Positions 1 through 38,262 of a DNA stretch of 38,262 nucleotides are shown here, one piece after another; the first letter of the stretch is position 1, and each line of letters starts with the position of its first letter. This DNA is from a virus. The stretch is from IMG/VR virus record IMGVR_UViG_3300044786_000071, positions 1 through 38,262 of that record, one strand, 5' to 3'. Position numbers and translations under genes: made by a program. Below the pieces are notes generated by a model. The model made no database searches. It was not told where the DNA came from and worked only from the letters and a program-made list of their open reading frames with translations.

Positions 1-164
1 AGGTACAGGGTTTGTTCCTTTACCGAAAAGCCATCGTATTCACCGTTTGGGAAGATAATCTCTGCTCCTTTACCTAGTCCGTCGTAATCAGGGTAGGTAT
101 GGAACACATATCCGACGGTCCCTTCGGAGTTTCCAAGCACTCCTCGCTTGAGTATTACCTTCAT
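1..164 (-). CDS. hypothetical protein, partial (3' end outside window)
   Basis: The open frame starts at the ATG at 164 and runs off the left edge, giving 54 visible residues. The start overlaps the stop of the upstream gene (161-400) in an ATGA arrangement, which implies translational coupling; an in-frame ATG at 182 is the alternative start. The visible part begins MKVILKRGVLG and is rich in glycine and aromatic residues, compatible with a small beta-barrel fold. I recognise no family. It is the last gene seen of the leftmost early operon. Confidence 0.6.
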   Translation of the reverse strand, partial: MKVILKRGVLGNSEGTVGYVFHTYPDYDGLGKGAEIIFPNGEYDGFSVKEQTLY

Positions 165-400
165 TCCGACTTTTGTAGCCATGTTGCTTCGAACTCCTTC
201 TCGCCAACCTTATGCGCCAAGAGCTTCCAATCACCCACGTACAGCGCGAAGATGTCCCCCACCTGAATATGCACAGGGCACAGTTCTGCGCATACTGCGC
301 TGGTTGCGTGCTTGTACACGGCTTCGGCCTCTACTACGCTGCTCTTCATTCGTTCTAAGGTCATGAACGCGTTGTGCAGGTCTATAAGTATATCATTCAT
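161..400 (-). CDS. hypothetical protein, 79 aa
   Basis: A small soluble protein starting at the ATG at 400 after an AAAGGTGG ribosome binding site. The first 40 residues look helical and contain two cysteines (motif AVCAELCPVH). The second half (VGDIFALYVGDW) looks like beta strands. Its start overlaps the stop of the gene at 393-578 by 8 nt, and its stop overlaps the next start by 4 nt, so it belongs to a tightly packed operon. No family is recognised. The function is unknown. Confidence 0.65.
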   Translation of the reverse strand: MNDILIDLHNAFMTLERMKSSVVEAEAVYKHATSAVCAELCPVHIQVGDIFALYVGDWKLLAHKVGEKEFEATWLQKSE

Positions 401-578
401 TGGGCACCACCTTTAGCCACTTTAGCCACTTTAGCCACCAGGATAGAGGCAGGGTGTCGTGTTCCTTGCAGTACAGCCTTTCAGTTTCGGCTGGCATCCT
501 GCATCTCGTATGGCGACACTTTACAACTATGATGGTATACGTGTTAGAGATGCGAAACTTGAGCAGACTAAGAGGCAT
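393..578 (-). CDS. small cysteine/histidine protein, 61 aa
   Basis: The start is taken at the ATG at 578, which overlaps the stop of the upstream gene and has GAGGAG ten bases ahead. Residues 18-35 contain KCRHTRC followed by YCKEH, a possible small zinc knuckle of the C-x4-C-x10-C-x2-H type. The C-terminus has the triplet WLK three times in a row, encoded by three exact copies of a 9-bp unit at 412-438. A longer frame extends upstream to 734, but that part overlaps the better-supported gene at 568-807. Function unknown. Confidence 0.55.
   Translation of the reverse strand: MPLSLLKFRISNTYTIIVVKCRHTRCRMPAETERLYCKEHDTLPLSWWLKWLKWLKVVPNE
412..438. repeat. 9-bp tandem repeat, three copies
   Basis: The unit TTTAGCCAC occurs three times head to tail. 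It lies inside the 393-578 gene and encodes Trp-Leu-Lys three times on the minus strand. Because the unit is a multiple of three, copy number can change without breaking the frame. Confidence 0.9.
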
Positions 579-807
579 TGCGTAAGTACTCCTCGTATTC
601 TCGGTCAGCCTTCTCATCTTCTTCTTGCGAAGGTGCGTTGTCGTAGAAGGCCTCCCACTTGGCTGATTCGCCAGGTTCGCATGTGGGGTAGTGGACGACC
701 TGCGCCTCGGTTGGCGCCTGTGCTCCGCAGTCATTGCACACGGCGATCATTTCGCTTCCGTCGCCTTCGTCGCTAATGTCCATTATCGTATAAGTATGAT
801 CGGCCAT
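568..807 (-). CDS. acidic protein with CxxC, 79 aa
   Basis: It starts at the ATG at 807 with GGAG nine bases ahead. The N-terminal half looks like beta strands and holds a CNDC pair (residues 24-27) and a further cysteine near residue 43, suggesting a small zinc ribbon. The second half is strongly acidic and helical (SQEEDEKADREYEEYL). It overlaps the stop of the upstream membrane-protein gene by 25 nt and the start of the downstream gene by 11 nt. Similar acidic zinc-ribbon proteins are common in phage early regions, but I recognise no family. Confidence 0.65.
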   Translation of the reverse strand: MADHTYTIMDISDEGDGSEMIAVCNDCGAQAPTEAQVVHYPTCEPGESAKWEAFYDNAPSQEEDEKADREYEEYLRNAS

Positions 808-1040
808 AGTACAATCTCCGCGAGCAAGACTAGGATCTCGATGAATAGCACAATGTACTTAAGGTCTTCCCATATGTGTACCCATGAGTCATAGTCAAGC
901 GCATTGAATACCATCTTACGAAACTCAGATGGTCTGAGTGCTTCCCCTCCTGGGGGGTACTTAGCCTCATACTTACGCCTTCCGGTACCCACCATGCGGG
1001 TGTGCAAAGGAATCAAAGGTTCGGTCTTCTTCTTCTTCAT
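783..1040 (-). CDS. single-pass membrane protein, 85 aa
   Basis: It starts at the ATG at 1040 with GAGGA five bases ahead. The N-terminus is very basic (four lysines after Met). The last 27 residues form one hydrophobic segment (about 59-84) ending in Arg, so it is probably a tail-anchored inner-membrane protein. A strong 12-bp stem (1060-1115) lies just upstream of its ribosome binding site. The next gene overlaps its 3' end by 25 nt. Function unknown; it may be one of several small membrane-acting host-takeover proteins in this region. Confidence 0.65.
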   Translation of the reverse strand: MKKKKTEPLIPLHTRMVGTGRRKYEAKYPPGGEALRPSEFRKMVFNALDYDSWVHIWEDLKYIVLFIEILVLLAEIVLWPIILIR

Positions 1041-1059
1041 GTTATCCTCGGCTCACAGA

Positions 1060-1115
1060 AGAGCACGTAACATATTAGGTAACACAAACGAGCGAGGTTT
1101 GCGGTTACGTGCTCT
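1060..1115 (-). promoter_or_regulatory. intergenic hairpin, 12-bp stem
   Basis: AGAGCACGTAAC (1060-1071) is exactly complementary to 1104-1115. The 32-nt loop contains an inner CAAAC/GTTTG stem. It spans the stop codon of the 1105-1416 gene and ends 11 nt ahead of the ribosome binding site of the 783-1040 gene. There is no U-tract, so a simple terminator is unlikely. An RNA-processing or mRNA-stabilising hairpin fits better. Confidence 0.6.
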
Positions 1116-1416
1116 CTTCTAAGTCGGGGACGGATACGTGAGTGATTCCCTGTGCGAGCAGGTCACGAAAATGAGCTAGTGGCAATCGTACAAAAGCCCT
1201 CTCTACGGGGTTTTTGCTCTTAGCCATCTGCTCGAGCTCTTTGATAATGTCCTCTACTTTCACTTCCACTTGCTTTATCATGGTTATTGCCTTTGTGGAT
1301 ACAGCAATGGCTATAAAGACGCTCTTTATCAATGGCCAAGGAAGGTCATAGCCCAGGATGCCAAGCAGTCCTAGGTAAGCATAGATTATAAACACTGCTG
1401 ACACAAACTCGTACAT
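1105..1416 (-). CDS. membrane protein with helical tail, 103 aa
   Basis: It starts at the ATG at 1416, four bases after GAGGAG. Residues 3-22 and about 28-45 are hydrophobic (two membrane segments, or one segment plus an amphipathic helix). They are followed by a charged stretch with coiled-coil character (EVKVEDIIKELEQMAK). The ribosome binding site lies inside a perfect 10-bp inverted repeat (1419-1428 with 1473-1482), so translation may be controlled by folding. The gene seems to be first in the operon reaching the left edge. Topology resembles small holin-like or superinfection-exclusion proteins, but that is only a suggestion. Confidence 0.65.
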   Translation of the reverse strand: MYEFVSAVFIIYAYLGLLGILGYDLPWPLIKSVFIAIAVSTKAITMIKQVEVKVEDIIKELEQMAKSKNPVERAFVRLPLAHFRDLLAQGITHVSVPDLEEST

Positions 1417-1418
1417 AA

Positions 1419-1482
1419 GGCTCCTCTGCGCGCCGACCTCACTCAGCGTCTCGCTTCGTCACAGTTGCCTGACAGAGGAGCC
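1419..1482 (-). promoter_or_regulatory. stem that sequesters a ribosome binding site
   Basis: On the minus-strand transcript GGCTCCTCTG (1482-1473) is exactly complementary to CAGAGGAGCC (1428-1419). The latter contains the GAGGAG ribosome binding site of the 1105-1416 gene, four bases before its ATG. The loop is 44 nt. In the folded state the site is fully paired. Confidence 0.6.
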
Positions 1483-1612
1483 AGTTGAAGCAGCGACACA
1501 AACATTTTCGGTAGGGGCGTCCCAATGCGCGGCTGGGTGACGCCAGCTCCATCAACGACTAACGTGGGACTAATAAGATGTGTCCTAATCAAGTGTGCCA
1601 CGAACTTCCATG

Positions 1613-1674
1613 CTTCCCTGTCGCTGGTTGCGGCTTGTTGAAACTACGCTGTGTTGCGTCTCACGACAGGGAAG
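1613..1674 (-). promoter_or_regulatory. long-range hairpin, 11-bp stem
   Basis: CTTCCCTGTCG (1613-1623) pairs perfectly with CGACAGGGAAG (1664-1674). The 40-nt loop contains a short inner ACGC/GCGT stem. It lies directly downstream of the tRNA-like element on the minus strand. There is no U-tract. It may be part of a structured leader or a small RNA. Confidence 0.5.
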
Positions 1675-1678
1675 GAAC

Positions 1679-1790
1679 GACGCAGCGGGTTGGATTTGAA
1701 CCAACATACTTAGAGCTCTTTTACCACTGGCCACTGGTGTCAGCGACGCCCTCGCCGGACGTATGACCAGTTCTCTCACTTCGCTGCGTC
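1679..1790 (-). ncRNA. tRNA-like element (degenerate tRNA or attachment site)
   Basis: On the minus strand a perfect tRNA-type T arm is present (GTTGG-TTCAAAT-CCAAC, 1705-1689), followed by a strand that pairs over 9 bp with 1782-1790 (GACGCAGCG with CGCTGCGTC), as an acceptor stem would. The enclosed 5' part has a possible D arm (GAGAACTGGTCAT) and a 5-bp stem with a 7-nt loop, but that loop lacks the invariant U33. The total of about 107 nt is too long for a normal tRNA, and no CCA follows. I see a tRNA relic or a captured tRNA 3' end rather than a working tRNA. Confidence 0.3.
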
Positions 1791-1797
1791 CCTGCTA

Positions 1798-1914
1798 CTA
1801 GTGCGGACGTGGGTTTGCCGTGCCGCCTTGGCCTTTGGTGCTGCCGCTGTTACCGTTGGGGCTGCTTTTCTTGGGGGGCAGGGGCTTGGGTGGGGTCTTG
1901 AACTGAATGTTCAT
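1798..1914 (-). CDS. Pro/Gly-rich small peptide, 38 aa
   Basis: A short frame starting at the ATG at 1914 with AAAGGAG eleven bases ahead, ending at the TAG at 1798. The peptide begins MNIQFKTPPKPLPPKKS and continues rich in Ser, Gly, Asn and Thr, so it is basic and probably disordered. Support is the strong ribosome binding site and its position just downstream of the next small gene. The composition is low in complexity, so it could be chance. Confidence 0.45.
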   Translation of the reverse strand: MNIQFKTPPKPLPPKKSSPNGNSGSTKGQGGTANPRPH

Positions 1915-1951
1915 CTTGTAGAGTACTCCTTTCTATGGAGTGGTTGGATGG

Positions 1952-2146
1952 TTAGTGGTCGCGGGGCTTACTGTGTGTTCGACCAGGGCCTCGGACGCGG
2001 CTGTGCTGCGTCTTGATGTGCTCAATGCCTGAAGGGTTAGGGCGATTTCGCCTTCCGCGTAGCATAGCTTGCATGTGTTTCTTTCGTCGTTTGAGTGACA
2101 TGGCTAGTACTCCTAGTATTAGCAGTGCGATGACTGTTGCGCTCAT
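1952..2146 (-). CDS. small membrane protein with basic tail, 64 aa
   Basis: The start is the ATG at 2146, overlapping the upstream stop as ATGA; AGGAG lies 14 bases ahead. Residues 3-18 form a membrane segment (ATVIALLILGVLAMSL). The remaining 45 residues are very rich in Arg, Lys and His and probably lie in the cytoplasm. It is the fourth of four consecutive membrane-protein genes (2646 down to 1952). Function unknown. Confidence 0.55.
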   Translation of the reverse strand: MSATVIALLILGVLAMSLKRRKKHMQAMLRGRRNRPNPSGIEHIKTQHSRVRGPGRTHSKPRDH

Positions 2147-2268
2147 GTTGTAAGTGCTACTCCTACCATTGTGGCAAGTAGCCCTGCCAGAGCTGATTGT
2201 GTGAGATCGAGACCCGTGCCGGCAAAAAACGCAGTGCACAGGCCCCAGATGACGATGATTATGATCAT
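2143..2268 (-). CDS. tiny hydrophobic protein, 41 aa
   Basis: It starts at the ATG at 2268 with GGGAG seven bases ahead, overlaps the previous stop (ATGA) and overlaps the next start (ATGA). Nearly the whole chain is hydrophobic, with a segment from residue 2 to 16 and another from about 25 to 39, so it may form a helical hairpin in the membrane. Overlaps on both sides and a good ribosome binding site support it despite its size. Function unknown. Confidence 0.55.
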   Translation of the reverse strand: MIIIIVIWGLCTAFFAGTGLDLTQSALAGLLATMVGVALTT

Positions 2269-2456
2269 ATAAAGCTCCCTGGGCCGCCGTTCAGAAGGTC
2301 GGCAAAGAATCCGGCCACTCCGCCGGCGAGCCATAGGATGACGGCGCACTGGAGCACGCCTGAGTAGTTGATGTCGTCCAGCGAAAAGAAGAACGAGCAT
2401 CCGCACACAGCTATTGCCGTTAGGCCGATCCATAGTCTGAAGCATGAAAGACCCAT
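2265..2456 (-). CDS. small membrane protein, 63 aa
   Basis: It starts at the ATG at 2456 with GAGG about ten bases ahead. Two hydrophobic stretches (about 8-24 and 33-56) are separated by a short polar loop containing DDIN. Three cysteines lie in or near the membrane segments. The stop overlaps the next start by 4 nt. It belongs to a run of small membrane proteins, none of a family I recognise. Confidence 0.6.
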   Translation of the reverse strand: MGLSCFRLWIGLTAIAVCGCSFFFSLDDINYSGVLQCAVILWLAGGVAGFFADLLNGGPGSFI

Positions 2457-2463
2457 GTGGTGG

Positions 2464-2646
2464 TTACCTCAGATGGCGCTCTAGCATCCACTTGGTCAGG
2501 CGGTCACTGAGACGTGGGTTCCAGAGCGTCAGTGTGGAGAAGTAGAACACCACGTCGATGATGGCCAACAAGACCCACAGTACATGTAGGAGGGTGTCCC
2601 ACAGTGCGATTAGGAACTTGCCAATGACGAAAATGATGCGGCTCAT
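2464..2646 (-). CDS. small membrane protein, 60 aa
   Basis: It starts at the ATG at 2646, three bases after the stop of the upstream gene, with GAGTGA as a weak ribosome binding site overlapping that stop. Residues 3-42 are almost continuously hydrophobic (one long or two short helices), followed by a basic amphipathic tail (SDRLTKWMLERHLR). It lies in a same-strand run with the genes on both sides. Function unknown. Confidence 0.6.
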   Translation of the reverse strand: MSRIIFVIGKFLIALWDTLLHVLWVLLAIIDVVFYFSTLTLWNPRLSDRLTKWMLERHLR

Positions 2647-2649
2647 TGG

Positions 2650-2859
2650 TCACTCGAAGCGCTTTGTTGGACGTATGTTCTCTTCTTGGAGGATGATTAT
2701 GCTGAGGCGCTTGTAGCCTGCTTTCATGAACCACTTGTTCATCCAGCTGCCGACGTCAGCGCTAAGTTTACCCTTTGGGTATTCCTTGCGTGCTTCTTCC
2801 GCGGCCGCGTTCATTTTTTCCATAATCTCGGCTGATTGGGCTGATTGTGTGCGTGACAT
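2650..2859 (-). CDS. small helical protein, 69 aa
   Basis: It starts at the ATG at 2859 with AAGAAGG about nine bases ahead. The first 30 residues are a charged helix (SAEIMEKMNAAAEEARKEYP). The second half (DVGSWMNKWFMKAGYKRLSIIIL) is amphipathic to hydrophobic. It is soluble or peripheral rather than clearly membrane-spanning. It is the first gene of the small-membrane-protein run and follows the hairpin at 2906-2938. Function unknown. Confidence 0.6.
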   Translation of the reverse strand: MSRTQSAQSAEIMEKMNAAAEEARKEYPKGKLSADVGSWMNKWFMKAGYKRLSIIILQEENIRPTKRFE

Positions 2860-2905
2860 GATAATTGCCTTCTTTCTTTATTAGGGCGTGGTGTGGGAGC
2901 GAACA

Positions 2906-2938
2906 GGGCGTCTACCGACTTAGGATAGATAGACGCCC
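2906..2938 (-). promoter_or_regulatory. intergenic hairpin, 9-bp stem
   Basis: GGGCGTCTA (2906-2914) pairs with TAGACGCCC (2930-2938) around a 15-nt loop. It lies between the 2968-3393 gene and the 2650-2859 gene on the minus strand. No U-tract follows, so it is a weak terminator candidate at best, or an mRNA processing or stability element. Confidence 0.5.
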
Positions 2939-2967
2939 ATTGCTGCTCACTGCGGGGACGTACTCTG

Positions 2968-3393
2968 TTACGAGCGGTTGCGCCGACGGCCCGAGGGGGC
3001 TTCGGCTTCGGCTTCGGTCGATTCGGTGGTCTCGGTCGCGGCTGGTGTTGCGCCTTTGACTTTGGCCTTGTACACGTAGCGCGGCTTGAGACTGATCCCG
3101 AACTGGCCCAATGCAGCTTCAACTGCAGGCAGGTCGGAAACCTTGACGTTGATGACGTAGGCTTTACCGTTGGCGCGTTCTGCACCACCGCCACGCGAAC
3201 GAGGCTTAGCTTTCAGCTCGTCGAGTGCGGCCTTGGTGATCTGCCATTCGCCTGCTTCCGTCTTGGTCGCAGCGAGGGTTCCATTACGTACCATGGTGCG
3301 CACGTACTGCTCGCTGAGTCCGGCATAGAGTGCGGAGTCGCGGATCCCCATAACGTCGGGGAAGTTGATGTTGGAAAGATCGATTGAGGTCAT
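2968..3393 (-). CDS. HTH DNA-binding protein, paralogue 1 of 4
   Basis: A 141-residue protein starting at the ATG at 3393 with AAAGGAG nine bases ahead. Residues 16-60 form an excisionase/MerR-type helix-turn-helix (SALYAGLSEQYVRTMVRNG). A second region near 75-105 (RANGKAYVINVKVSDL) corresponds to the C-terminal motif of the three other paralogues (3712-4095, 7805-8188, 10068-10388). The C-terminus is low-complexity Glu/Thr/Ala ending in RRRNRS. A near-consensus promoter lies at 3453-3481. It is probably an early transcription regulator. It is the most diverged member of the family. Confidence 0.75.
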   Translation of the reverse strand: MTSIDLSNINFPDVMGIRDSALYAGLSEQYVRTMVRNGTLAATKTEAGEWQITKAALDELKAKPRSRGGGAERANGKAYVINVKVSDLPAVEAALGQFGISLKPRYVYKAKVKGATPAATETTESTEAEAEAPSGRRRNRS

Positions 3394-3452
3394 TGTGGTA
3401 TGCTCCTTTCTTTTAGAATATCCAGACCAGTGTGTGGTCGTGGATTGTCTTG

Positions 3453-3481
3453 ATTATAAAGCAGAACTGGTTTGTTGACAA
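3453..3481 (-). promoter_or_regulatory. sigma70-type promoter
   Basis: On the minus strand TTGTCA (3481-3476) and a perfect TATAAT (3458-3453) are separated by 17 bp. It sits 60 bases upstream of the start of HTH paralogue 1 and lacks the upstream box found at the other early promoters. Confidence 0.8.
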
Positions 3482-3496
3482 GGGTAAACTTTTGGG

Positions 3497-3715
3497 TTAC
3501 TTTTCGTCACCGTCCTTTCTTGTACTTATGCCCAGAGCTTTCATTGCTTGCTCTAGTTGCTCTTGGTCCGACTTGCTCTGGGACACAATGGTAACGTGCT
3601 GTATAATCCATTCAAGCACCTTACGCATTTTGTTGAGGGCCATTTGTTGCGTCAGTGCGATGATCATTGCAGCCACAGCGATGATGAAGGCAGCGGTGGG
3701 CTCGTTGATGTTCAT
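3497..3715 (-). CDS. N-terminal membrane-anchored protein, 72 aa
   Basis: It starts at the ATG at 3715, overlapping the stop of HTH paralogue 2 as ATGA. Residues 8-26 form one membrane segment (AAFIIAVAAMIIALTQQMA). It is followed by an amphipathic helix and a charged C-terminus (SKSDQEQLEQAMKALG). The layout resembles small type-II holins or anchor proteins, but I cannot assign one. It is last in the operon started by the promoter at 6095-6123. Confidence 0.6.
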   Translation of the reverse strand: MNINEPTAAFIIAVAAMIIALTQQMALNKMRKVLEWIIQHVTIVSQSKSDQEQLEQAMKALGISTRKDGDEK

Positions 3716-4095
3716 TTTACAAATCCCGTCGTCCCATGGCTATTGCTGCTTCTTAGGAACCCCATGGCTTTTACAGTGTTTGCGGGCAGCATAGTGTCTG
3801 CTACTTCTGCCAGGTTGGCTTCGCGGACGAGAGCCAGGATGGTTGTGTACTCCTCAGGCGTAGCGTAGAAGATGAACTTGTTGCGACGGTCGTTCCGCCG
3901 CGAGTGAGTGTGTGCTTCACTTAGGTACCGAGCGATTTCCTCACTCGAAATCATGTGTCTCTGGGTTGAGGCCCCTTCGAAGATGGGTCTCAGTATCGAG
4001 GAGAGCTTGCCAGTGCGAATAAGGTACCTTACATACTGAATGGTGAAGCCCAGTTCTTTTGCCACTTGTGGGATAGTTAGTTCGTCATTTGTCAT
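3712..4095 (-). CDS. HTH DNA-binding protein, paralogue 2 of 4
   Basis: A 127-residue protein starting at the ATG at 4095 with a weak AAGG site, overlapping the upstream gene by 11 nt. An excisionase/MerR-type helix-turn-helix spans residues 5-60 (TIPQVAKELGFTIQYVRYL). The shared motif SRRNDRRNKFIFYATPEE follows near residues 65-83. The last 45 residues are unlike the paralogues. It is the second-last gene of an operon of unknown proteins, so it may act as a feedback regulator. Confidence 0.75.
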   Translation of the reverse strand: MTNDELTIPQVAKELGFTIQYVRYLIRTGKLSSILRPIFEGASTQRHMISSEEIARYLSEAHTHSRRNDRRNKFIFYATPEEYTTILALVREANLAEVADTMLPANTVKAMGFLRSSNSHGTTGFVK

Positions 4096-4501
4096 GTTTG
4101 CCCTTACCTTGTAGTACGTTATCCACCCTGCGCACGCCTTTGGGCTGCGGGTTCGTAGCTAGTAGACTGATGATGAGGATAGACCGGCGAATGTTCAAGG
4201 CATTGTACAGAGCGTCAATCATTATCAGGGCCTTACCTTGCCAATATGCCCACTCGTCAGGGGCCATGTTGTCGTCGGTTGGATAGAGCATCGTTTGGTC
4301 GAACGGCCGCGGAGGGCCGTCGCTGTATGTGATTTCCAAGATCCATCCGAACTTACGTACGCGCTCCTTGACATGCAGAAGCAGTGTGACTGCGTCGTGT
4401 GCGTACTTTTCGGTGGAGAAGGGAAATTGCGCGGCCGGAAGGGGTGTGAGGCCTTGCACGATTTCGTCCAAGGGGAACTCTTTAGGAGGGTTAGGTGTCA
4501 T
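4085..4501 (-). CDS. hypothetical protein, 138 aa
   Basis: The start is the ATG at 4501, preceded by GAGGA and overlapping the upstream stop as ATGA. The protein is mixed alpha/beta. Residues 1-30 are Pro-rich, the middle contains a Tyr/Asp/Pro-rich stretch (TYSDGPPRPFDQTMLYPTDD), and a hydrophobic helix lies near 100-118. The tail is basic (KGKHDK). No family is recognised. Confidence 0.6.
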   Translation of the reverse strand: MTPNPPKEFPLDEIVQGLTPLPAAQFPFSTEKYAHDAVTLLLHVKERVRKFGWILEITYSDGPPRPFDQTMLYPTDDNMAPDEWAYWQGKALIMIDALYNALNIRRSILIISLLATNPQPKGVRRVDNVLQGKGKHDK

Positions 4502-5028
4502 GGTTCCTCGTTTACTCGAATGCCGTCGTCCCACTTGTCAGGGTCGAGGTCGAGGTAGTTGCACACGGCGACAAGAGTTGGCTTCCCGTAAAACTCGTAG
4601 TCAAGAGTTGAGTTGACCAGTTCGTCGGGAGCACCGTCGAGCCAGAGCCAGGCCCAGTAGTGTTGCATTGTGCGCAAGGCGCTGAGGCCGCGGCAGTTGT
4701 TAGCTTTCTCCCAAGCGAAAGGCATGTACACTCTCATTGCTTCCTGGGGTGTACGATGCTCGCGTGATTCCTCCCACCATGCTTTTCGACTCTTGCTCTT
4801 GGTGTCGGTCCCCAGTAGCAGTGGGCCTGCTCTTTCAATGTCGAGATACGCAATGAGGTCGGCGACGGCGAAGTCGAAGAAGCCGTAGGGGGCTTCTCTT
4901 TTTCTTTCTAGCACCTTGTTCACAATCTCTTCCTGCGTGCGCTTGGTTAGAGGTTCGTCGTCGTCGCTGGGCCTGGTGCCCACATCGCGTTGGTCATCGC
5001 TGTCCATTTGCATAGTTAGCGTGTTCAT
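4498..5028 (-). CDS. hypothetical acidic protein, 176 aa
   Basis: It starts at the ATG at 5028 with GAGGAGG seven bases ahead and overlaps the preceding stop by 4 nt. The first 45 residues are acidic and probably disordered (DSDDQRDVGTRPSDDDEP). The rest is helical and Trp-rich (KAWWEE, MQHYWAWLWLDG), suggesting a compact helical domain. No catalytic motif is evident. It is the third gene of the operon running from 6037 to 3497. Confidence 0.65.
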   Translation of the reverse strand: MNTLTMQMDSDDQRDVGTRPSDDDEPLTKRTQEEIVNKVLERKREAPYGFFDFAVADLIAYLDIERAGPLLLGTDTKSKSRKAWWEESREHRTPQEAMRVYMPFAWEKANNCRGLSALRTMQHYWAWLWLDGAPDELVNSTLDYEFYGKPTLVAVCNYLDLDPDKWDDGIRVNEEP

Positions 5029-5564
5029 GTTTCGTCCTCCTCGAGTTCGAGGTTGGCGTTTTCCCAAGCCAGGTAGTCGTCGCCGTTAGGGTCACTCGAA
5101 GCGAATTCGCCATTGGCTTGAGTCATGCGGAAGGTGTTTAGTTGTTGGATCATGAAGCCGGCTAGCAGACGCTCAAACTTCGCATAGGTATGCATAGGAT
5201 CCTGATTGGTATGCAAGGAGGCATTGTTGATAAGCTCGATGACCCATTCTTGGAACTTGCCTTCGTCGAAGAAGTCAGTTGGCAAGGGTGGCCGTGGCCG
5301 TAAATCGTAGGCCAGAGTGTTGAGGAAGTTGTGCACTTGGATGGCTTCGTCGCCGTAGAGTGTTTCACTTACGGTTTCGTAGCCGATGCCGGGGGTAGCT
5401 GTTCCGATGAAGGTAAGCCCCAGCTTGGGAGTTCCGATGGGGGGGTGGTTATGGTACAGCGCAGCTTCCTCGTCCATAATGGTACTGAGACCTGTTGTGG
5501 AGACAACGTGCACGAGGTTGATAACTCTGCCGTTGACACCAAGGGATATGAATCCTGTTGACAT
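5025..5564 (-). CDS. hypothetical protein, 179 aa
   Basis: It starts at the ATG at 5564, with the leader GAAAGGAACCC nearly identical to that of the gene just upstream. The N-terminal 65 residues look like beta strands (FISLGVNGRVINLVHVVST). The remainder is helical with an acidic end (LELEEDET). The stop overlaps the next start (ATGA). No recognised domain. Confidence 0.65.
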   Translation of the reverse strand: MSTGFISLGVNGRVINLVHVVSTTGLSTIMDEEAALYHNHPPIGTPKLGLTFIGTATPGIGYETVSETLYGDEAIQVHNFLNTLAYDLRPRPPLPTDFFDEGKFQEWVIELINNASLHTNQDPMHTYAKFERLLAGFMIQQLNTFRMTQANGEFASSDPNGDDYLAWENANLELEEDET

Positions 5565-5578
5565 GTTATGGGTTCCTT

Positions 5579-6037
5579 TCATTCCGGGGCGCTTTTGGTC
5601 TCTAGAGCAGATTCGATGAATGCGTCACCTGTGCCGTCGATGAATGCGTCATCGCCTGTTCCGATCTGCGTGTTACGGAATTCGGCTTGAGCCCGTATCA
5701 GTACCTGGCGAAACATTTCGACGAATACTGTGTGTCGGGCGGGATCGGGCAGAAGTGCCTTTATTGCTTGAAGGACTGCGTCGTACGAGGTCAGGTTGCT
5801 GACGTCGTGAAGCTCTTCTTCCATTGAGGAGATGTCATCCACGAAGGATTGAAGCCATTCTTGCGCGGAAGGGTCATTCTCGTGAATTGCTTTGCACAGG
5901 GCCTCGTGTAGGCTCTCGGCCACGGTTGGAAGTACTTCTGGCTCATCTTCGTTGATGACCTGCGTGCCCAAGACGTAAGAATGTGTACGTGCCTTTGCCG
6001 ACAGGGTGAAACGTATGTAGACTGTTGATCTTGACAT
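5579..6037 (-). CDS. hypothetical protein, 152 aa, first gene of early operon
   Basis: It starts at the ATG at 6037 with GAAAGGAACCC ahead, about 60 bases downstream of a strong promoter (6095-6123). A beta-rich N-terminus (STVYIRFTLSAK) is followed by a long helical body. Near the C-terminus a short sequence is repeated (TGDDAFIDGTGDAFIES), reflecting a duplicated 15-bp stretch. No family is recognised. As first gene behind the strongest repeated promoter it is probably made early and abundantly. Confidence 0.65.
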   Translation of the reverse strand: MSRSTVYIRFTLSAKARTHSYVLGTQVINEDEPEVLPTVAESLHEALCKAIHENDPSAQEWLQSFVDDISSMEEELHDVSNLTSYDAVLQAIKALLPDPARHTVFVEMFRQVLIRAQAEFRNTQIGTGDDAFIDGTGDAFIESALETKSAPE

Positions 6038-6094
6038 GGTGAGGGTTCCTTTCATTTGTTGGAGAGGGGTGGGGTTTGATTTCATTGTATATAT

Positions 6095-6159
6095 ATTATA
6101 ACCGTTTTTTTACATGTTGACAAGTGATCAATGATGTGTTTAGATTAGGGGATCTTTTT
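6095..6159 (-). promoter_or_regulatory. early promoter A with upstream box
   Basis: On the minus strand: AAAAAGATC (6159-6151), 10 bp, AACACATCATTGATCAC (6140-6124), immediately TTGTCA (6123-6118), 17 bp, TATAAT (6100-6095). It drives the operon beginning at 6037. The same multi-part arrangement recurs at 8280-8344 and 9489-9552, and in part at 11590-11634. Confidence 0.85.
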
Positions 6160-6165
6160 CTTCGG

Positions 6166-6621
6166 CTACTCGGACTTGGGGCGGCGCTCGAGCTCGGGTT
6201 CAGGGTCAGGCTTGAGATAGTGCCAAGTAATGCGTGCCAGGAGCTTACGCATTGTCGTACCCCCGACGCCAAAATACTTTGCCAGTGCGTAAGCGGACTC
6301 ACCTGCAGCATATCTCCTTCGGGCTTCGAGAACATCATGTTCGGTAAGCTTGGCGTTCGTGTTTGCGTCCATGCTCATAACGAGGTGCTCGGCCTTGATG
6401 CACGTGTTGTTTTTACACGTACGGCGTACATCTTGCCTCATGGACAGAGTGACATTGTGTGCGAGCATGTAAGCAAGACGGTGTACCTTGTGAACTTCAC
6501 CGTCAAAAGCGACAATAGGGTACTTTCCTTCGTTGACAAAAGAGCCCTGCCACTCGATGCATCCGTTCTCGTTGGGGGGGAGGGCACGTGCGTACAGTTG
6601 TTCGAGCGTGGTAATTGTCAT
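6166..6621 (-). CDS. HNH-type homing endonuclease with C-terminal HTH
   Basis: A 151-residue protein starting at the ATG at 6621 with AGGAG ten bases ahead. The N-terminal part shows the zinc-loop HNH pattern: CIEWQG, then KVHRLAYML, then TCKNNTCIKAEHL. In most relatives the residue two before the first Cys of the last motif is His; here it is Arg (VRRTC), so activity is uncertain. Residues 90-135 form a helix-turn-helix (EARRRYAAGESAYALAKYFG), typical of DNA recognition in free-standing homing endonucleases. It has its own promoter, like many mobile endonuclease genes. Confidence 0.8.
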   Translation of the reverse strand: MTITTLEQLYARALPPNENGCIEWQGSFVNEGKYPIVAFDGEVHKVHRLAYMLAHNVTLSMRQDVRRTCKNNTCIKAEHLVMSMDANTNAKLTEHDVLEARRRYAAGESAYALAKYFGVGGTTMRKLLARITWHYLKPDPEPELERRPKSE

Positions 6622-6649
6622 GCTGTGTGGTCTCCTATTCTGTGGATTG

Positions 6650-6678
6650 ATTATAACTCAGAAACACGAAACAGGCAA
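6650..6678 (-). promoter_or_regulatory. promoter of the HNH gene
   Basis: TTGCCT and a perfect TATAAT on the minus strand are separated by 17 bp, about 30 bases upstream of the HNH start codon. The sequence just beyond the -35 only partly resembles the shared upstream box. Confidence 0.7.
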
Positions 6679-6736
6679 GGTGTCACTAATGTGCTACCTT
6701 CTTCCATGGCGCCTTGGCCTTGTGTCCGGTATGTGA

Positions 6737-6791
6737 GAGTGAGTGAGTGAGTGAGTAGAGAGAAGATAATAATAATAATAATAATAATAAT
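6737..6791. repeat. microsatellites (GAGT)5 and (ATA)n
   Basis: Five exact GAGT copies at 6737-6756 are followed by about 26 bases of ATA/AAT triplet repeat at 6766-6791. Both lie in the non-coding AT-rich region. Confidence 0.9.
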
Positions 6792-7028
6792 CAAAGTTAT
6801 AAAAAAATCTATGTAAAATCTGAATAAATCTTTTTCATGGTGCTAGTCTATCACCTACTACTACCATATATGTTGTATAGCGCAATGCTTCAAAAAAGAA
6901 AAGCATCAGAAATCAAAGAAAATTATGATCTTATGATTATCGAAAATCGATTATCGTCCCCTATTGGTTCAACGCTTAGCGCTTTGAGGTTCGCGATTGC
7001 GATTTTAGCGAATGACGCTGGGGGGCCC

Positions 7029-7049
7029 GCACGCATCACGTGCTTTTTT
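7029..7049 (+). terminator. possible plus-strand terminator
   Basis: GCACG-CATCA-CGTGC followed by TTTTTT on the plus strand. The stem is only 5 bp, and no plus-strand gene is recognised upstream. It would end an RNA made from the AT-rich region, if one exists. Confidence 0.35.
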
Positions 7050-7068
7050 ACCCCCTTCCCTCATTCCG

Positions 7069-7215
7069 CTACTTGCGCCGGCCCACTTTGAACTTGTCCT
7101 GGCGCTCGTCGTAGTGCAGCCATTCGTTCCGTTGTGCGACACCAGCCACCCATACTCCCACAATGATGCCGATCAAAAGGATCAGCGCCCCGCCAACGCA
7201 AATAGTTGTGTCCAT
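7069..7215 (-). CDS. small single-pass membrane protein, 48 aa
   Basis: It starts at the ATG at 7215 with GAGG seven bases ahead. Residues 7-27 are a clear membrane segment (VGGALILLIGIIVGVWVAGV) and the rest is a basic cytoplasmic tail (QDKFKVGRRK). It follows the zinc-ribbon gene on the same strand. Function unknown. Confidence 0.55.
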   Translation of the reverse strand: MDTTICVGGALILLIGIIVGVWVAGVAQRNEWLHYDERQDKFKVGRRK

Positions 7216-7258
7216 GTGTAGCCTCGCTTACGCGTGAAACTCGGCCCTGTGCATTGCG

Positions 7259-7528
7259 CTACAGCAACAGGTCCGGCTCCCTATAGTCGTCGCCCAGGAA
7301 CTCGTGACAGTTCTTGCACAAGTACAAAGGTCCTCCGTCACTTATTTCTGGGGGGTTGCGGAAAACGCCAAACCATATGGCGTACTTCACGTGGCACTCG
7401 GGGCATTCAAATTGAGGGGCGCCCTGTATCGCTTCCCTCTCGGCGCGTCGCCGTTCGCTCTTGCGTTGCGAGGACTCAGGCATCGCGCCGATGAAGTTGT
7501 CGTAGCTCCTGAACTCGGTGTCAGTCAT
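7259..7528 (-). CDS. zinc-ribbon protein, 89 aa
   Basis: It starts at the ATG at 7528, overlapping the end of the upstream membrane-protein gene by 8 nt, with no good ribosome binding site, so it is probably translationally coupled. CPEC (about residues 43-46) and CKNC (about 72-75) form a CxxC...CxxC zinc ribbon or HNH-like knuckle. A basic Ser/Arg/Glu helix precedes it (QRKSERRRAEREA). There is no HNH catalytic histidine pattern. It is possibly a small nucleic-acid-binding protein. Confidence 0.65.
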   Translation of the reverse strand: MTDTEFRSYDNFIGAMPESSQRKSERRRAEREAIQGAPQFECPECHVKYAIWFGVFRNPPEISDGGPLYLCKNCHEFLGDDYREPDLLL

Positions 7529-7685
7529 TGCAGATGGCCAATGGCAGGCAACCGCTCCAGTCGCCCCACATCCAGGAACCGTCTTCGAAGATGACAAGAC
7601 TTCCGAGCTCAATTTCGAGCAGGATGAAGAAGACGAAAGCGATCAGGAACAGTGTGATTGAAATTGCCAGGTATCGTTTGTTCAT
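7521..7685 (-). CDS. small membrane protein, 54 aa
   Basis: It starts at the ATG at 7685 with CGGAGA about seven bases ahead. Residues 6-26 are a strong membrane segment (AISITLFLIAFVFFILLEIE). The rest is an acidic, Trp-rich tail (FEDGSWMWGDWSG), probably outside the membrane. It lies just after a terminator-like hairpin, so it may head its own transcript with 7259-7528 and 7069-7215. Function unknown. Confidence 0.6.
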   Translation of the reverse strand: MNKRYLAISITLFLIAFVFFILLEIELGSLVIFEDGSWMWGDWSGCLPLAICND

Positions 7686-7710
7686 TTTAGATCTCCGGGT
7701 TAGAAACACG

Positions 7711-7737
7711 AAAAGCCCGTATTGCTACGGGCCTTTC
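7711..7737. terminator. bidirectional terminator-like hairpin
   Basis: GCCCGTA-TTGC-TACGGGC (7715-7732), flanked by A4 on the left and CTTTCGTTT on the right. On the minus strand it reads into TTTTCG and lies directly after the 21-codon gene, ending the HTH paralogue 3 transcript. Confidence 0.7.
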
Positions 7738-7739
7738 GT

Positions 7740-7805
7740 TTAGTGTCGCCTGGGTGCAAAGAGCCAGGCCATGATCAGGAAGATGATCAAGCATCCTTCG
7801 CACAT
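7740..7805 (-). CDS. tiny hydrophobic peptide, 21 aa
   Basis: Its ATG (7805-7803) overlaps the stop of HTH paralogue 3 as TAATG, and its stop directly precedes the terminator hairpin. The peptide has two Cys at the start (MCEGC), a hydrophobic middle (LIIFLIMAWLF) and a basic end (RRH), like known phage membrane micropeptides. Exact placement between a stop and a terminator supports it; the small size leaves doubt. Confidence 0.4.
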   Translation of the reverse strand: MCEGCLIIFLIMAWLFAPRRH

Positions 7806-8188
7806 TAGTACGACGGCTCGAGATCCATGATCTCAGTGGGTTCGATGGGGTCGTCGCTCCCAATGTCGGTCGCTTCCTTCTTGCCGTACGTCGGCTTCAT
7901 GATCGGCACGTTGGGGTAACGCTTCTGGATCTTCTCCAGTTCGTCGGGCGTCACGTACAGAATGTAGCGGCTCCGGCCGTCTTCACGGCGGGAGTGCTCA
8001 GAAGTCGCTGCGCGCCAGGTCTCCAACGCTTCCTTCGAGATCACGTGGCGGTTGACGTTGCTCTCCGGACCCGTGGGCTCGAGAGAGGTGACCAGCTTGC
8101 CTGCGCGGATGGCGTGGCGAACGTACTGCTCGCTCAGTCCAAGCTCGAGGGCTGCAGTCTTGATGGTGTAGAACATTTGATCAGACAT
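7805..8188 (-). CDS. HTH DNA-binding protein, paralogue 3 of 4
   Basis: A 127-residue protein starting at the ATG at 8188 with AAAAGGAG six bases ahead; an upstream in-frame start at 8236 lacks such a site. The helix-turn-helix is at residues 6-50 (AALELGLSEQYVRHAIRAGK). The shared C-terminal motif HSRREDGRSRYILYVTPDE lies near residues 68-86. An acidic tail (DIGSDDPIEPTEIMDLEP) follows. Transcribed from promoter B with an 80-nt leader that contains a 7-bp hairpin (8222-8239). It is probably a regulator of the early genes. Confidence 0.8.
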   Translation of the reverse strand: MSDQMFYTIKTAALELGLSEQYVRHAIRAGKLVTSLEPTGPESNVNRHVISKEALETWRAATSEHSRREDGRSRYILYVTPDELEKIQKRYPNVPIMKPTYGKKEATDIGSDDPIEPTEIMDLEPSY

Positions 8189-8221
8189 TCGGGGCTCCTT
8201 TTCTTGTAGTCTGTTCCTAAC

Positions 8222-8239
8222 CGAGTGAAGGCTCACTCG
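8222..8239 (-). promoter_or_regulatory. leader hairpin upstream of HTH paralogue 3
   Basis: CGAGTGA-AGGC-TCACTCG, a perfect 7-bp stem with a 4-nt loop, between promoter B and the ribosome binding site. It could be an operator palindrome or an RNA hairpin. Confidence 0.5.
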
Positions 8240-8279
8240 TGATTAGTGATGAAGGGGTGTATTTTTTCATTATATACAT

Positions 8280-8344
8280 ATTATAACACACCTTGAAGGT
8301 TCTTACAAGTGCTCAATGATGTGTTTGGCGCCGTCGATCTTTTT
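8280..8344 (-). promoter_or_regulatory. early promoter B with upstream box
   Basis: On the minus strand: AAAAAGATC (8344-8336), 10 bp, AACACATCATTGAGCAC (8325-8309), TTGTAA (8308-8303), 17 bp, TATAAT (8285-8280). The box overlaps the last codons of the 8313-8609 gene. It drives HTH paralogue 3. Confidence 0.85.
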
Positions 8345-8609
8345 CGCGGCGCATGGCTCGGTGGTAGCGTTCGAGGCCTTCGCGGCGTCGGAGCTCTATC
8401 TCCATGATCCACAGAGTGTCCAGTAGGCGCTCTTTGCGCTTGCCGCTCGGCGCACTGGCGATGTTCCGTGCTTCGTGCGCCAGGCCCAGCCACTCGGCAA
8501 ACGGCGTATCCGTACATTTCACCATGTATTCGATGTGCACGGCGAGCCGCCCTGCGTTCTCTTCCGTTACATCTCTCTGGAGTTCCTTGATATGCATGTA
8601 GAGAGACAT
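8313..8609 (-). CDS. hypothetical helical protein, 98 aa
   Basis: It starts at the ATG at 8609 with AAGGAGG four bases ahead, one of the strongest ribosome binding sites here. It is almost wholly helical, with a His/Arg-rich C-terminus (RREKDRRRQTHH). Its stop codon lies inside the upstream box of promoter B. No membrane segment and no recognised family. It follows 8661-8969 on the same strand after a 51-nt gap. Confidence 0.65.
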   Translation of the reverse strand: MSLYMHIKELQRDVTEENAGRLAVHIEYMVKCTDTPFAEWLGLAHEARNIASAPSGKRKERLLDTLWIMEIELRRREGLERYHRAMRREKDRRRQTHH

Positions 8610-8660
8610 TGTGCCTCCTTGTATGTGGATACGAGGCGCCTTGTTAGACGCCTCATGTTG

Positions 8661-8969
8661 CTAGCGTTCAAGACCGTCGGCTGCTGATACTATGCTTCTG
8701 AATCCTTGATCGATGATAGCATCAAGAAGCTCGTAGTAGTCTCGATCGTCGTCATGCTGCGGGGCGTCTCTACCGAGAAGGCTGATCGCAATGCTCTTCG
8801 CTTCGGGGAACACTGCATTCATGACATGCGTCTTGATTGTTTCGTCAGTCTCAAGGCATTCGATGATCGCCTTGATGATGCGGCGCCGCTCAGTACGCGA
8901 GATGGGGCGCGTATGCTTGAAGAGCGGTGTCTCTGCTTGCTTTCTGAGCATCTCTGAAATCTTGTTCAT
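8661..8969 (-). CDS. hypothetical protein, 102 aa
   Basis: It starts at the ATG at 8969 with GAAAGGA seven bases ahead. The leader upstream (8973-9010) is nearly the same as that of the next gene (9439-9476), including an 8-bp hairpin. The protein is helical with an acidic mid-section (APQHDDDRDYYELLDAIID). The 3' halves of this protein and of 9008-9433 share the general pattern of an acidic loop followed by a Tyr-Tyr/Glu helix, which hints at distant relation. Function unknown. Confidence 0.65.
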   Translation of the reverse strand: MNKISEMLRKQAETPLFKHTRPISRTERRRIIKAIIECLETDETIKTHVMNAVFPEAKSIAISLLGRDAPQHDDDRDYYELLDAIIDQGFRSIVSAADGLER

Positions 8970-8972
8970 CGT

Positions 8973-9010
8973 GTATCCTTTCATTTTGATAGAACCGCGT
9001 TCTATCTTTA
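8973..9010 (-). promoter_or_regulatory. repeated leader with RBS-proximal hairpin, copy 1
   Basis: GATAGAAC-CGC-GTTCTATC (8988-9006) is a perfect 8-bp stem with a 3-nt loop, followed on the minus strand by AAAATGAAAGGATAC leading to the start at 8969. About 38 bp match copy 2 with two or three differences. Confidence 0.8.
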
Positions 9011-9433
9011 TTTAGATATGAGCCAGAAATCTTTAGCTACGGCTTCATAAATATTGTTGGACTCGTGGTACCTTGTAATATCGTTACCGAGAGCCTTGAT
9101 GATGGCGTAGTACAATTCATTTTCGATCGGGTCGCTATCTTCGTCGTTACCGAGATCACCGAAATCGCCGGCCGCCCAAAGCTGAAGGATCAGGGTCGCG
9201 ATCTTCAAAGGATCCTTGATCTTCTTACTGAAGCGGGGGGCAGGATTCAAATAATGCTCGCGAACTGCTTCGCGATAGCGCTCTACGTCTTCAATGAGAT
9301 CGCCGTCTCTCATGTTTTCGTAAGCGACGGGTTCGAAACCCGATGAGAGATCGTTCACATAGTCTTGTACGACGACGTCGCTATCGAAATCGTACAGCTC
9401 GCGAAGTCTTTGTTCTACCTGTTTCTCGTTCAT
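9008..9433 (-). CDS. hypothetical protein, 141 aa
   Basis: It starts at the ATG at 9433 with GAAAGGA about nine bases ahead; an upstream extension in the same frame would overlap the promoter and is rejected. It is helical and acidic, with a Gly/Asp-rich loop (AAGDFGDLGNDEDSDPIENE) near residue 95. First gene behind promoter C, carrying leader copy 2. No recognised family. Confidence 0.65.
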   Translation of the reverse strand: MNEKQVEQRLRELYDFDSDVVVQDYVNDLSSGFEPVAYENMRDGDLIEDVERYREAVREHYLNPAPRFSKKIKDPLKIATLILQLWAAGDFGDLGNDEDSDPIENELYYAIIKALGNDITRYHESNNIYEAVAKDFWLISK

Positions 9434-9438
9434 TGTAT

Positions 9439-9476
9439 GTATCCTTTCGTTTTGATAGAACCACGTTCTATCTTTA
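9439..9476 (-). promoter_or_regulatory. repeated leader with RBS-proximal hairpin, copy 2
   Basis: GATAGAAC-CAC-GTTCTATC (9454-9472), perfect 8-bp stem, followed by AAAACGAAAGGATAC and the start at 9433. The loop and one base downstream differ from copy 1 while the stem is unchanged. Confidence 0.8.
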
Positions 9477-9488
9477 TCTTGATACCTA

Positions 9489-9552
9489 ATTATAACATAT
9501 TTTATATGATCATACAAGTGATCAATGATGTGTTGGTTACGGCGATCTTTTT
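9489..9552 (-). promoter_or_regulatory. early promoter C with upstream box
   Basis: On the minus strand: AAAAAGATC (9552-9544), 9 bp, AACACATCATTGATCAC (9534-9518), TTGTAT (9517-9512), 17 bp, TATAAT (9494-9489). It drives 9433 and probably 8969 and 8609. Confidence 0.85.
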
Positions 9553-9588
9553 AGAAGTATGGGGGTATCTGAATACATCGTCGATACC

Positions 9589-9617
9589 TTGAGGTGATTT
9601 TGGTGATAAGTTATAAT
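9589..9617 (+). promoter_or_regulatory. plus-strand promoter, divergent from promoter C
   Basis: TTGAGG (9589-9594), 17 bp, then a perfect TATAAT (9612-9617) on the plus strand, 24 bases before the start codon at 9641. Confidence 0.75.
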
Positions 9618-9640
9618 TATATTATAGAATAGGAGACGCT

Positions 9641-9829
9641 ATGAACAAGGATATCGTTCGCATAAAAGAATACATCGAGTCGCATTATGCAGGAGAATAC
9701 GCTCAGGGGTACGTCGAGGAGCTCGTCGCCCTCGATGGTCGCTTCGCTGAGGGATACTTCGATATGAGCGACGAAGAGATCGCCGAAGACTTTCAGCTCT
9801 ACGTAGATAACCGAAACGTAGACGGGTAG
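9641..9829 (+). CDS. acidic small protein on the opposite strand, 62 aa
   Basis: The only plus-strand gene in the early region. It starts at the ATG at 9641 with TAGGAG six bases ahead and has its own promoter (9589-9617). The protein is acidic (FDMSDEEIAEDFQLYVDN) with a helical N-terminus rich in Tyr and Glu. It resembles small DNA-mimic or inhibitor proteins in charge only; no family is recognised. A GC-rich repetitive stretch follows. Confidence 0.65.
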   Translation: MNKDIVRIKEYIESHYAGEYAQGYVEELVALDGRFAEGYFDMSDEEIAEDFQLYVDNRNVDG

Positions 9830-9995
9830 CGCTCAGCGCTCGGCGTACTCTGCGGGTCGCTCGGCGCAGCAACTCGCTTGGCGCTCGGCGCTACTCCTCC
9901 GGCTCCGCGACTCGCCTGGGGGTACTCACCCTGACTCCGTTGCGTATACTCACCCATGTATCCTATTCCATAGCGAGTCGCCTGGGAGGGGAGAG
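9830..9995. repeat. GC-rich repetitive stretch
   Basis: Non-coding sequence with several CTCGGCG units and a pair GCGACTCGC (9907-9915) and GCGAGTCGC (9973-9981), which are reverse complements and are both followed by CTGGG. Two GTACTCACC-like copies lie between them. Composition differs sharply from the AT-rich flanks. Confidence 0.6.
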
Positions 9996-10023
9996 GGGGA
10001 GAGAAAAATTTGGCAACTTGCAT

Positions 10024-10061
10024 AAAAAAAATACCTACCTACGTTAGTACGTAGGTAGGTA
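10024..10061 (-). terminator. rho-independent terminator
   Basis: A perfect 13-bp stem, TACCTACCTACGT (10032-10044) with ACGTAGGTAGGTA (10049-10061), 4-nt loop, followed on the minus strand by a T tract of about eight. It lies just after the stop of HTH paralogue 4. Confidence 0.9.
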
Positions 10062-10067
10062 GTTTGG

Positions 10068-10388
10068 TTACTTGGCTTTGGGCTTGTACTGCTTCTGCTT
10101 GGTGATGATCGACCCAATACCTTCCTTGGCCATAACCTCCTGGATCCGTTTCAGTTCTGCAGGAGTGGAGTGAAGTACGAACCTGTTACGACCGTCCTCT
10201 CTCCGCTGGGAACGTTTGCCTTGAAACCGAGCCAGCTCTTCCTCCGGAATGAGGTTCCGCGGAATATTGGTACCAGGGATATACTCCTTGGTATGGTCCA
10301 GCTTGCCTGTCAAGATCATACGACGAACGTAGACCTCGGATAGGTTGGTGGCTGCACAGAACTGCTTGATGGTATACATTGCGGACAT
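10068..10388 (-). CDS. HTH DNA-binding protein, paralogue 4 of 4
   Basis: A 106-residue protein starting at the ATG at 10388 with AAAGGAG six bases ahead. Helix-turn-helix at residues 4-48 (FCAATNLSEVYVRRMILTGK); shared motif SQRREDGRNRFVLHSTPAE at about 60-78; then a helix and a Lys-rich tail (KQKQYKPKAK). It forms a single-gene transcript with its own strong terminator. It aligns best with paralogue 3. Confidence 0.8.
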   Translation of the reverse strand: MSAMYTIKQFCAATNLSEVYVRRMILTGKLDHTKEYIPGTNIPRNLIPEEELARFQGKRSQRREDGRNRFVLHSTPAELKRIQEVMAKEGIGSIITKQKQYKPKAK

Positions 10389-10721
10389 GATAATCTCCTT
10401 TCAAGATATACATGTTTCGGCCTTACGCTATAGTTGGTAAAGCTCTAATAATAGTATAACCTCCCTAGGTCCTGTCCGTCTAGTGTCGAATGACATGTTC
10501 TAACCGTGATTTTTATACCTGATATCGGGTCACCGGGTAAGCGATTTGCTAGCCGGAATCACCTGGTGTCGGTGGATAGCACAAGAAAACGCCTCACACC
10601 AGCAAATCTGCCGCATGAGGCGTCTCCTAAATCAAACGTCACCTAGCCGGAGCCCCGGGGTGGCGACGTTCCAAACAAGCACAGGGCAAACCGAGGCGAA
10701 AGGAACCCCGGCACCCCGCAC
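10389..10721. other. 333-nt intergenic region
   Basis: No gene is supported. It contains a -10-like TATACT (10458-10453, minus strand) without a convincing -35, a direct repeat CTAGCCGGA (10549-10557 and 10643-10651), and the terminator-like hairpin at 10585-10623. A 28-codon frame starting inside that hairpin is judged spurious. Confidence 0.5.
10585..10623 (-). terminator. terminator-like hairpin after the 10722 gene
   Basis: ACGCCTCA (10589-10596) pairs with TGAGGCGT (10616-10623) around a 19-nt loop. The minus-strand copy runs into TTTTC. It lies about 100 nt beyond the stop of the 10722-11033 gene. Confidence 0.6.
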
Positions 10722-11033
10722 CTAATTGGCAGAAAGCGTACCCCCAATCAAAGTGTGTACGACGAAGAACAACTTATCCGCTTGCACCAAATAAGGCTCA
10801 ACGCCCACACCAAGAAACTCCGTTCTACCAAAGTGGACTTCAGCGTCTCCGGACTCAGCCACTTCCCCTACTACCCACACAACCTCCCTCCTAACTACTT
10901 CGTACCCAATCTCGATGAAGAACACACACTCTTCATCTAGGCACTGACTCCTCAACAAGGCCACTGCTGCCATCACCGGCTCTCCGTAGTCTAGCATCAC
11001 CGTCACGCCATTCGCTTTCTGCATGGTTCTCAT
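10722..11033 (-). CDS. hypothetical protein, 103 aa
   Basis: It starts at the ATG at 11033 with AAAGGAG six bases ahead. Beta-rich and hydrophobic in the middle (ECVFFIEIGYEVVRREVVWV), it may be a small beta-barrel. It overlaps the 3' end of the triple-HTH gene by 101 nt in another frame, which is long; either that protein truly ends inside this gene or a frameshift has extended it. The plus-strand frame at 10755-10940 is its shadow. Confidence 0.6.
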   Translation of the reverse strand: MRTMQKANGVTVMLDYGEPVMAAVALLRSQCLDEECVFFIEIGYEVVRREVVWVVGEVAESGDAEVHFGRTEFLGVGVEPYLVQADKLFFVVHTLIGGTLSAN

Positions 11034-11529
11034 TGGCTCTCCTTTCTCTTGCCCGATCACGTCGGAGCGTTATCCCAAGCTCATGCAAGATCCCGTGGAG
11101 GGTTGGCTGATGAAACCCGGTCTCCGATTTTATTCGCCACAAAGGCTCTCCTGCTTCGTACATGGCCACAGCTTGCCGTTTGCGTTGTTCCATAGCCCCT
11201 TCGAGATAATCGGCGCGTACGCGCACGTCGACCTGCGCCTGTGCAAGTGCTGCGTACAGGGTGTTGTAGTCAATCCCGTGCTGAGAAATGATGCTTTTCA
11301 CCTTCTCACCTGCATTATATCTGGAAACAATATCCCCAACTATTTCCGGCCCAAGAGCGTCGACCTTGCTGGCCCTGTGCAACTCGATTCCTGCCTTCAA
11401 TAGCACCCTTCGAACTGCGGACAGGGAACAACCAACCTCTGCCGCAATTGCATCAGGGGAGAACTGCTCAGATCGAGCCATCTCGATGATTTCCATCTCA
11501 GCTTGAGGTGTAATAGTGGTGACAGCCAT
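10933..11529 (-). CDS. triple helix-turn-helix protein, 198 aa
   Basis: It starts at the ATG at 11529 with GGAGAGAG ahead; the frame continues upstream but crosses promoter D. Three successive resolvase/homeodomain-like helix-turn-helix units are visible: residues 8-48 (SPDAIAAEVGCSLSAVRRVL), 55-95 (AGEKVKSIISQHGIDYNTLY) and 108-145 (AGEPLWRIKSETGFHQPTL). The last 40 residues overlap the next gene and look unstructured and charged. Sitting between the early and late blocks and divergent from terminase, it may act as the early/late regulator or a second terminase-like DNA binder. Confidence 0.7.
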   Translation of the reverse strand: MAVTTITPQAEMEIIEMARSEQFSPDAIAAEVGCSLSAVRRVLLKAGIELHRASKVDALGPEIVGDIVSRYNAGEKVKSIISQHGIDYNTLYAALAQAQVDVRVRADYLEGAMEQRKRQAVAMYEAGEPLWRIKSETGFHQPTLHGILHELGITLRRDRARERRANENHAESEWRDGDARLRRAGDGSSGLVEESVPR

Positions 11530-11589
11530 TCTCTCTCCAACTCCACGCCCTCCCCCAGACAGGGTGTAAATGTAAAATTGATGATAATA

Positions 11590-11634
11590 ATTATAATCTT
11601 TTTTCATTTTTTAACCAGTGATCAAAGATGTTCT
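11590..11634 (-). promoter_or_regulatory. early promoter D, diverged copy
   Basis: On the minus strand: AGAACATCTTTGATCAC (11634-11618), TGGTTA (11617-11612), 16 bp, TATAAT (11595-11590). It keeps the TTGATCAC core of the box but lacks the distal AAAAAGATC. It drives the triple-HTH gene. Confidence 0.7.
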
Positions 11635-11691
11635 AGAAGTCAACCCTGGCCAAGAAACAAAATATCGTGATAATTGATGTAACAGGAAACT

Positions 11692-12201
11692 ATGGACGCA
11701 AATAATACTCCCCCCTGGGGCCAGCGTATCGATGAGCCGAACCGGGAATTCAACTTTTTCTATAAATACTACCTGCCACTAGGCTATACGCGGTCGCTGC
11801 GTAAGGCGTACTTGCTTTACCTCCATGAAGTAGAACCCATACGCATAGCGGAGGGTTCTTGGATCAACCTGTCACAAGAATGGCAAGACATCTCAAATGA
11901 GTTCGACTGGAAGGGTCGGGCAAACGAGTTTGACAAGAACGCGATGGTAGAAGCCATTCAGGCAGTTGAAGAAGCAGCTCGAAAGATTCGTGAGGCAGCG
12001 CCGAAGGCTGTGGACGCACTGATCGAGTCACTGATGAACCCCAGACTAAAAGTTGCCGCTGCGAAAGAACTCCTAGATCGGGCTGGCGTCAAGACAGCTT
12101 CCATCGTAATCACCAAAGAACTGAGAGCTGAAGACCTGGCAGCAGCCGAGAAGGAGCTCGAAGCATGGACAGCCAACAACGAGTCAACGTCGAGTGGCTG
12201 A
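11692..12201 (+). CDS. terS: terminase small subunit (probable)
   Basis: A 169-residue helical protein starting at the ATG at 11692 after AGGAAACT. It directly precedes and overlaps (37 nt) the large terminase, the usual place for the subunit that recognises packaging sites. The N-terminal 90 residues contain helices with YTRSLRKAYLLY and the EWQDISNEFDWKGRANEFD segment seen in phage small terminases. A long Ala/Glu-rich helix follows, probably for oligomerisation. Sequence alone does not give the family firmly. First gene of the late plus-strand operon; the upstream sequence has only a weak promoter (GATAAT at 11669-11674). Confidence 0.7.
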   Translation: MDANNTPPWGQRIDEPNREFNFFYKYYLPLGYTRSLRKAYLLYLHEVEPIRIAEGSWINLSQEWQDISNEFDWKGRANEFDKNAMVEAIQAVEEAARKIREAAPKAVDALIESLMNPRLKVAAAKELLDRAGVKTASIVITKELRAEDLAAAEKELEAWTANNESTSSG

Positions 12202-13628
12202 AGTGCTCCAAGTCCTTCGCGTACTTTGTTGACACTTACATTCTGATATACGACGCGGTCAAAACTGATTGGATACCCTTCCGTCTGTGGCCTGACCAGA
12301 AGAACGCGGCCATGGCCATTGCAGCACACGCCCTCACAATCATTCTGAAGGCCCGTCAGTTGGGAATGACCTGGTTATGTTTAGCGTACCTGCTGTGGCT
12401 AATGATCTTCCGTGCCTCAGCTACAGTCCTGGTATTTTCGAGGCGTGAGACCGAAGCAGCATACTTGATGTGGCGGCTTCGAGAGATGTACAAAAGGATC
12501 CCCGAATGGATGCAAGCGCGTGAGGTCCTTACAGACAATACTTTGGCGTTTCAGCTGTCCAATGGGTCTATCGCATATGGGTTTCCAACCACCGCAGGTG
12601 ACTCGTATACAGCGACTGCAGCCTTAGTGGACGAGGCCGACCTCCTCCCCGACCTCAACGCCCTAATGGCTGCAGTGAAGCCAACAATCGACGCGGGCGG
12701 CTCAATGATGATGATCAGCCGGTCGAATAAGAAGGAACCGAACAGTCCTTTCAAGAAGCTGTTTAGAGACGCACTCAACAAACTAAATCCATGGTTCCCA
12801 GTCTTCCTTCCATGGTGGGTACGGCCAGAGCGAACGCACGCATGGTATGAGGACATCAAGAACGACTCCCTCAGCAGGACCGGGACGCTTGACGAGCTAC
12901 ACGAACAGTATCCGGAGACGGTTGACGAAGCACTCGAAGCACTGTCCACGGACAAACGAATACCTCCAAAGCTTCTAAGGGAAGTATTCGAGCCCATGCA
13001 GTACACGAAAGGTGACCTACCAGGGCTTGTCATTTTCAAGGCCCCCGAGCTGATGGGTAGATACGTAATTGGAGCAGACCCTGCTGAAGGAAACCCTTCG
13101 AGCGACGACAGCGTTGCAGATGTCCTCGACACGGCCGGCGAGCAGTGTGCAACGATTAGCGGCAAGTTCGAGCCCGCAATCTTCGCGTCATACCTGGAGG
13201 AGCTCTCCACCTTTTATAACAGGGCCAAAATCATGCCCGAGAGAAACAATCACGGACATGTACTTATTGCGGAGCTGCCCCCCGAACTTATACTCAAAGG
13301 CAGCGATGATAAGCCTGGATGGCACACGAACATAAAAAGCAAAGCACAGATGTACTCCAGCGCGATCGAGTACCTCAAGGACAAGGCAACGAAGATACAC
13401 AGCCAAACCACGAACGACCAGCTCCTCTCAATCGTTGGAGAAACCCTTCGTGCCCCGGACGGAATGCTTGACGACTTCGCAACCTCATATTGTTTGGCCC
13501 TGTGCGGCTTGGGCATGCGCCTCGCAAAGTCGTTCGCAATGGAGTACACCAATATGCCCCACGTGATGAAGAACCGTCGCGAGGCACTAGCAGAGAAGAT
13601 GCGCAATGCACCTACCATATACAGTTAG
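12165..13628 (+). CDS. terL: terminase large subunit
   Basis: A 487-residue packaging ATPase and nuclease, started at the ATG at 12165 with AAGGAG nine bases ahead. The ATPase part shows an atypical Walker A (KARQLGMTW, residues 62-70) and Walker B with catalytic Glu (ALVDEADLL, about 153-161). The RNase-H-like nuclease has the first Asp in VIGADPAEG (Asp305), PERNNHG near residue 358, and a late acidic pair (MLDDFATS). It drives DNA into the prohead and cuts concatemers. Length is within the normal range. Confidence 0.9.
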   Translation: MDSQQRVNVEWLKCSKSFAYFVDTYILIYDAVKTDWIPFRLWPDQKNAAMAIAAHALTIILKARQLGMTWLCLAYLLWLMIFRASATVLVFSRRETEAAYLMWRLREMYKRIPEWMQAREVLTDNTLAFQLSNGSIAYGFPTTAGDSYTATAALVDEADLLPDLNALMAAVKPTIDAGGSMMMISRSNKKEPNSPFKKLFRDALNKLNPWFPVFLPWWVRPERTHAWYEDIKNDSLSRTGTLDELHEQYPETVDEALEALSTDKRIPPKLLREVFEPMQYTKGDLPGLVIFKAPELMGRYVIGADPAEGNPSSDDSVADVLDTAGEQCATISGKFEPAIFASYLEELSTFYNRAKIMPERNNHGHVLIAELPPELILKGSDDKPGWHTNIKSKAQMYSSAIEYLKDKATKIHSQTTNDQLLSIVGETLRAPDGMLDDFATSYCLALCGLGMRLAKSFAMEYTNMPHVMKNRREALAEKMRNAPTIYS

Positions 13629-14736
13629 AAAAGCTATCCAAAGAACCCTTTTGCCCGTACGGTCCGAAGGTCCTGATGTTTCGTTTTATCAGGATGATGA
13701 CCAGACCCCACAGCAAATCGACTTCGCCAAGATGGCTACAGCTGCTGACTACGTCATTATTCGCGCAGGACAAAACACGTGGGCAGATCCTGACTGGGTA
13801 TACAATTGGCTACACTCCAAGGAATCCGGCCTCCCCAGAGGTTCTTATTGGCTGTACGATAGCCGCTCCGACCCAAAGGGACAGGCTGAGAAGTGGGTCA
13901 CTTTGCTAGGGAACGATCGGGGCGAGCTTCCTATGTTCGGTGACTTCGAAGAAAGATACGGCGGCCCGTACAAAGGATGGAGACACTGGTATGACTTCCT
14001 TGAGCGGGTCCGCCAACTAGTGGGTGATAAAGAGATAGGCATTTACACTGCCTTCTATTACTGGGTAGAATACACTTTGGGGGCCACATCATCAGAACTG
14101 AACTATTTCCATCGTTACCCACTATGGGTAGCTAATTACGACGTACTTGCCCCGAAGGTCCCATTGCCATGGGCAGTGAACGAGTGGCTTTTCTGGCAGT
14201 ATACTTCTCATGGACCTGGATCCCAGTTTGGTGTCGAAAGCCTGAACATCGACCTGAATTACTTCAACGGCGACAAGACTGCACTGTACAGTAGATTCAA
14301 CATCAACGGCACTCCCGTGCCCCCTGCAGGAGGAACTATGAAAGGTACAATGCTTGGTTACACAGTCAATGTACGCAATGCCATTGGTGACATTGTGGCA
14401 GCACTCAGAGTAAATGATGTTGTTTACGGTACAGTTTTCACCGACACCCGAGAACGCATCAAGTTCAGTGAGATACACAAGGCCGATGGGTCCCTGCACA
14501 CACTTTCCGAAATGTGCACCGCAATCACCAACAATGATCTTATCCCGCCCTTGTACTATATGAAACTGGAAGAAGTGACTGAACCTGTTCCCACCCCCGT
14601 TCCGTCAGTAAAGGGCAAGCTTTTTGCAACTCTCTTAGGCTTATCGGCTGAGCTAGATGGAGAATATGAATCGGCTGAAGTGGAACTCGCCAAAAAGTTC
14701 GCAACGTTCCTTCCAGATCCGGATGCCTTAGGATGA
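13606..14736 (+). CDS. GH25 muramidase (endolysin or virion lysin)
   Basis: A 376-residue protein overlapping the end of terL by 23 nt. Residues 22-225 match glycoside hydrolase family 25: GPDVSFYQ with Asp24, the strand YVIIRAG, GSYWLYDS, and the catalytic DxE in MFGDFEE (Asp113, Glu115), then FWQYTS near residue 200. It should cleave the MurNAc-GlcNAc bond of peptidoglycan. The C-terminal part (about 240-310) looks like an SH3-like wall-binding domain, ending in a linker and helix. No signal peptide. The start has a poor ribosome binding site, so coupling to terL is likely. Its position between terminase and portal is unusual for a lysin. Confidence 0.85.
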   Translation: MHLPYTVRKAIQRTLLPVRSEGPDVSFYQDDDQTPQQIDFAKMATAADYVIIRAGQNTWADPDWVYNWLHSKESGLPRGSYWLYDSRSDPKGQAEKWVTLLGNDRGELPMFGDFEERYGGPYKGWRHWYDFLERVRQLVGDKEIGIYTAFYYWVEYTLGATSSELNYFHRYPLWVANYDVLAPKVPLPWAVNEWLFWQYTSHGPGSQFGVESLNIDLNYFNGDKTALYSRFNINGTPVPPAGGTMKGTMLGYTVNVRNAIGDIVAALRVNDVVYGTVFTDTRERIKFSEIHKADGSLHTLSEMCTAITNNDLIPPLYYMKLEEVTEPVPTPVPSVKGKLFATLLGLSAELDGEYESAEVELAKKFATFLPDPDALG

Positions 14737-15539
14737 CCCAAGTGAACATGCGCGGGAGCGTCAAGATCATTCGGCCTGTGCAGCCCGAGCCCATGCCTGC
14801 AGTTCTCTATCGTCGGCACAAAGACGACATGGAGGTATGGGGGCACACGCGCGGTTGTGCTCCTTGTCCCGCTGTCTGGCCGTACTCGGATCATAAGGTT
14901 CCCGTCACAATGCAGTTGCAGTTCTTCATTTATGCCATCAATGAAGGAATGCCTGCCCAGTATGTAGATGCCCTGTTTGGACCAGCATTAGCATTTTGTA
15001 ACAGGGCAGTAGATGATTTACGTCGCAGCTGGTTACTTCTTAGAGACTTGACTCGTCCTGACCCTGATTTGGACAGAGTGCGTACATGCTCACGTTCCGC
15101 AATGTCTGGCACGACAAAGTTCAGTCTCGTACAAGCATTCAAGGACTCAGTCAGTGCAATCTTTAAAGGTAGCTTCAAAGGTCTACGAAAGGCCTTGTCC
15201 CTCACAACTGACAATGTTTTAGTGCCAGTGATGTTTGACGGCTGGAGCAATCCTCCGTTGAAACCTGGAAGGTTATATCCAACCCGTGTGCAGGATGTCA
15301 AGCTTGATGACTATCTCCTTACTCCGGAATACAACAGAGAGTACTTTTTCGGAGCGACAATTACAAATGCGAAAGGCCACACGGTGCCGTTTCCGCATGG
15401 AATAATTAGACCGTATACTAATGACGGAAGACCATATGTCTGGATGCCACACATCTCGCGACGTCCTGTCGAAGTGCCTTTAGCAAATCTTGTTACCTTA
15501 CCACTTGGTTCACCACCCCCAAGTGCGTACTATCCATAA
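14733..15539 (+). CDS. hypothetical protein between lysin and portal, 268 aa
   Basis: It starts at the ATG at 14733, overlapping the lysin stop as ATGA. The N-terminal 60 residues contain a CAPC pair (RGCAPCPAVWP). The middle is helical and basic (FKDSVSAIFKGSFKGLRKAL). The C-terminal 100 residues look like beta strands with many Pro and Tyr. No domain is recognised. Position suggests a lysis- or head-related late function. Confidence 0.6.
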   Translation: MTQVNMRGSVKIIRPVQPEPMPAVLYRRHKDDMEVWGHTRGCAPCPAVWPYSDHKVPVTMQLQFFIYAINEGMPAQYVDALFGPALAFCNRAVDDLRRSWLLLRDLTRPDPDLDRVRTCSRSAMSGTTKFSLVQAFKDSVSAIFKGSFKGLRKALSLTTDNVLVPVMFDGWSNPPLKPGRLYPTRVQDVKLDDYLLTPEYNREYFFGATITNAKGHTVPFPHGIIRPYTNDGRPYVWMPHISRRPVEVPLANLVTLPLGSPPPSAYYP

Positions 15540-15540
15540 C

Positions 15541-17019
15541 ATGCCGCACACTCTTTTTGAAAGCATACCAGTTTCCACGCCCTTTCCTCCTCCTTCAGTA
15601 GATTTGATGAACTTGGAGGTACTAGATGCTTTGGAAACTGGACATCAAAGCAGGATTGTGGCTCTTCGAAAATACTATTTCGGTGAGCAAGGGGCAAAAG
15701 TGTCTGACAGGTTGAAGGAGTTTCTGCCCGCTATGGCCAGTGGGTTTGAGTTTACTCTAAACTTGGTGTCTGTAGTCATTCAAGCCGTAACGGAGAAGTT
15801 GAACGTAAAAGGGTTCGACTGTGATGATGTGGACCTTATTACGTGGGCCGAGAAAGTATGGACCGAAAACAATATGGATGCGGTGCAGGATGATGTGCAT
15901 GAGAGTACTTTGGTCGACGGCGAACATTTTGTTATCGTGTCCTGGGATAACGAAAAGAACAGACCCGTTTGGATTCCGACGAATACGTGGACTTCGACAG
16001 ACGCTGGTGGAGAGGGTTTTGGTTGCAGAATCTTCTACCCCCAGAACGATACAAACCTTGACCCCCTGTTTGCAGTCAAGCAGTGGTCTGAGTACAATGA
16101 AGAAGGACACATTATTGATTTCCAAGTGAGATATTATCCTGAAAGAATCGAGAAGTATCAACGGGAAGACACCATTGAGTGGCTTCCGCGAGTTGATCCA
16201 GACGATGGAGAGTGGCCCATTTCTTGGGTCGATAGTGAAGATGAACCTTTAGGCATTCCGGTCTTCCATTTCCAGAACAAACGTGGTATGTCGGAAATTG
16301 AAGACGTTATGGTAATTCAGGACGCAATTAACAAGAGTGCCATTGATGCATTAGTGACGTCAGATCAAACAGCCTTTCGTATTTACGTAGCTTTGGGATG
16401 GATTCCTACAACGGACGGTCAGGCACCGAAAGAAGACAGGTCGAACTGGGCTGAAATCGAGCCTGGTAAGATTATCGGTACCACCCGGCCGAAAACTGAA
16501 GCGTCATTCGATGCAATTGAGCCTTCAAAAGAGTCAATCGACGGCCTTTCAGAGCTCACCCAGACATTTATCATTTGGTCTGCGCTGACCTCCGGAACGC
16601 CTGTCACCCGTGTGATCACGACGAAACTCATAGCTAGCGATGAGACACTAAAGCAACAAGAAGAGCCCCTGAACAACAAGGTTGCACTCCGTCGCTCTCT
16701 TGTCACCAAACCCTGGCTTCAGTGCTTCGACATGTCACTCAAGTTGCAGAACACGTTCGGTGAAGAGTCGATGAACTCAGAAGCTGAGTTGTCACTAATT
16801 TGGGGAAGTAGATTACATCCGACAACTGATGAGCTGGAAGCCCTGGAGAAGAAAAAGAATCTTGGCATTCCGGAAGAACAAATATGGCGAGAACTGGGCT
16901 ACTCAAGTAAGAAGATTGCCCAGATGAAGCAAATGCGAGCTGAACAGCAAAAGCTGGAAGCCGCATCAGAACCAAAACAGGAGGCCCCAGATGGGAGCAG
17001 TAACCAAGAAACAAAGTGA
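15541..17019 (+). CDS. portal protein
   Basis: A 492-residue protein taken from the ATG at 15541, directly after the preceding stop (TAACATG) with no clear ribosome binding site; an upstream TTG in frame (15490) is the alternative. It shows the SPP1 Gp6-like portal pattern: N-terminal helices, a wing region with TLVDGEHFVIVSWD, the stretch PVFHFQNKRGMSEIEDV followed by a helix (IQDAINKSAIDAL), the crown-proximal QTFIIWSALTSGTP, and a Glu/Gln-rich C-terminus. It forms the dodecameric DNA gate at one head vertex and docks the terminase. Confidence 0.85.
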   Translation: MPHTLFESIPVSTPFPPPSVDLMNLEVLDALETGHQSRIVALRKYYFGEQGAKVSDRLKEFLPAMASGFEFTLNLVSVVIQAVTEKLNVKGFDCDDVDLITWAEKVWTENNMDAVQDDVHESTLVDGEHFVIVSWDNEKNRPVWIPTNTWTSTDAGGEGFGCRIFYPQNDTNLDPLFAVKQWSEYNEEGHIIDFQVRYYPERIEKYQREDTIEWLPRVDPDDGEWPISWVDSEDEPLGIPVFHFQNKRGMSEIEDVMVIQDAINKSAIDALVTSDQTAFRIYVALGWIPTTDGQAPKEDRSNWAEIEPGKIIGTTRPKTEASFDAIEPSKESIDGLSELTQTFIIWSALTSGTPVTRVITTKLIASDETLKQQEEPLNNKVALRRSLVTKPWLQCFDMSLKLQNTFGEESMNSEAELSLIWGSRLHPTTDELEALEKKKNLGIPEEQIWRELGYSSKKIAQMKQMRAEQQKLEAASEPKQEAPDGSSNQETK

Positions 17020-17695
17020 CGGCACGGAAGCGCCGGACGACAATCTCGAGACCGAGGAAGTCGTCGAAGAAGAAGTTGAGTCAGTGGACGAAACCGAGAC
17101 CGAGACCGAGGAAACTGACTCAGAGGAAGATGACGATAGTCTTCCTGATGATCCCGCCGAGCTGAAAAAAGTGGCTATAAGGTTGCAAGCAAGCCTCGCC
17201 AAAGTCACCAAAGAGTCCGTGAAGCGCAAGAAAAAGATTCGCGAGCTGATCAAAGCGCAAGGCGGAGAACCGTCCACAGAGGATACCACCACCCCCGTAA
17301 AGAAGGCTGATGGTGGGGATGCTGAGCTTCAGAAGCAGTTAGCTGCAGAGAGAAAGAAGAACGAGCAGATGACTATGAAGCTCCGACGCAGTGCTGTTAG
17401 CGACCTAGTCGATGACGCACTTAGCGAGTTGAAGGTAACACTGGCATCTCCAACAGCACGTAAAGACCTTGTTAGCTTCGTTGCTGAAGATCTGGTAGAA
17501 GAGGATCTTGATGACGACGACATTGCTGATGCAGTGAAGGACTCCATCAAGACCCAACTGAAAGCCAGGTCATATTTGAAGGCAGACAAGAAGAAGGCCC
17601 CTGACATCAATGCAACGACTCGTGGGTCACCTGTAGAGATCTCGGATAAGTACGTGTCAGAAGTCGCTCGTGACTTCGGACTAGATTCTGAATAA
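16991..17695 (+). CDS. capsid scaffolding protein
   Basis: A 234-residue protein starting at the ATG at 16991 with AGGAGG six bases ahead, overlapping the portal gene. The first 60 residues are extremely acidic (TETETEETDSEEDDD). A charged coiled-coil part follows (about 60-135), and the C-terminus contains a predicted helix plus Lys-rich segment. Composition, size and position between portal and capsid are typical of scaffolds that organise prohead assembly and leave before packaging. No protease domain is visible, so it is not a protease-scaffold fusion. Confidence 0.8.
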   Translation: MGAVTKKQSDGTEAPDDNLETEEVVEEEVESVDETETETEETDSEEDDDSLPDDPAELKKVAIRLQASLAKVTKESVKRKKKIRELIKAQGGEPSTEDTTTPVKKADGGDAELQKQLAAERKKNEQMTMKLRRSAVSDLVDDALSELKVTLASPTARKDLVSFVAEDLVEEDLDDDDIADAVKDSIKTQLKARSYLKADKKKAPDINATTRGSPVEISDKYVSEVARDFGLDSE

Positions 17696-17712
17696 CGATA
17701 AGGAGAAACGTT

Positions 17713-18108
17713 ATGGCTGACTTGACTGTTGTTGCCGCTGACGTACGTCCCCTTTCCGGTGCTGTTATTCGAGGCGGAGCCCTCGGAGAAGCGGCTGGAG
17801 TAGGTGACTCCGTCATGATGAAGAACGACGGCCTGTTCTGGAAGTCAAATGCTGCCGCAGCGGGCACAATGTGCTCGTTGGGTGTCATCGTGGCTATCGG
17901 AACGGAAGGTGCCGTTGCTGGTGCAGCGGGTGATCGTGTATCCGTTCAGCGTGCCGGGCCTACTGCCGGCTTCACTGTTGTAGCTGGAGCAAAAGCGTTT
18001 GCCTCGAACACTGCGGGCAAGCTTGCTGATGCTGCCGGCACTGTCCCTCAAGTCGTAGGCATTGGTGATGCGAACAATGTCTTATGGCTTGAGGTGAATC
18101 TGGTATAA
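17713..18108 (+). CDS. head decoration-like protein, 131 aa
   Basis: It starts at the ATG at 17713 with AAGGAG seven bases ahead. Short beta strands rich in Ala, Gly and Val (VRPLSGAVIRGGALGEAAG; VSVQRAGPTAGF) match the DUF2190-like or decoration proteins usually found just before the major capsid gene. It may cap capsomer surfaces. The assignment rests on position and composition. Confidence 0.65.
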   Translation: MADLTVVAADVRPLSGAVIRGGALGEAAGVGDSVMMKNDGLFWKSNAAAAGTMCSLGVIVAIGTEGAVAGAAGDRVSVQRAGPTAGFTVVAGAKAFASNTAGKLADAAGTVPQVVGIGDANNVLWLEVNLV

Positions 18109-18118
18109 GGAGGATGAC

Positions 18119-19213
18119 ATGACCGTCAAACTTGGTTACTCAGACATCAAACATCTGATCACCCTCCCCGCAACATGGGATCTGGCTTATCTCAAGCAGT
18201 TCGCCATGAAGGATGGCACGACTTACGACCGTGTCGTTACCCGTATCGGTACTGCCCTTGCCCTGTTCAATCGTTCACTAACGACGGGCTACTGGGCAGG
18301 ACTGCTCCGGACGACCACCCTGTTGGAAACCGAGTACGACATTGGTGGTGATTCTTCGGAGATCCCGGAGTACTCCGAACTTGAGCGTCCTGATCCTATC
18401 ATTGGTGACCTGACTGGTCACATGATTCCGATGAAGGATTATGGTGGTGCTCTTGGCTGGACATACCTTGCCCTTCGCCGTGGTCGTATGGCAATGATAG
18501 ATGCCGACATCAGGGCACTCATCAACCGCGGCCGCAATACGTGGCAGAAAAAGACGATGACCCGTCTCTTCAGCAACACCGTCGAGACTGTTGGTACTAC
18601 TGGCAAGTCGCTTCCGTTCGCGGACGGTGGTACTGGTGACGCAAAGTACATTCCACCCACTTGGGAAGGGAAGATCTTCGCAGCGGCGCATCAACACTAT
18701 CTTCGTAACACTAACGACGCGGCAGGACGTACAGCTGCCATCAAGGCAATGATGGACCATCTCGTTGAGCATGGACATCGCCCCCCGTTCGACATGATCG
18801 TATCCGAGACCGACATCGCGTCGTGGACTGCACAGACAGAGTTCCGCAAGCCGGAACGTGGGGTCCTGTCGACAGCAGGTGTTGAAACCCGAGCAGCTGT
18901 CCCTGAAGAGACATACTTCGGCCTCATCGAAACGGATCGTGGCTGGGCCCGACTGAAGTACTCATCGCGGCTACCCACCCTGTACTCCGGGATGTTTAAG
19001 CCGGGCGGCTTCAACAACGCAAACAACCCACTGGTGGTTCGCTTCGAAGAAGGGTTCCCGCTTGGCCTGTCACTCGTTGCCACCGAAACGCGCTTCCCGC
19101 TACTTGACTCCATCGCGCTGTTCACATTCGGCATGGGCATTGGCGAGCGCACTTCAGGTGTTGCCAATTTCGCAGCTGCTGCTGGCAACTACGTCAACCC
19201 GGTTATTACGTAA
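18119..19213 (+). CDS. major capsid protein
   Basis: A 364-residue protein with the best ribosome binding site of the head block (TAAGGAGG, five bases before the ATG at 18119). The sequence is compatible with an HK97-fold capsid protein: an N-terminal helical arm, a central part with TRLFSNTVETVG, the segment PFDMIVSETDIASWT, and a late strand-rich part (PLVVRFEEGFPLGLSLVATE). Position after scaffold and decoration genes and before connectors supports it. The family cannot be given more precisely. Confidence 0.85.
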   Translation: MTVKLGYSDIKHLITLPATWDLAYLKQFAMKDGTTYDRVVTRIGTALALFNRSLTTGYWAGLLRTTTLLETEYDIGGDSSEIPEYSELERPDPIIGDLTGHMIPMKDYGGALGWTYLALRRGRMAMIDADIRALINRGRNTWQKKTMTRLFSNTVETVGTTGKSLPFADGGTGDAKYIPPTWEGKIFAAAHQHYLRNTNDAAGRTAAIKAMMDHLVEHGHRPPFDMIVSETDIASWTAQTEFRKPERGVLSTAGVETRAAVPEETYFGLIETDRGWARLKYSSRLPTLYSGMFKPGGFNNANNPLVVRFEEGFPLGLSLVATETRFPLLDSIALFTFGMGIGERTSGVANFAAAAGNYVNPVIT

Positions 19214-19253
19214 CAGCAACCGGTAACTGACTCTCCCAAGTTAGAGGTGCTTT

Positions 19254-19592
19254 ATGGCTAGATCCGTACTCGCCGTTCAGACCCCCACCTTTGCTGGAAT
19301 TGTTCCTGCGTTCACTGCAGCCAACGTCGACGGGCACTCAATTGCCAACGACGGTTCCACTGTCCTGCATGTAAAGAACGGTGGTGGGGCTCCAATCAAT
19401 GTGACGTGCCAGACTCCAGCAAAGTTTGCAGGTCTCGATGTCGCAGAGGACATCGTGTCTGTGTCCAACGGGTCCGAGAAGATAATCGGCCCGTTCAGTC
19501 CTGCAGCGTTCAATCAGGGTGCTGGAGAGGTGTACGTCGACTTCTCCGCCATCACATCCGTCACCGTTGCAGCTATAAAAGTAACACTATGA
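19254..19592 (+). CDS. small beta-rich head protein, 112 aa
   Basis: It starts at the ATG at 19254 after AGAGGTG. The chain is mostly beta strands (STVLHVKNGGGAPINVTCQT; GEVYVDFSAITSVTVAAIKV), like a single Ig-like or jelly-roll domain. Similar proteins lie just after the capsid gene in several siphophages and are thought to be head surface proteins. The stop overlaps the connector gene start. Confidence 0.6.
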   Translation: MARSVLAVQTPTFAGIVPAFTAANVDGHSIANDGSTVLHVKNGGGAPINVTCQTPAKFAGLDVAEDIVSVSNGSEKIIGPFSPAAFNQGAGEVYVDFSAITSVTVAAIKVTL

Positions 19593-19960
19593 CATTCACC
19601 TACGACGCCTCCACCGACATTGGGTATATTCGCCTCAAGATTGGTGATACAAAGGATGACGAAGGCCCTCGTCCGGATATGCACAACTACTCGGACGAGG
19701 AGATCCAAACCATCCTCACCAAGGAAGGCTCTACCTCCAATGCGATAGCTGCTCTGCTTGAAGTTCTTGCGAATGAATGGGCAGTCGTACCTGATACAAC
19801 AGTGGGGCCCCGCAAAGAATCGTTCTCCCAGGTAAGCTCAGCACTGTCAAAGAGAGCCAAGGAAGAAACTGAATCGGCAGGGCAGGGTGGAGTGTCGTTC
19901 GTGGGTGGATTCATAAAGAGAGATGGATACTCGGATGATGCTGAAGTCCAAGGCGTCTAG
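19589..19960 (+). CDS. head-tail connector (adaptor)
   Basis: A 123-residue helical protein from the ATG at 19589, overlapping the previous stop as ATGA. It has the pattern of gp6/gp15-like adaptors: IGYIRLKIGDTKDDEGPRPD, then a helix with SDEEIQTILTKEG and AIAALLEVLANEWA. It would bind the portal and extend the DNA channel. The frame opens further upstream, but that part overlaps the 19254 gene. Confidence 0.75.
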   Translation: MTFTYDASTDIGYIRLKIGDTKDDEGPRPDMHNYSDEEIQTILTKEGSTSNAIAALLEVLANEWAVVPDTTVGPRKESFSQVSSALSKRAKEETESAGQGGVSFVGGFIKRDGYSDDAEVQGV

Positions 19961-20279
19961 TCGCATGTTCAGTAATCGGGCAAGAGTAAAACGACCTCCT
20001 CCCGTCAATGAAACGACAGGAATTCGTGGTGAGCCGATTATTGTGTACGAGAACATGCCCATTACGCCAATAGATCCAATAAGCAGGGAAACGCTGCAGC
20101 GTCAAGTGACAGATAGCCCCATTGACTTGTACGAGGCATTTGTTACATCTGAGTATAAGATCCTCAACGGTGACGACGTAATCGAGTTGCACACCGAACG
20201 TACGTTCAAAGTCAGGGCTCCAATGGACTGGCCGGGAGCCCAGATTCAACTGGTGTTGGAGTTACAAAAGACCACCTGA
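19923..20279 (+). CDS. head closure protein (stopper), probable
   Basis: A 118-residue protein; starts at 19923 or at the ATG pair at 19935/19938. The small beta-rich body (GEPIIVYENMPITPI; DVIELHTERTFKVRAPMDW) and its position directly after the adaptor fit the stopper or head-completion proteins that seal the portal channel. Overlaps the adaptor gene by up to 38 nt. Confidence 0.6.
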   Translation: MDTRMMLKSKASSRMFSNRARVKRPPPVNETTGIRGEPIIVYENMPITPIDPISRETLQRQVTDSPIDLYEAFVTSEYKILNGDDVIELHTERTFKVRAPMDWPGAQIQLVLELQKTT

Positions 20280-20285
20280 GGCCTG

Positions 20286-20705
20286 ATGCCCACTGCTTCG
20301 TTCACTCTTACCCTAACTGCTACCAACTATGCCAAGGTGCGTCGTGCAATTGGGACGATGGCTGACAGTAACTGGTACAGGGGCATAATACGAGATACCG
20401 CACACGATGTCTTGAAAGCCTGGACTTCGTATGCCGGTACGATTGCACACAGGCTGACTGGCCACCTCTCAGATTCGTTTTTGTGGGAGTATGACAGTCA
20501 TACCTCTACAGGTCACGTATACATTAATCCTCGTATCGTGTACCGAAGAGGGCAGAGCAATTTGCAGTGGCCGCACATCTATGGACCTTATGAGCATGCA
20601 CGAGGAGGTAGCCACGCCTTCTTTGCAAGAACCTTGCAAGATAAAGGGCACCTTGCTGAAACTTACGGCATGCGTGCTTTGACCAGAGGAATACCCCGAC
20701 CATGA
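20286..20705 (+). CDS. HK97 gp10-like tail completion protein, probable
   Basis: A 139-residue protein from the ATG at 20286 with GAGG just ahead. It begins with a strand and the helix NYAKVRRAIGTMADSNWY, then TAHDVLKAWTSYAG. A stretch with YINPRIVYRRGQSNLQWPHIYG precedes GPYEHARGGSHAFFARTL, resembling gp10-like neck proteins. Overlaps the next start by 4 nt. Family call from layout and position. Confidence 0.6.
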   Translation: MPTASFTLTLTATNYAKVRRAIGTMADSNWYRGIIRDTAHDVLKAWTSYAGTIAHRLTGHLSDSFLWEYDSHTSTGHVYINPRIVYRRGQSNLQWPHIYGPYEHARGGSHAFFARTLQDKGHLAETYGMRALTRGIPRP

Positions 20706-21160
20706 CTGACTTGCTGCTTACCAACCGCAAAGCAATAAGACGAGCCTTTCATCCTCTGCTGCAGACCGCACTAGCAGACTTGGTCCCAGCAGCAAACGTG
20801 AAAAAGGCTAGACTTGCAGAGCCTAAAGGCCAGTCACCCCTAGTGTACATAACTAGTGGTTCGACGCAAAGGCCTCCTCTTACAGTAAGACAGAAGATGG
20901 CTCAGTTCACAATTGTGGTTTACTCGTTGGTCATACTCTACGACCCACAGAATCCTAAATGGACCGAAGAGATGGCCGAGGATCTGGTCGATGACATTGA
21001 AGCAGGCGTCAAGGACGCAGTAGAGAACAATCCTAAGCAGCAAGGCCTGTGGACGTCACTCGAATACATCGAAAGTGGTACACTAGTTGAAAGGGCTCCA
21101 TTAGGTGGCAATGACTATCTGGTGGAAATGATTCCCTTGCTATTCAAGAACTCGTTCTAG
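20702..21160 (+). CDS. tail terminator protein, probable
   Basis: A 152-residue alpha/beta protein overlapping its upstream neighbour (ATGA). The pattern of an N-terminal helix, a central strand with AQFTIVVYSLVILYD, an acidic helix (WTEEMAEDLVDDIEAG) and a final strand with DYLVEMIPLLF fits tail terminators, which cap the finished tail tube. The position just before the tail tube gene is standard. Confidence 0.65.
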   Translation: MTDLLLTNRKAIRRAFHPLLQTALADLVPAANVKKARLAEPKGQSPLVYITSGSTQRPPLTVRQKMAQFTIVVYSLVILYDPQNPKWTEEMAEDLVDDIEAGVKDAVENNPKQQGLWTSLEYIESGTLVERAPLGGNDYLVEMIPLLFKNSF

Positions 21161-21169
21161 GAGCGTGAT

Positions 21170-21415
21170 ATGAGCAAGACATATAAAGTTAGAGCAGGTG
21201 CGGCAGCAAACATCTGGATCCCTGAAACACGAGAACTCATCCTCGCGGGAGAAGAAAACACTGTGCCTGTGCCTGAAGAGGCTATGATACGCGGCCGCGA
21301 TGCGGGCCTTCTCGAAGTACTTGGTGAGTGGCCTGCCGAGGCCGTGGCCGTGGCTGCTGTTACCCCTGAGGTAACTGTGGCAAAGAAAACACACAAGAAG
21401 GAGATTGAACAATGA
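21170..21415 (+). CDS. small hypothetical tail protein, 81 aa
   Basis: It starts at the ATG at 21170 after TAGGAGCGTGAT. The first 60 residues are compact (YKVRAGAAANIWIPETREL; VPVPEEAMIRGRDAG). The end is Ala/Val-rich, then Lys-rich. It lies between tail terminator and tube protein and overlaps the tube gene by 4 nt. It resembles the small head-tail joining proteins seen there in other siphophages but has no clear family. Confidence 0.55.
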   Translation: MSKTYKVRAGAAANIWIPETRELILAGEENTVPVPEEAMIRGRDAGLLEVLGEWPAEAVAVAAVTPEVTVAKKTHKKEIEQ

Positions 21416-21864
21416 CCCAAACTACTGGTGGTTTTTCCTTTGTCGATGTTCGAGCCAAATTCAGCGATGACGGTGGCTCGAACTACGTTGACATCAGCGG
21501 GCACATGTCCACTCTGATGGTAGAGGGTGGTGAGCGCAACTTTGGTACGCGCTTTACTGCCGATGGTGACATTCCGTTGGTTGGTGTCGGTAAACGGAAC
21601 TTGACGAACGTCAAGGTCTCCACCGTGTACACGGAAACTCCGGGTGAGATGTTCGAGAAACTCCGGAACTGCTACGAGAACAAAGTTAAGGGCCGTGTGC
21701 AATGGGCTCCGAAGGGCTTCGTAGCCGGGTCGTACGTGTACACTTCCAGTGATGGCTACGTAATCACCCAACCTTATCCAGGAGGTGACGTCGCACCTGG
21801 TGATATCATCATGAACGAGTGGACGTTGCAAGTGGGCGGCATCACCAAATCCGTCCAAGTGTAA
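21412..21864 (+). CDS. major tail tube protein
   Basis: A 150-residue, beta-rich protein from the ATG at 21412. It contains VDVRAKFSDDGGSNYVDIS, a long loop, and the strands KGRVQWAPKGF and EWTLQVGGITKSVQV near the end, as in tube proteins of the lambda V/phi13-like fold. It directly precedes the frameshifted chaperone genes and the tape measure, where the tube gene belongs. It polymerises around the tape measure to form the tail tube. Confidence 0.8.
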   Translation: MTQTTGGFSFVDVRAKFSDDGGSNYVDISGHMSTLMVEGGERNFGTRFTADGDIPLVGVGKRNLTNVKVSTVYTETPGEMFEKLRNCYENKVKGRVQWAPKGFVAGSYVYTSSDGYVITQPYPGGDVAPGDIIMNEWTLQVGGITKSVQV

Positions 21865-21883
21865 GCAAGCTGAGGAGCACACA

Positions 21884-22186
21884 ATGACCGACTCTGTGGT
21901 AAAGAAATACAGCATCACAGTCGACCTCGAGAACATTACCATCGAGGACGCACTATTCATTCAGGACGTAGCTTCTAGTAACGTCAAAGACAAGGCTTCG
22001 AGTAAAGTTGGATTCCGGAGGTCAATCGAAATCCTTGACCAGTGTTGCGTGGTCGAGGGATTCGAGACAATCAAGAAGCTACCCCTGAAGGCAATATACG
22101 AAATCATGGACGCGTTCGCCAGTGAAATGGAGAAGATGGCGGCATCCACACCGGGCCCTACTTTGACCTCAGACTTGCCACTATAA
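21884..22186 (+). CDS. tail assembly chaperone, short form
   Basis: A 100-residue helical protein starting at the ATG at 21884 with GAGGAG seven bases ahead. It has the expected features of the G-type chaperone: a strand-rich start (YSITVDLENITIEDALFIQD) and helices after it. It ends at the TAA at 22184, shortly after a slippery GGGCCCT. It coats the tape measure during tail assembly together with the frameshifted long form. Confidence 0.8.
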   Translation: MTDSVVKKYSITVDLENITIEDALFIQDVASSNVKDKASSKVGFRRSIEILDQCCVVEGFETIKKLPLKAIYEIMDAFASEMEKMAASTPGPTLTSDLPL

Positions 22187-22374
22187 CGCACCTTTGGGCC
22201 AAGGGCTCCCCTCCATTGGAGTATCTGGTGCTTCTAGTAGGAAGAGATCAGTGGCATCTACCTCCTGACGAGGTTGTCAAGAGGCCTTTTAAAATGTTCG
22301 CCAAGACGTTGGCCATGATCCAGGCTGAGGCTGAGGTTGAAGAGAAGCGGTACGCTAAGTTCAAGAGGAACTGA
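21884..22374 (+). CDS. tail assembly chaperone, -1 frameshifted long form
   Basis: The -1 frame is open from 22126 to the TGA at 22372-22374 and has no good start of its own. A slip on GGGCCCT (22153-22159; zero-frame codons end at 53, 56 and 59) would join it to the short form, giving about 163 residues. The extra part (PYFDLRLATITHLWAKG, then an acidic/basic helix ending KFKRN) looks genuinely coding. Its stop overlaps the tape-measure start (TGATG). This reproduces the lambda G/GT arrangement. CCC in the second slippery triplet is less common than AAA or UUU. Confidence 0.75.
22153..22159 (+). promoter_or_regulatory. slippery heptamer for -1 frameshifting
   Basis: GGGCCCT fits X_XXY_YYZ in the zero frame of the chaperone gene and lies inside the 60-nt window where both frames are open. 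Confidence 0.65.
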
Positions 22375-24719
22375 TGGCTACTTATAATCTCGACCTGATT
22401 TTCAAGGGACACGACCAAGTTTCAGGAGTGATGGGGGGAATCCTTGGTGCGTTTTCTCGTATTGGGCAGATCGCGACGGGCATCATCGTATCGCGAGTTC
22501 TGTGGGGCATTGCTGACGGAATTACAAGCATAGGCACAGCTGCAATCGAATCGACTGCGTTGGTACAGAGAATGCAGATCACTCTTGAAAGTCTTCTAAC
22601 TCGTGAGGTAATCTCGAAACAGTTCGAAGACGGAACCATTGCTGCCGGTGCATACCAAGCAGCTCTCCAATCAGTTCAAGTGCCCGCAGACGTACTTATG
22701 GAGAAGCTAGCTAAGCTGGCTATCCTGTCTCCATTCACATATGAAGGTGTAACACAAACTTTTCGCCAGGCAATGGCATTTGGGTTTGCATCTGATGAAG
22801 CCGAGCTATTCACGAAAGCAACGCTTAACATGGCTGCAGGTATTGGTGCAGACAATGACATGTTGAATCGTATGGCCTACAACCTTGCCCAAATCCGCTT
22901 GCAAGGTAAAGTCACTGCCCTTGACATACGCCAATTAGCTTTAGCAGGATTCGACTTACGTTCTGTGTTGAAGTATGTGGGACAGCAAATGGGCGTCACC
23001 GTCGAAAACCAAAAGGACTTCAACGAGGCAATTGCCAACGGTTCGATTACGTGGCAGGACTTTGCTCGTCTGTATGCACAGTACGCAGAGACTTACTTCG
23101 AGGGTGCATCAGAACGCCTTGCACGCACCTTGTCAGGCCTGAAGTCGACCTTCCAGGATGTGTTTACTCTGACGATGCCGAAAATCCTCGGGCCTGCTGC
23201 TGATGTGGTCACCGTGTTCTTGAACAGAATCCTAGATGACTTTATGAAGCTAAGGGATAGTGGATTACTTGAAGAGTGGGGTGAAAGAATTAGAGCATCC
23301 ACAGAACGTGCCATCAAGAAGTTGGACGAGATATATGCCAACATTACAGAACTGTTTGCCCTAATGAAAACTGGTGACACTATCGGTGAGGCATTCGCAA
23401 AGGCTTTCGATCTTGATCCCATGGTGGGCGTGGTCATTGACAATATTGCCAAAGGCATCGAAACAGCTTCCATAATCATTCACGAAAACATGGGAATCAT
23501 ACAGGCCGCCTTTGCAGCCATTGTTGCTAGCGCCGTAATATCCCTCTTCGCTTCTGCACTAATGGGAATAGTCTCAGTACTGGGCCTGTTGCTCAATCCC
23601 CTCACACTTCTAATAATCGCAGTGGGCCTTCTATACCTTGCATGGACGAACAACTGGGGTGGTATCCGCGACATCGTTGCAAGCGTCTGGGCAGTAATAG
23701 AGCCATACCTTACACAGGCCTCAATCATTATTGGCATGCATATTCCCGCTGCCATGCAGCAGCTACGGGGCATCTTCGAAGATGTAATGCCTGTTGTGTT
23801 GGCACTCTGGGAAAGTTTACAACCGGCCATCGACTCCTTCGTGGACACAATCAAAGGAAGCTGGCCCACAATCATGGAAAACCTCAACCTGATGGGAGAC
23901 TTCTTTGTGTTTATTCTACCCGTCATCGAAGCAGTAATCGTAATTCTTATATCCCTCGTTGCAGGAATAATTGGGGGTTTCATTCAAATGGCTGCAATGA
24001 TGATAGCCATTCAGGCACAAATAACCAACGCGCTAATAAAATTTGCAGCGGGCATAGGACTTGTACTTGGAGGTCTCTGGAACATCATCATAGGCATCTT
24101 TACTGGAAATGGTGAAAAACTAAAGAAGGGGATGAATGATTTGTGGGAAGGCATCAAGATGGTGTTCTCCAACGGCTTGAGGGCAATAGTGCTAATGATC
24201 GCACAGCCCTTTGCAGCCATTGCGGGTTTCGTGTCAGGTTTCGTAACGACAATCATCGGGTTCTTCCAAAATCTGTCTGACAGACTTGTTGGGCATTCTA
24301 TTGTAACTGATATGGTAAACAGGCTCATTGCTGCGTTCCAGAGAGTAGTGAGTTACGTTTCAGGAGCTGTGTCTGGAGCTTTCAATGGACTGATTGGGGT
24401 CGTGTCCAGAGTCTCGAGCACGGTATCAAATCTAATAACTAAGTTGGCTAGTATTGTAGTGCCTAAGGCTCTTATGGGTAAAAGTCCTTCGCCATTCGAA
24501 AGATCGCTCGCAGGGATCAACGCAGAGTTGAGCCGAACAAACGCACTGGCACGAGCGTTCAACATAATGGCCCCGGATTTGGCCGCGGGCGGAGAAGGTG
24601 GCCGTGTGCGAGGCAGGGGTGCGGGCACGTACATCGAAAATGTTGACATCAATATGCGCGACACAAACTTGACCCCCGAAACAATCAAGTGGGCCGTAAA
24701 TAGGTTGGCATATGACTGA
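22374..24719 (+). CDS. tail tape measure protein
   Basis: A 781-residue protein, the longest of the late genes. It has the usual helical N-terminal region (ATYNLDLIFKGHDQVSGVMGG), hydrophobic stretches near 371-425 and 505-545 that can act as membrane-penetrating segments, and a helical C-terminal half with repeated hydrophobic patches (GLIGVVSRVSSTVSNLITKL). It sets tail length and is ejected ahead of the DNA. At the usual 0.15 nm per residue a tail of about 115 nm is expected. No lytic domain is visible. Confidence 0.9.
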   Translation: MATYNLDLIFKGHDQVSGVMGGILGAFSRIGQIATGIIVSRVLWGIADGITSIGTAAIESTALVQRMQITLESLLTREVISKQFEDGTIAAGAYQAALQSVQVPADVLMEKLAKLAILSPFTYEGVTQTFRQAMAFGFASDEAELFTKATLNMAAGIGADNDMLNRMAYNLAQIRLQGKVTALDIRQLALAGFDLRSVLKYVGQQMGVTVENQKDFNEAIANGSITWQDFARLYAQYAETYFEGASERLARTLSGLKSTFQDVFTLTMPKILGPAADVVTVFLNRILDDFMKLRDSGLLEEWGERIRASTERAIKKLDEIYANITELFALMKTGDTIGEAFAKAFDLDPMVGVVIDNIAKGIETASIIIHENMGIIQAAFAAIVASAVISLFASALMGIVSVLGLLLNPLTLLIIAVGLLYLAWTNNWGGIRDIVASVWAVIEPYLTQASIIIGMHIPAAMQQLRGIFEDVMPVVLALWESLQPAIDSFVDTIKGSWPTIMENLNLMGDFFVFILPVIEAVIVILISLVAGIIGGFIQMAAMMIAIQAQITNALIKFAAGIGLVLGGLWNIIIGIFTGNGEKLKKGMNDLWEGIKMVFSNGLRAIVLMIAQPFAAIAGFVSGFVTTIIGFFQNLSDRLVGHSIVTDMVNRLIAAFQRVVSYVSGAVSGAFNGLIGVVSRVSSTVSNLITKLASIVVPKALMGKSPSPFERSLAGINAELSRTNALARAFNIMAPDLAAGGEGGRVRGRGAGTYIENVDINMRDTNLTPETIKWAVNRLAYD

Positions 24720-25590
24720 AATGACTGTAGTATGGCAACCGCCCACAGGTAGCCCTTTGAACCTTTCGGGTGCAGACAACTATCAAATTGTACTGCCCGA
24801 TGATGGGTGGTACATGCCTCCGACGTCCCTAATACTGGACTACTACGAGACGCATGCGATGGTTTCTCGGGTACGACTTGAACCTCGAATCTTGGACCTT
24901 CCAATTTACATTGATACTCAAACACAAGCAGGATTCGTTGCGGCTGTGCAGACGCTAATCAATGCGTTCAATTCAGTCAAGGGCTTAGAAGGAACATTAC
25001 AGGTAACCCGTCAGGATGGTGCAGTAAGGCATATAAAAGGAATCTACTTCACTGGACTGGAAGGCTCTCGTTCGCAGGACACATACAATACATTGTGGAT
25101 GGAGATGCCTCTTGCCATAAAGTGTTTGGATCCGGCATGGTATGACCCTACCGCAAAAGTGTTTATATATACTACCGCTGCCCCCACAAACTTCTTTCCA
25201 TTCTTTCCCTTGGTACTTTCTGCGGGAAATGTGTTTGGTAATACTATTGTCACAAATGGAGGCTCACTGGATGCGTGGCCTGTTTGGGAAGTTAAAGGAC
25301 CCGGAACAAATCCTCTCTTTGAAAACCTCGCTACAGGCAAGAAGCTACAGTTTACCACTGTGCTACAAGTTGGAGAGACACTAGTCATCGACACACGGCC
25401 AGGAAAAAAGAGTGCTGTTGTGGGTAGTCTGAATAAGTTCCCGGACATCTCCGTGGACTCTTCCTTGTGGCCACTGACATTCAACGATGATGGCAGCCCG
25501 AAGGACCAGACAGTAAGTATTACGATGAGCAATACTGACTCAAACAGTGAAGTGAAGCTCACATTCAACGAGAGGTACTTGAGTTTATGA
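24712..25590 (+). CDS. distal tail protein (Dit-like)
   Basis: A 292-residue protein overlapping the tape measure by 8 nt (start at 24712 or 24721). Strands at the start (LNLSGADNYQIVLPDDGW), a helix with TQAGFVAAVQTLINAFNSV, and a second beta domain with FPDISVDSSLWPLTF match the layout of distal tail proteins that join tail tube and tip. Location between tape measure and Gp37-like hub is typical. Confidence 0.75.
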   Translation: MTEMTVVWQPPTGSPLNLSGADNYQIVLPDDGWYMPPTSLILDYYETHAMVSRVRLEPRILDLPIYIDTQTQAGFVAAVQTLINAFNSVKGLEGTLQVTRQDGAVRHIKGIYFTGLEGSRSQDTYNTLWMEMPLAIKCLDPAWYDPTAKVFIYTTAAPTNFFPFFPLVLSAGNVFGNTIVTNGGSLDAWPVWEVKGPGTNPLFENLATGKKLQFTTVLQVGETLVIDTRPGKKSAVVGSLNKFPDISVDSSLWPLTFNDDGSPKDQTVSITMSNTDSNSEVKLTFNERYLSL

Positions 25591-26699
25591 CATCTCCCGT
25601 TTACAACGCTTTCCTAATGGATGGGACTACTCGTGTCGGTGAACTTGAGTATACACGATTAGAAATTGCTTCACGTTTCCTCCGCATGGGTCGCTGGGAG
25701 GCAACAGTTCCGAGAATACCCTCCACGTTATCGTGGAAGTCTCGGATCCAAGTGACACGCGACGGAGTATCTGTTTTTTCCGGCCCCCTGAGACACATAA
25801 GTAGAAAATGGACTTACGCTGAAACGGACGCACGCACACTCATTGGAACCTGTGATCTTGCTTATGTTGCTGCTGCTTTAGCATATCCTGACCCATCACT
25901 GTCTGGACCTCCTTTCAGTACCCAAACACACGACGTCAGGACGGGACCATGTGAAACAGTTGTACGTGACTACATTAGACTCAATGTTGGACCTAACGCG
26001 CCAGCCAACAGACAACAAGGCATACTGCTACAAACGAATCTAGCTCGGGGAGGTACTGTTACTGCACGAGCAAGATTTGACAATCTACTCGACCTGTGCA
26101 GGGAAAAGACTTTGCCTTCGGGAATAGGCTTCGAAGTGGTAGACATGACACTCAGGTTCTTCTCCACGTCGAACCTAACATCCTTCATAATCTTCTCACG
26201 TGAGCTCGACAATCTGAAGGAGTATGAATACGAGGCACGTTCACCGGAATTCAATTTTGCAATGGTGGCTGGTGGTGGTGAAGGAACAGCAAGAGTTATT
26301 GTCGAACGCCTTGACCAGGCAAGTATAAACGAAACCGGCCGGATTGAGACCTTCGTCGACCAACGAAACACAACCGTGGTGTCGGAATTGGAGCAGAGCG
26401 GAGATGAAACGCTTTCTGAAAGGTCAGCAGGTGACCTTAACATTCACATTATACCTGGGGTACAGGCAGTTGAAAACATGCGTGCTTACGATGACTATTA
26501 CCTTGGAGACCTTGTTACGGCTGTTATTGATGGCGAGGTACTTGAGTCGTTTATTCAAGAGATCGGCATTTTAGTTACACAGGATGACGTACATGAACAT
26601 GCAACACTGGGTAGCTTTGGAAAAGGTTATAGAGCAACTAGAACCAATGAATTGTTGCAAGCAATATCCAGAAGGACTAGAAACTTGGAGGTCCGATGA
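25587..26699 (+). CDS. Gp37-like baseplate hub protein
   Basis: A 370-residue protein resembling the Siphovirus ReqiPepy6 Gp37-like family: LEIASRFLRMGRWEATVP near the start, SGPLRHISRKW, then DNLLDLCREKT, and a C-terminal domain with DYYLGDLVTAVIDG and QEIGILVTQDDVHEHATLG. These are hub proteins at the tail tip related to the Tal/gp27 fold. No endopeptidase domain is attached. Overlaps both neighbours by 4 nt. Confidence 0.85.
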   Translation: MTSPVYNAFLMDGTTRVGELEYTRLEIASRFLRMGRWEATVPRIPSTLSWKSRIQVTRDGVSVFSGPLRHISRKWTYAETDARTLIGTCDLAYVAAALAYPDPSLSGPPFSTQTHDVRTGPCETVVRDYIRLNVGPNAPANRQQGILLQTNLARGGTVTARARFDNLLDLCREKTLPSGIGFEVVDMTLRFFSTSNLTSFIIFSRELDNLKEYEYEARSPEFNFAMVAGGGEGTARVIVERLDQASINETGRIETFVDQRNTTVVSELEQSGDETLSERSAGDLNIHIIPGVQAVENMRAYDDYYLGDLVTAVIDGEVLESFIQEIGILVTQDDVHEHATLGSFGKGYRATRTNELLQAISRRTRNLEVR

Positions 26700-27940
26700 C
26701 AAAAACATACTACCCGTTTGATGCGGGTGCTGGTGCATCCATTGTTGAGGCTCAATGGGCAAAGATGGCTGCCTCATGGCAAGAAACAGGGGTTTTCAGA
26801 TCACAGCTGAACATGTTAGAGCCTTTCGGAGACAGCTCCGGCATGGTTGTAAAGGTCAAGTCAGGCCAAGCGTGGATAAAGGGGTTTTTCTTTGAAAGTG
26901 ATGCACAGGAGTCTCTAAACATTGGTGCGTCCGATCCGACCAATCCACGCATTGACGTTGTAGTTGCTAGGCTAGATAAAACTGCCAACACAATTGACTT
27001 CGTAGTAGTCGCTGGCACACCTGCAGCAGATCCTGCTATTCCTGCAATTACGGATACTGCCACAGTGACAGACATGCCGCTTGCATACGTCAACGTGCTT
27101 GCGGGTGTGTCAACCATTACTGCAGGCAATGTGTACGATATACGTAGGTTCTCGTACGAAGACAATCGGTACGGCGACGGAGCTGACGGCGACGTGACCA
27201 TTTCAACAACAATAACACTAACCCGTGATATGAACTACAACAACTTGACAGTCACCTCGTCAGGCATACTCAAACCCGCAGGTTACAAAGTCTATGTTCG
27301 GGGATACCTGTGGATAAAGTCCGGAGGCAGCATTCAGGCCAGCGGTACCAACGGTGGAAATGGTGACACGTCTGGAAATGGTGGTGCAGCAGGTACAGGT
27401 GCTCCTGGAGCATTTCTTCCGAAGGGAACTGATGGTACACCAGGCCATTCTATGTCCGGAGGGGGTGGTTCCTCGTTCTCAACTGCCAAAGGGTTGCTTG
27501 TCCAGCCTATAGGATCTCATCTATGGGGAGCAGGCTCTGGAGGTTCCGGGGGTGGTGCAACAGGCCAAGCACTTTCGATCCAACCGACTGATGTCCAGAG
27601 TACTGTGGGTTTTAGGGGGGGCATGGGCGGCACCCCCACTAGCAGTTCAAACACCCGTGGAGGTGGTGGGGGTGGCGGTGGTGCTGGAATGATACTCATT
27701 CACTCCAATGTGTGGAATAACCTGGGCACCGTGCAATGTAAGGGAGGTGATGGTGGAGTATCAGGCGGACCCAATGAAGCGGGGGGTGGAGGAGGAGGAG
27801 CAGGAGGCCAGGTAACCATTTTCTACCGCAAGGCCATAAACCCCGGAACTATTCAGGTAACCGGTGGCATAGGAAATACTTCGGGCCCATTTGATGGAAC
27901 CAATGGTCAAGATGGCGTGGTTGGATTTATTGCAGTGTAA
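26696..27940 (+). CDS. glycine-rich tail adhesin
   Basis: A 414-residue protein. The first 160 residues form a baseplate-anchoring domain (VKVKSGQAWIKGFFFESDAQ; TADPAIPAI-like loops; YDIRRFSYED). A strand-rich stretch follows (NYNNLTVTSSGILKPAGYKV). From about residue 208 on the chain is dominated by glycine runs, for example GGGGGGGGAGM and EAGGGGGGAGG. Glycine-rich phage adhesins use stacked polyglycine helices with variable loops for receptor binding. It is a likely receptor-binding protein. Confidence 0.75.
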   Translation: MTKTYYPFDAGAGASIVEAQWAKMAASWQETGVFRSQLNMLEPFGDSSGMVVKVKSGQAWIKGFFFESDAQESLNIGASDPTNPRIDVVVARLDKTANTIDFVVVAGTPAADPAIPAITDTATVTDMPLAYVNVLAGVSTITAGNVYDIRRFSYEDNRYGDGADGDVTISTTITLTRDMNYNNLTVTSSGILKPAGYKVYVRGYLWIKSGGSIQASGTNGGNGDTSGNGGAAGTGAPGAFLPKGTDGTPGHSMSGGGGSSFSTAKGLLVQPIGSHLWGAGSGGSGGGATGQALSIQPTDVQSTVGFRGGMGGTPTSSSNTRGGGGGGGGAGMILIHSNVWNNLGTVQCKGGDGGVSGGPNEAGGGGGGAGGQVTIFYRKAINPGTIQVTGGIGNTSGPFDGTNGQDGVVGFIAV

Positions 27941-28239
27941 TGATGTCCCTAGTTGAGCGTCTTATGGGACTAGAAGATCCCAAGATATCAGTACACGAGT
28001 TTGCAGCGTCATGTTTTGAGATCGTATTTGGACCTCGTACTGTACAACAAACAAAAACGTACTACAAAATGGATGCAGCCGCACAAGCCGAGTTTGACTC
28101 ACTTATGTCTACGGTAAAAGGAACCGACATGAAGCGTTTTCGTACCATCTTTATGTTTGAACAAGTATTCATACTTGCAGAGCACGGAGCTCCACTCTAC
28201 TCGACTCCTTCTAAGATAAGGATAAGGCTTAACATCTGA
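27940..28239 (+). CDS. hypothetical protein, 99 aa
   Basis: It starts at the ATG at 27940, overlapping the previous stop (TAATGATG); the second ATG three bases on is equally possible. It is helical (HEFAASCFEIVFGPRTVQQ) with a basic end (SKIRIRLNI). It lies between two adhesin-like genes with one-base spacing. It may be a small tail chaperone or assembly factor for these fibres, which is inference from position. Confidence 0.6.
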   Translation: MMSLVERLMGLEDPKISVHEFAASCFEIVFGPRTVQQTKTYYKMDAAAQAEFDSLMSTVKGTDMKRFRTIFMFEQVFILAEHGAPLYSTPSKIRIRLNI

Positions 28240-29498
28240 TGTCATTGCTCACCAAGGTCGGTGCGTTCAGTAGCGGTACGGGTGCAATCGGTACAACGGT
28301 TGTTGTAAATGATGTTGGCTTCCAGCCAAAAGCCCTTATCTTGTGGTGGACCAAGTCGGCTGCCAGCGTAGACGAAGTTGTGAACGGCACTGATCAACAA
28401 GGTTTTGGTTTTGCTACTGCCACGACCCAACGGTGTTGTGCCAACGTACAATCTGAAGACGCATCGGCATCATCAGACGCTGATTCCATGTACTCCAACA
28501 TTCGTTGCGTAATAATACAGAGCATTACGGGGGCATTCGAAGGGGCGTTGGACTTCCAGAGCTTTGACAGTGGTGGATTTACTTTAGTAGTGGATGATGC
28601 GTTTCCATACTCACTACGTATTCACTATATGGCTCTTGGCGGCGACATTTCTGCATATGTAGCAGACTGGCCCACGGTGAGTGCTCCAGGCAATCAGACT
28701 GTTACAGGCGTTGGATTTCAGCCTGACATAGTGTTCTTCTGGACATCAGGTAGTGGTGCAGTAGAAACACGTTCTAATGGTGCATACATCGCTTTTGGTG
28801 TGGGCATGTCATCAACTAAAGGTATTGTTGCAATGTCGGCACAACACAACGGTGAATTGACAATGGTAGCCAAGCGTTACGGGCTCAATACGGGTGCAGA
28901 GTGTGTTGTACAATCGGGCATATCGGGCGCGGTCACAATCACCAAAAGAGCGGCCATTAGCTCAATGAACTCTGATGGATTTGTGCTCAACTGGCTAGAA
29001 GCACCTACTGCTTTAACAAGGTTTGGGTTCTTGGCCATCAAAGGTGGATCTTGGGATATTGGTGAATCGCTTACCAAACAGGATACCACTACCGACATAG
29101 TCGTAAATGGCCTGAACTTTACCCCCAGTTGCGGAATGATATTGTCCCACTGTGATGTTGAAAGTACACAAGATACTGTACAAGCTCACGCCAGTGTGTC
29201 TATAGGGGCCTTTACCAACCCAACTGAAAGGGGTGCACAGGCCCACTTCATGGAAGATGCCACTACGGATTCAGAAACTACGTTCGCAGTGGAACACGAC
29301 GAAGTATATATCAACATCTCCACAACAGACACGGTTCAAGCACTCATGGACATCAAAAGCGTCAACCAAGACGGCGCCACTTTTATTATGGATGACGCTG
29401 ACGTAGCAGACAATTGGTTTGGTTGGGTGATGGGTGGAAATCCTCACCCCCCGGACATTGTGTTGAAACAAGAACAGAATGCGGTATATAGAATGTAA
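28239..29498 (+). CDS. three-repeat tail protein, 419 aa
   Basis: Three domains of about 135 residues are repeated. Each starts with a motif like VGFQPKALILWW (near residues 25, 156 and 291) and ends with a pattern of the type DGFVL...FGFLAIKGG. The GFQP-hydrophobic-W motif is known from beta-sandwich domains in other phage tail proteins. The third copy is most diverged. It is probably a tail fibre or baseplate-decorating protein, perhaps carbohydrate-binding. No enzyme motif. Confidence 0.7.
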   Translation: MSLLTKVGAFSSGTGAIGTTVVVNDVGFQPKALILWWTKSAASVDEVVNGTDQQGFGFATATTQRCCANVQSEDASASSDADSMYSNIRCVIIQSITGAFEGALDFQSFDSGGFTLVVDDAFPYSLRIHYMALGGDISAYVADWPTVSAPGNQTVTGVGFQPDIVFFWTSGSGAVETRSNGAYIAFGVGMSSTKGIVAMSAQHNGELTMVAKRYGLNTGAECVVQSGISGAVTITKRAAISSMNSDGFVLNWLEAPTALTRFGFLAIKGGSWDIGESLTKQDTTTDIVVNGLNFTPSCGMILSHCDVESTQDTVQAHASVSIGAFTNPTERGAQAHFMEDATTDSETTFAVEHDEVYINISTTDTVQALMDIKSVNQDGATFIMDDADVADNWFGWVMGGNPHPPDIVLKQEQNAVYRM

Positions 29499-29507
29499 GG
29501 AGGCCTT

Positions 29508-29966
29508 ATGAAAGGTGTATATGTAGTCAATATGACCGCAGTAAGTATTAGTACTGCCATTACAATACTTCAGGTCAAAGCAGGCGCAGATGCTGCACTT
29601 GAACTTTTGCGCGTGTCGTGCTGGCAAAGTAGCTTAACCACAAGTGCAATGCAACGTATTCAGTTGCTGCGCAAGACGGCCGCTGCAACGGTAACAAGCT
29701 TCACACCCTTGCTTACATCACCCAATGATGCGGCCGCAAAGGCAGTCGGTGGTACATCGGCAACAGGAACGAACGCTTCAGCAGAAGGAACAGACGGCGA
29801 CATTATGGTCAACGAGGTATTCAACATTTTGAGCGGTTGGTTATATCTCCCTGTGCCAGAGGAACGGATTCAGGTCATCCCTGCAGGCATCATTGCCTTG
29901 AAGTTCCCAGCAGCGCCGGCTGCAATGAACGTCACCGCTCAAATCATATTCAGAGAAATTCCGTAA
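29508..29966 (+). CDS. minor structural protein, 152 aa
   Basis: It starts at the ATG at 29508 with TAAGGAGG four bases ahead. Short beta strands rich in Ala and Thr (VSISTAITILQVKAGADAAL; AMNVTAQIIFREI) suggest a single beta-sandwich domain. Related-looking proteins sit among tail-fibre genes in other siphophages. It shares the strong ribosome binding site style of the capsid gene, implying high expression. Confidence 0.6.
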   Translation: MKGVYVVNMTAVSISTAITILQVKAGADAALELLRVSCWQSSLTTSAMQRIQLLRKTAAATVTSFTPLLTSPNDAAAKAVGGTSATGTNASAEGTDGDIMVNEVFNILSGWLYLPVPEERIQVIPAGIIALKFPAAPAAMNVTAQIIFREIP

Positions 29967-29979
29967 TAAGGAGGCCTAA

Positions 29980-30621
29980 ATGGCATTCGAACTTAAGTGG
30001 TTCTCAAAGGCACAAGCCAATTTGATGGGCGGTGAGTCGGGTGCAGACGCATTCGCTGTCGATTACCTTACCGATACCATCAAAGTCATGCTCACGACCA
30101 GCGCGTATACCCCAAACCTGGACACGCATGAGACAAAAGCAGATGTCACCAATGAAGTGGTAGGAACGGGTTATACGGCCAGAGGTGCTACTCTTGGCAC
30201 CAAGACGATTACAGTCACACCGGCCGACTCTTGGGCCACCGTATGGGTAACACTTACCGCATATGTTGTAGGGGATGTGGTTCGTCCAACAGTAGGTAAC
30301 GGGCACCTATACAAGTGTATCGTTGCAGGCACTACCGCTGCAGGACAACCCACATGGCCCACAGTTGCAGGCCAAACCGTTGTTGACGGTACTGTAACCT
30401 GGGCAGAAGCCGGACGTGCAATTACGCAAATCGACGCCGCAGACACGACGTGGCCAAACTCCACAATTACTGCACGCTACTGTGTAGGTTACAAGGACAC
30501 AGGCACAGACGGAACTTCGCCTTTATTGTTCTTGGGCAACTTTGGAAGTGACCAGTCTACCAGTAATGGTACATTCCAAATTACATGGAGTTCTCTTGGC
30601 ATTCTGGTAGTATTCGTCTAA
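29980..30621 (+). CDS. tail protein with inserted carbohydrate-binding-like module
   Basis: A 213-residue protein from the ATG at 29980 with AAGGAGG ahead. The outer part (LTDTIKVMLTTSAYTPNLDT; TARYCVGYKDTGTDGTSPLL; FQITWSSLGILVVF) is a common small phage beta domain. It is split by about 62 residues (83-145) with W-TAYVVGDVVRP, HLYKC and TVTWAEAG, the pattern of the CBM5/12-like module often inserted in phage tail proteins. The insert may bind surface sugars. Confidence 0.7.
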   Translation: MAFELKWFSKAQANLMGGESGADAFAVDYLTDTIKVMLTTSAYTPNLDTHETKADVTNEVVGTGYTARGATLGTKTITVTPADSWATVWVTLTAYVVGDVVRPTVGNGHLYKCIVAGTTAAGQPTWPTVAGQTVVDGTVTWAEAGRAITQIDAADTTWPNSTITARYCVGYKDTGTDGTSPLLFLGNFGSDQSTSNGTFQITWSSLGILVVFV

Positions 30622-30628
30622 CTAACCA

Positions 30629-32113
30629 ATGTTCTATACATTTCGTCGACCAGCTGATCCTGTTCAGCTACCTCGCGAAGCAGAGCTGTACCCCGTTGAC
30701 GCTGGTGGAGGTGTAACCCTTCAGGCAAACGCGGGTTACCTGTCACAAGCTGACACAAAGGCAGATCTCTCGATAGGGGTGAACCTTGGTGCCGACGCCG
30801 GTCAGCTAGTCGACGAAGGACGTCAAGCAGTAGTGGGGGTAGGGATTACAATAGATGCCTTTTCTGGACTGTTAACTCAGGAAGGCAGACAATCTAATAT
30901 TTCGACTGGGATCAGTCTTCAAGCGGATGCAGGCCATCTTATAAAAGAAGGCCGTCCAGCTGAAGTGAGTGTGGGTATAAGTCTAGCCTCCGCAGCAGTT
31001 GGTTTAACACAGGAGGGACGCAATGCAGACATTTCCCTGGGCGTAGACCTTCTGTCCATCCCCGGACAGATGATTGAGACCCTCGTCAAGCTGCACGGCC
31101 TCGCTCTTGGTCAGGGTGTAGTACTTCAAGCAGGTCCTGGATTCCTAGTACAAGTAGGTCCGCAGACTGAATTGTCTGTAGGGTCTAATCTTCAGGCAAC
31201 TGGAGGTGGGTCTGTTCAAGAAGGCCGCCAGGCAGTTGTTGTTACGGGAATATTGCTACCTGTCGATGCGGGGTTCCTGACGCAAGAAGGCCGCCAAGCC
31301 ACCCTTTCAATTGGGGTTGACCTTCCTTCCCTGGCAGCGGGACTTGTTCAAGAGGGCAGACAGGCCGATGTCTCAGTTGGTGCAAGTGTAACACTACAAG
31401 CAAACTTTGGACCTGCCGTTCAAGAAACATCGCGCGCGGACGTTTCGACCGGAGTGAATCTTGCAGCTGTGCACAGTGCCCTTGTTCAAGAAGGCCGGGC
31501 CGCGGATGTTTCGGTTGGCGTAAATCTTACCACCGTTGCACAGGCTCTGGTACAAGAGGGGCGTGTAGCTGAAGTAACAACAGTTGCTGGCATCAACATG
31601 TTGGCCAATCCGGGATTCCTGGCCGGAGCAGGAAATCAGGCTTCGACTTCGACAGGCTCGAATCTACTTGCACTTGCAGGTAATTTAGTGCAAGAAGGTA
31701 GGTCGGCCGCCACTGTACTATCAATTTTTGTAGATGCAAGTGTCGGGTACTTGACCCAGTTTGGCCTGCTTGGGAACATTTCAACGGGTGCCAATCTATT
31801 GGCATCCTCAGGGCAGCTTGTTGGTGAAGGACGTAGTGCCGACGTTGGCTCAAGTATTATTGTAATTGCTGCAGCAGGACCTTCCACTTTGGTTGGCAGT
31901 ATTGGACAAACTGCGTTTGGTGTTAGCTTAGTTTCAGTAATAGGTGCAATGTCGATTGAAGGCCGGCGTGGTGAGTTGGTAGGCACTGCTGTGCTATACA
32001 AAATCATTCATTTGCACACGGCCCCAAGGAGTCTCGGTTTCGAGTCGTCTTTGAGGAACCTAGACCTTGAATCTGCCACACGTGAATTAGAGATGGAGGT
32101 GGAACGTGACTGA
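30629..32113 (+). CDS. tail-region protein of about 18 tandem 22-residue repeats
   Basis: A 494-residue protein. After an N-terminal leader of about 26 residues (FRRPADPVQLPREAELYP) the chain to about residue 455 is a run of 22-residue units with consensus G-V-N-L-x-A-x-A-G-x-L-V-Q-E-G-R-x-A-D-V-S-V. Some units are 24-25 long, and the QEGR turn is lost in a few. Alternating hydrophobic and polar positions plus the two glycine turns suggest a beta-solenoid or beta-hairpin stack, about one coil per unit. The C-terminal 40 residues are helical and charged (RNLDLESATRELEMEVE). It is probably a rigid fibre or spike; I do not recognise the family. Confidence 0.8.
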   Translation: MFYTFRRPADPVQLPREAELYPVDAGGGVTLQANAGYLSQADTKADLSIGVNLGADAGQLVDEGRQAVVGVGITIDAFSGLLTQEGRQSNISTGISLQADAGHLIKEGRPAEVSVGISLASAAVGLTQEGRNADISLGVDLLSIPGQMIETLVKLHGLALGQGVVLQAGPGFLVQVGPQTELSVGSNLQATGGGSVQEGRQAVVVTGILLPVDAGFLTQEGRQATLSIGVDLPSLAAGLVQEGRQADVSVGASVTLQANFGPAVQETSRADVSTGVNLAAVHSALVQEGRAADVSVGVNLTTVAQALVQEGRVAEVTTVAGINMLANPGFLAGAGNQASTSTGSNLLALAGNLVQEGRSAATVLSIFVDASVGYLTQFGLLGNISTGANLLASSGQLVGEGRSADVGSSIIVIAAAGPSTLVGSIGQTAFGVSLVSVIGAMSIEGRRGELVGTAVLYKIIHLHTAPRSLGFESSLRNLDLESATRELEMEVERD

Positions 32114-32441
32114 TGTAAATAGAAGACAAGTACAGGGCAAGCCTGATGTGTATGGGCAGGGTACGCTAGAACAAGTGGTCTACATCTTCCATCTCGACAA
32201 CATGCTGGAAGGTAAAGGCGTTGCATCCTCACCCGTTTGTAAACTCTGGGATTTGGGAACAGGCAGTGATGTTTCTGCCGGCAATCTCTCAGGTGCGGCT
32301 TCTTATGATGGAGGCACTTTTGAGCTTACAAGTCCCATAGTACTGAATTTGCAAAAGGATGTTCTCTACCGACTTGTAGCACAGGTGCAGGTAGGAACAC
32401 AGCAGTTGTCCTGCTACAAGGATATACGAGGAGAGCTGTAA
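32106..32441 (+). CDS. beta-rich hypothetical protein, 111 aa
   Basis: The start is GTG at 32106 with GGAGGTGG just ahead, overlapping the repeat-protein stop by 8 nt. The sequence looks like one Ig-like beta sandwich (LSGAASYDGGTFELTSPIVL; VLYRLVAQVQVG). Such small domains often cap or attach tail fibres. The stop overlaps the next start (TAATG). Confidence 0.6.
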   Translation: MTDVNRRQVQGKPDVYGQGTLEQVVYIFHLDNMLEGKGVASSPVCKLWDLGTGSDVSAGNLSGAASYDGGTFELTSPIVLNLQKDVLYRLVAQVQVGTQQLSCYKDIRGEL

Positions 32442-32779
32442 TGGATCTCACGACTGCAATTTTCTTTGCTTTCGGTGGCACAGCGGCTTTTGCCTCGGCA
32501 TACTCTATGTACCTTCGTTCAAACATACAGCTGGTACGCACTCGATGGTTTTATAGGACCTTAGCCGGAGCATTCGCGTGGGCAGGCATACTGCACTTTG
32601 GGGTACTATTTGGCTTTGTGGGTCCTGCTGAGTATGCAAGTCTTGTACGACCTGTAGGGTTCTTAATTCTGGGTACGCCTTATGTACTATTCATATTTAG
32701 AGTGAGGACAAATGGAACTAGATCCGCAGATTCTAACAGCCGTCGGCGCGATAGTGATGTTAGTACTCGCTCTACGTGA
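32441..32779 (+). CDS. three-helix membrane protein, holin candidate, 112 aa
   Basis: It starts at the ATG at 32441 after CGAGGAGAG. Three hydrophobic segments (about 5-25, 41-60 and 67-85) are followed by a basic, Ser/Arg-rich tail (NSRRRDSDVSTRST). That is holin class I topology. The tail overlaps the next gene by 68 nt. With 32712-33002 and 33097-33471 it forms a probable lysis cassette at the end of the late operon, far from the GH25 gene. Confidence 0.6.
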   Translation: MDLTTAIFFAFGGTAAFASAYSMYLRSNIQLVRTRWFYRTLAGAFAWAGILHFGVLFGFVGPAEYASLVRPVGFLILGTPYVLFIFRVRTNGTRSADSNSRRRDSDVSTRST

Positions 32780-33002
32780 GGCTCCATATAAACGGGAGCT
32801 TATGGGTGCCCAGACCATTAAAGAGCTAACCGAAAGTATGGAGAAGGCATGGAATCGTATAGACGAGATGTCAGAACATATAACGGCAATGGAAGCAGAG
32901 TTGCGTAGGTGGCGCAATTACGTTTCCAAGTTGCAGAGACAGATCATTGAAGAATTCAAAGGAACCCCTGTACCGTTCGAAACTCTGCCCCCAAAGAAGT
33001 AA
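32712..33002 (+). CDS. membrane-anchored coiled-coil protein, 96 aa
   Basis: It starts at the ATG at 32712 with GAGG ahead. One N-terminal membrane segment (residues 5-21, PQILTAVGAIVMLVLAL) is followed by a long coiled coil (KELTESMEKAWNRIDEMSEH; AMEAELRRWRNYVSKLQRQI) and a short Pro-rich tail. This is typical of phage XhlA-like hemolysin/holin-associated proteins or of an antiholin. Confidence 0.65.
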   Translation: MELDPQILTAVGAIVMLVLALREAPYKRELMGAQTIKELTESMEKAWNRIDEMSEHITAMEAELRRWRNYVSKLQRQIIEEFKGTPVPFETLPPKK

Positions 33003-33005
33003 TTT

Positions 33006-33071
33006 GTAGGGCCTGTCATCCCGACGGTTGTCTTGCTCCTCGCTTACCGATCGAGCTTGCACAGGCCCTAC
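33006..33071 (+). promoter_or_regulatory. intergenic hairpin, 11-bp stem
   Basis: GTAGGGCCTGT (33006-33016) pairs perfectly with ACAGGCCCTAC (33061-33071) around a 44-nt loop, in the gap ahead of the holin-like gene at 33097. No U-tract, so probably not a terminator; perhaps a processing or timing element for lysis. Confidence 0.55.
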
Positions 33072-33096
33072 TTTACAAACCTTAGAAGGAGATACT

Positions 33097-33471
33097 ATGG
33101 AAATAACCCCTGCTCAACTTGTTTTTCTTGGATCGTTGGCATTGGTGATCACCTGGGGATTGAAGCTGCTTGCCCTCTACAAGGGGTATCAGCCTCCCCG
33201 CTGGCTTGTTTCGGTTGTCTTGTATGTGGCGTCCACAGTTCTTGCAGTAATGTGGATGCCCGTTACTTGGCCTCCGCTGCCGCCATGGACAGGTGATGCC
33301 GGGACCTATGCAGCAGCTTTACTTATGTTCGTCACGGAGCTGTTGGCCATCGGTTCCCCGATTCTTGCATTCGCGTACCTGGTCTATAACGTACTGTACA
33401 CTAAAGTCTTCAACCCGATTGCCATCAAGGTACGTGCAAGGGGTGTCAACGTCAGAATGCGTCGAGAGTAA
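33097..33471 (+). CDS. holin-like membrane protein, 124 aa
   Basis: It starts at the ATG at 33097 with AAGGAG five bases ahead; an upstream extension to 33028 would cross the hairpin. Three membrane segments (about 8-27, 36-53 and 73-101) and a strongly basic C-terminus (KVRARGVNVRMRRE) are typical of a holin that permeabilises the membrane so the lysin can reach the wall. It is the last gene of the late operon. Confidence 0.65.
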   Translation: MEITPAQLVFLGSLALVITWGLKLLALYKGYQPPRWLVSVVLYVASTVLAVMWMPVTWPPLPPWTGDAGTYAAALLMFVTELLAIGSPILAFAYLVYNVLYTKVFNPIAIKVRARGVNVRMRRE

Positions 33472-33494
33472 CTGTTTGTTGAGGAGCAAAAGTG

Positions 33495-33517
33495 AAGCCG
33501 GTCGCGAGATCGGCTTT
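33495..33517. terminator. bidirectional terminator between convergent operons
   Basis: AAGCCGGTC-GCGA-GATCGGCTT (33495-33516): a 9-bp stem with one G-U pair closed by a GNRA-type tetraloop. It lies exactly between the stop of the holin-like gene and the stop of the polymerase gene on the other strand. Confidence 0.7.
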
Positions 33518-33520
33518 ATG

Positions 33521-35839
33521 TTAGTTAGGCTTTTGAGGCAAGTCTGCCCACCTGTTGCGAATCTCTACATCTACTTTCCATGGCACTGAGGGTAAGTACT
33601 TCTCCCCATTCGAGCGCATTACCTCTACCATTCTGTCGGCAATACGTTGGGCATCTCCAATCGGCACCTCACAGATAACACTATCGTGGATCATCAGGAC
33701 AACATTGAATCCTTCATCTTCAAGTTGAATGCCAGACATTAGGGTCAAGTCACTTGCTGTAGATGCCACTGGCATATGTACTGCAGCCTTAGCCGCATCC
33801 TTGTAGTTGTCCTTTGTAATAAGTGGGAACCTTCTCTTTCGACCAAACACAGAAGACACTTCTCCTGTATCTTGCATCAGCTTGAATTGTGACCCTTTCC
33901 ACTTCTTGGCCACAGGCATTGTCTCATCATACTTCTTGACGAACGCCCTTGCAATTGCAATGTCTAAACCTGCGTCCTCTGCGAATGAACGTTCGTTGCC
34001 TCCGTAGATGTACGAGAAGTTGAACATCTTAGTTTGCATGCGTTGTTCTTTTGTCCAGTTTGCTCCAAACATTGCAATAGCCACTTCTGTGTGCAAGTCT
34101 CTGTCATCCTTGTAGACTCTAATAAGAAACGGGTCCTGAGTCGTAAATGCATACACTCTTAGTTCAGCCTGGGAGTAATCTGCTATTACGTAAACATAAC
34201 CAGGTCTAGGAATAAACAGACTACGAATTACAGCACCGTAGTATTCAGACGGTCTAGGGGCAGTCTGTAATGCGGGATCTGCAACACTGAGCCTACCCAC
34301 CTCAGTTCCTGGGATCCGAAAGTCAGCGTGCACTCTGTCGTCCGAACCCATGAACCCGATGAGATTGTTGACATAGGCACGTTGCATCTTGGCCACTTTT
34401 CGATACTCGAGTAACTTGTCAATAAACGGATGACCCCGAAATTTGTCAATAGCATCATGTGATGTGGATCGGGGCTTGATTTTCCAGTGAGTCTGTTCTG
34501 GAAAGACATAGTGGTCATATATAACCTCAGCCAGTTGTGCTGGCGAGTCAACGTTGAGACCAAGACTACCACACAACTGCCTCAACTCGTTGGCTTTCTG
34601 TTCCATGTCAGCAAGGAAGATGACATTTGCCTTCTGAATGGCATCCTCGTCAACCATGATACCCCGGAGCTCTACAGAGGTAAGCACCCGAGAGGCGGGC
34701 ATAATGATTTTGTTCATTGGCCATTCCATCATGTTCTCTGCCATCAGAGTTGCTTCGAAACGTGGCTGCAACTGAAGTACACAAGTAGCATCTAACACAC
34801 CATACTGTGCCAACTTCTCGAAAGGTATTTTGGAGTACTGATCATTTCTAGTACTTAGGTACCTAGCTATGAGGTCTTTTTCGTAATCATGAATACCCAA
34901 TTCCGACTTGACAATTTCCTTTAGGCCGTGCTTTAGGTTCTCGTTTATTAGATAGTGAGCTAAATAGGTATCGAAGGTAGCATCTAATCTGAGACCCAGG
35001 TGAGAAGCCAAGAAGACGGAGTCGAACTTGAAGTTGTGGCCGACTATCCTTTTATCTGCTAGGGCACCACGAAGTACATCGACAACACCAGGAGTGTCGT
35101 AGAGCATTACATCATCGAGGACTATTCCTTCTTCGGGGTTCCATGCCATCTGCATCATTAGGATGGGATCCCCAATGTAACCGTTACTTGGGTACCAATT
35201 CACTTGATCCGTCTCGATGTCAGTGGAGACCCAGGCCCCGTGAGGAATCCGCGATAGCTCATGCTTGAGGGTGTCGATGTCCTGAACATGAATAACTTTG
35301 GGGTTTGAGGCAACTGTCGTTACCTGTACAGGGTCAAGCTTGGTCGCTGTCAGGTCACGGAAGAAGGTGTGCACTTCATCAACCTTACGGAGAACATAGG
35401 CAGGGTGCCATGTATGCATTACATACCCCCAGTCATTGTCAATCCAGATGCCCTGATCTTCCCCTTCGACATTTGTTGTAGCCATAGCAGTTCTGCCCAA
35501 AGCAACGATGGGTGCATCATATTGCTCAAGCTCTTGTACCAGTCTTGGCCTGCAAGCCTCGACGGCAAGAAAGTCGGGTGTAGCATTGTTCGGGGGCCTG
35601 CATGCAACAACATTAGTATAATGCATATCGTTTGGATCATAACCCACTGCTCTAAGTGTTTCGCGCAACAGTTGCCCGCTGGGCCCTACAAAAGGCTTGC
35701 CTTCTGCAACCTCCTGTTCACCCGGCGCCTCACCAAGCATGATGAGCACAGGGCTCGAGGAGCCATGGCTAGGAACGCAAGGATACCTTTGTAAAGGACA
35801 ATCCCCGCAATTAGCACCAGGAAGCTTGCTAAAGGCCAT
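33521..35839 (-). CDS. uracil-DNA glycosylase / DNA polymerase I fusion
   Basis: A 772-residue protein, start at the ATG at 35839 (GGAG eleven bases ahead). Residues 1-160 are a family-4 uracil-DNA glycosylase: four iron-sulphur cysteines (C11, C14, C80, C96), GEAPG (36-40) and HPAY (145-148). Residues 190-350 are the 3'-5' exonuclease: DIE (D197, E199), HNFKFD (N259, D263), YGVLD (Y336, D340). Residues 360-772 are a family-A polymerase: DYSQAELR (D544), KMFNFSYIYG (K594, F598) and HDS (H708-S710). There is no 5'-3' exonuclease. All key residues are present, so both activities are expected. It replicates the phage genome and probably scans for or removes uracil. Confidence 0.92.
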   Translation of the reverse strand: MAFSKLPGANCGDCPLQRYPCVPSHGSSSPVLIMLGEAPGEQEVAEGKPFVGPSGQLLRETLRAVGYDPNDMHYTNVVACRPPNNATPDFLAVEACRPRLVQELEQYDAPIVALGRTAMATTNVEGEDQGIWIDNDWGYVMHTWHPAYVLRKVDEVHTFFRDLTATKLDPVQVTTVASNPKVIHVQDIDTLKHELSRIPHGAWVSTDIETDQVNWYPSNGYIGDPILMMQMAWNPEEGIVLDDVMLYDTPGVVDVLRGALADKRIVGHNFKFDSVFLASHLGLRLDATFDTYLAHYLINENLKHGLKEIVKSELGIHDYEKDLIARYLSTRNDQYSKIPFEKLAQYGVLDATCVLQLQPRFEATLMAENMMEWPMNKIIMPASRVLTSVELRGIMVDEDAIQKANVIFLADMEQKANELRQLCGSLGLNVDSPAQLAEVIYDHYVFPEQTHWKIKPRSTSHDAIDKFRGHPFIDKLLEYRKVAKMQRAYVNNLIGFMGSDDRVHADFRIPGTEVGRLSVADPALQTAPRPSEYYGAVIRSLFIPRPGYVYVIADYSQAELRVYAFTTQDPFLIRVYKDDRDLHTEVAIAMFGANWTKEQRMQTKMFNFSYIYGGNERSFAEDAGLDIAIARAFVKKYDETMPVAKKWKGSQFKLMQDTGEVSSVFGRKRRFPLITKDNYKDAAKAAVHMPVASTASDLTLMSGIQLEDEGFNVVLMIHDSVICEVPIGDAQRIADRMVEVMRSNGEKYLPSVPWKVDVEIRNRWADLPQKPN

Positions 35840-36563
35840 TCGATACTTGCTCCAAGGTGAAGATGTTTTGTAAGACTATCTCTGCATCGGCAGGCATGTC
35901 CCACGATAGAGATTTGTGTTCCAGTACAACCTCGTCGTCGTGCTCGTTCAGGAGAATGCCATGCTGTGCATACGCAACAGCGGCACCAGTATCAATGCCA
36001 CGAACGAAGCCAAAACGTTTGAGCGTCTTGATCTCGCGTATGGGGTTACCATGGCACCCAAGTAGGTGAATGTTGAAGTAGCCATATTCGCCAGTCATGA
36101 TGTGCTCAAGTGCGTGCACACGGCCACCTTCCAAGCCTTCCAGATGTTTAGGAATACCAATGGAGGTAAAGTCGCAGTACATGGTAAGAAGCTGTAAGCA
36201 TTCCTCCCACTCTTCCCAGGTACTGCCTTGAGGTACCGCCATACGCCTGTTTGGCGAGATAAGGTTCTCTGCTTGAATCGACTTGGCCAACTCCAACGTT
36301 TTAGGTCCGTCTTTCATGGTGTCTGACATTACAACTTCATCTGCATGAATAAGATTGGCAAAGGTAACTACGTCATGCCACTCCATTGGAACCCCTTCAG
36401 CTGCCCCATTGTCAACAATGATGAACATGCCCATACGGTTCAATTGCTTGTACATGTCCAAATAGGCCGGCTGACGTCCCAGGTACTGCGCTAATGCCAT
36501 GTGATACCCTCTTCGACGGAGGGTATTGATATGCTCTGGGGGGGAAATGTTTGCTATCTTCAC
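35829..36563 (-). CDS. dpdA: DpdA-like DNA transglycosylase
   Basis: A 244-residue protein with a GTG start at 36563, overlapping the stop of the membrane-protein gene as GTGA and preceded by AGAGG; the longer frame to 36644 would overlap it by 85 nt. TGT-superfamily landmarks: VDNGAAEG (Asp51), SDTMKDG (Asp81), VPQGSTWEEW (110-119), the IGIP strand, NIHLLGCHGNP (164-174) and GIDTGAAVAYA (Asp191, the likely nucleophile). DpdA enzymes exchange guanine in DNA for preQ0 or related 7-deazaguanines. FolE and QueE genes in the same operon support this. It overlaps the polymerase start by 11 nt. Short for a TGT, normal for a phage DpdA. Confidence 0.8.
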   Translation of the reverse strand: MKIANISPPEHINTLRRRGYHMALAQYLGRQPAYLDMYKQLNRMGMFIIVDNGAAEGVPMEWHDVVTFANLIHADEVVMSDTMKDGPKTLELAKSIQAENLISPNRRMAVPQGSTWEEWEECLQLLTMYCDFTSIGIPKHLEGLEGGRVHALEHIMTGEYGYFNIHLLGCHGNPIREIKTLKRFGFVRGIDTGAAVAYAQHGILLNEHDDEVVLEHKSLSWDMPADAEIVLQNIFTLEQVSNGL

Positions 36564-36772
36564 TGTTGTGCCTCTTTCTTCCATATAACTATGGTCCGGA
36601 TGTTCAAAAGCAGTAGCACTATTTGCAGTAGTATCAGAGACCATATGTTATGATATGCTGCATATATTATCCACATGACGCTAGAGACTAAGTAAACATA
36701 CATGGCAATCATGCGACTCTTTGGAAGTAGCCATAGACCAACTATGTTTAGTCCGGCTCCAATCCAGTCCAT
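36560..36772 (-). CDS. three-helix membrane protein in the base-modification operon
   Basis: A 70-residue protein starting at the ATG at 36772, five bases after the folE stop. Three hydrophobic helices (about 3-18, 22-42 and 44-64), ending WKKEAQQ. The patterns GLWLLPKSR, WIIYAAYHN and LNIRTIVIW resemble small PnuC/SemiSWEET-like phage membrane proteins. It is coupled to the DpdA gene by a GTGA overlap. A role in uptake of a pathway precursor is possible but unproven. Confidence 0.65.
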   Translation of the reverse strand: MDWIGAGLNIVGLWLLPKSRMIAMYVYLVSSVMWIIYAAYHNIWSLILLQIVLLLLNIRTIVIWKKEAQQ

Positions 36773-36777
36773 TCCGT

Positions 36778-37332
36778 TTACCGAAGTCTTCCTTGAGATA
36801 CGATCTGCAAGAACTCAAGTCTGGCCGCTTCGGCTGTTAAGAACACTCCACGCATCTCGGAGGTTACCATTACAGCATTGCGTTGCTTGACTCCACGACA
36901 TGACATACACGTATGCCTGGACTCAATCTGAACAGCAACACCCATTGCATCAAGTCCGTGCTTCAACGCAGAAGCAATTTCGCGGGTTAGAGTTTCCTGC
37001 GTTTGGGGTCGTTCTGACAGGTAATGAACAAGGCGGGGGATTTTGCTTATCCCGACCATCTTCTTGTTAGGAATATACCCAACGTGGGCTACTCCCCAAA
37101 AGGGAAAGAGGTGGTGTGCACACAGCGATGAGAACTCGATGTTCAAAACCGCAATCAGCTGATTGACTGTGGTTTCGAACGTAGTGAAGTTGTAGTCAGG
37201 ACTTGAGGGTGGAGTGTACTCCTGCATAGCCTTTATCCAACGTGATGCAGTATCCTCTACGGAGTCATCCCATGCTACGTTCGGAAAGGTTGCTTCCAGG
37301 AATTCAACCAAGTGGGTTTGGAAATCAGTCAT
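36778..37332 (-). CDS. folE: GTP cyclohydrolase I
   Basis: A 184-residue enzyme from the ATG at 37332, overlapping the queE stop (ATGA). It converts GTP to dihydroneopterin triphosphate, first step of the preQ0 route (and of folate). Zinc ligands C71 and H74 in the CAHHLFPFWG motif and C142 in RHTCMSCRGV are present, as is HVGYIPN. The N-terminal helix region is shorter than in E. coli FolE, as in many phage and bacterial type IA enzymes. With QueE and DpdA it points to 7-deazaguanine DNA. Confidence 0.93.
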   Translation of the reverse strand: MTDFQTHLVEFLEATFPNVAWDDSVEDTASRWIKAMQEYTPPSSPDYNFTTFETTVNQLIAVLNIEFSSLCAHHLFPFWGVAHVGYIPNKKMVGISKIPRLVHYLSERPQTQETLTREIASALKHGLDAMGVAVQIESRHTCMSCRGVKQRNAVMVTSEMRGVFLTAEAARLEFLQIVSQGRLR

Positions 37333-38057
37333 CGTACCTCAGCTCTGTATTGAATTCTATCGGATACCATTACACGCTTGGGATATCCGTTGAACTCGTT
37401 TGCGAAAGCCATTGCCCTCTTTAACGACTCAGGAGAAGGGGGGCATCCTTCAGCCATGAACGTCAGTGTGCTGAACACGAGCCTTTGCGTTTTGTAGTTA
37501 CGATACCAATCAAGCAACCCTTCTACATTGCTGAAGGCAAGCGCATCGTCAACAACGAACTTGACTTCGTCAACGAACATCTTAAAATCCTCGGACCCGT
37601 CGAAGTTGATGTTGGCTTTGGGGGACCACGTAACCCAGTCAGGTATTAGGTTACCCCTGAAGCCCGAAAGTCCTGATGACTCAATCTGCACGAAGTTCTC
37701 CATTCCCGCATTTGTGTTTCGGACAGCATCAATGAGGTCATCAAGGTCCCACATGGTAGGCTCTCCCCCAGTGATAATGATGTGGGGGTGTTGAATTTTG
37801 GTCGCAATCTCTTCGTATGTCATAGACTCGCCCAACTTCTTGCCCTGTGCAGCCTCAGTCGGCCAGGTGTACTTTGTATCACACCAGTGGCATCCAACAG
37901 GACATCCTTGCAAACGGATGAAAGTTGCTGGTACACCTACCCAGAATCCTTCACCTTGTACGGAAGAGAAGATCTCATTTACTCTGTATCTGCCTATCTT
38001 CTCTTCCTCTGCAATCATTTCACGTATCTTGCCGTCAAGTATCGGATTGTAGTTCAT
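37329..38057 (-). CDS. queE: 7-carboxy-7-deazaguanine synthase
   Basis: A 242-residue radical SAM enzyme. The ATG at 38057 is chosen because AAAGGAG lies eleven bases ahead; an upstream TTG in frame sits within that site. It carries FSSVQGEGFWVGVPATFIRL, the CxxxCxxC cluster motif GCPVGCHWCDTKYTW (C52, C56, C59) and TGGEP (96-100), then the SP-K segment (WSPKANI). It turns 6-carboxy-tetrahydropterin into 7-carboxy-7-deazaguanine. QueD and QueC, which flank this step, are not in the window and may lie just beyond the right edge. Confidence 0.93.
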   Translation of the reverse strand: MNYNPILDGKIREMIAEEEKIGRYRVNEIFSSVQGEGFWVGVPATFIRLQGCPVGCHWCDTKYTWPTEAAQGKKLGESMTYEEIATKIQHPHIIITGGEPTMWDLDDLIDAVRNTNAGMENFVQIESSGLSGFRGNLIPDWVTWSPKANINFDGSEDFKMFVDEVKFVVDDALAFSNVEGLLDWYRNYKTQRLVFSTLTFMAEGCPPSPESLKRAMAFANEFNGYPKRVMVSDRIQYRAEVR

Positions 38058-38262
38058 TTTTGCCTGTACTCCTTTCAATGTCTATGAGGTGTTGCAACTC
38101 AGGATCTCGGGCGCGTGTCCTAAGCTTGCGTTTGAATGGTGACGGATTCATTACGTACGAGGGTCTTTTGCCTTCAAGTACGTCACACACGTTTGCAATC
38201 CACATGTCAGTCATTTGCTCATTCTCTGCAGTAATTATATTGCCGTCAGTAGACAGGGAAAC
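38035..38262 (-). CDS. partial gene, possible D-2-hydroxyacid dehydrogenase C-terminus
   Basis: The frame enters from the right edge and ends at the TGA at 38035, overlapping queE by 23 nt; 75 residues are visible. The stretch ENEQMTDMWIANVCDVLEGK followed by RPSYVMNP resembles the last helix of D-isomer 2-hydroxyacid dehydrogenases (typically NxxxxLxGxxPxxVVNP). A basic tail of about 30 residues follows that such enzymes usually lack. The match rests on one short motif, so it is tentative. QueD or QueC would not give this motif. Confidence 0.4.
   Translation of the reverse strand, partial: VSLSTDGNIITAENEQMTDMWIANVCDVLEGKRPSYVMNPSPFKRKLRTRARDPELQHLIDIERSTGKNELQSDT

Follow-up and report, generated by a model that had tools for sequence, protein, structure and literature searches.

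Four leftward promoters of an uncultured phage carry versions of one box directly upstream of the -35 element, and this box may be an asymmetric operator through which a single phage-encoded DNA-binding protein represses a leftward regulon consisting of promoters A, B and C and, weakly, promoter D, a reading to which we give a probability of about 0.45. The repeated box is most simply understood as the landing site of one regulatory protein; the motif is new, while the kind of viral gene switch is ordinary. For one uncultured phage, the analysis proposes a regulon, a precisely defined motif for binding and a candidate regulator. From the sequence, we infer the binding of a protein at the box, which protein binds, the sign of control and its timing.

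The window, meaning the whole stretch of DNA that was analysed, comprises 38,262 bases and is a virus record from IMG/VR. Its first part (1-11,600) holds small leftward genes, and the rightward genes that begin at 11692 encode the terminase small and large subunits, a GH25 endolysin, portal, major head protein, tape measure and tail proteins, a structural and packaging set that identifies the source as a tailed, siphovirus-like phage. The GH25-type endolysin gene (13606-14736, plus strand) lies between the terminase and portal genes and suggests a Gram-positive host. A DNA polymerase gene and 7-deazaguanine genes occupy the right end, and a 98% identical contig (L035) adds 7.5 kb past that end (L035 1-7577), with primase-like, Sak4-like, QueC-like and QueD-like genes; the box is absent from L035. 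The 7-deazaguanine genes (35829-38078 in the window and 4130-5345 in L035), of which QueE and FolE were named by family match and the QueC-, QueD- and DpdA-like genes by reading translations, suggest a modified guanine in the phage DNA. TTAA is strongly depleted across the whole window (22 found vs 73 expected), and CATG and AATT are mildly depleted, perhaps through restriction avoidance. A search of three records, which represent an incomplete genome, detected no phage integrase domain, and an immunity repressor is therefore not implied.

A preliminary description had assigned to three promoters a tag, a gap, a box, a TTGTNN hexamer, a 17-bp spacer and TATAAT, and every named element and coordinate was verified (Table 1). 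In promoters A, B and C, AACACATCATTGATCAC (with one mismatch in B) is followed immediately by TTGT and lies 23 bp upstream of TATAAT, and the tag AAAAAGATC precedes it at a distance of 10, 10 and 9 bp, respectively. The conserved block extends into the -35 element to give the 21-bp sequence AACACATCATTGATCACTTGT, which spans -52 to -32 and is centred at -42; all positions relative to the start assume a start site 7 nt past the -10, which would place that of promoter A near 6088. An A-tract is present in the three promoters at -71 to -67. The fourth promoter, described as keeping the core of the box, was confirmed as well, with three mismatches to AACACATCATTGATCAC and the further departures listed in Table 1. 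TATAAT is found in four of the four boxed promoters and TTG at the -35 in three, and the last two letters of the -35 hexamer vary among them, as does the spacer. All boxes and the extra box-like sites are on the minus strand and all boxed promoters read leftward, that is, in one orientation relative to transcription. The box of promoter B shares bases with the stop codon of ORF 8313-8609, which lies upstream.

Table 1. Promoters, box-like sites and genes of the left arm
Feature	Position	Strand	Details
Promoter A	6095..6159	-	AAAAAGATC 6159-6151, N10, box AACACATCATTGATCAC 6140-6124, TTGTCA, N17, TATAAT 6100-6095
Promoter B	8280..8344	-	AAAAAGATC 8344-8336, N10, box AACACATCATTGAGCAC 8325-8309, TTGTAA, N17, TATAAT 8285-8280
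Promoter C	9489..9552	-	AAAAAGATC 9552-9544, N9, box AACACATCATTGATCAC 9534-9518, TTGTAT, N17, TATAAT 9494-9489
Promoter D	11590..11634	-	degenerate box AGAACATCTTTGATCAC 11634-11618, TGGTTA, N16, TATAAT; without AAAAAGATC
Weak box-like site CATCACTAATCAC	8239..8251	-	leader of B, about +22 to +34
Weak box-like site CATCAATTATCAC	11667..11679	-	about -97 to -84 relative to D; shortly before the rightward terS start
Box-less sigma70-like promoter	3453..3481	-	TTGTCA-N17-TATAAT; internal control
Box-less sigma70-like promoter	6650..6678	-	TTGCCT-N17-TATAAT; ahead of HNH endonuclease gene 6166-6621; internal control
Box-less promoter with TATAAT	9589-9617	+	same perfect -10
First gene behind promoter A	5579..6037	-	followed by further small ORFs
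phrog_5706	4498-5067	-	small ORF downstream of 5579..6037
HTH_17 protein	3712-4095	-	among the small ORFs behind promoter A
HTH_17 paralogue	2968..3393	-	behind box-less promoter 3481-3453
Gene behind promoter B	7805..8188	-	excisionase-like winged HTH (HTH_17)
First gene behind promoter C	9008..9433	-	followed by 8661-8969 and 8313-8609
HTH_17 paralogue	10068..10388	-	alternative candidate regulator
Gene behind promoter D	10933..11529	-	198 aa; predicted to contain three tri-helical HTH units in tandem; candidate reader of the box
terS (terminase small subunit) start	11692	+

The box and the tag are more frequent than chance would allow. With up to three mismatches, AACACATCATTGATCAC is matched four times in the window against 0.15 expected (0 of 100 shuffles reach four), and all four matches are located at promoters; AAAAAGATC is matched three times against 0.43 expected, each time 9-10 bp upstream of a box. 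Six pairs of promoter-like sites share an upstream 17-mer, taken as alike at >=13 of 17 positions, against a shuffle mean of 0.02 and a maximum of 1. The same six pairs recur in the contig L025, and at other loci this statistic picks up nothing beyond weak, isolated pairs and local repeats that overlap. When IMG/VR was scanned with box patterns linked to a promoter, the near-identical L025 was the only box holder; the other 17 IMG/VR stretches have TTGATCACTTGT...TATAAT but no box, and resemble chance or coding matches. Genome contigs scanned with the box patterns gave no match, and a 99.98% identical contig was the only relative found to have the same early region. Searches by tape measure, polymerase, terminase, HTH proteins and phrog_5706 led to the same phage or to distant phages with one or two common genes. 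Among GenBank phages there was no close relative and no DNA match, the five proteins tested had only distant relatives, and the product of the gene behind promoter B had no match.

The box is conserved in its own right, because the spacer leading to the -10 has diverged while the boxes stayed alike. Among promoters A, B and C, the box plus TTGT is identical at 20-21 of 21 positions (the boxes are 94-100% alike), against 7/19, 8/19 and 11/19 (37-58%) in the 19 bases preceding the -10, a difference with Fisher p values of 1e-4, 3e-5 and 7e-3 for the three pairs. Upstream of AAAAAGATC, similarity is at chance level. The blocks at -71 to -63 and -52 to -32 have thus persisted amid drifting surroundings.

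RNA polymerase seems not to need the box, because several neighbouring sigma70-like promoters are box-less. The boxed promoters as a group have a consensus no weaker than that of the box-less ones. These neighbours, together with a box kept against a diverged spacer, bear out the earlier suggestion that the conservation exceeds what RNA polymerase needs. The box conservation and the box-less neighbours also argue for a shared protein-binding site, the part that stands of the proposal of a shared activator or operator; the choice between the two is a matter of likelihood. Simple repeats, (GAGT)n and (TAA)n, are found at 6735-6795, upstream of the box-less promoter of the HNH gene, and a lone rightward ORF encoding an acidic protein of 62 aa (9641-9829, plus strand) has its own promoter-like sequence, TTGAGG-N17-TATAAT, and is divergent from promoter C.

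With up to two mismatches, a 13-bp core of the box is matched seven times, against 1.3 in shuffles; the matches are the four boxes, the sites at 8239-8251 and 11667-11679, and one at 36411 inside the ORF 35829-36644. The two extra sites near promoters sit at B and D, the two promoters with an imperfect main box. Local shuffles give 0.02 such sites per four promoter regions, and 0 of 2000 contain two or more, a statistic that is suggestive only, because motif and distances were picked post hoc and the sites are two mismatches off. The extra copies at B and D would suit auxiliary operators rather than an activator touching polymerase, and with the site at 11667-11679 near the start of the terminase operon, the same regulator could act in both directions. 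A hairpin (CGAGTGAGCCTTCACTCG) at 8222-8239 (minus strand) in the leader of promoter B overlaps the extra box-like site at its edge.

Under the preferred operator reading, the boxed promoters would be fired by host RNA polymerase at once after infection, which is probable because they combine a perfect -10 with a fair -35, and the leftward operons are probably early, to judge from their gene content and position. Once accumulated, the regulator would bind the 21-bp block including the -35 and exclude sigma region 4, which would produce an autoregulated shut-down at a set time. About 25 bp upstream, the AAAAAGATC tag may provide a second contact or bend site, the weak extra copies at B and D may act as auxiliary operators, and the regulator would be the predicted triple-HTH protein made from promoter D. 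The perfect -10 elements, the box-less neighbours of like consensus quality and the extra sites unsuitable for class II action lean to repression.

A less likely reading makes the box a class II activator site, at which a phage or host activator bound at about -42 would touch sigma region 4 and offset the non-consensus TTGTNN. The 21-bp block overlaps the -35 element, keeps a single orientation and a constant phase (one base shorter in D), and C and D have -35 hexamers that agree with TTGACA at just 3/6 positions. Constant phase and a block centred at -42 point towards activation, although common descent would give the same fixed phase. Typical activator-dependent promoters are weaker in consensus, unlike the boxed promoters with their perfect TATAAT; with every -10 perfect and the -35 of A at 5/6, these promoters should fire alone. 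The box-less promoters are not clearly stronger, and the extra copies lie where class II action is impossible. Moreover, if the genes are immediate early, the activator must be host-encoded or injected.

That the box is part of an extended early promoter which host RNA polymerase recognises unaided, through alpha-CTD or another contact and with no regulator, seems quite unlikely. Extra consensus beyond the -35 and -10 elements, along with UP elements, is known from T4 early promoters (PMC2988021), and the A-tract upstream in three promoters had been put forward as a possible UP element. However, the UP consensus at -59 to -38 is matched at 5-6 of 15 positions in the boxed promoters, against a random mean of 6.05, and the box is of mixed composition. 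The A-tract at -71 to -67 is upstream of the usual alpha-CTD subsites, and with UP matches at background, the UP-element proposal is not upheld; the box-less promoters of the same region further argue that polymerase does not need the box. A copied promoter module, in which a box without function owes its similarity to recent common descent, is barely plausible, since the spacer has drifted so much further than the box plus TTGT, even though A and B are alike around the start site (6/7 and 10/15) and leader sequences in the same region are also duplicated.

Several other interpretations of the box were rejected. As a plus-strand terminator or hairpin it is unsupported (fold z-scores 0.33, -1.17 and -1.45), and Rfam gave no match; GATC avoidance or a methylation switch is disfavoured by GATC being not clearly depleted (138 vs 155) and by the loss of the box GATC in B; and by-eye comparison with the sites of IHF, FNR/FixK, CRP and P2 Ogr gave no fit.

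Two boxed operons start with HTH protein genes, and the leading candidate for the regulator of the proposed operator is the predicted triple-HTH product of the gene behind promoter D, with the excisionase-like HTH_17 paralogues second. The D-gene product matches the families HTH_23 and HTH_58 (both above the Pfam cut-off), phrog_1303 and phrog_323 (D5-like), and a single-sequence model (pLDDT 71) shows three successive tri-helical units. The nearest solved folds of this protein, all weak matches, include a CRISPR-repeat binding protein and Pax paired domains, which are tandem-HTH DNA binders. A multi-HTH protein would suit a long asymmetric site, for which the cluster A mycobacteriophage repressor offers a precedent by analogy. 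Should the triple-HTH protein prove to read the box, it would add to the monomeric phage repressors known to recognise an asymmetric site; failing that, the box would be one more phage operator family. It is decidedly unlikely that, at several promoters, one monomeric three-HTH phage protein reads AAAAAGATC, N9-10 and AACACATCATTGATCACTTGT together as a single asymmetric operator split over about 36-40 bp; if true, this would go beyond the two-domain L5 repressor. The four HTH_17 paralogues all lie in the left arm, and their predicted folds are closest to mycobacteriophage Xis and MerR-like proteins, with no match reaching E 0.001; for the B-gene product, the nearest is the mycobacteriophage Pukovnik Xis, a weak match (E 0.016). 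On the minus strand, at 9454-9472 and 8988-9006, the leaders of two consecutive genes share a 47-nt repeat (91% identical) with a GATAGAAC-GYG-GTTCTATC hairpin immediately ahead of the ribosome site (fold z-scores -2.3 and -2.7), possibly an mRNA stabiliser or an RNA-protein site.

Among known systems, the L5-type repressor of cluster A mycobacteriophages is a monomer with two DNA-binding domains that reads a short asymmetric site (PMC9283540). The box resembles L5-type operators and stoperators in its asymmetry, its recurrence at phage promoters and its orientation along the direction of transcription. The L5 site, however, is a different 13-bp sequence with >20 copies, many of them outside promoters and some within operons, whereas here there are four boxes, all at promoters, plus two weak copies, none of these six further than about 100 bp from a promoter. 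At 17-21 bp the box is also longer, has a distal tag and occurs where no integrase was found, and family scans of the HTH proteins encoded here did not name the L5 repressor. T4 early promoters, which additionally carry TGn (PMC2988021), resemble the boxed promoters in having extra consensus common to several phage promoters and near-consensus -35 and -10 elements. In the boxed promoters, by contrast, UP matches stay at background level, and the extra block adjoining the -35 has a specific, mixed sequence. Regulators of the excisionase/Cox/Apl type, such as Apl of phage 186, are excisionase-like winged HTH proteins that also regulate early promoters, and the four paralogues encoded nearby are candidates for a cognate role. 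Apl sites consist of direct repeats spaced by one helix turn (PMC7498355). In contrast, the box holds at best ATCA-N3-ATCA, with a 7-bp period that is broken in B and D. The MotA box of T4 middle promoters likewise pairs a phage-specific element in the -35 region with a perfect -10. Its centre, however, is at -30, and it takes the place of the -35 element (PMC2988021), whereas the block described here is centred at -42 and three of the four promoters retain TTG at the -35.
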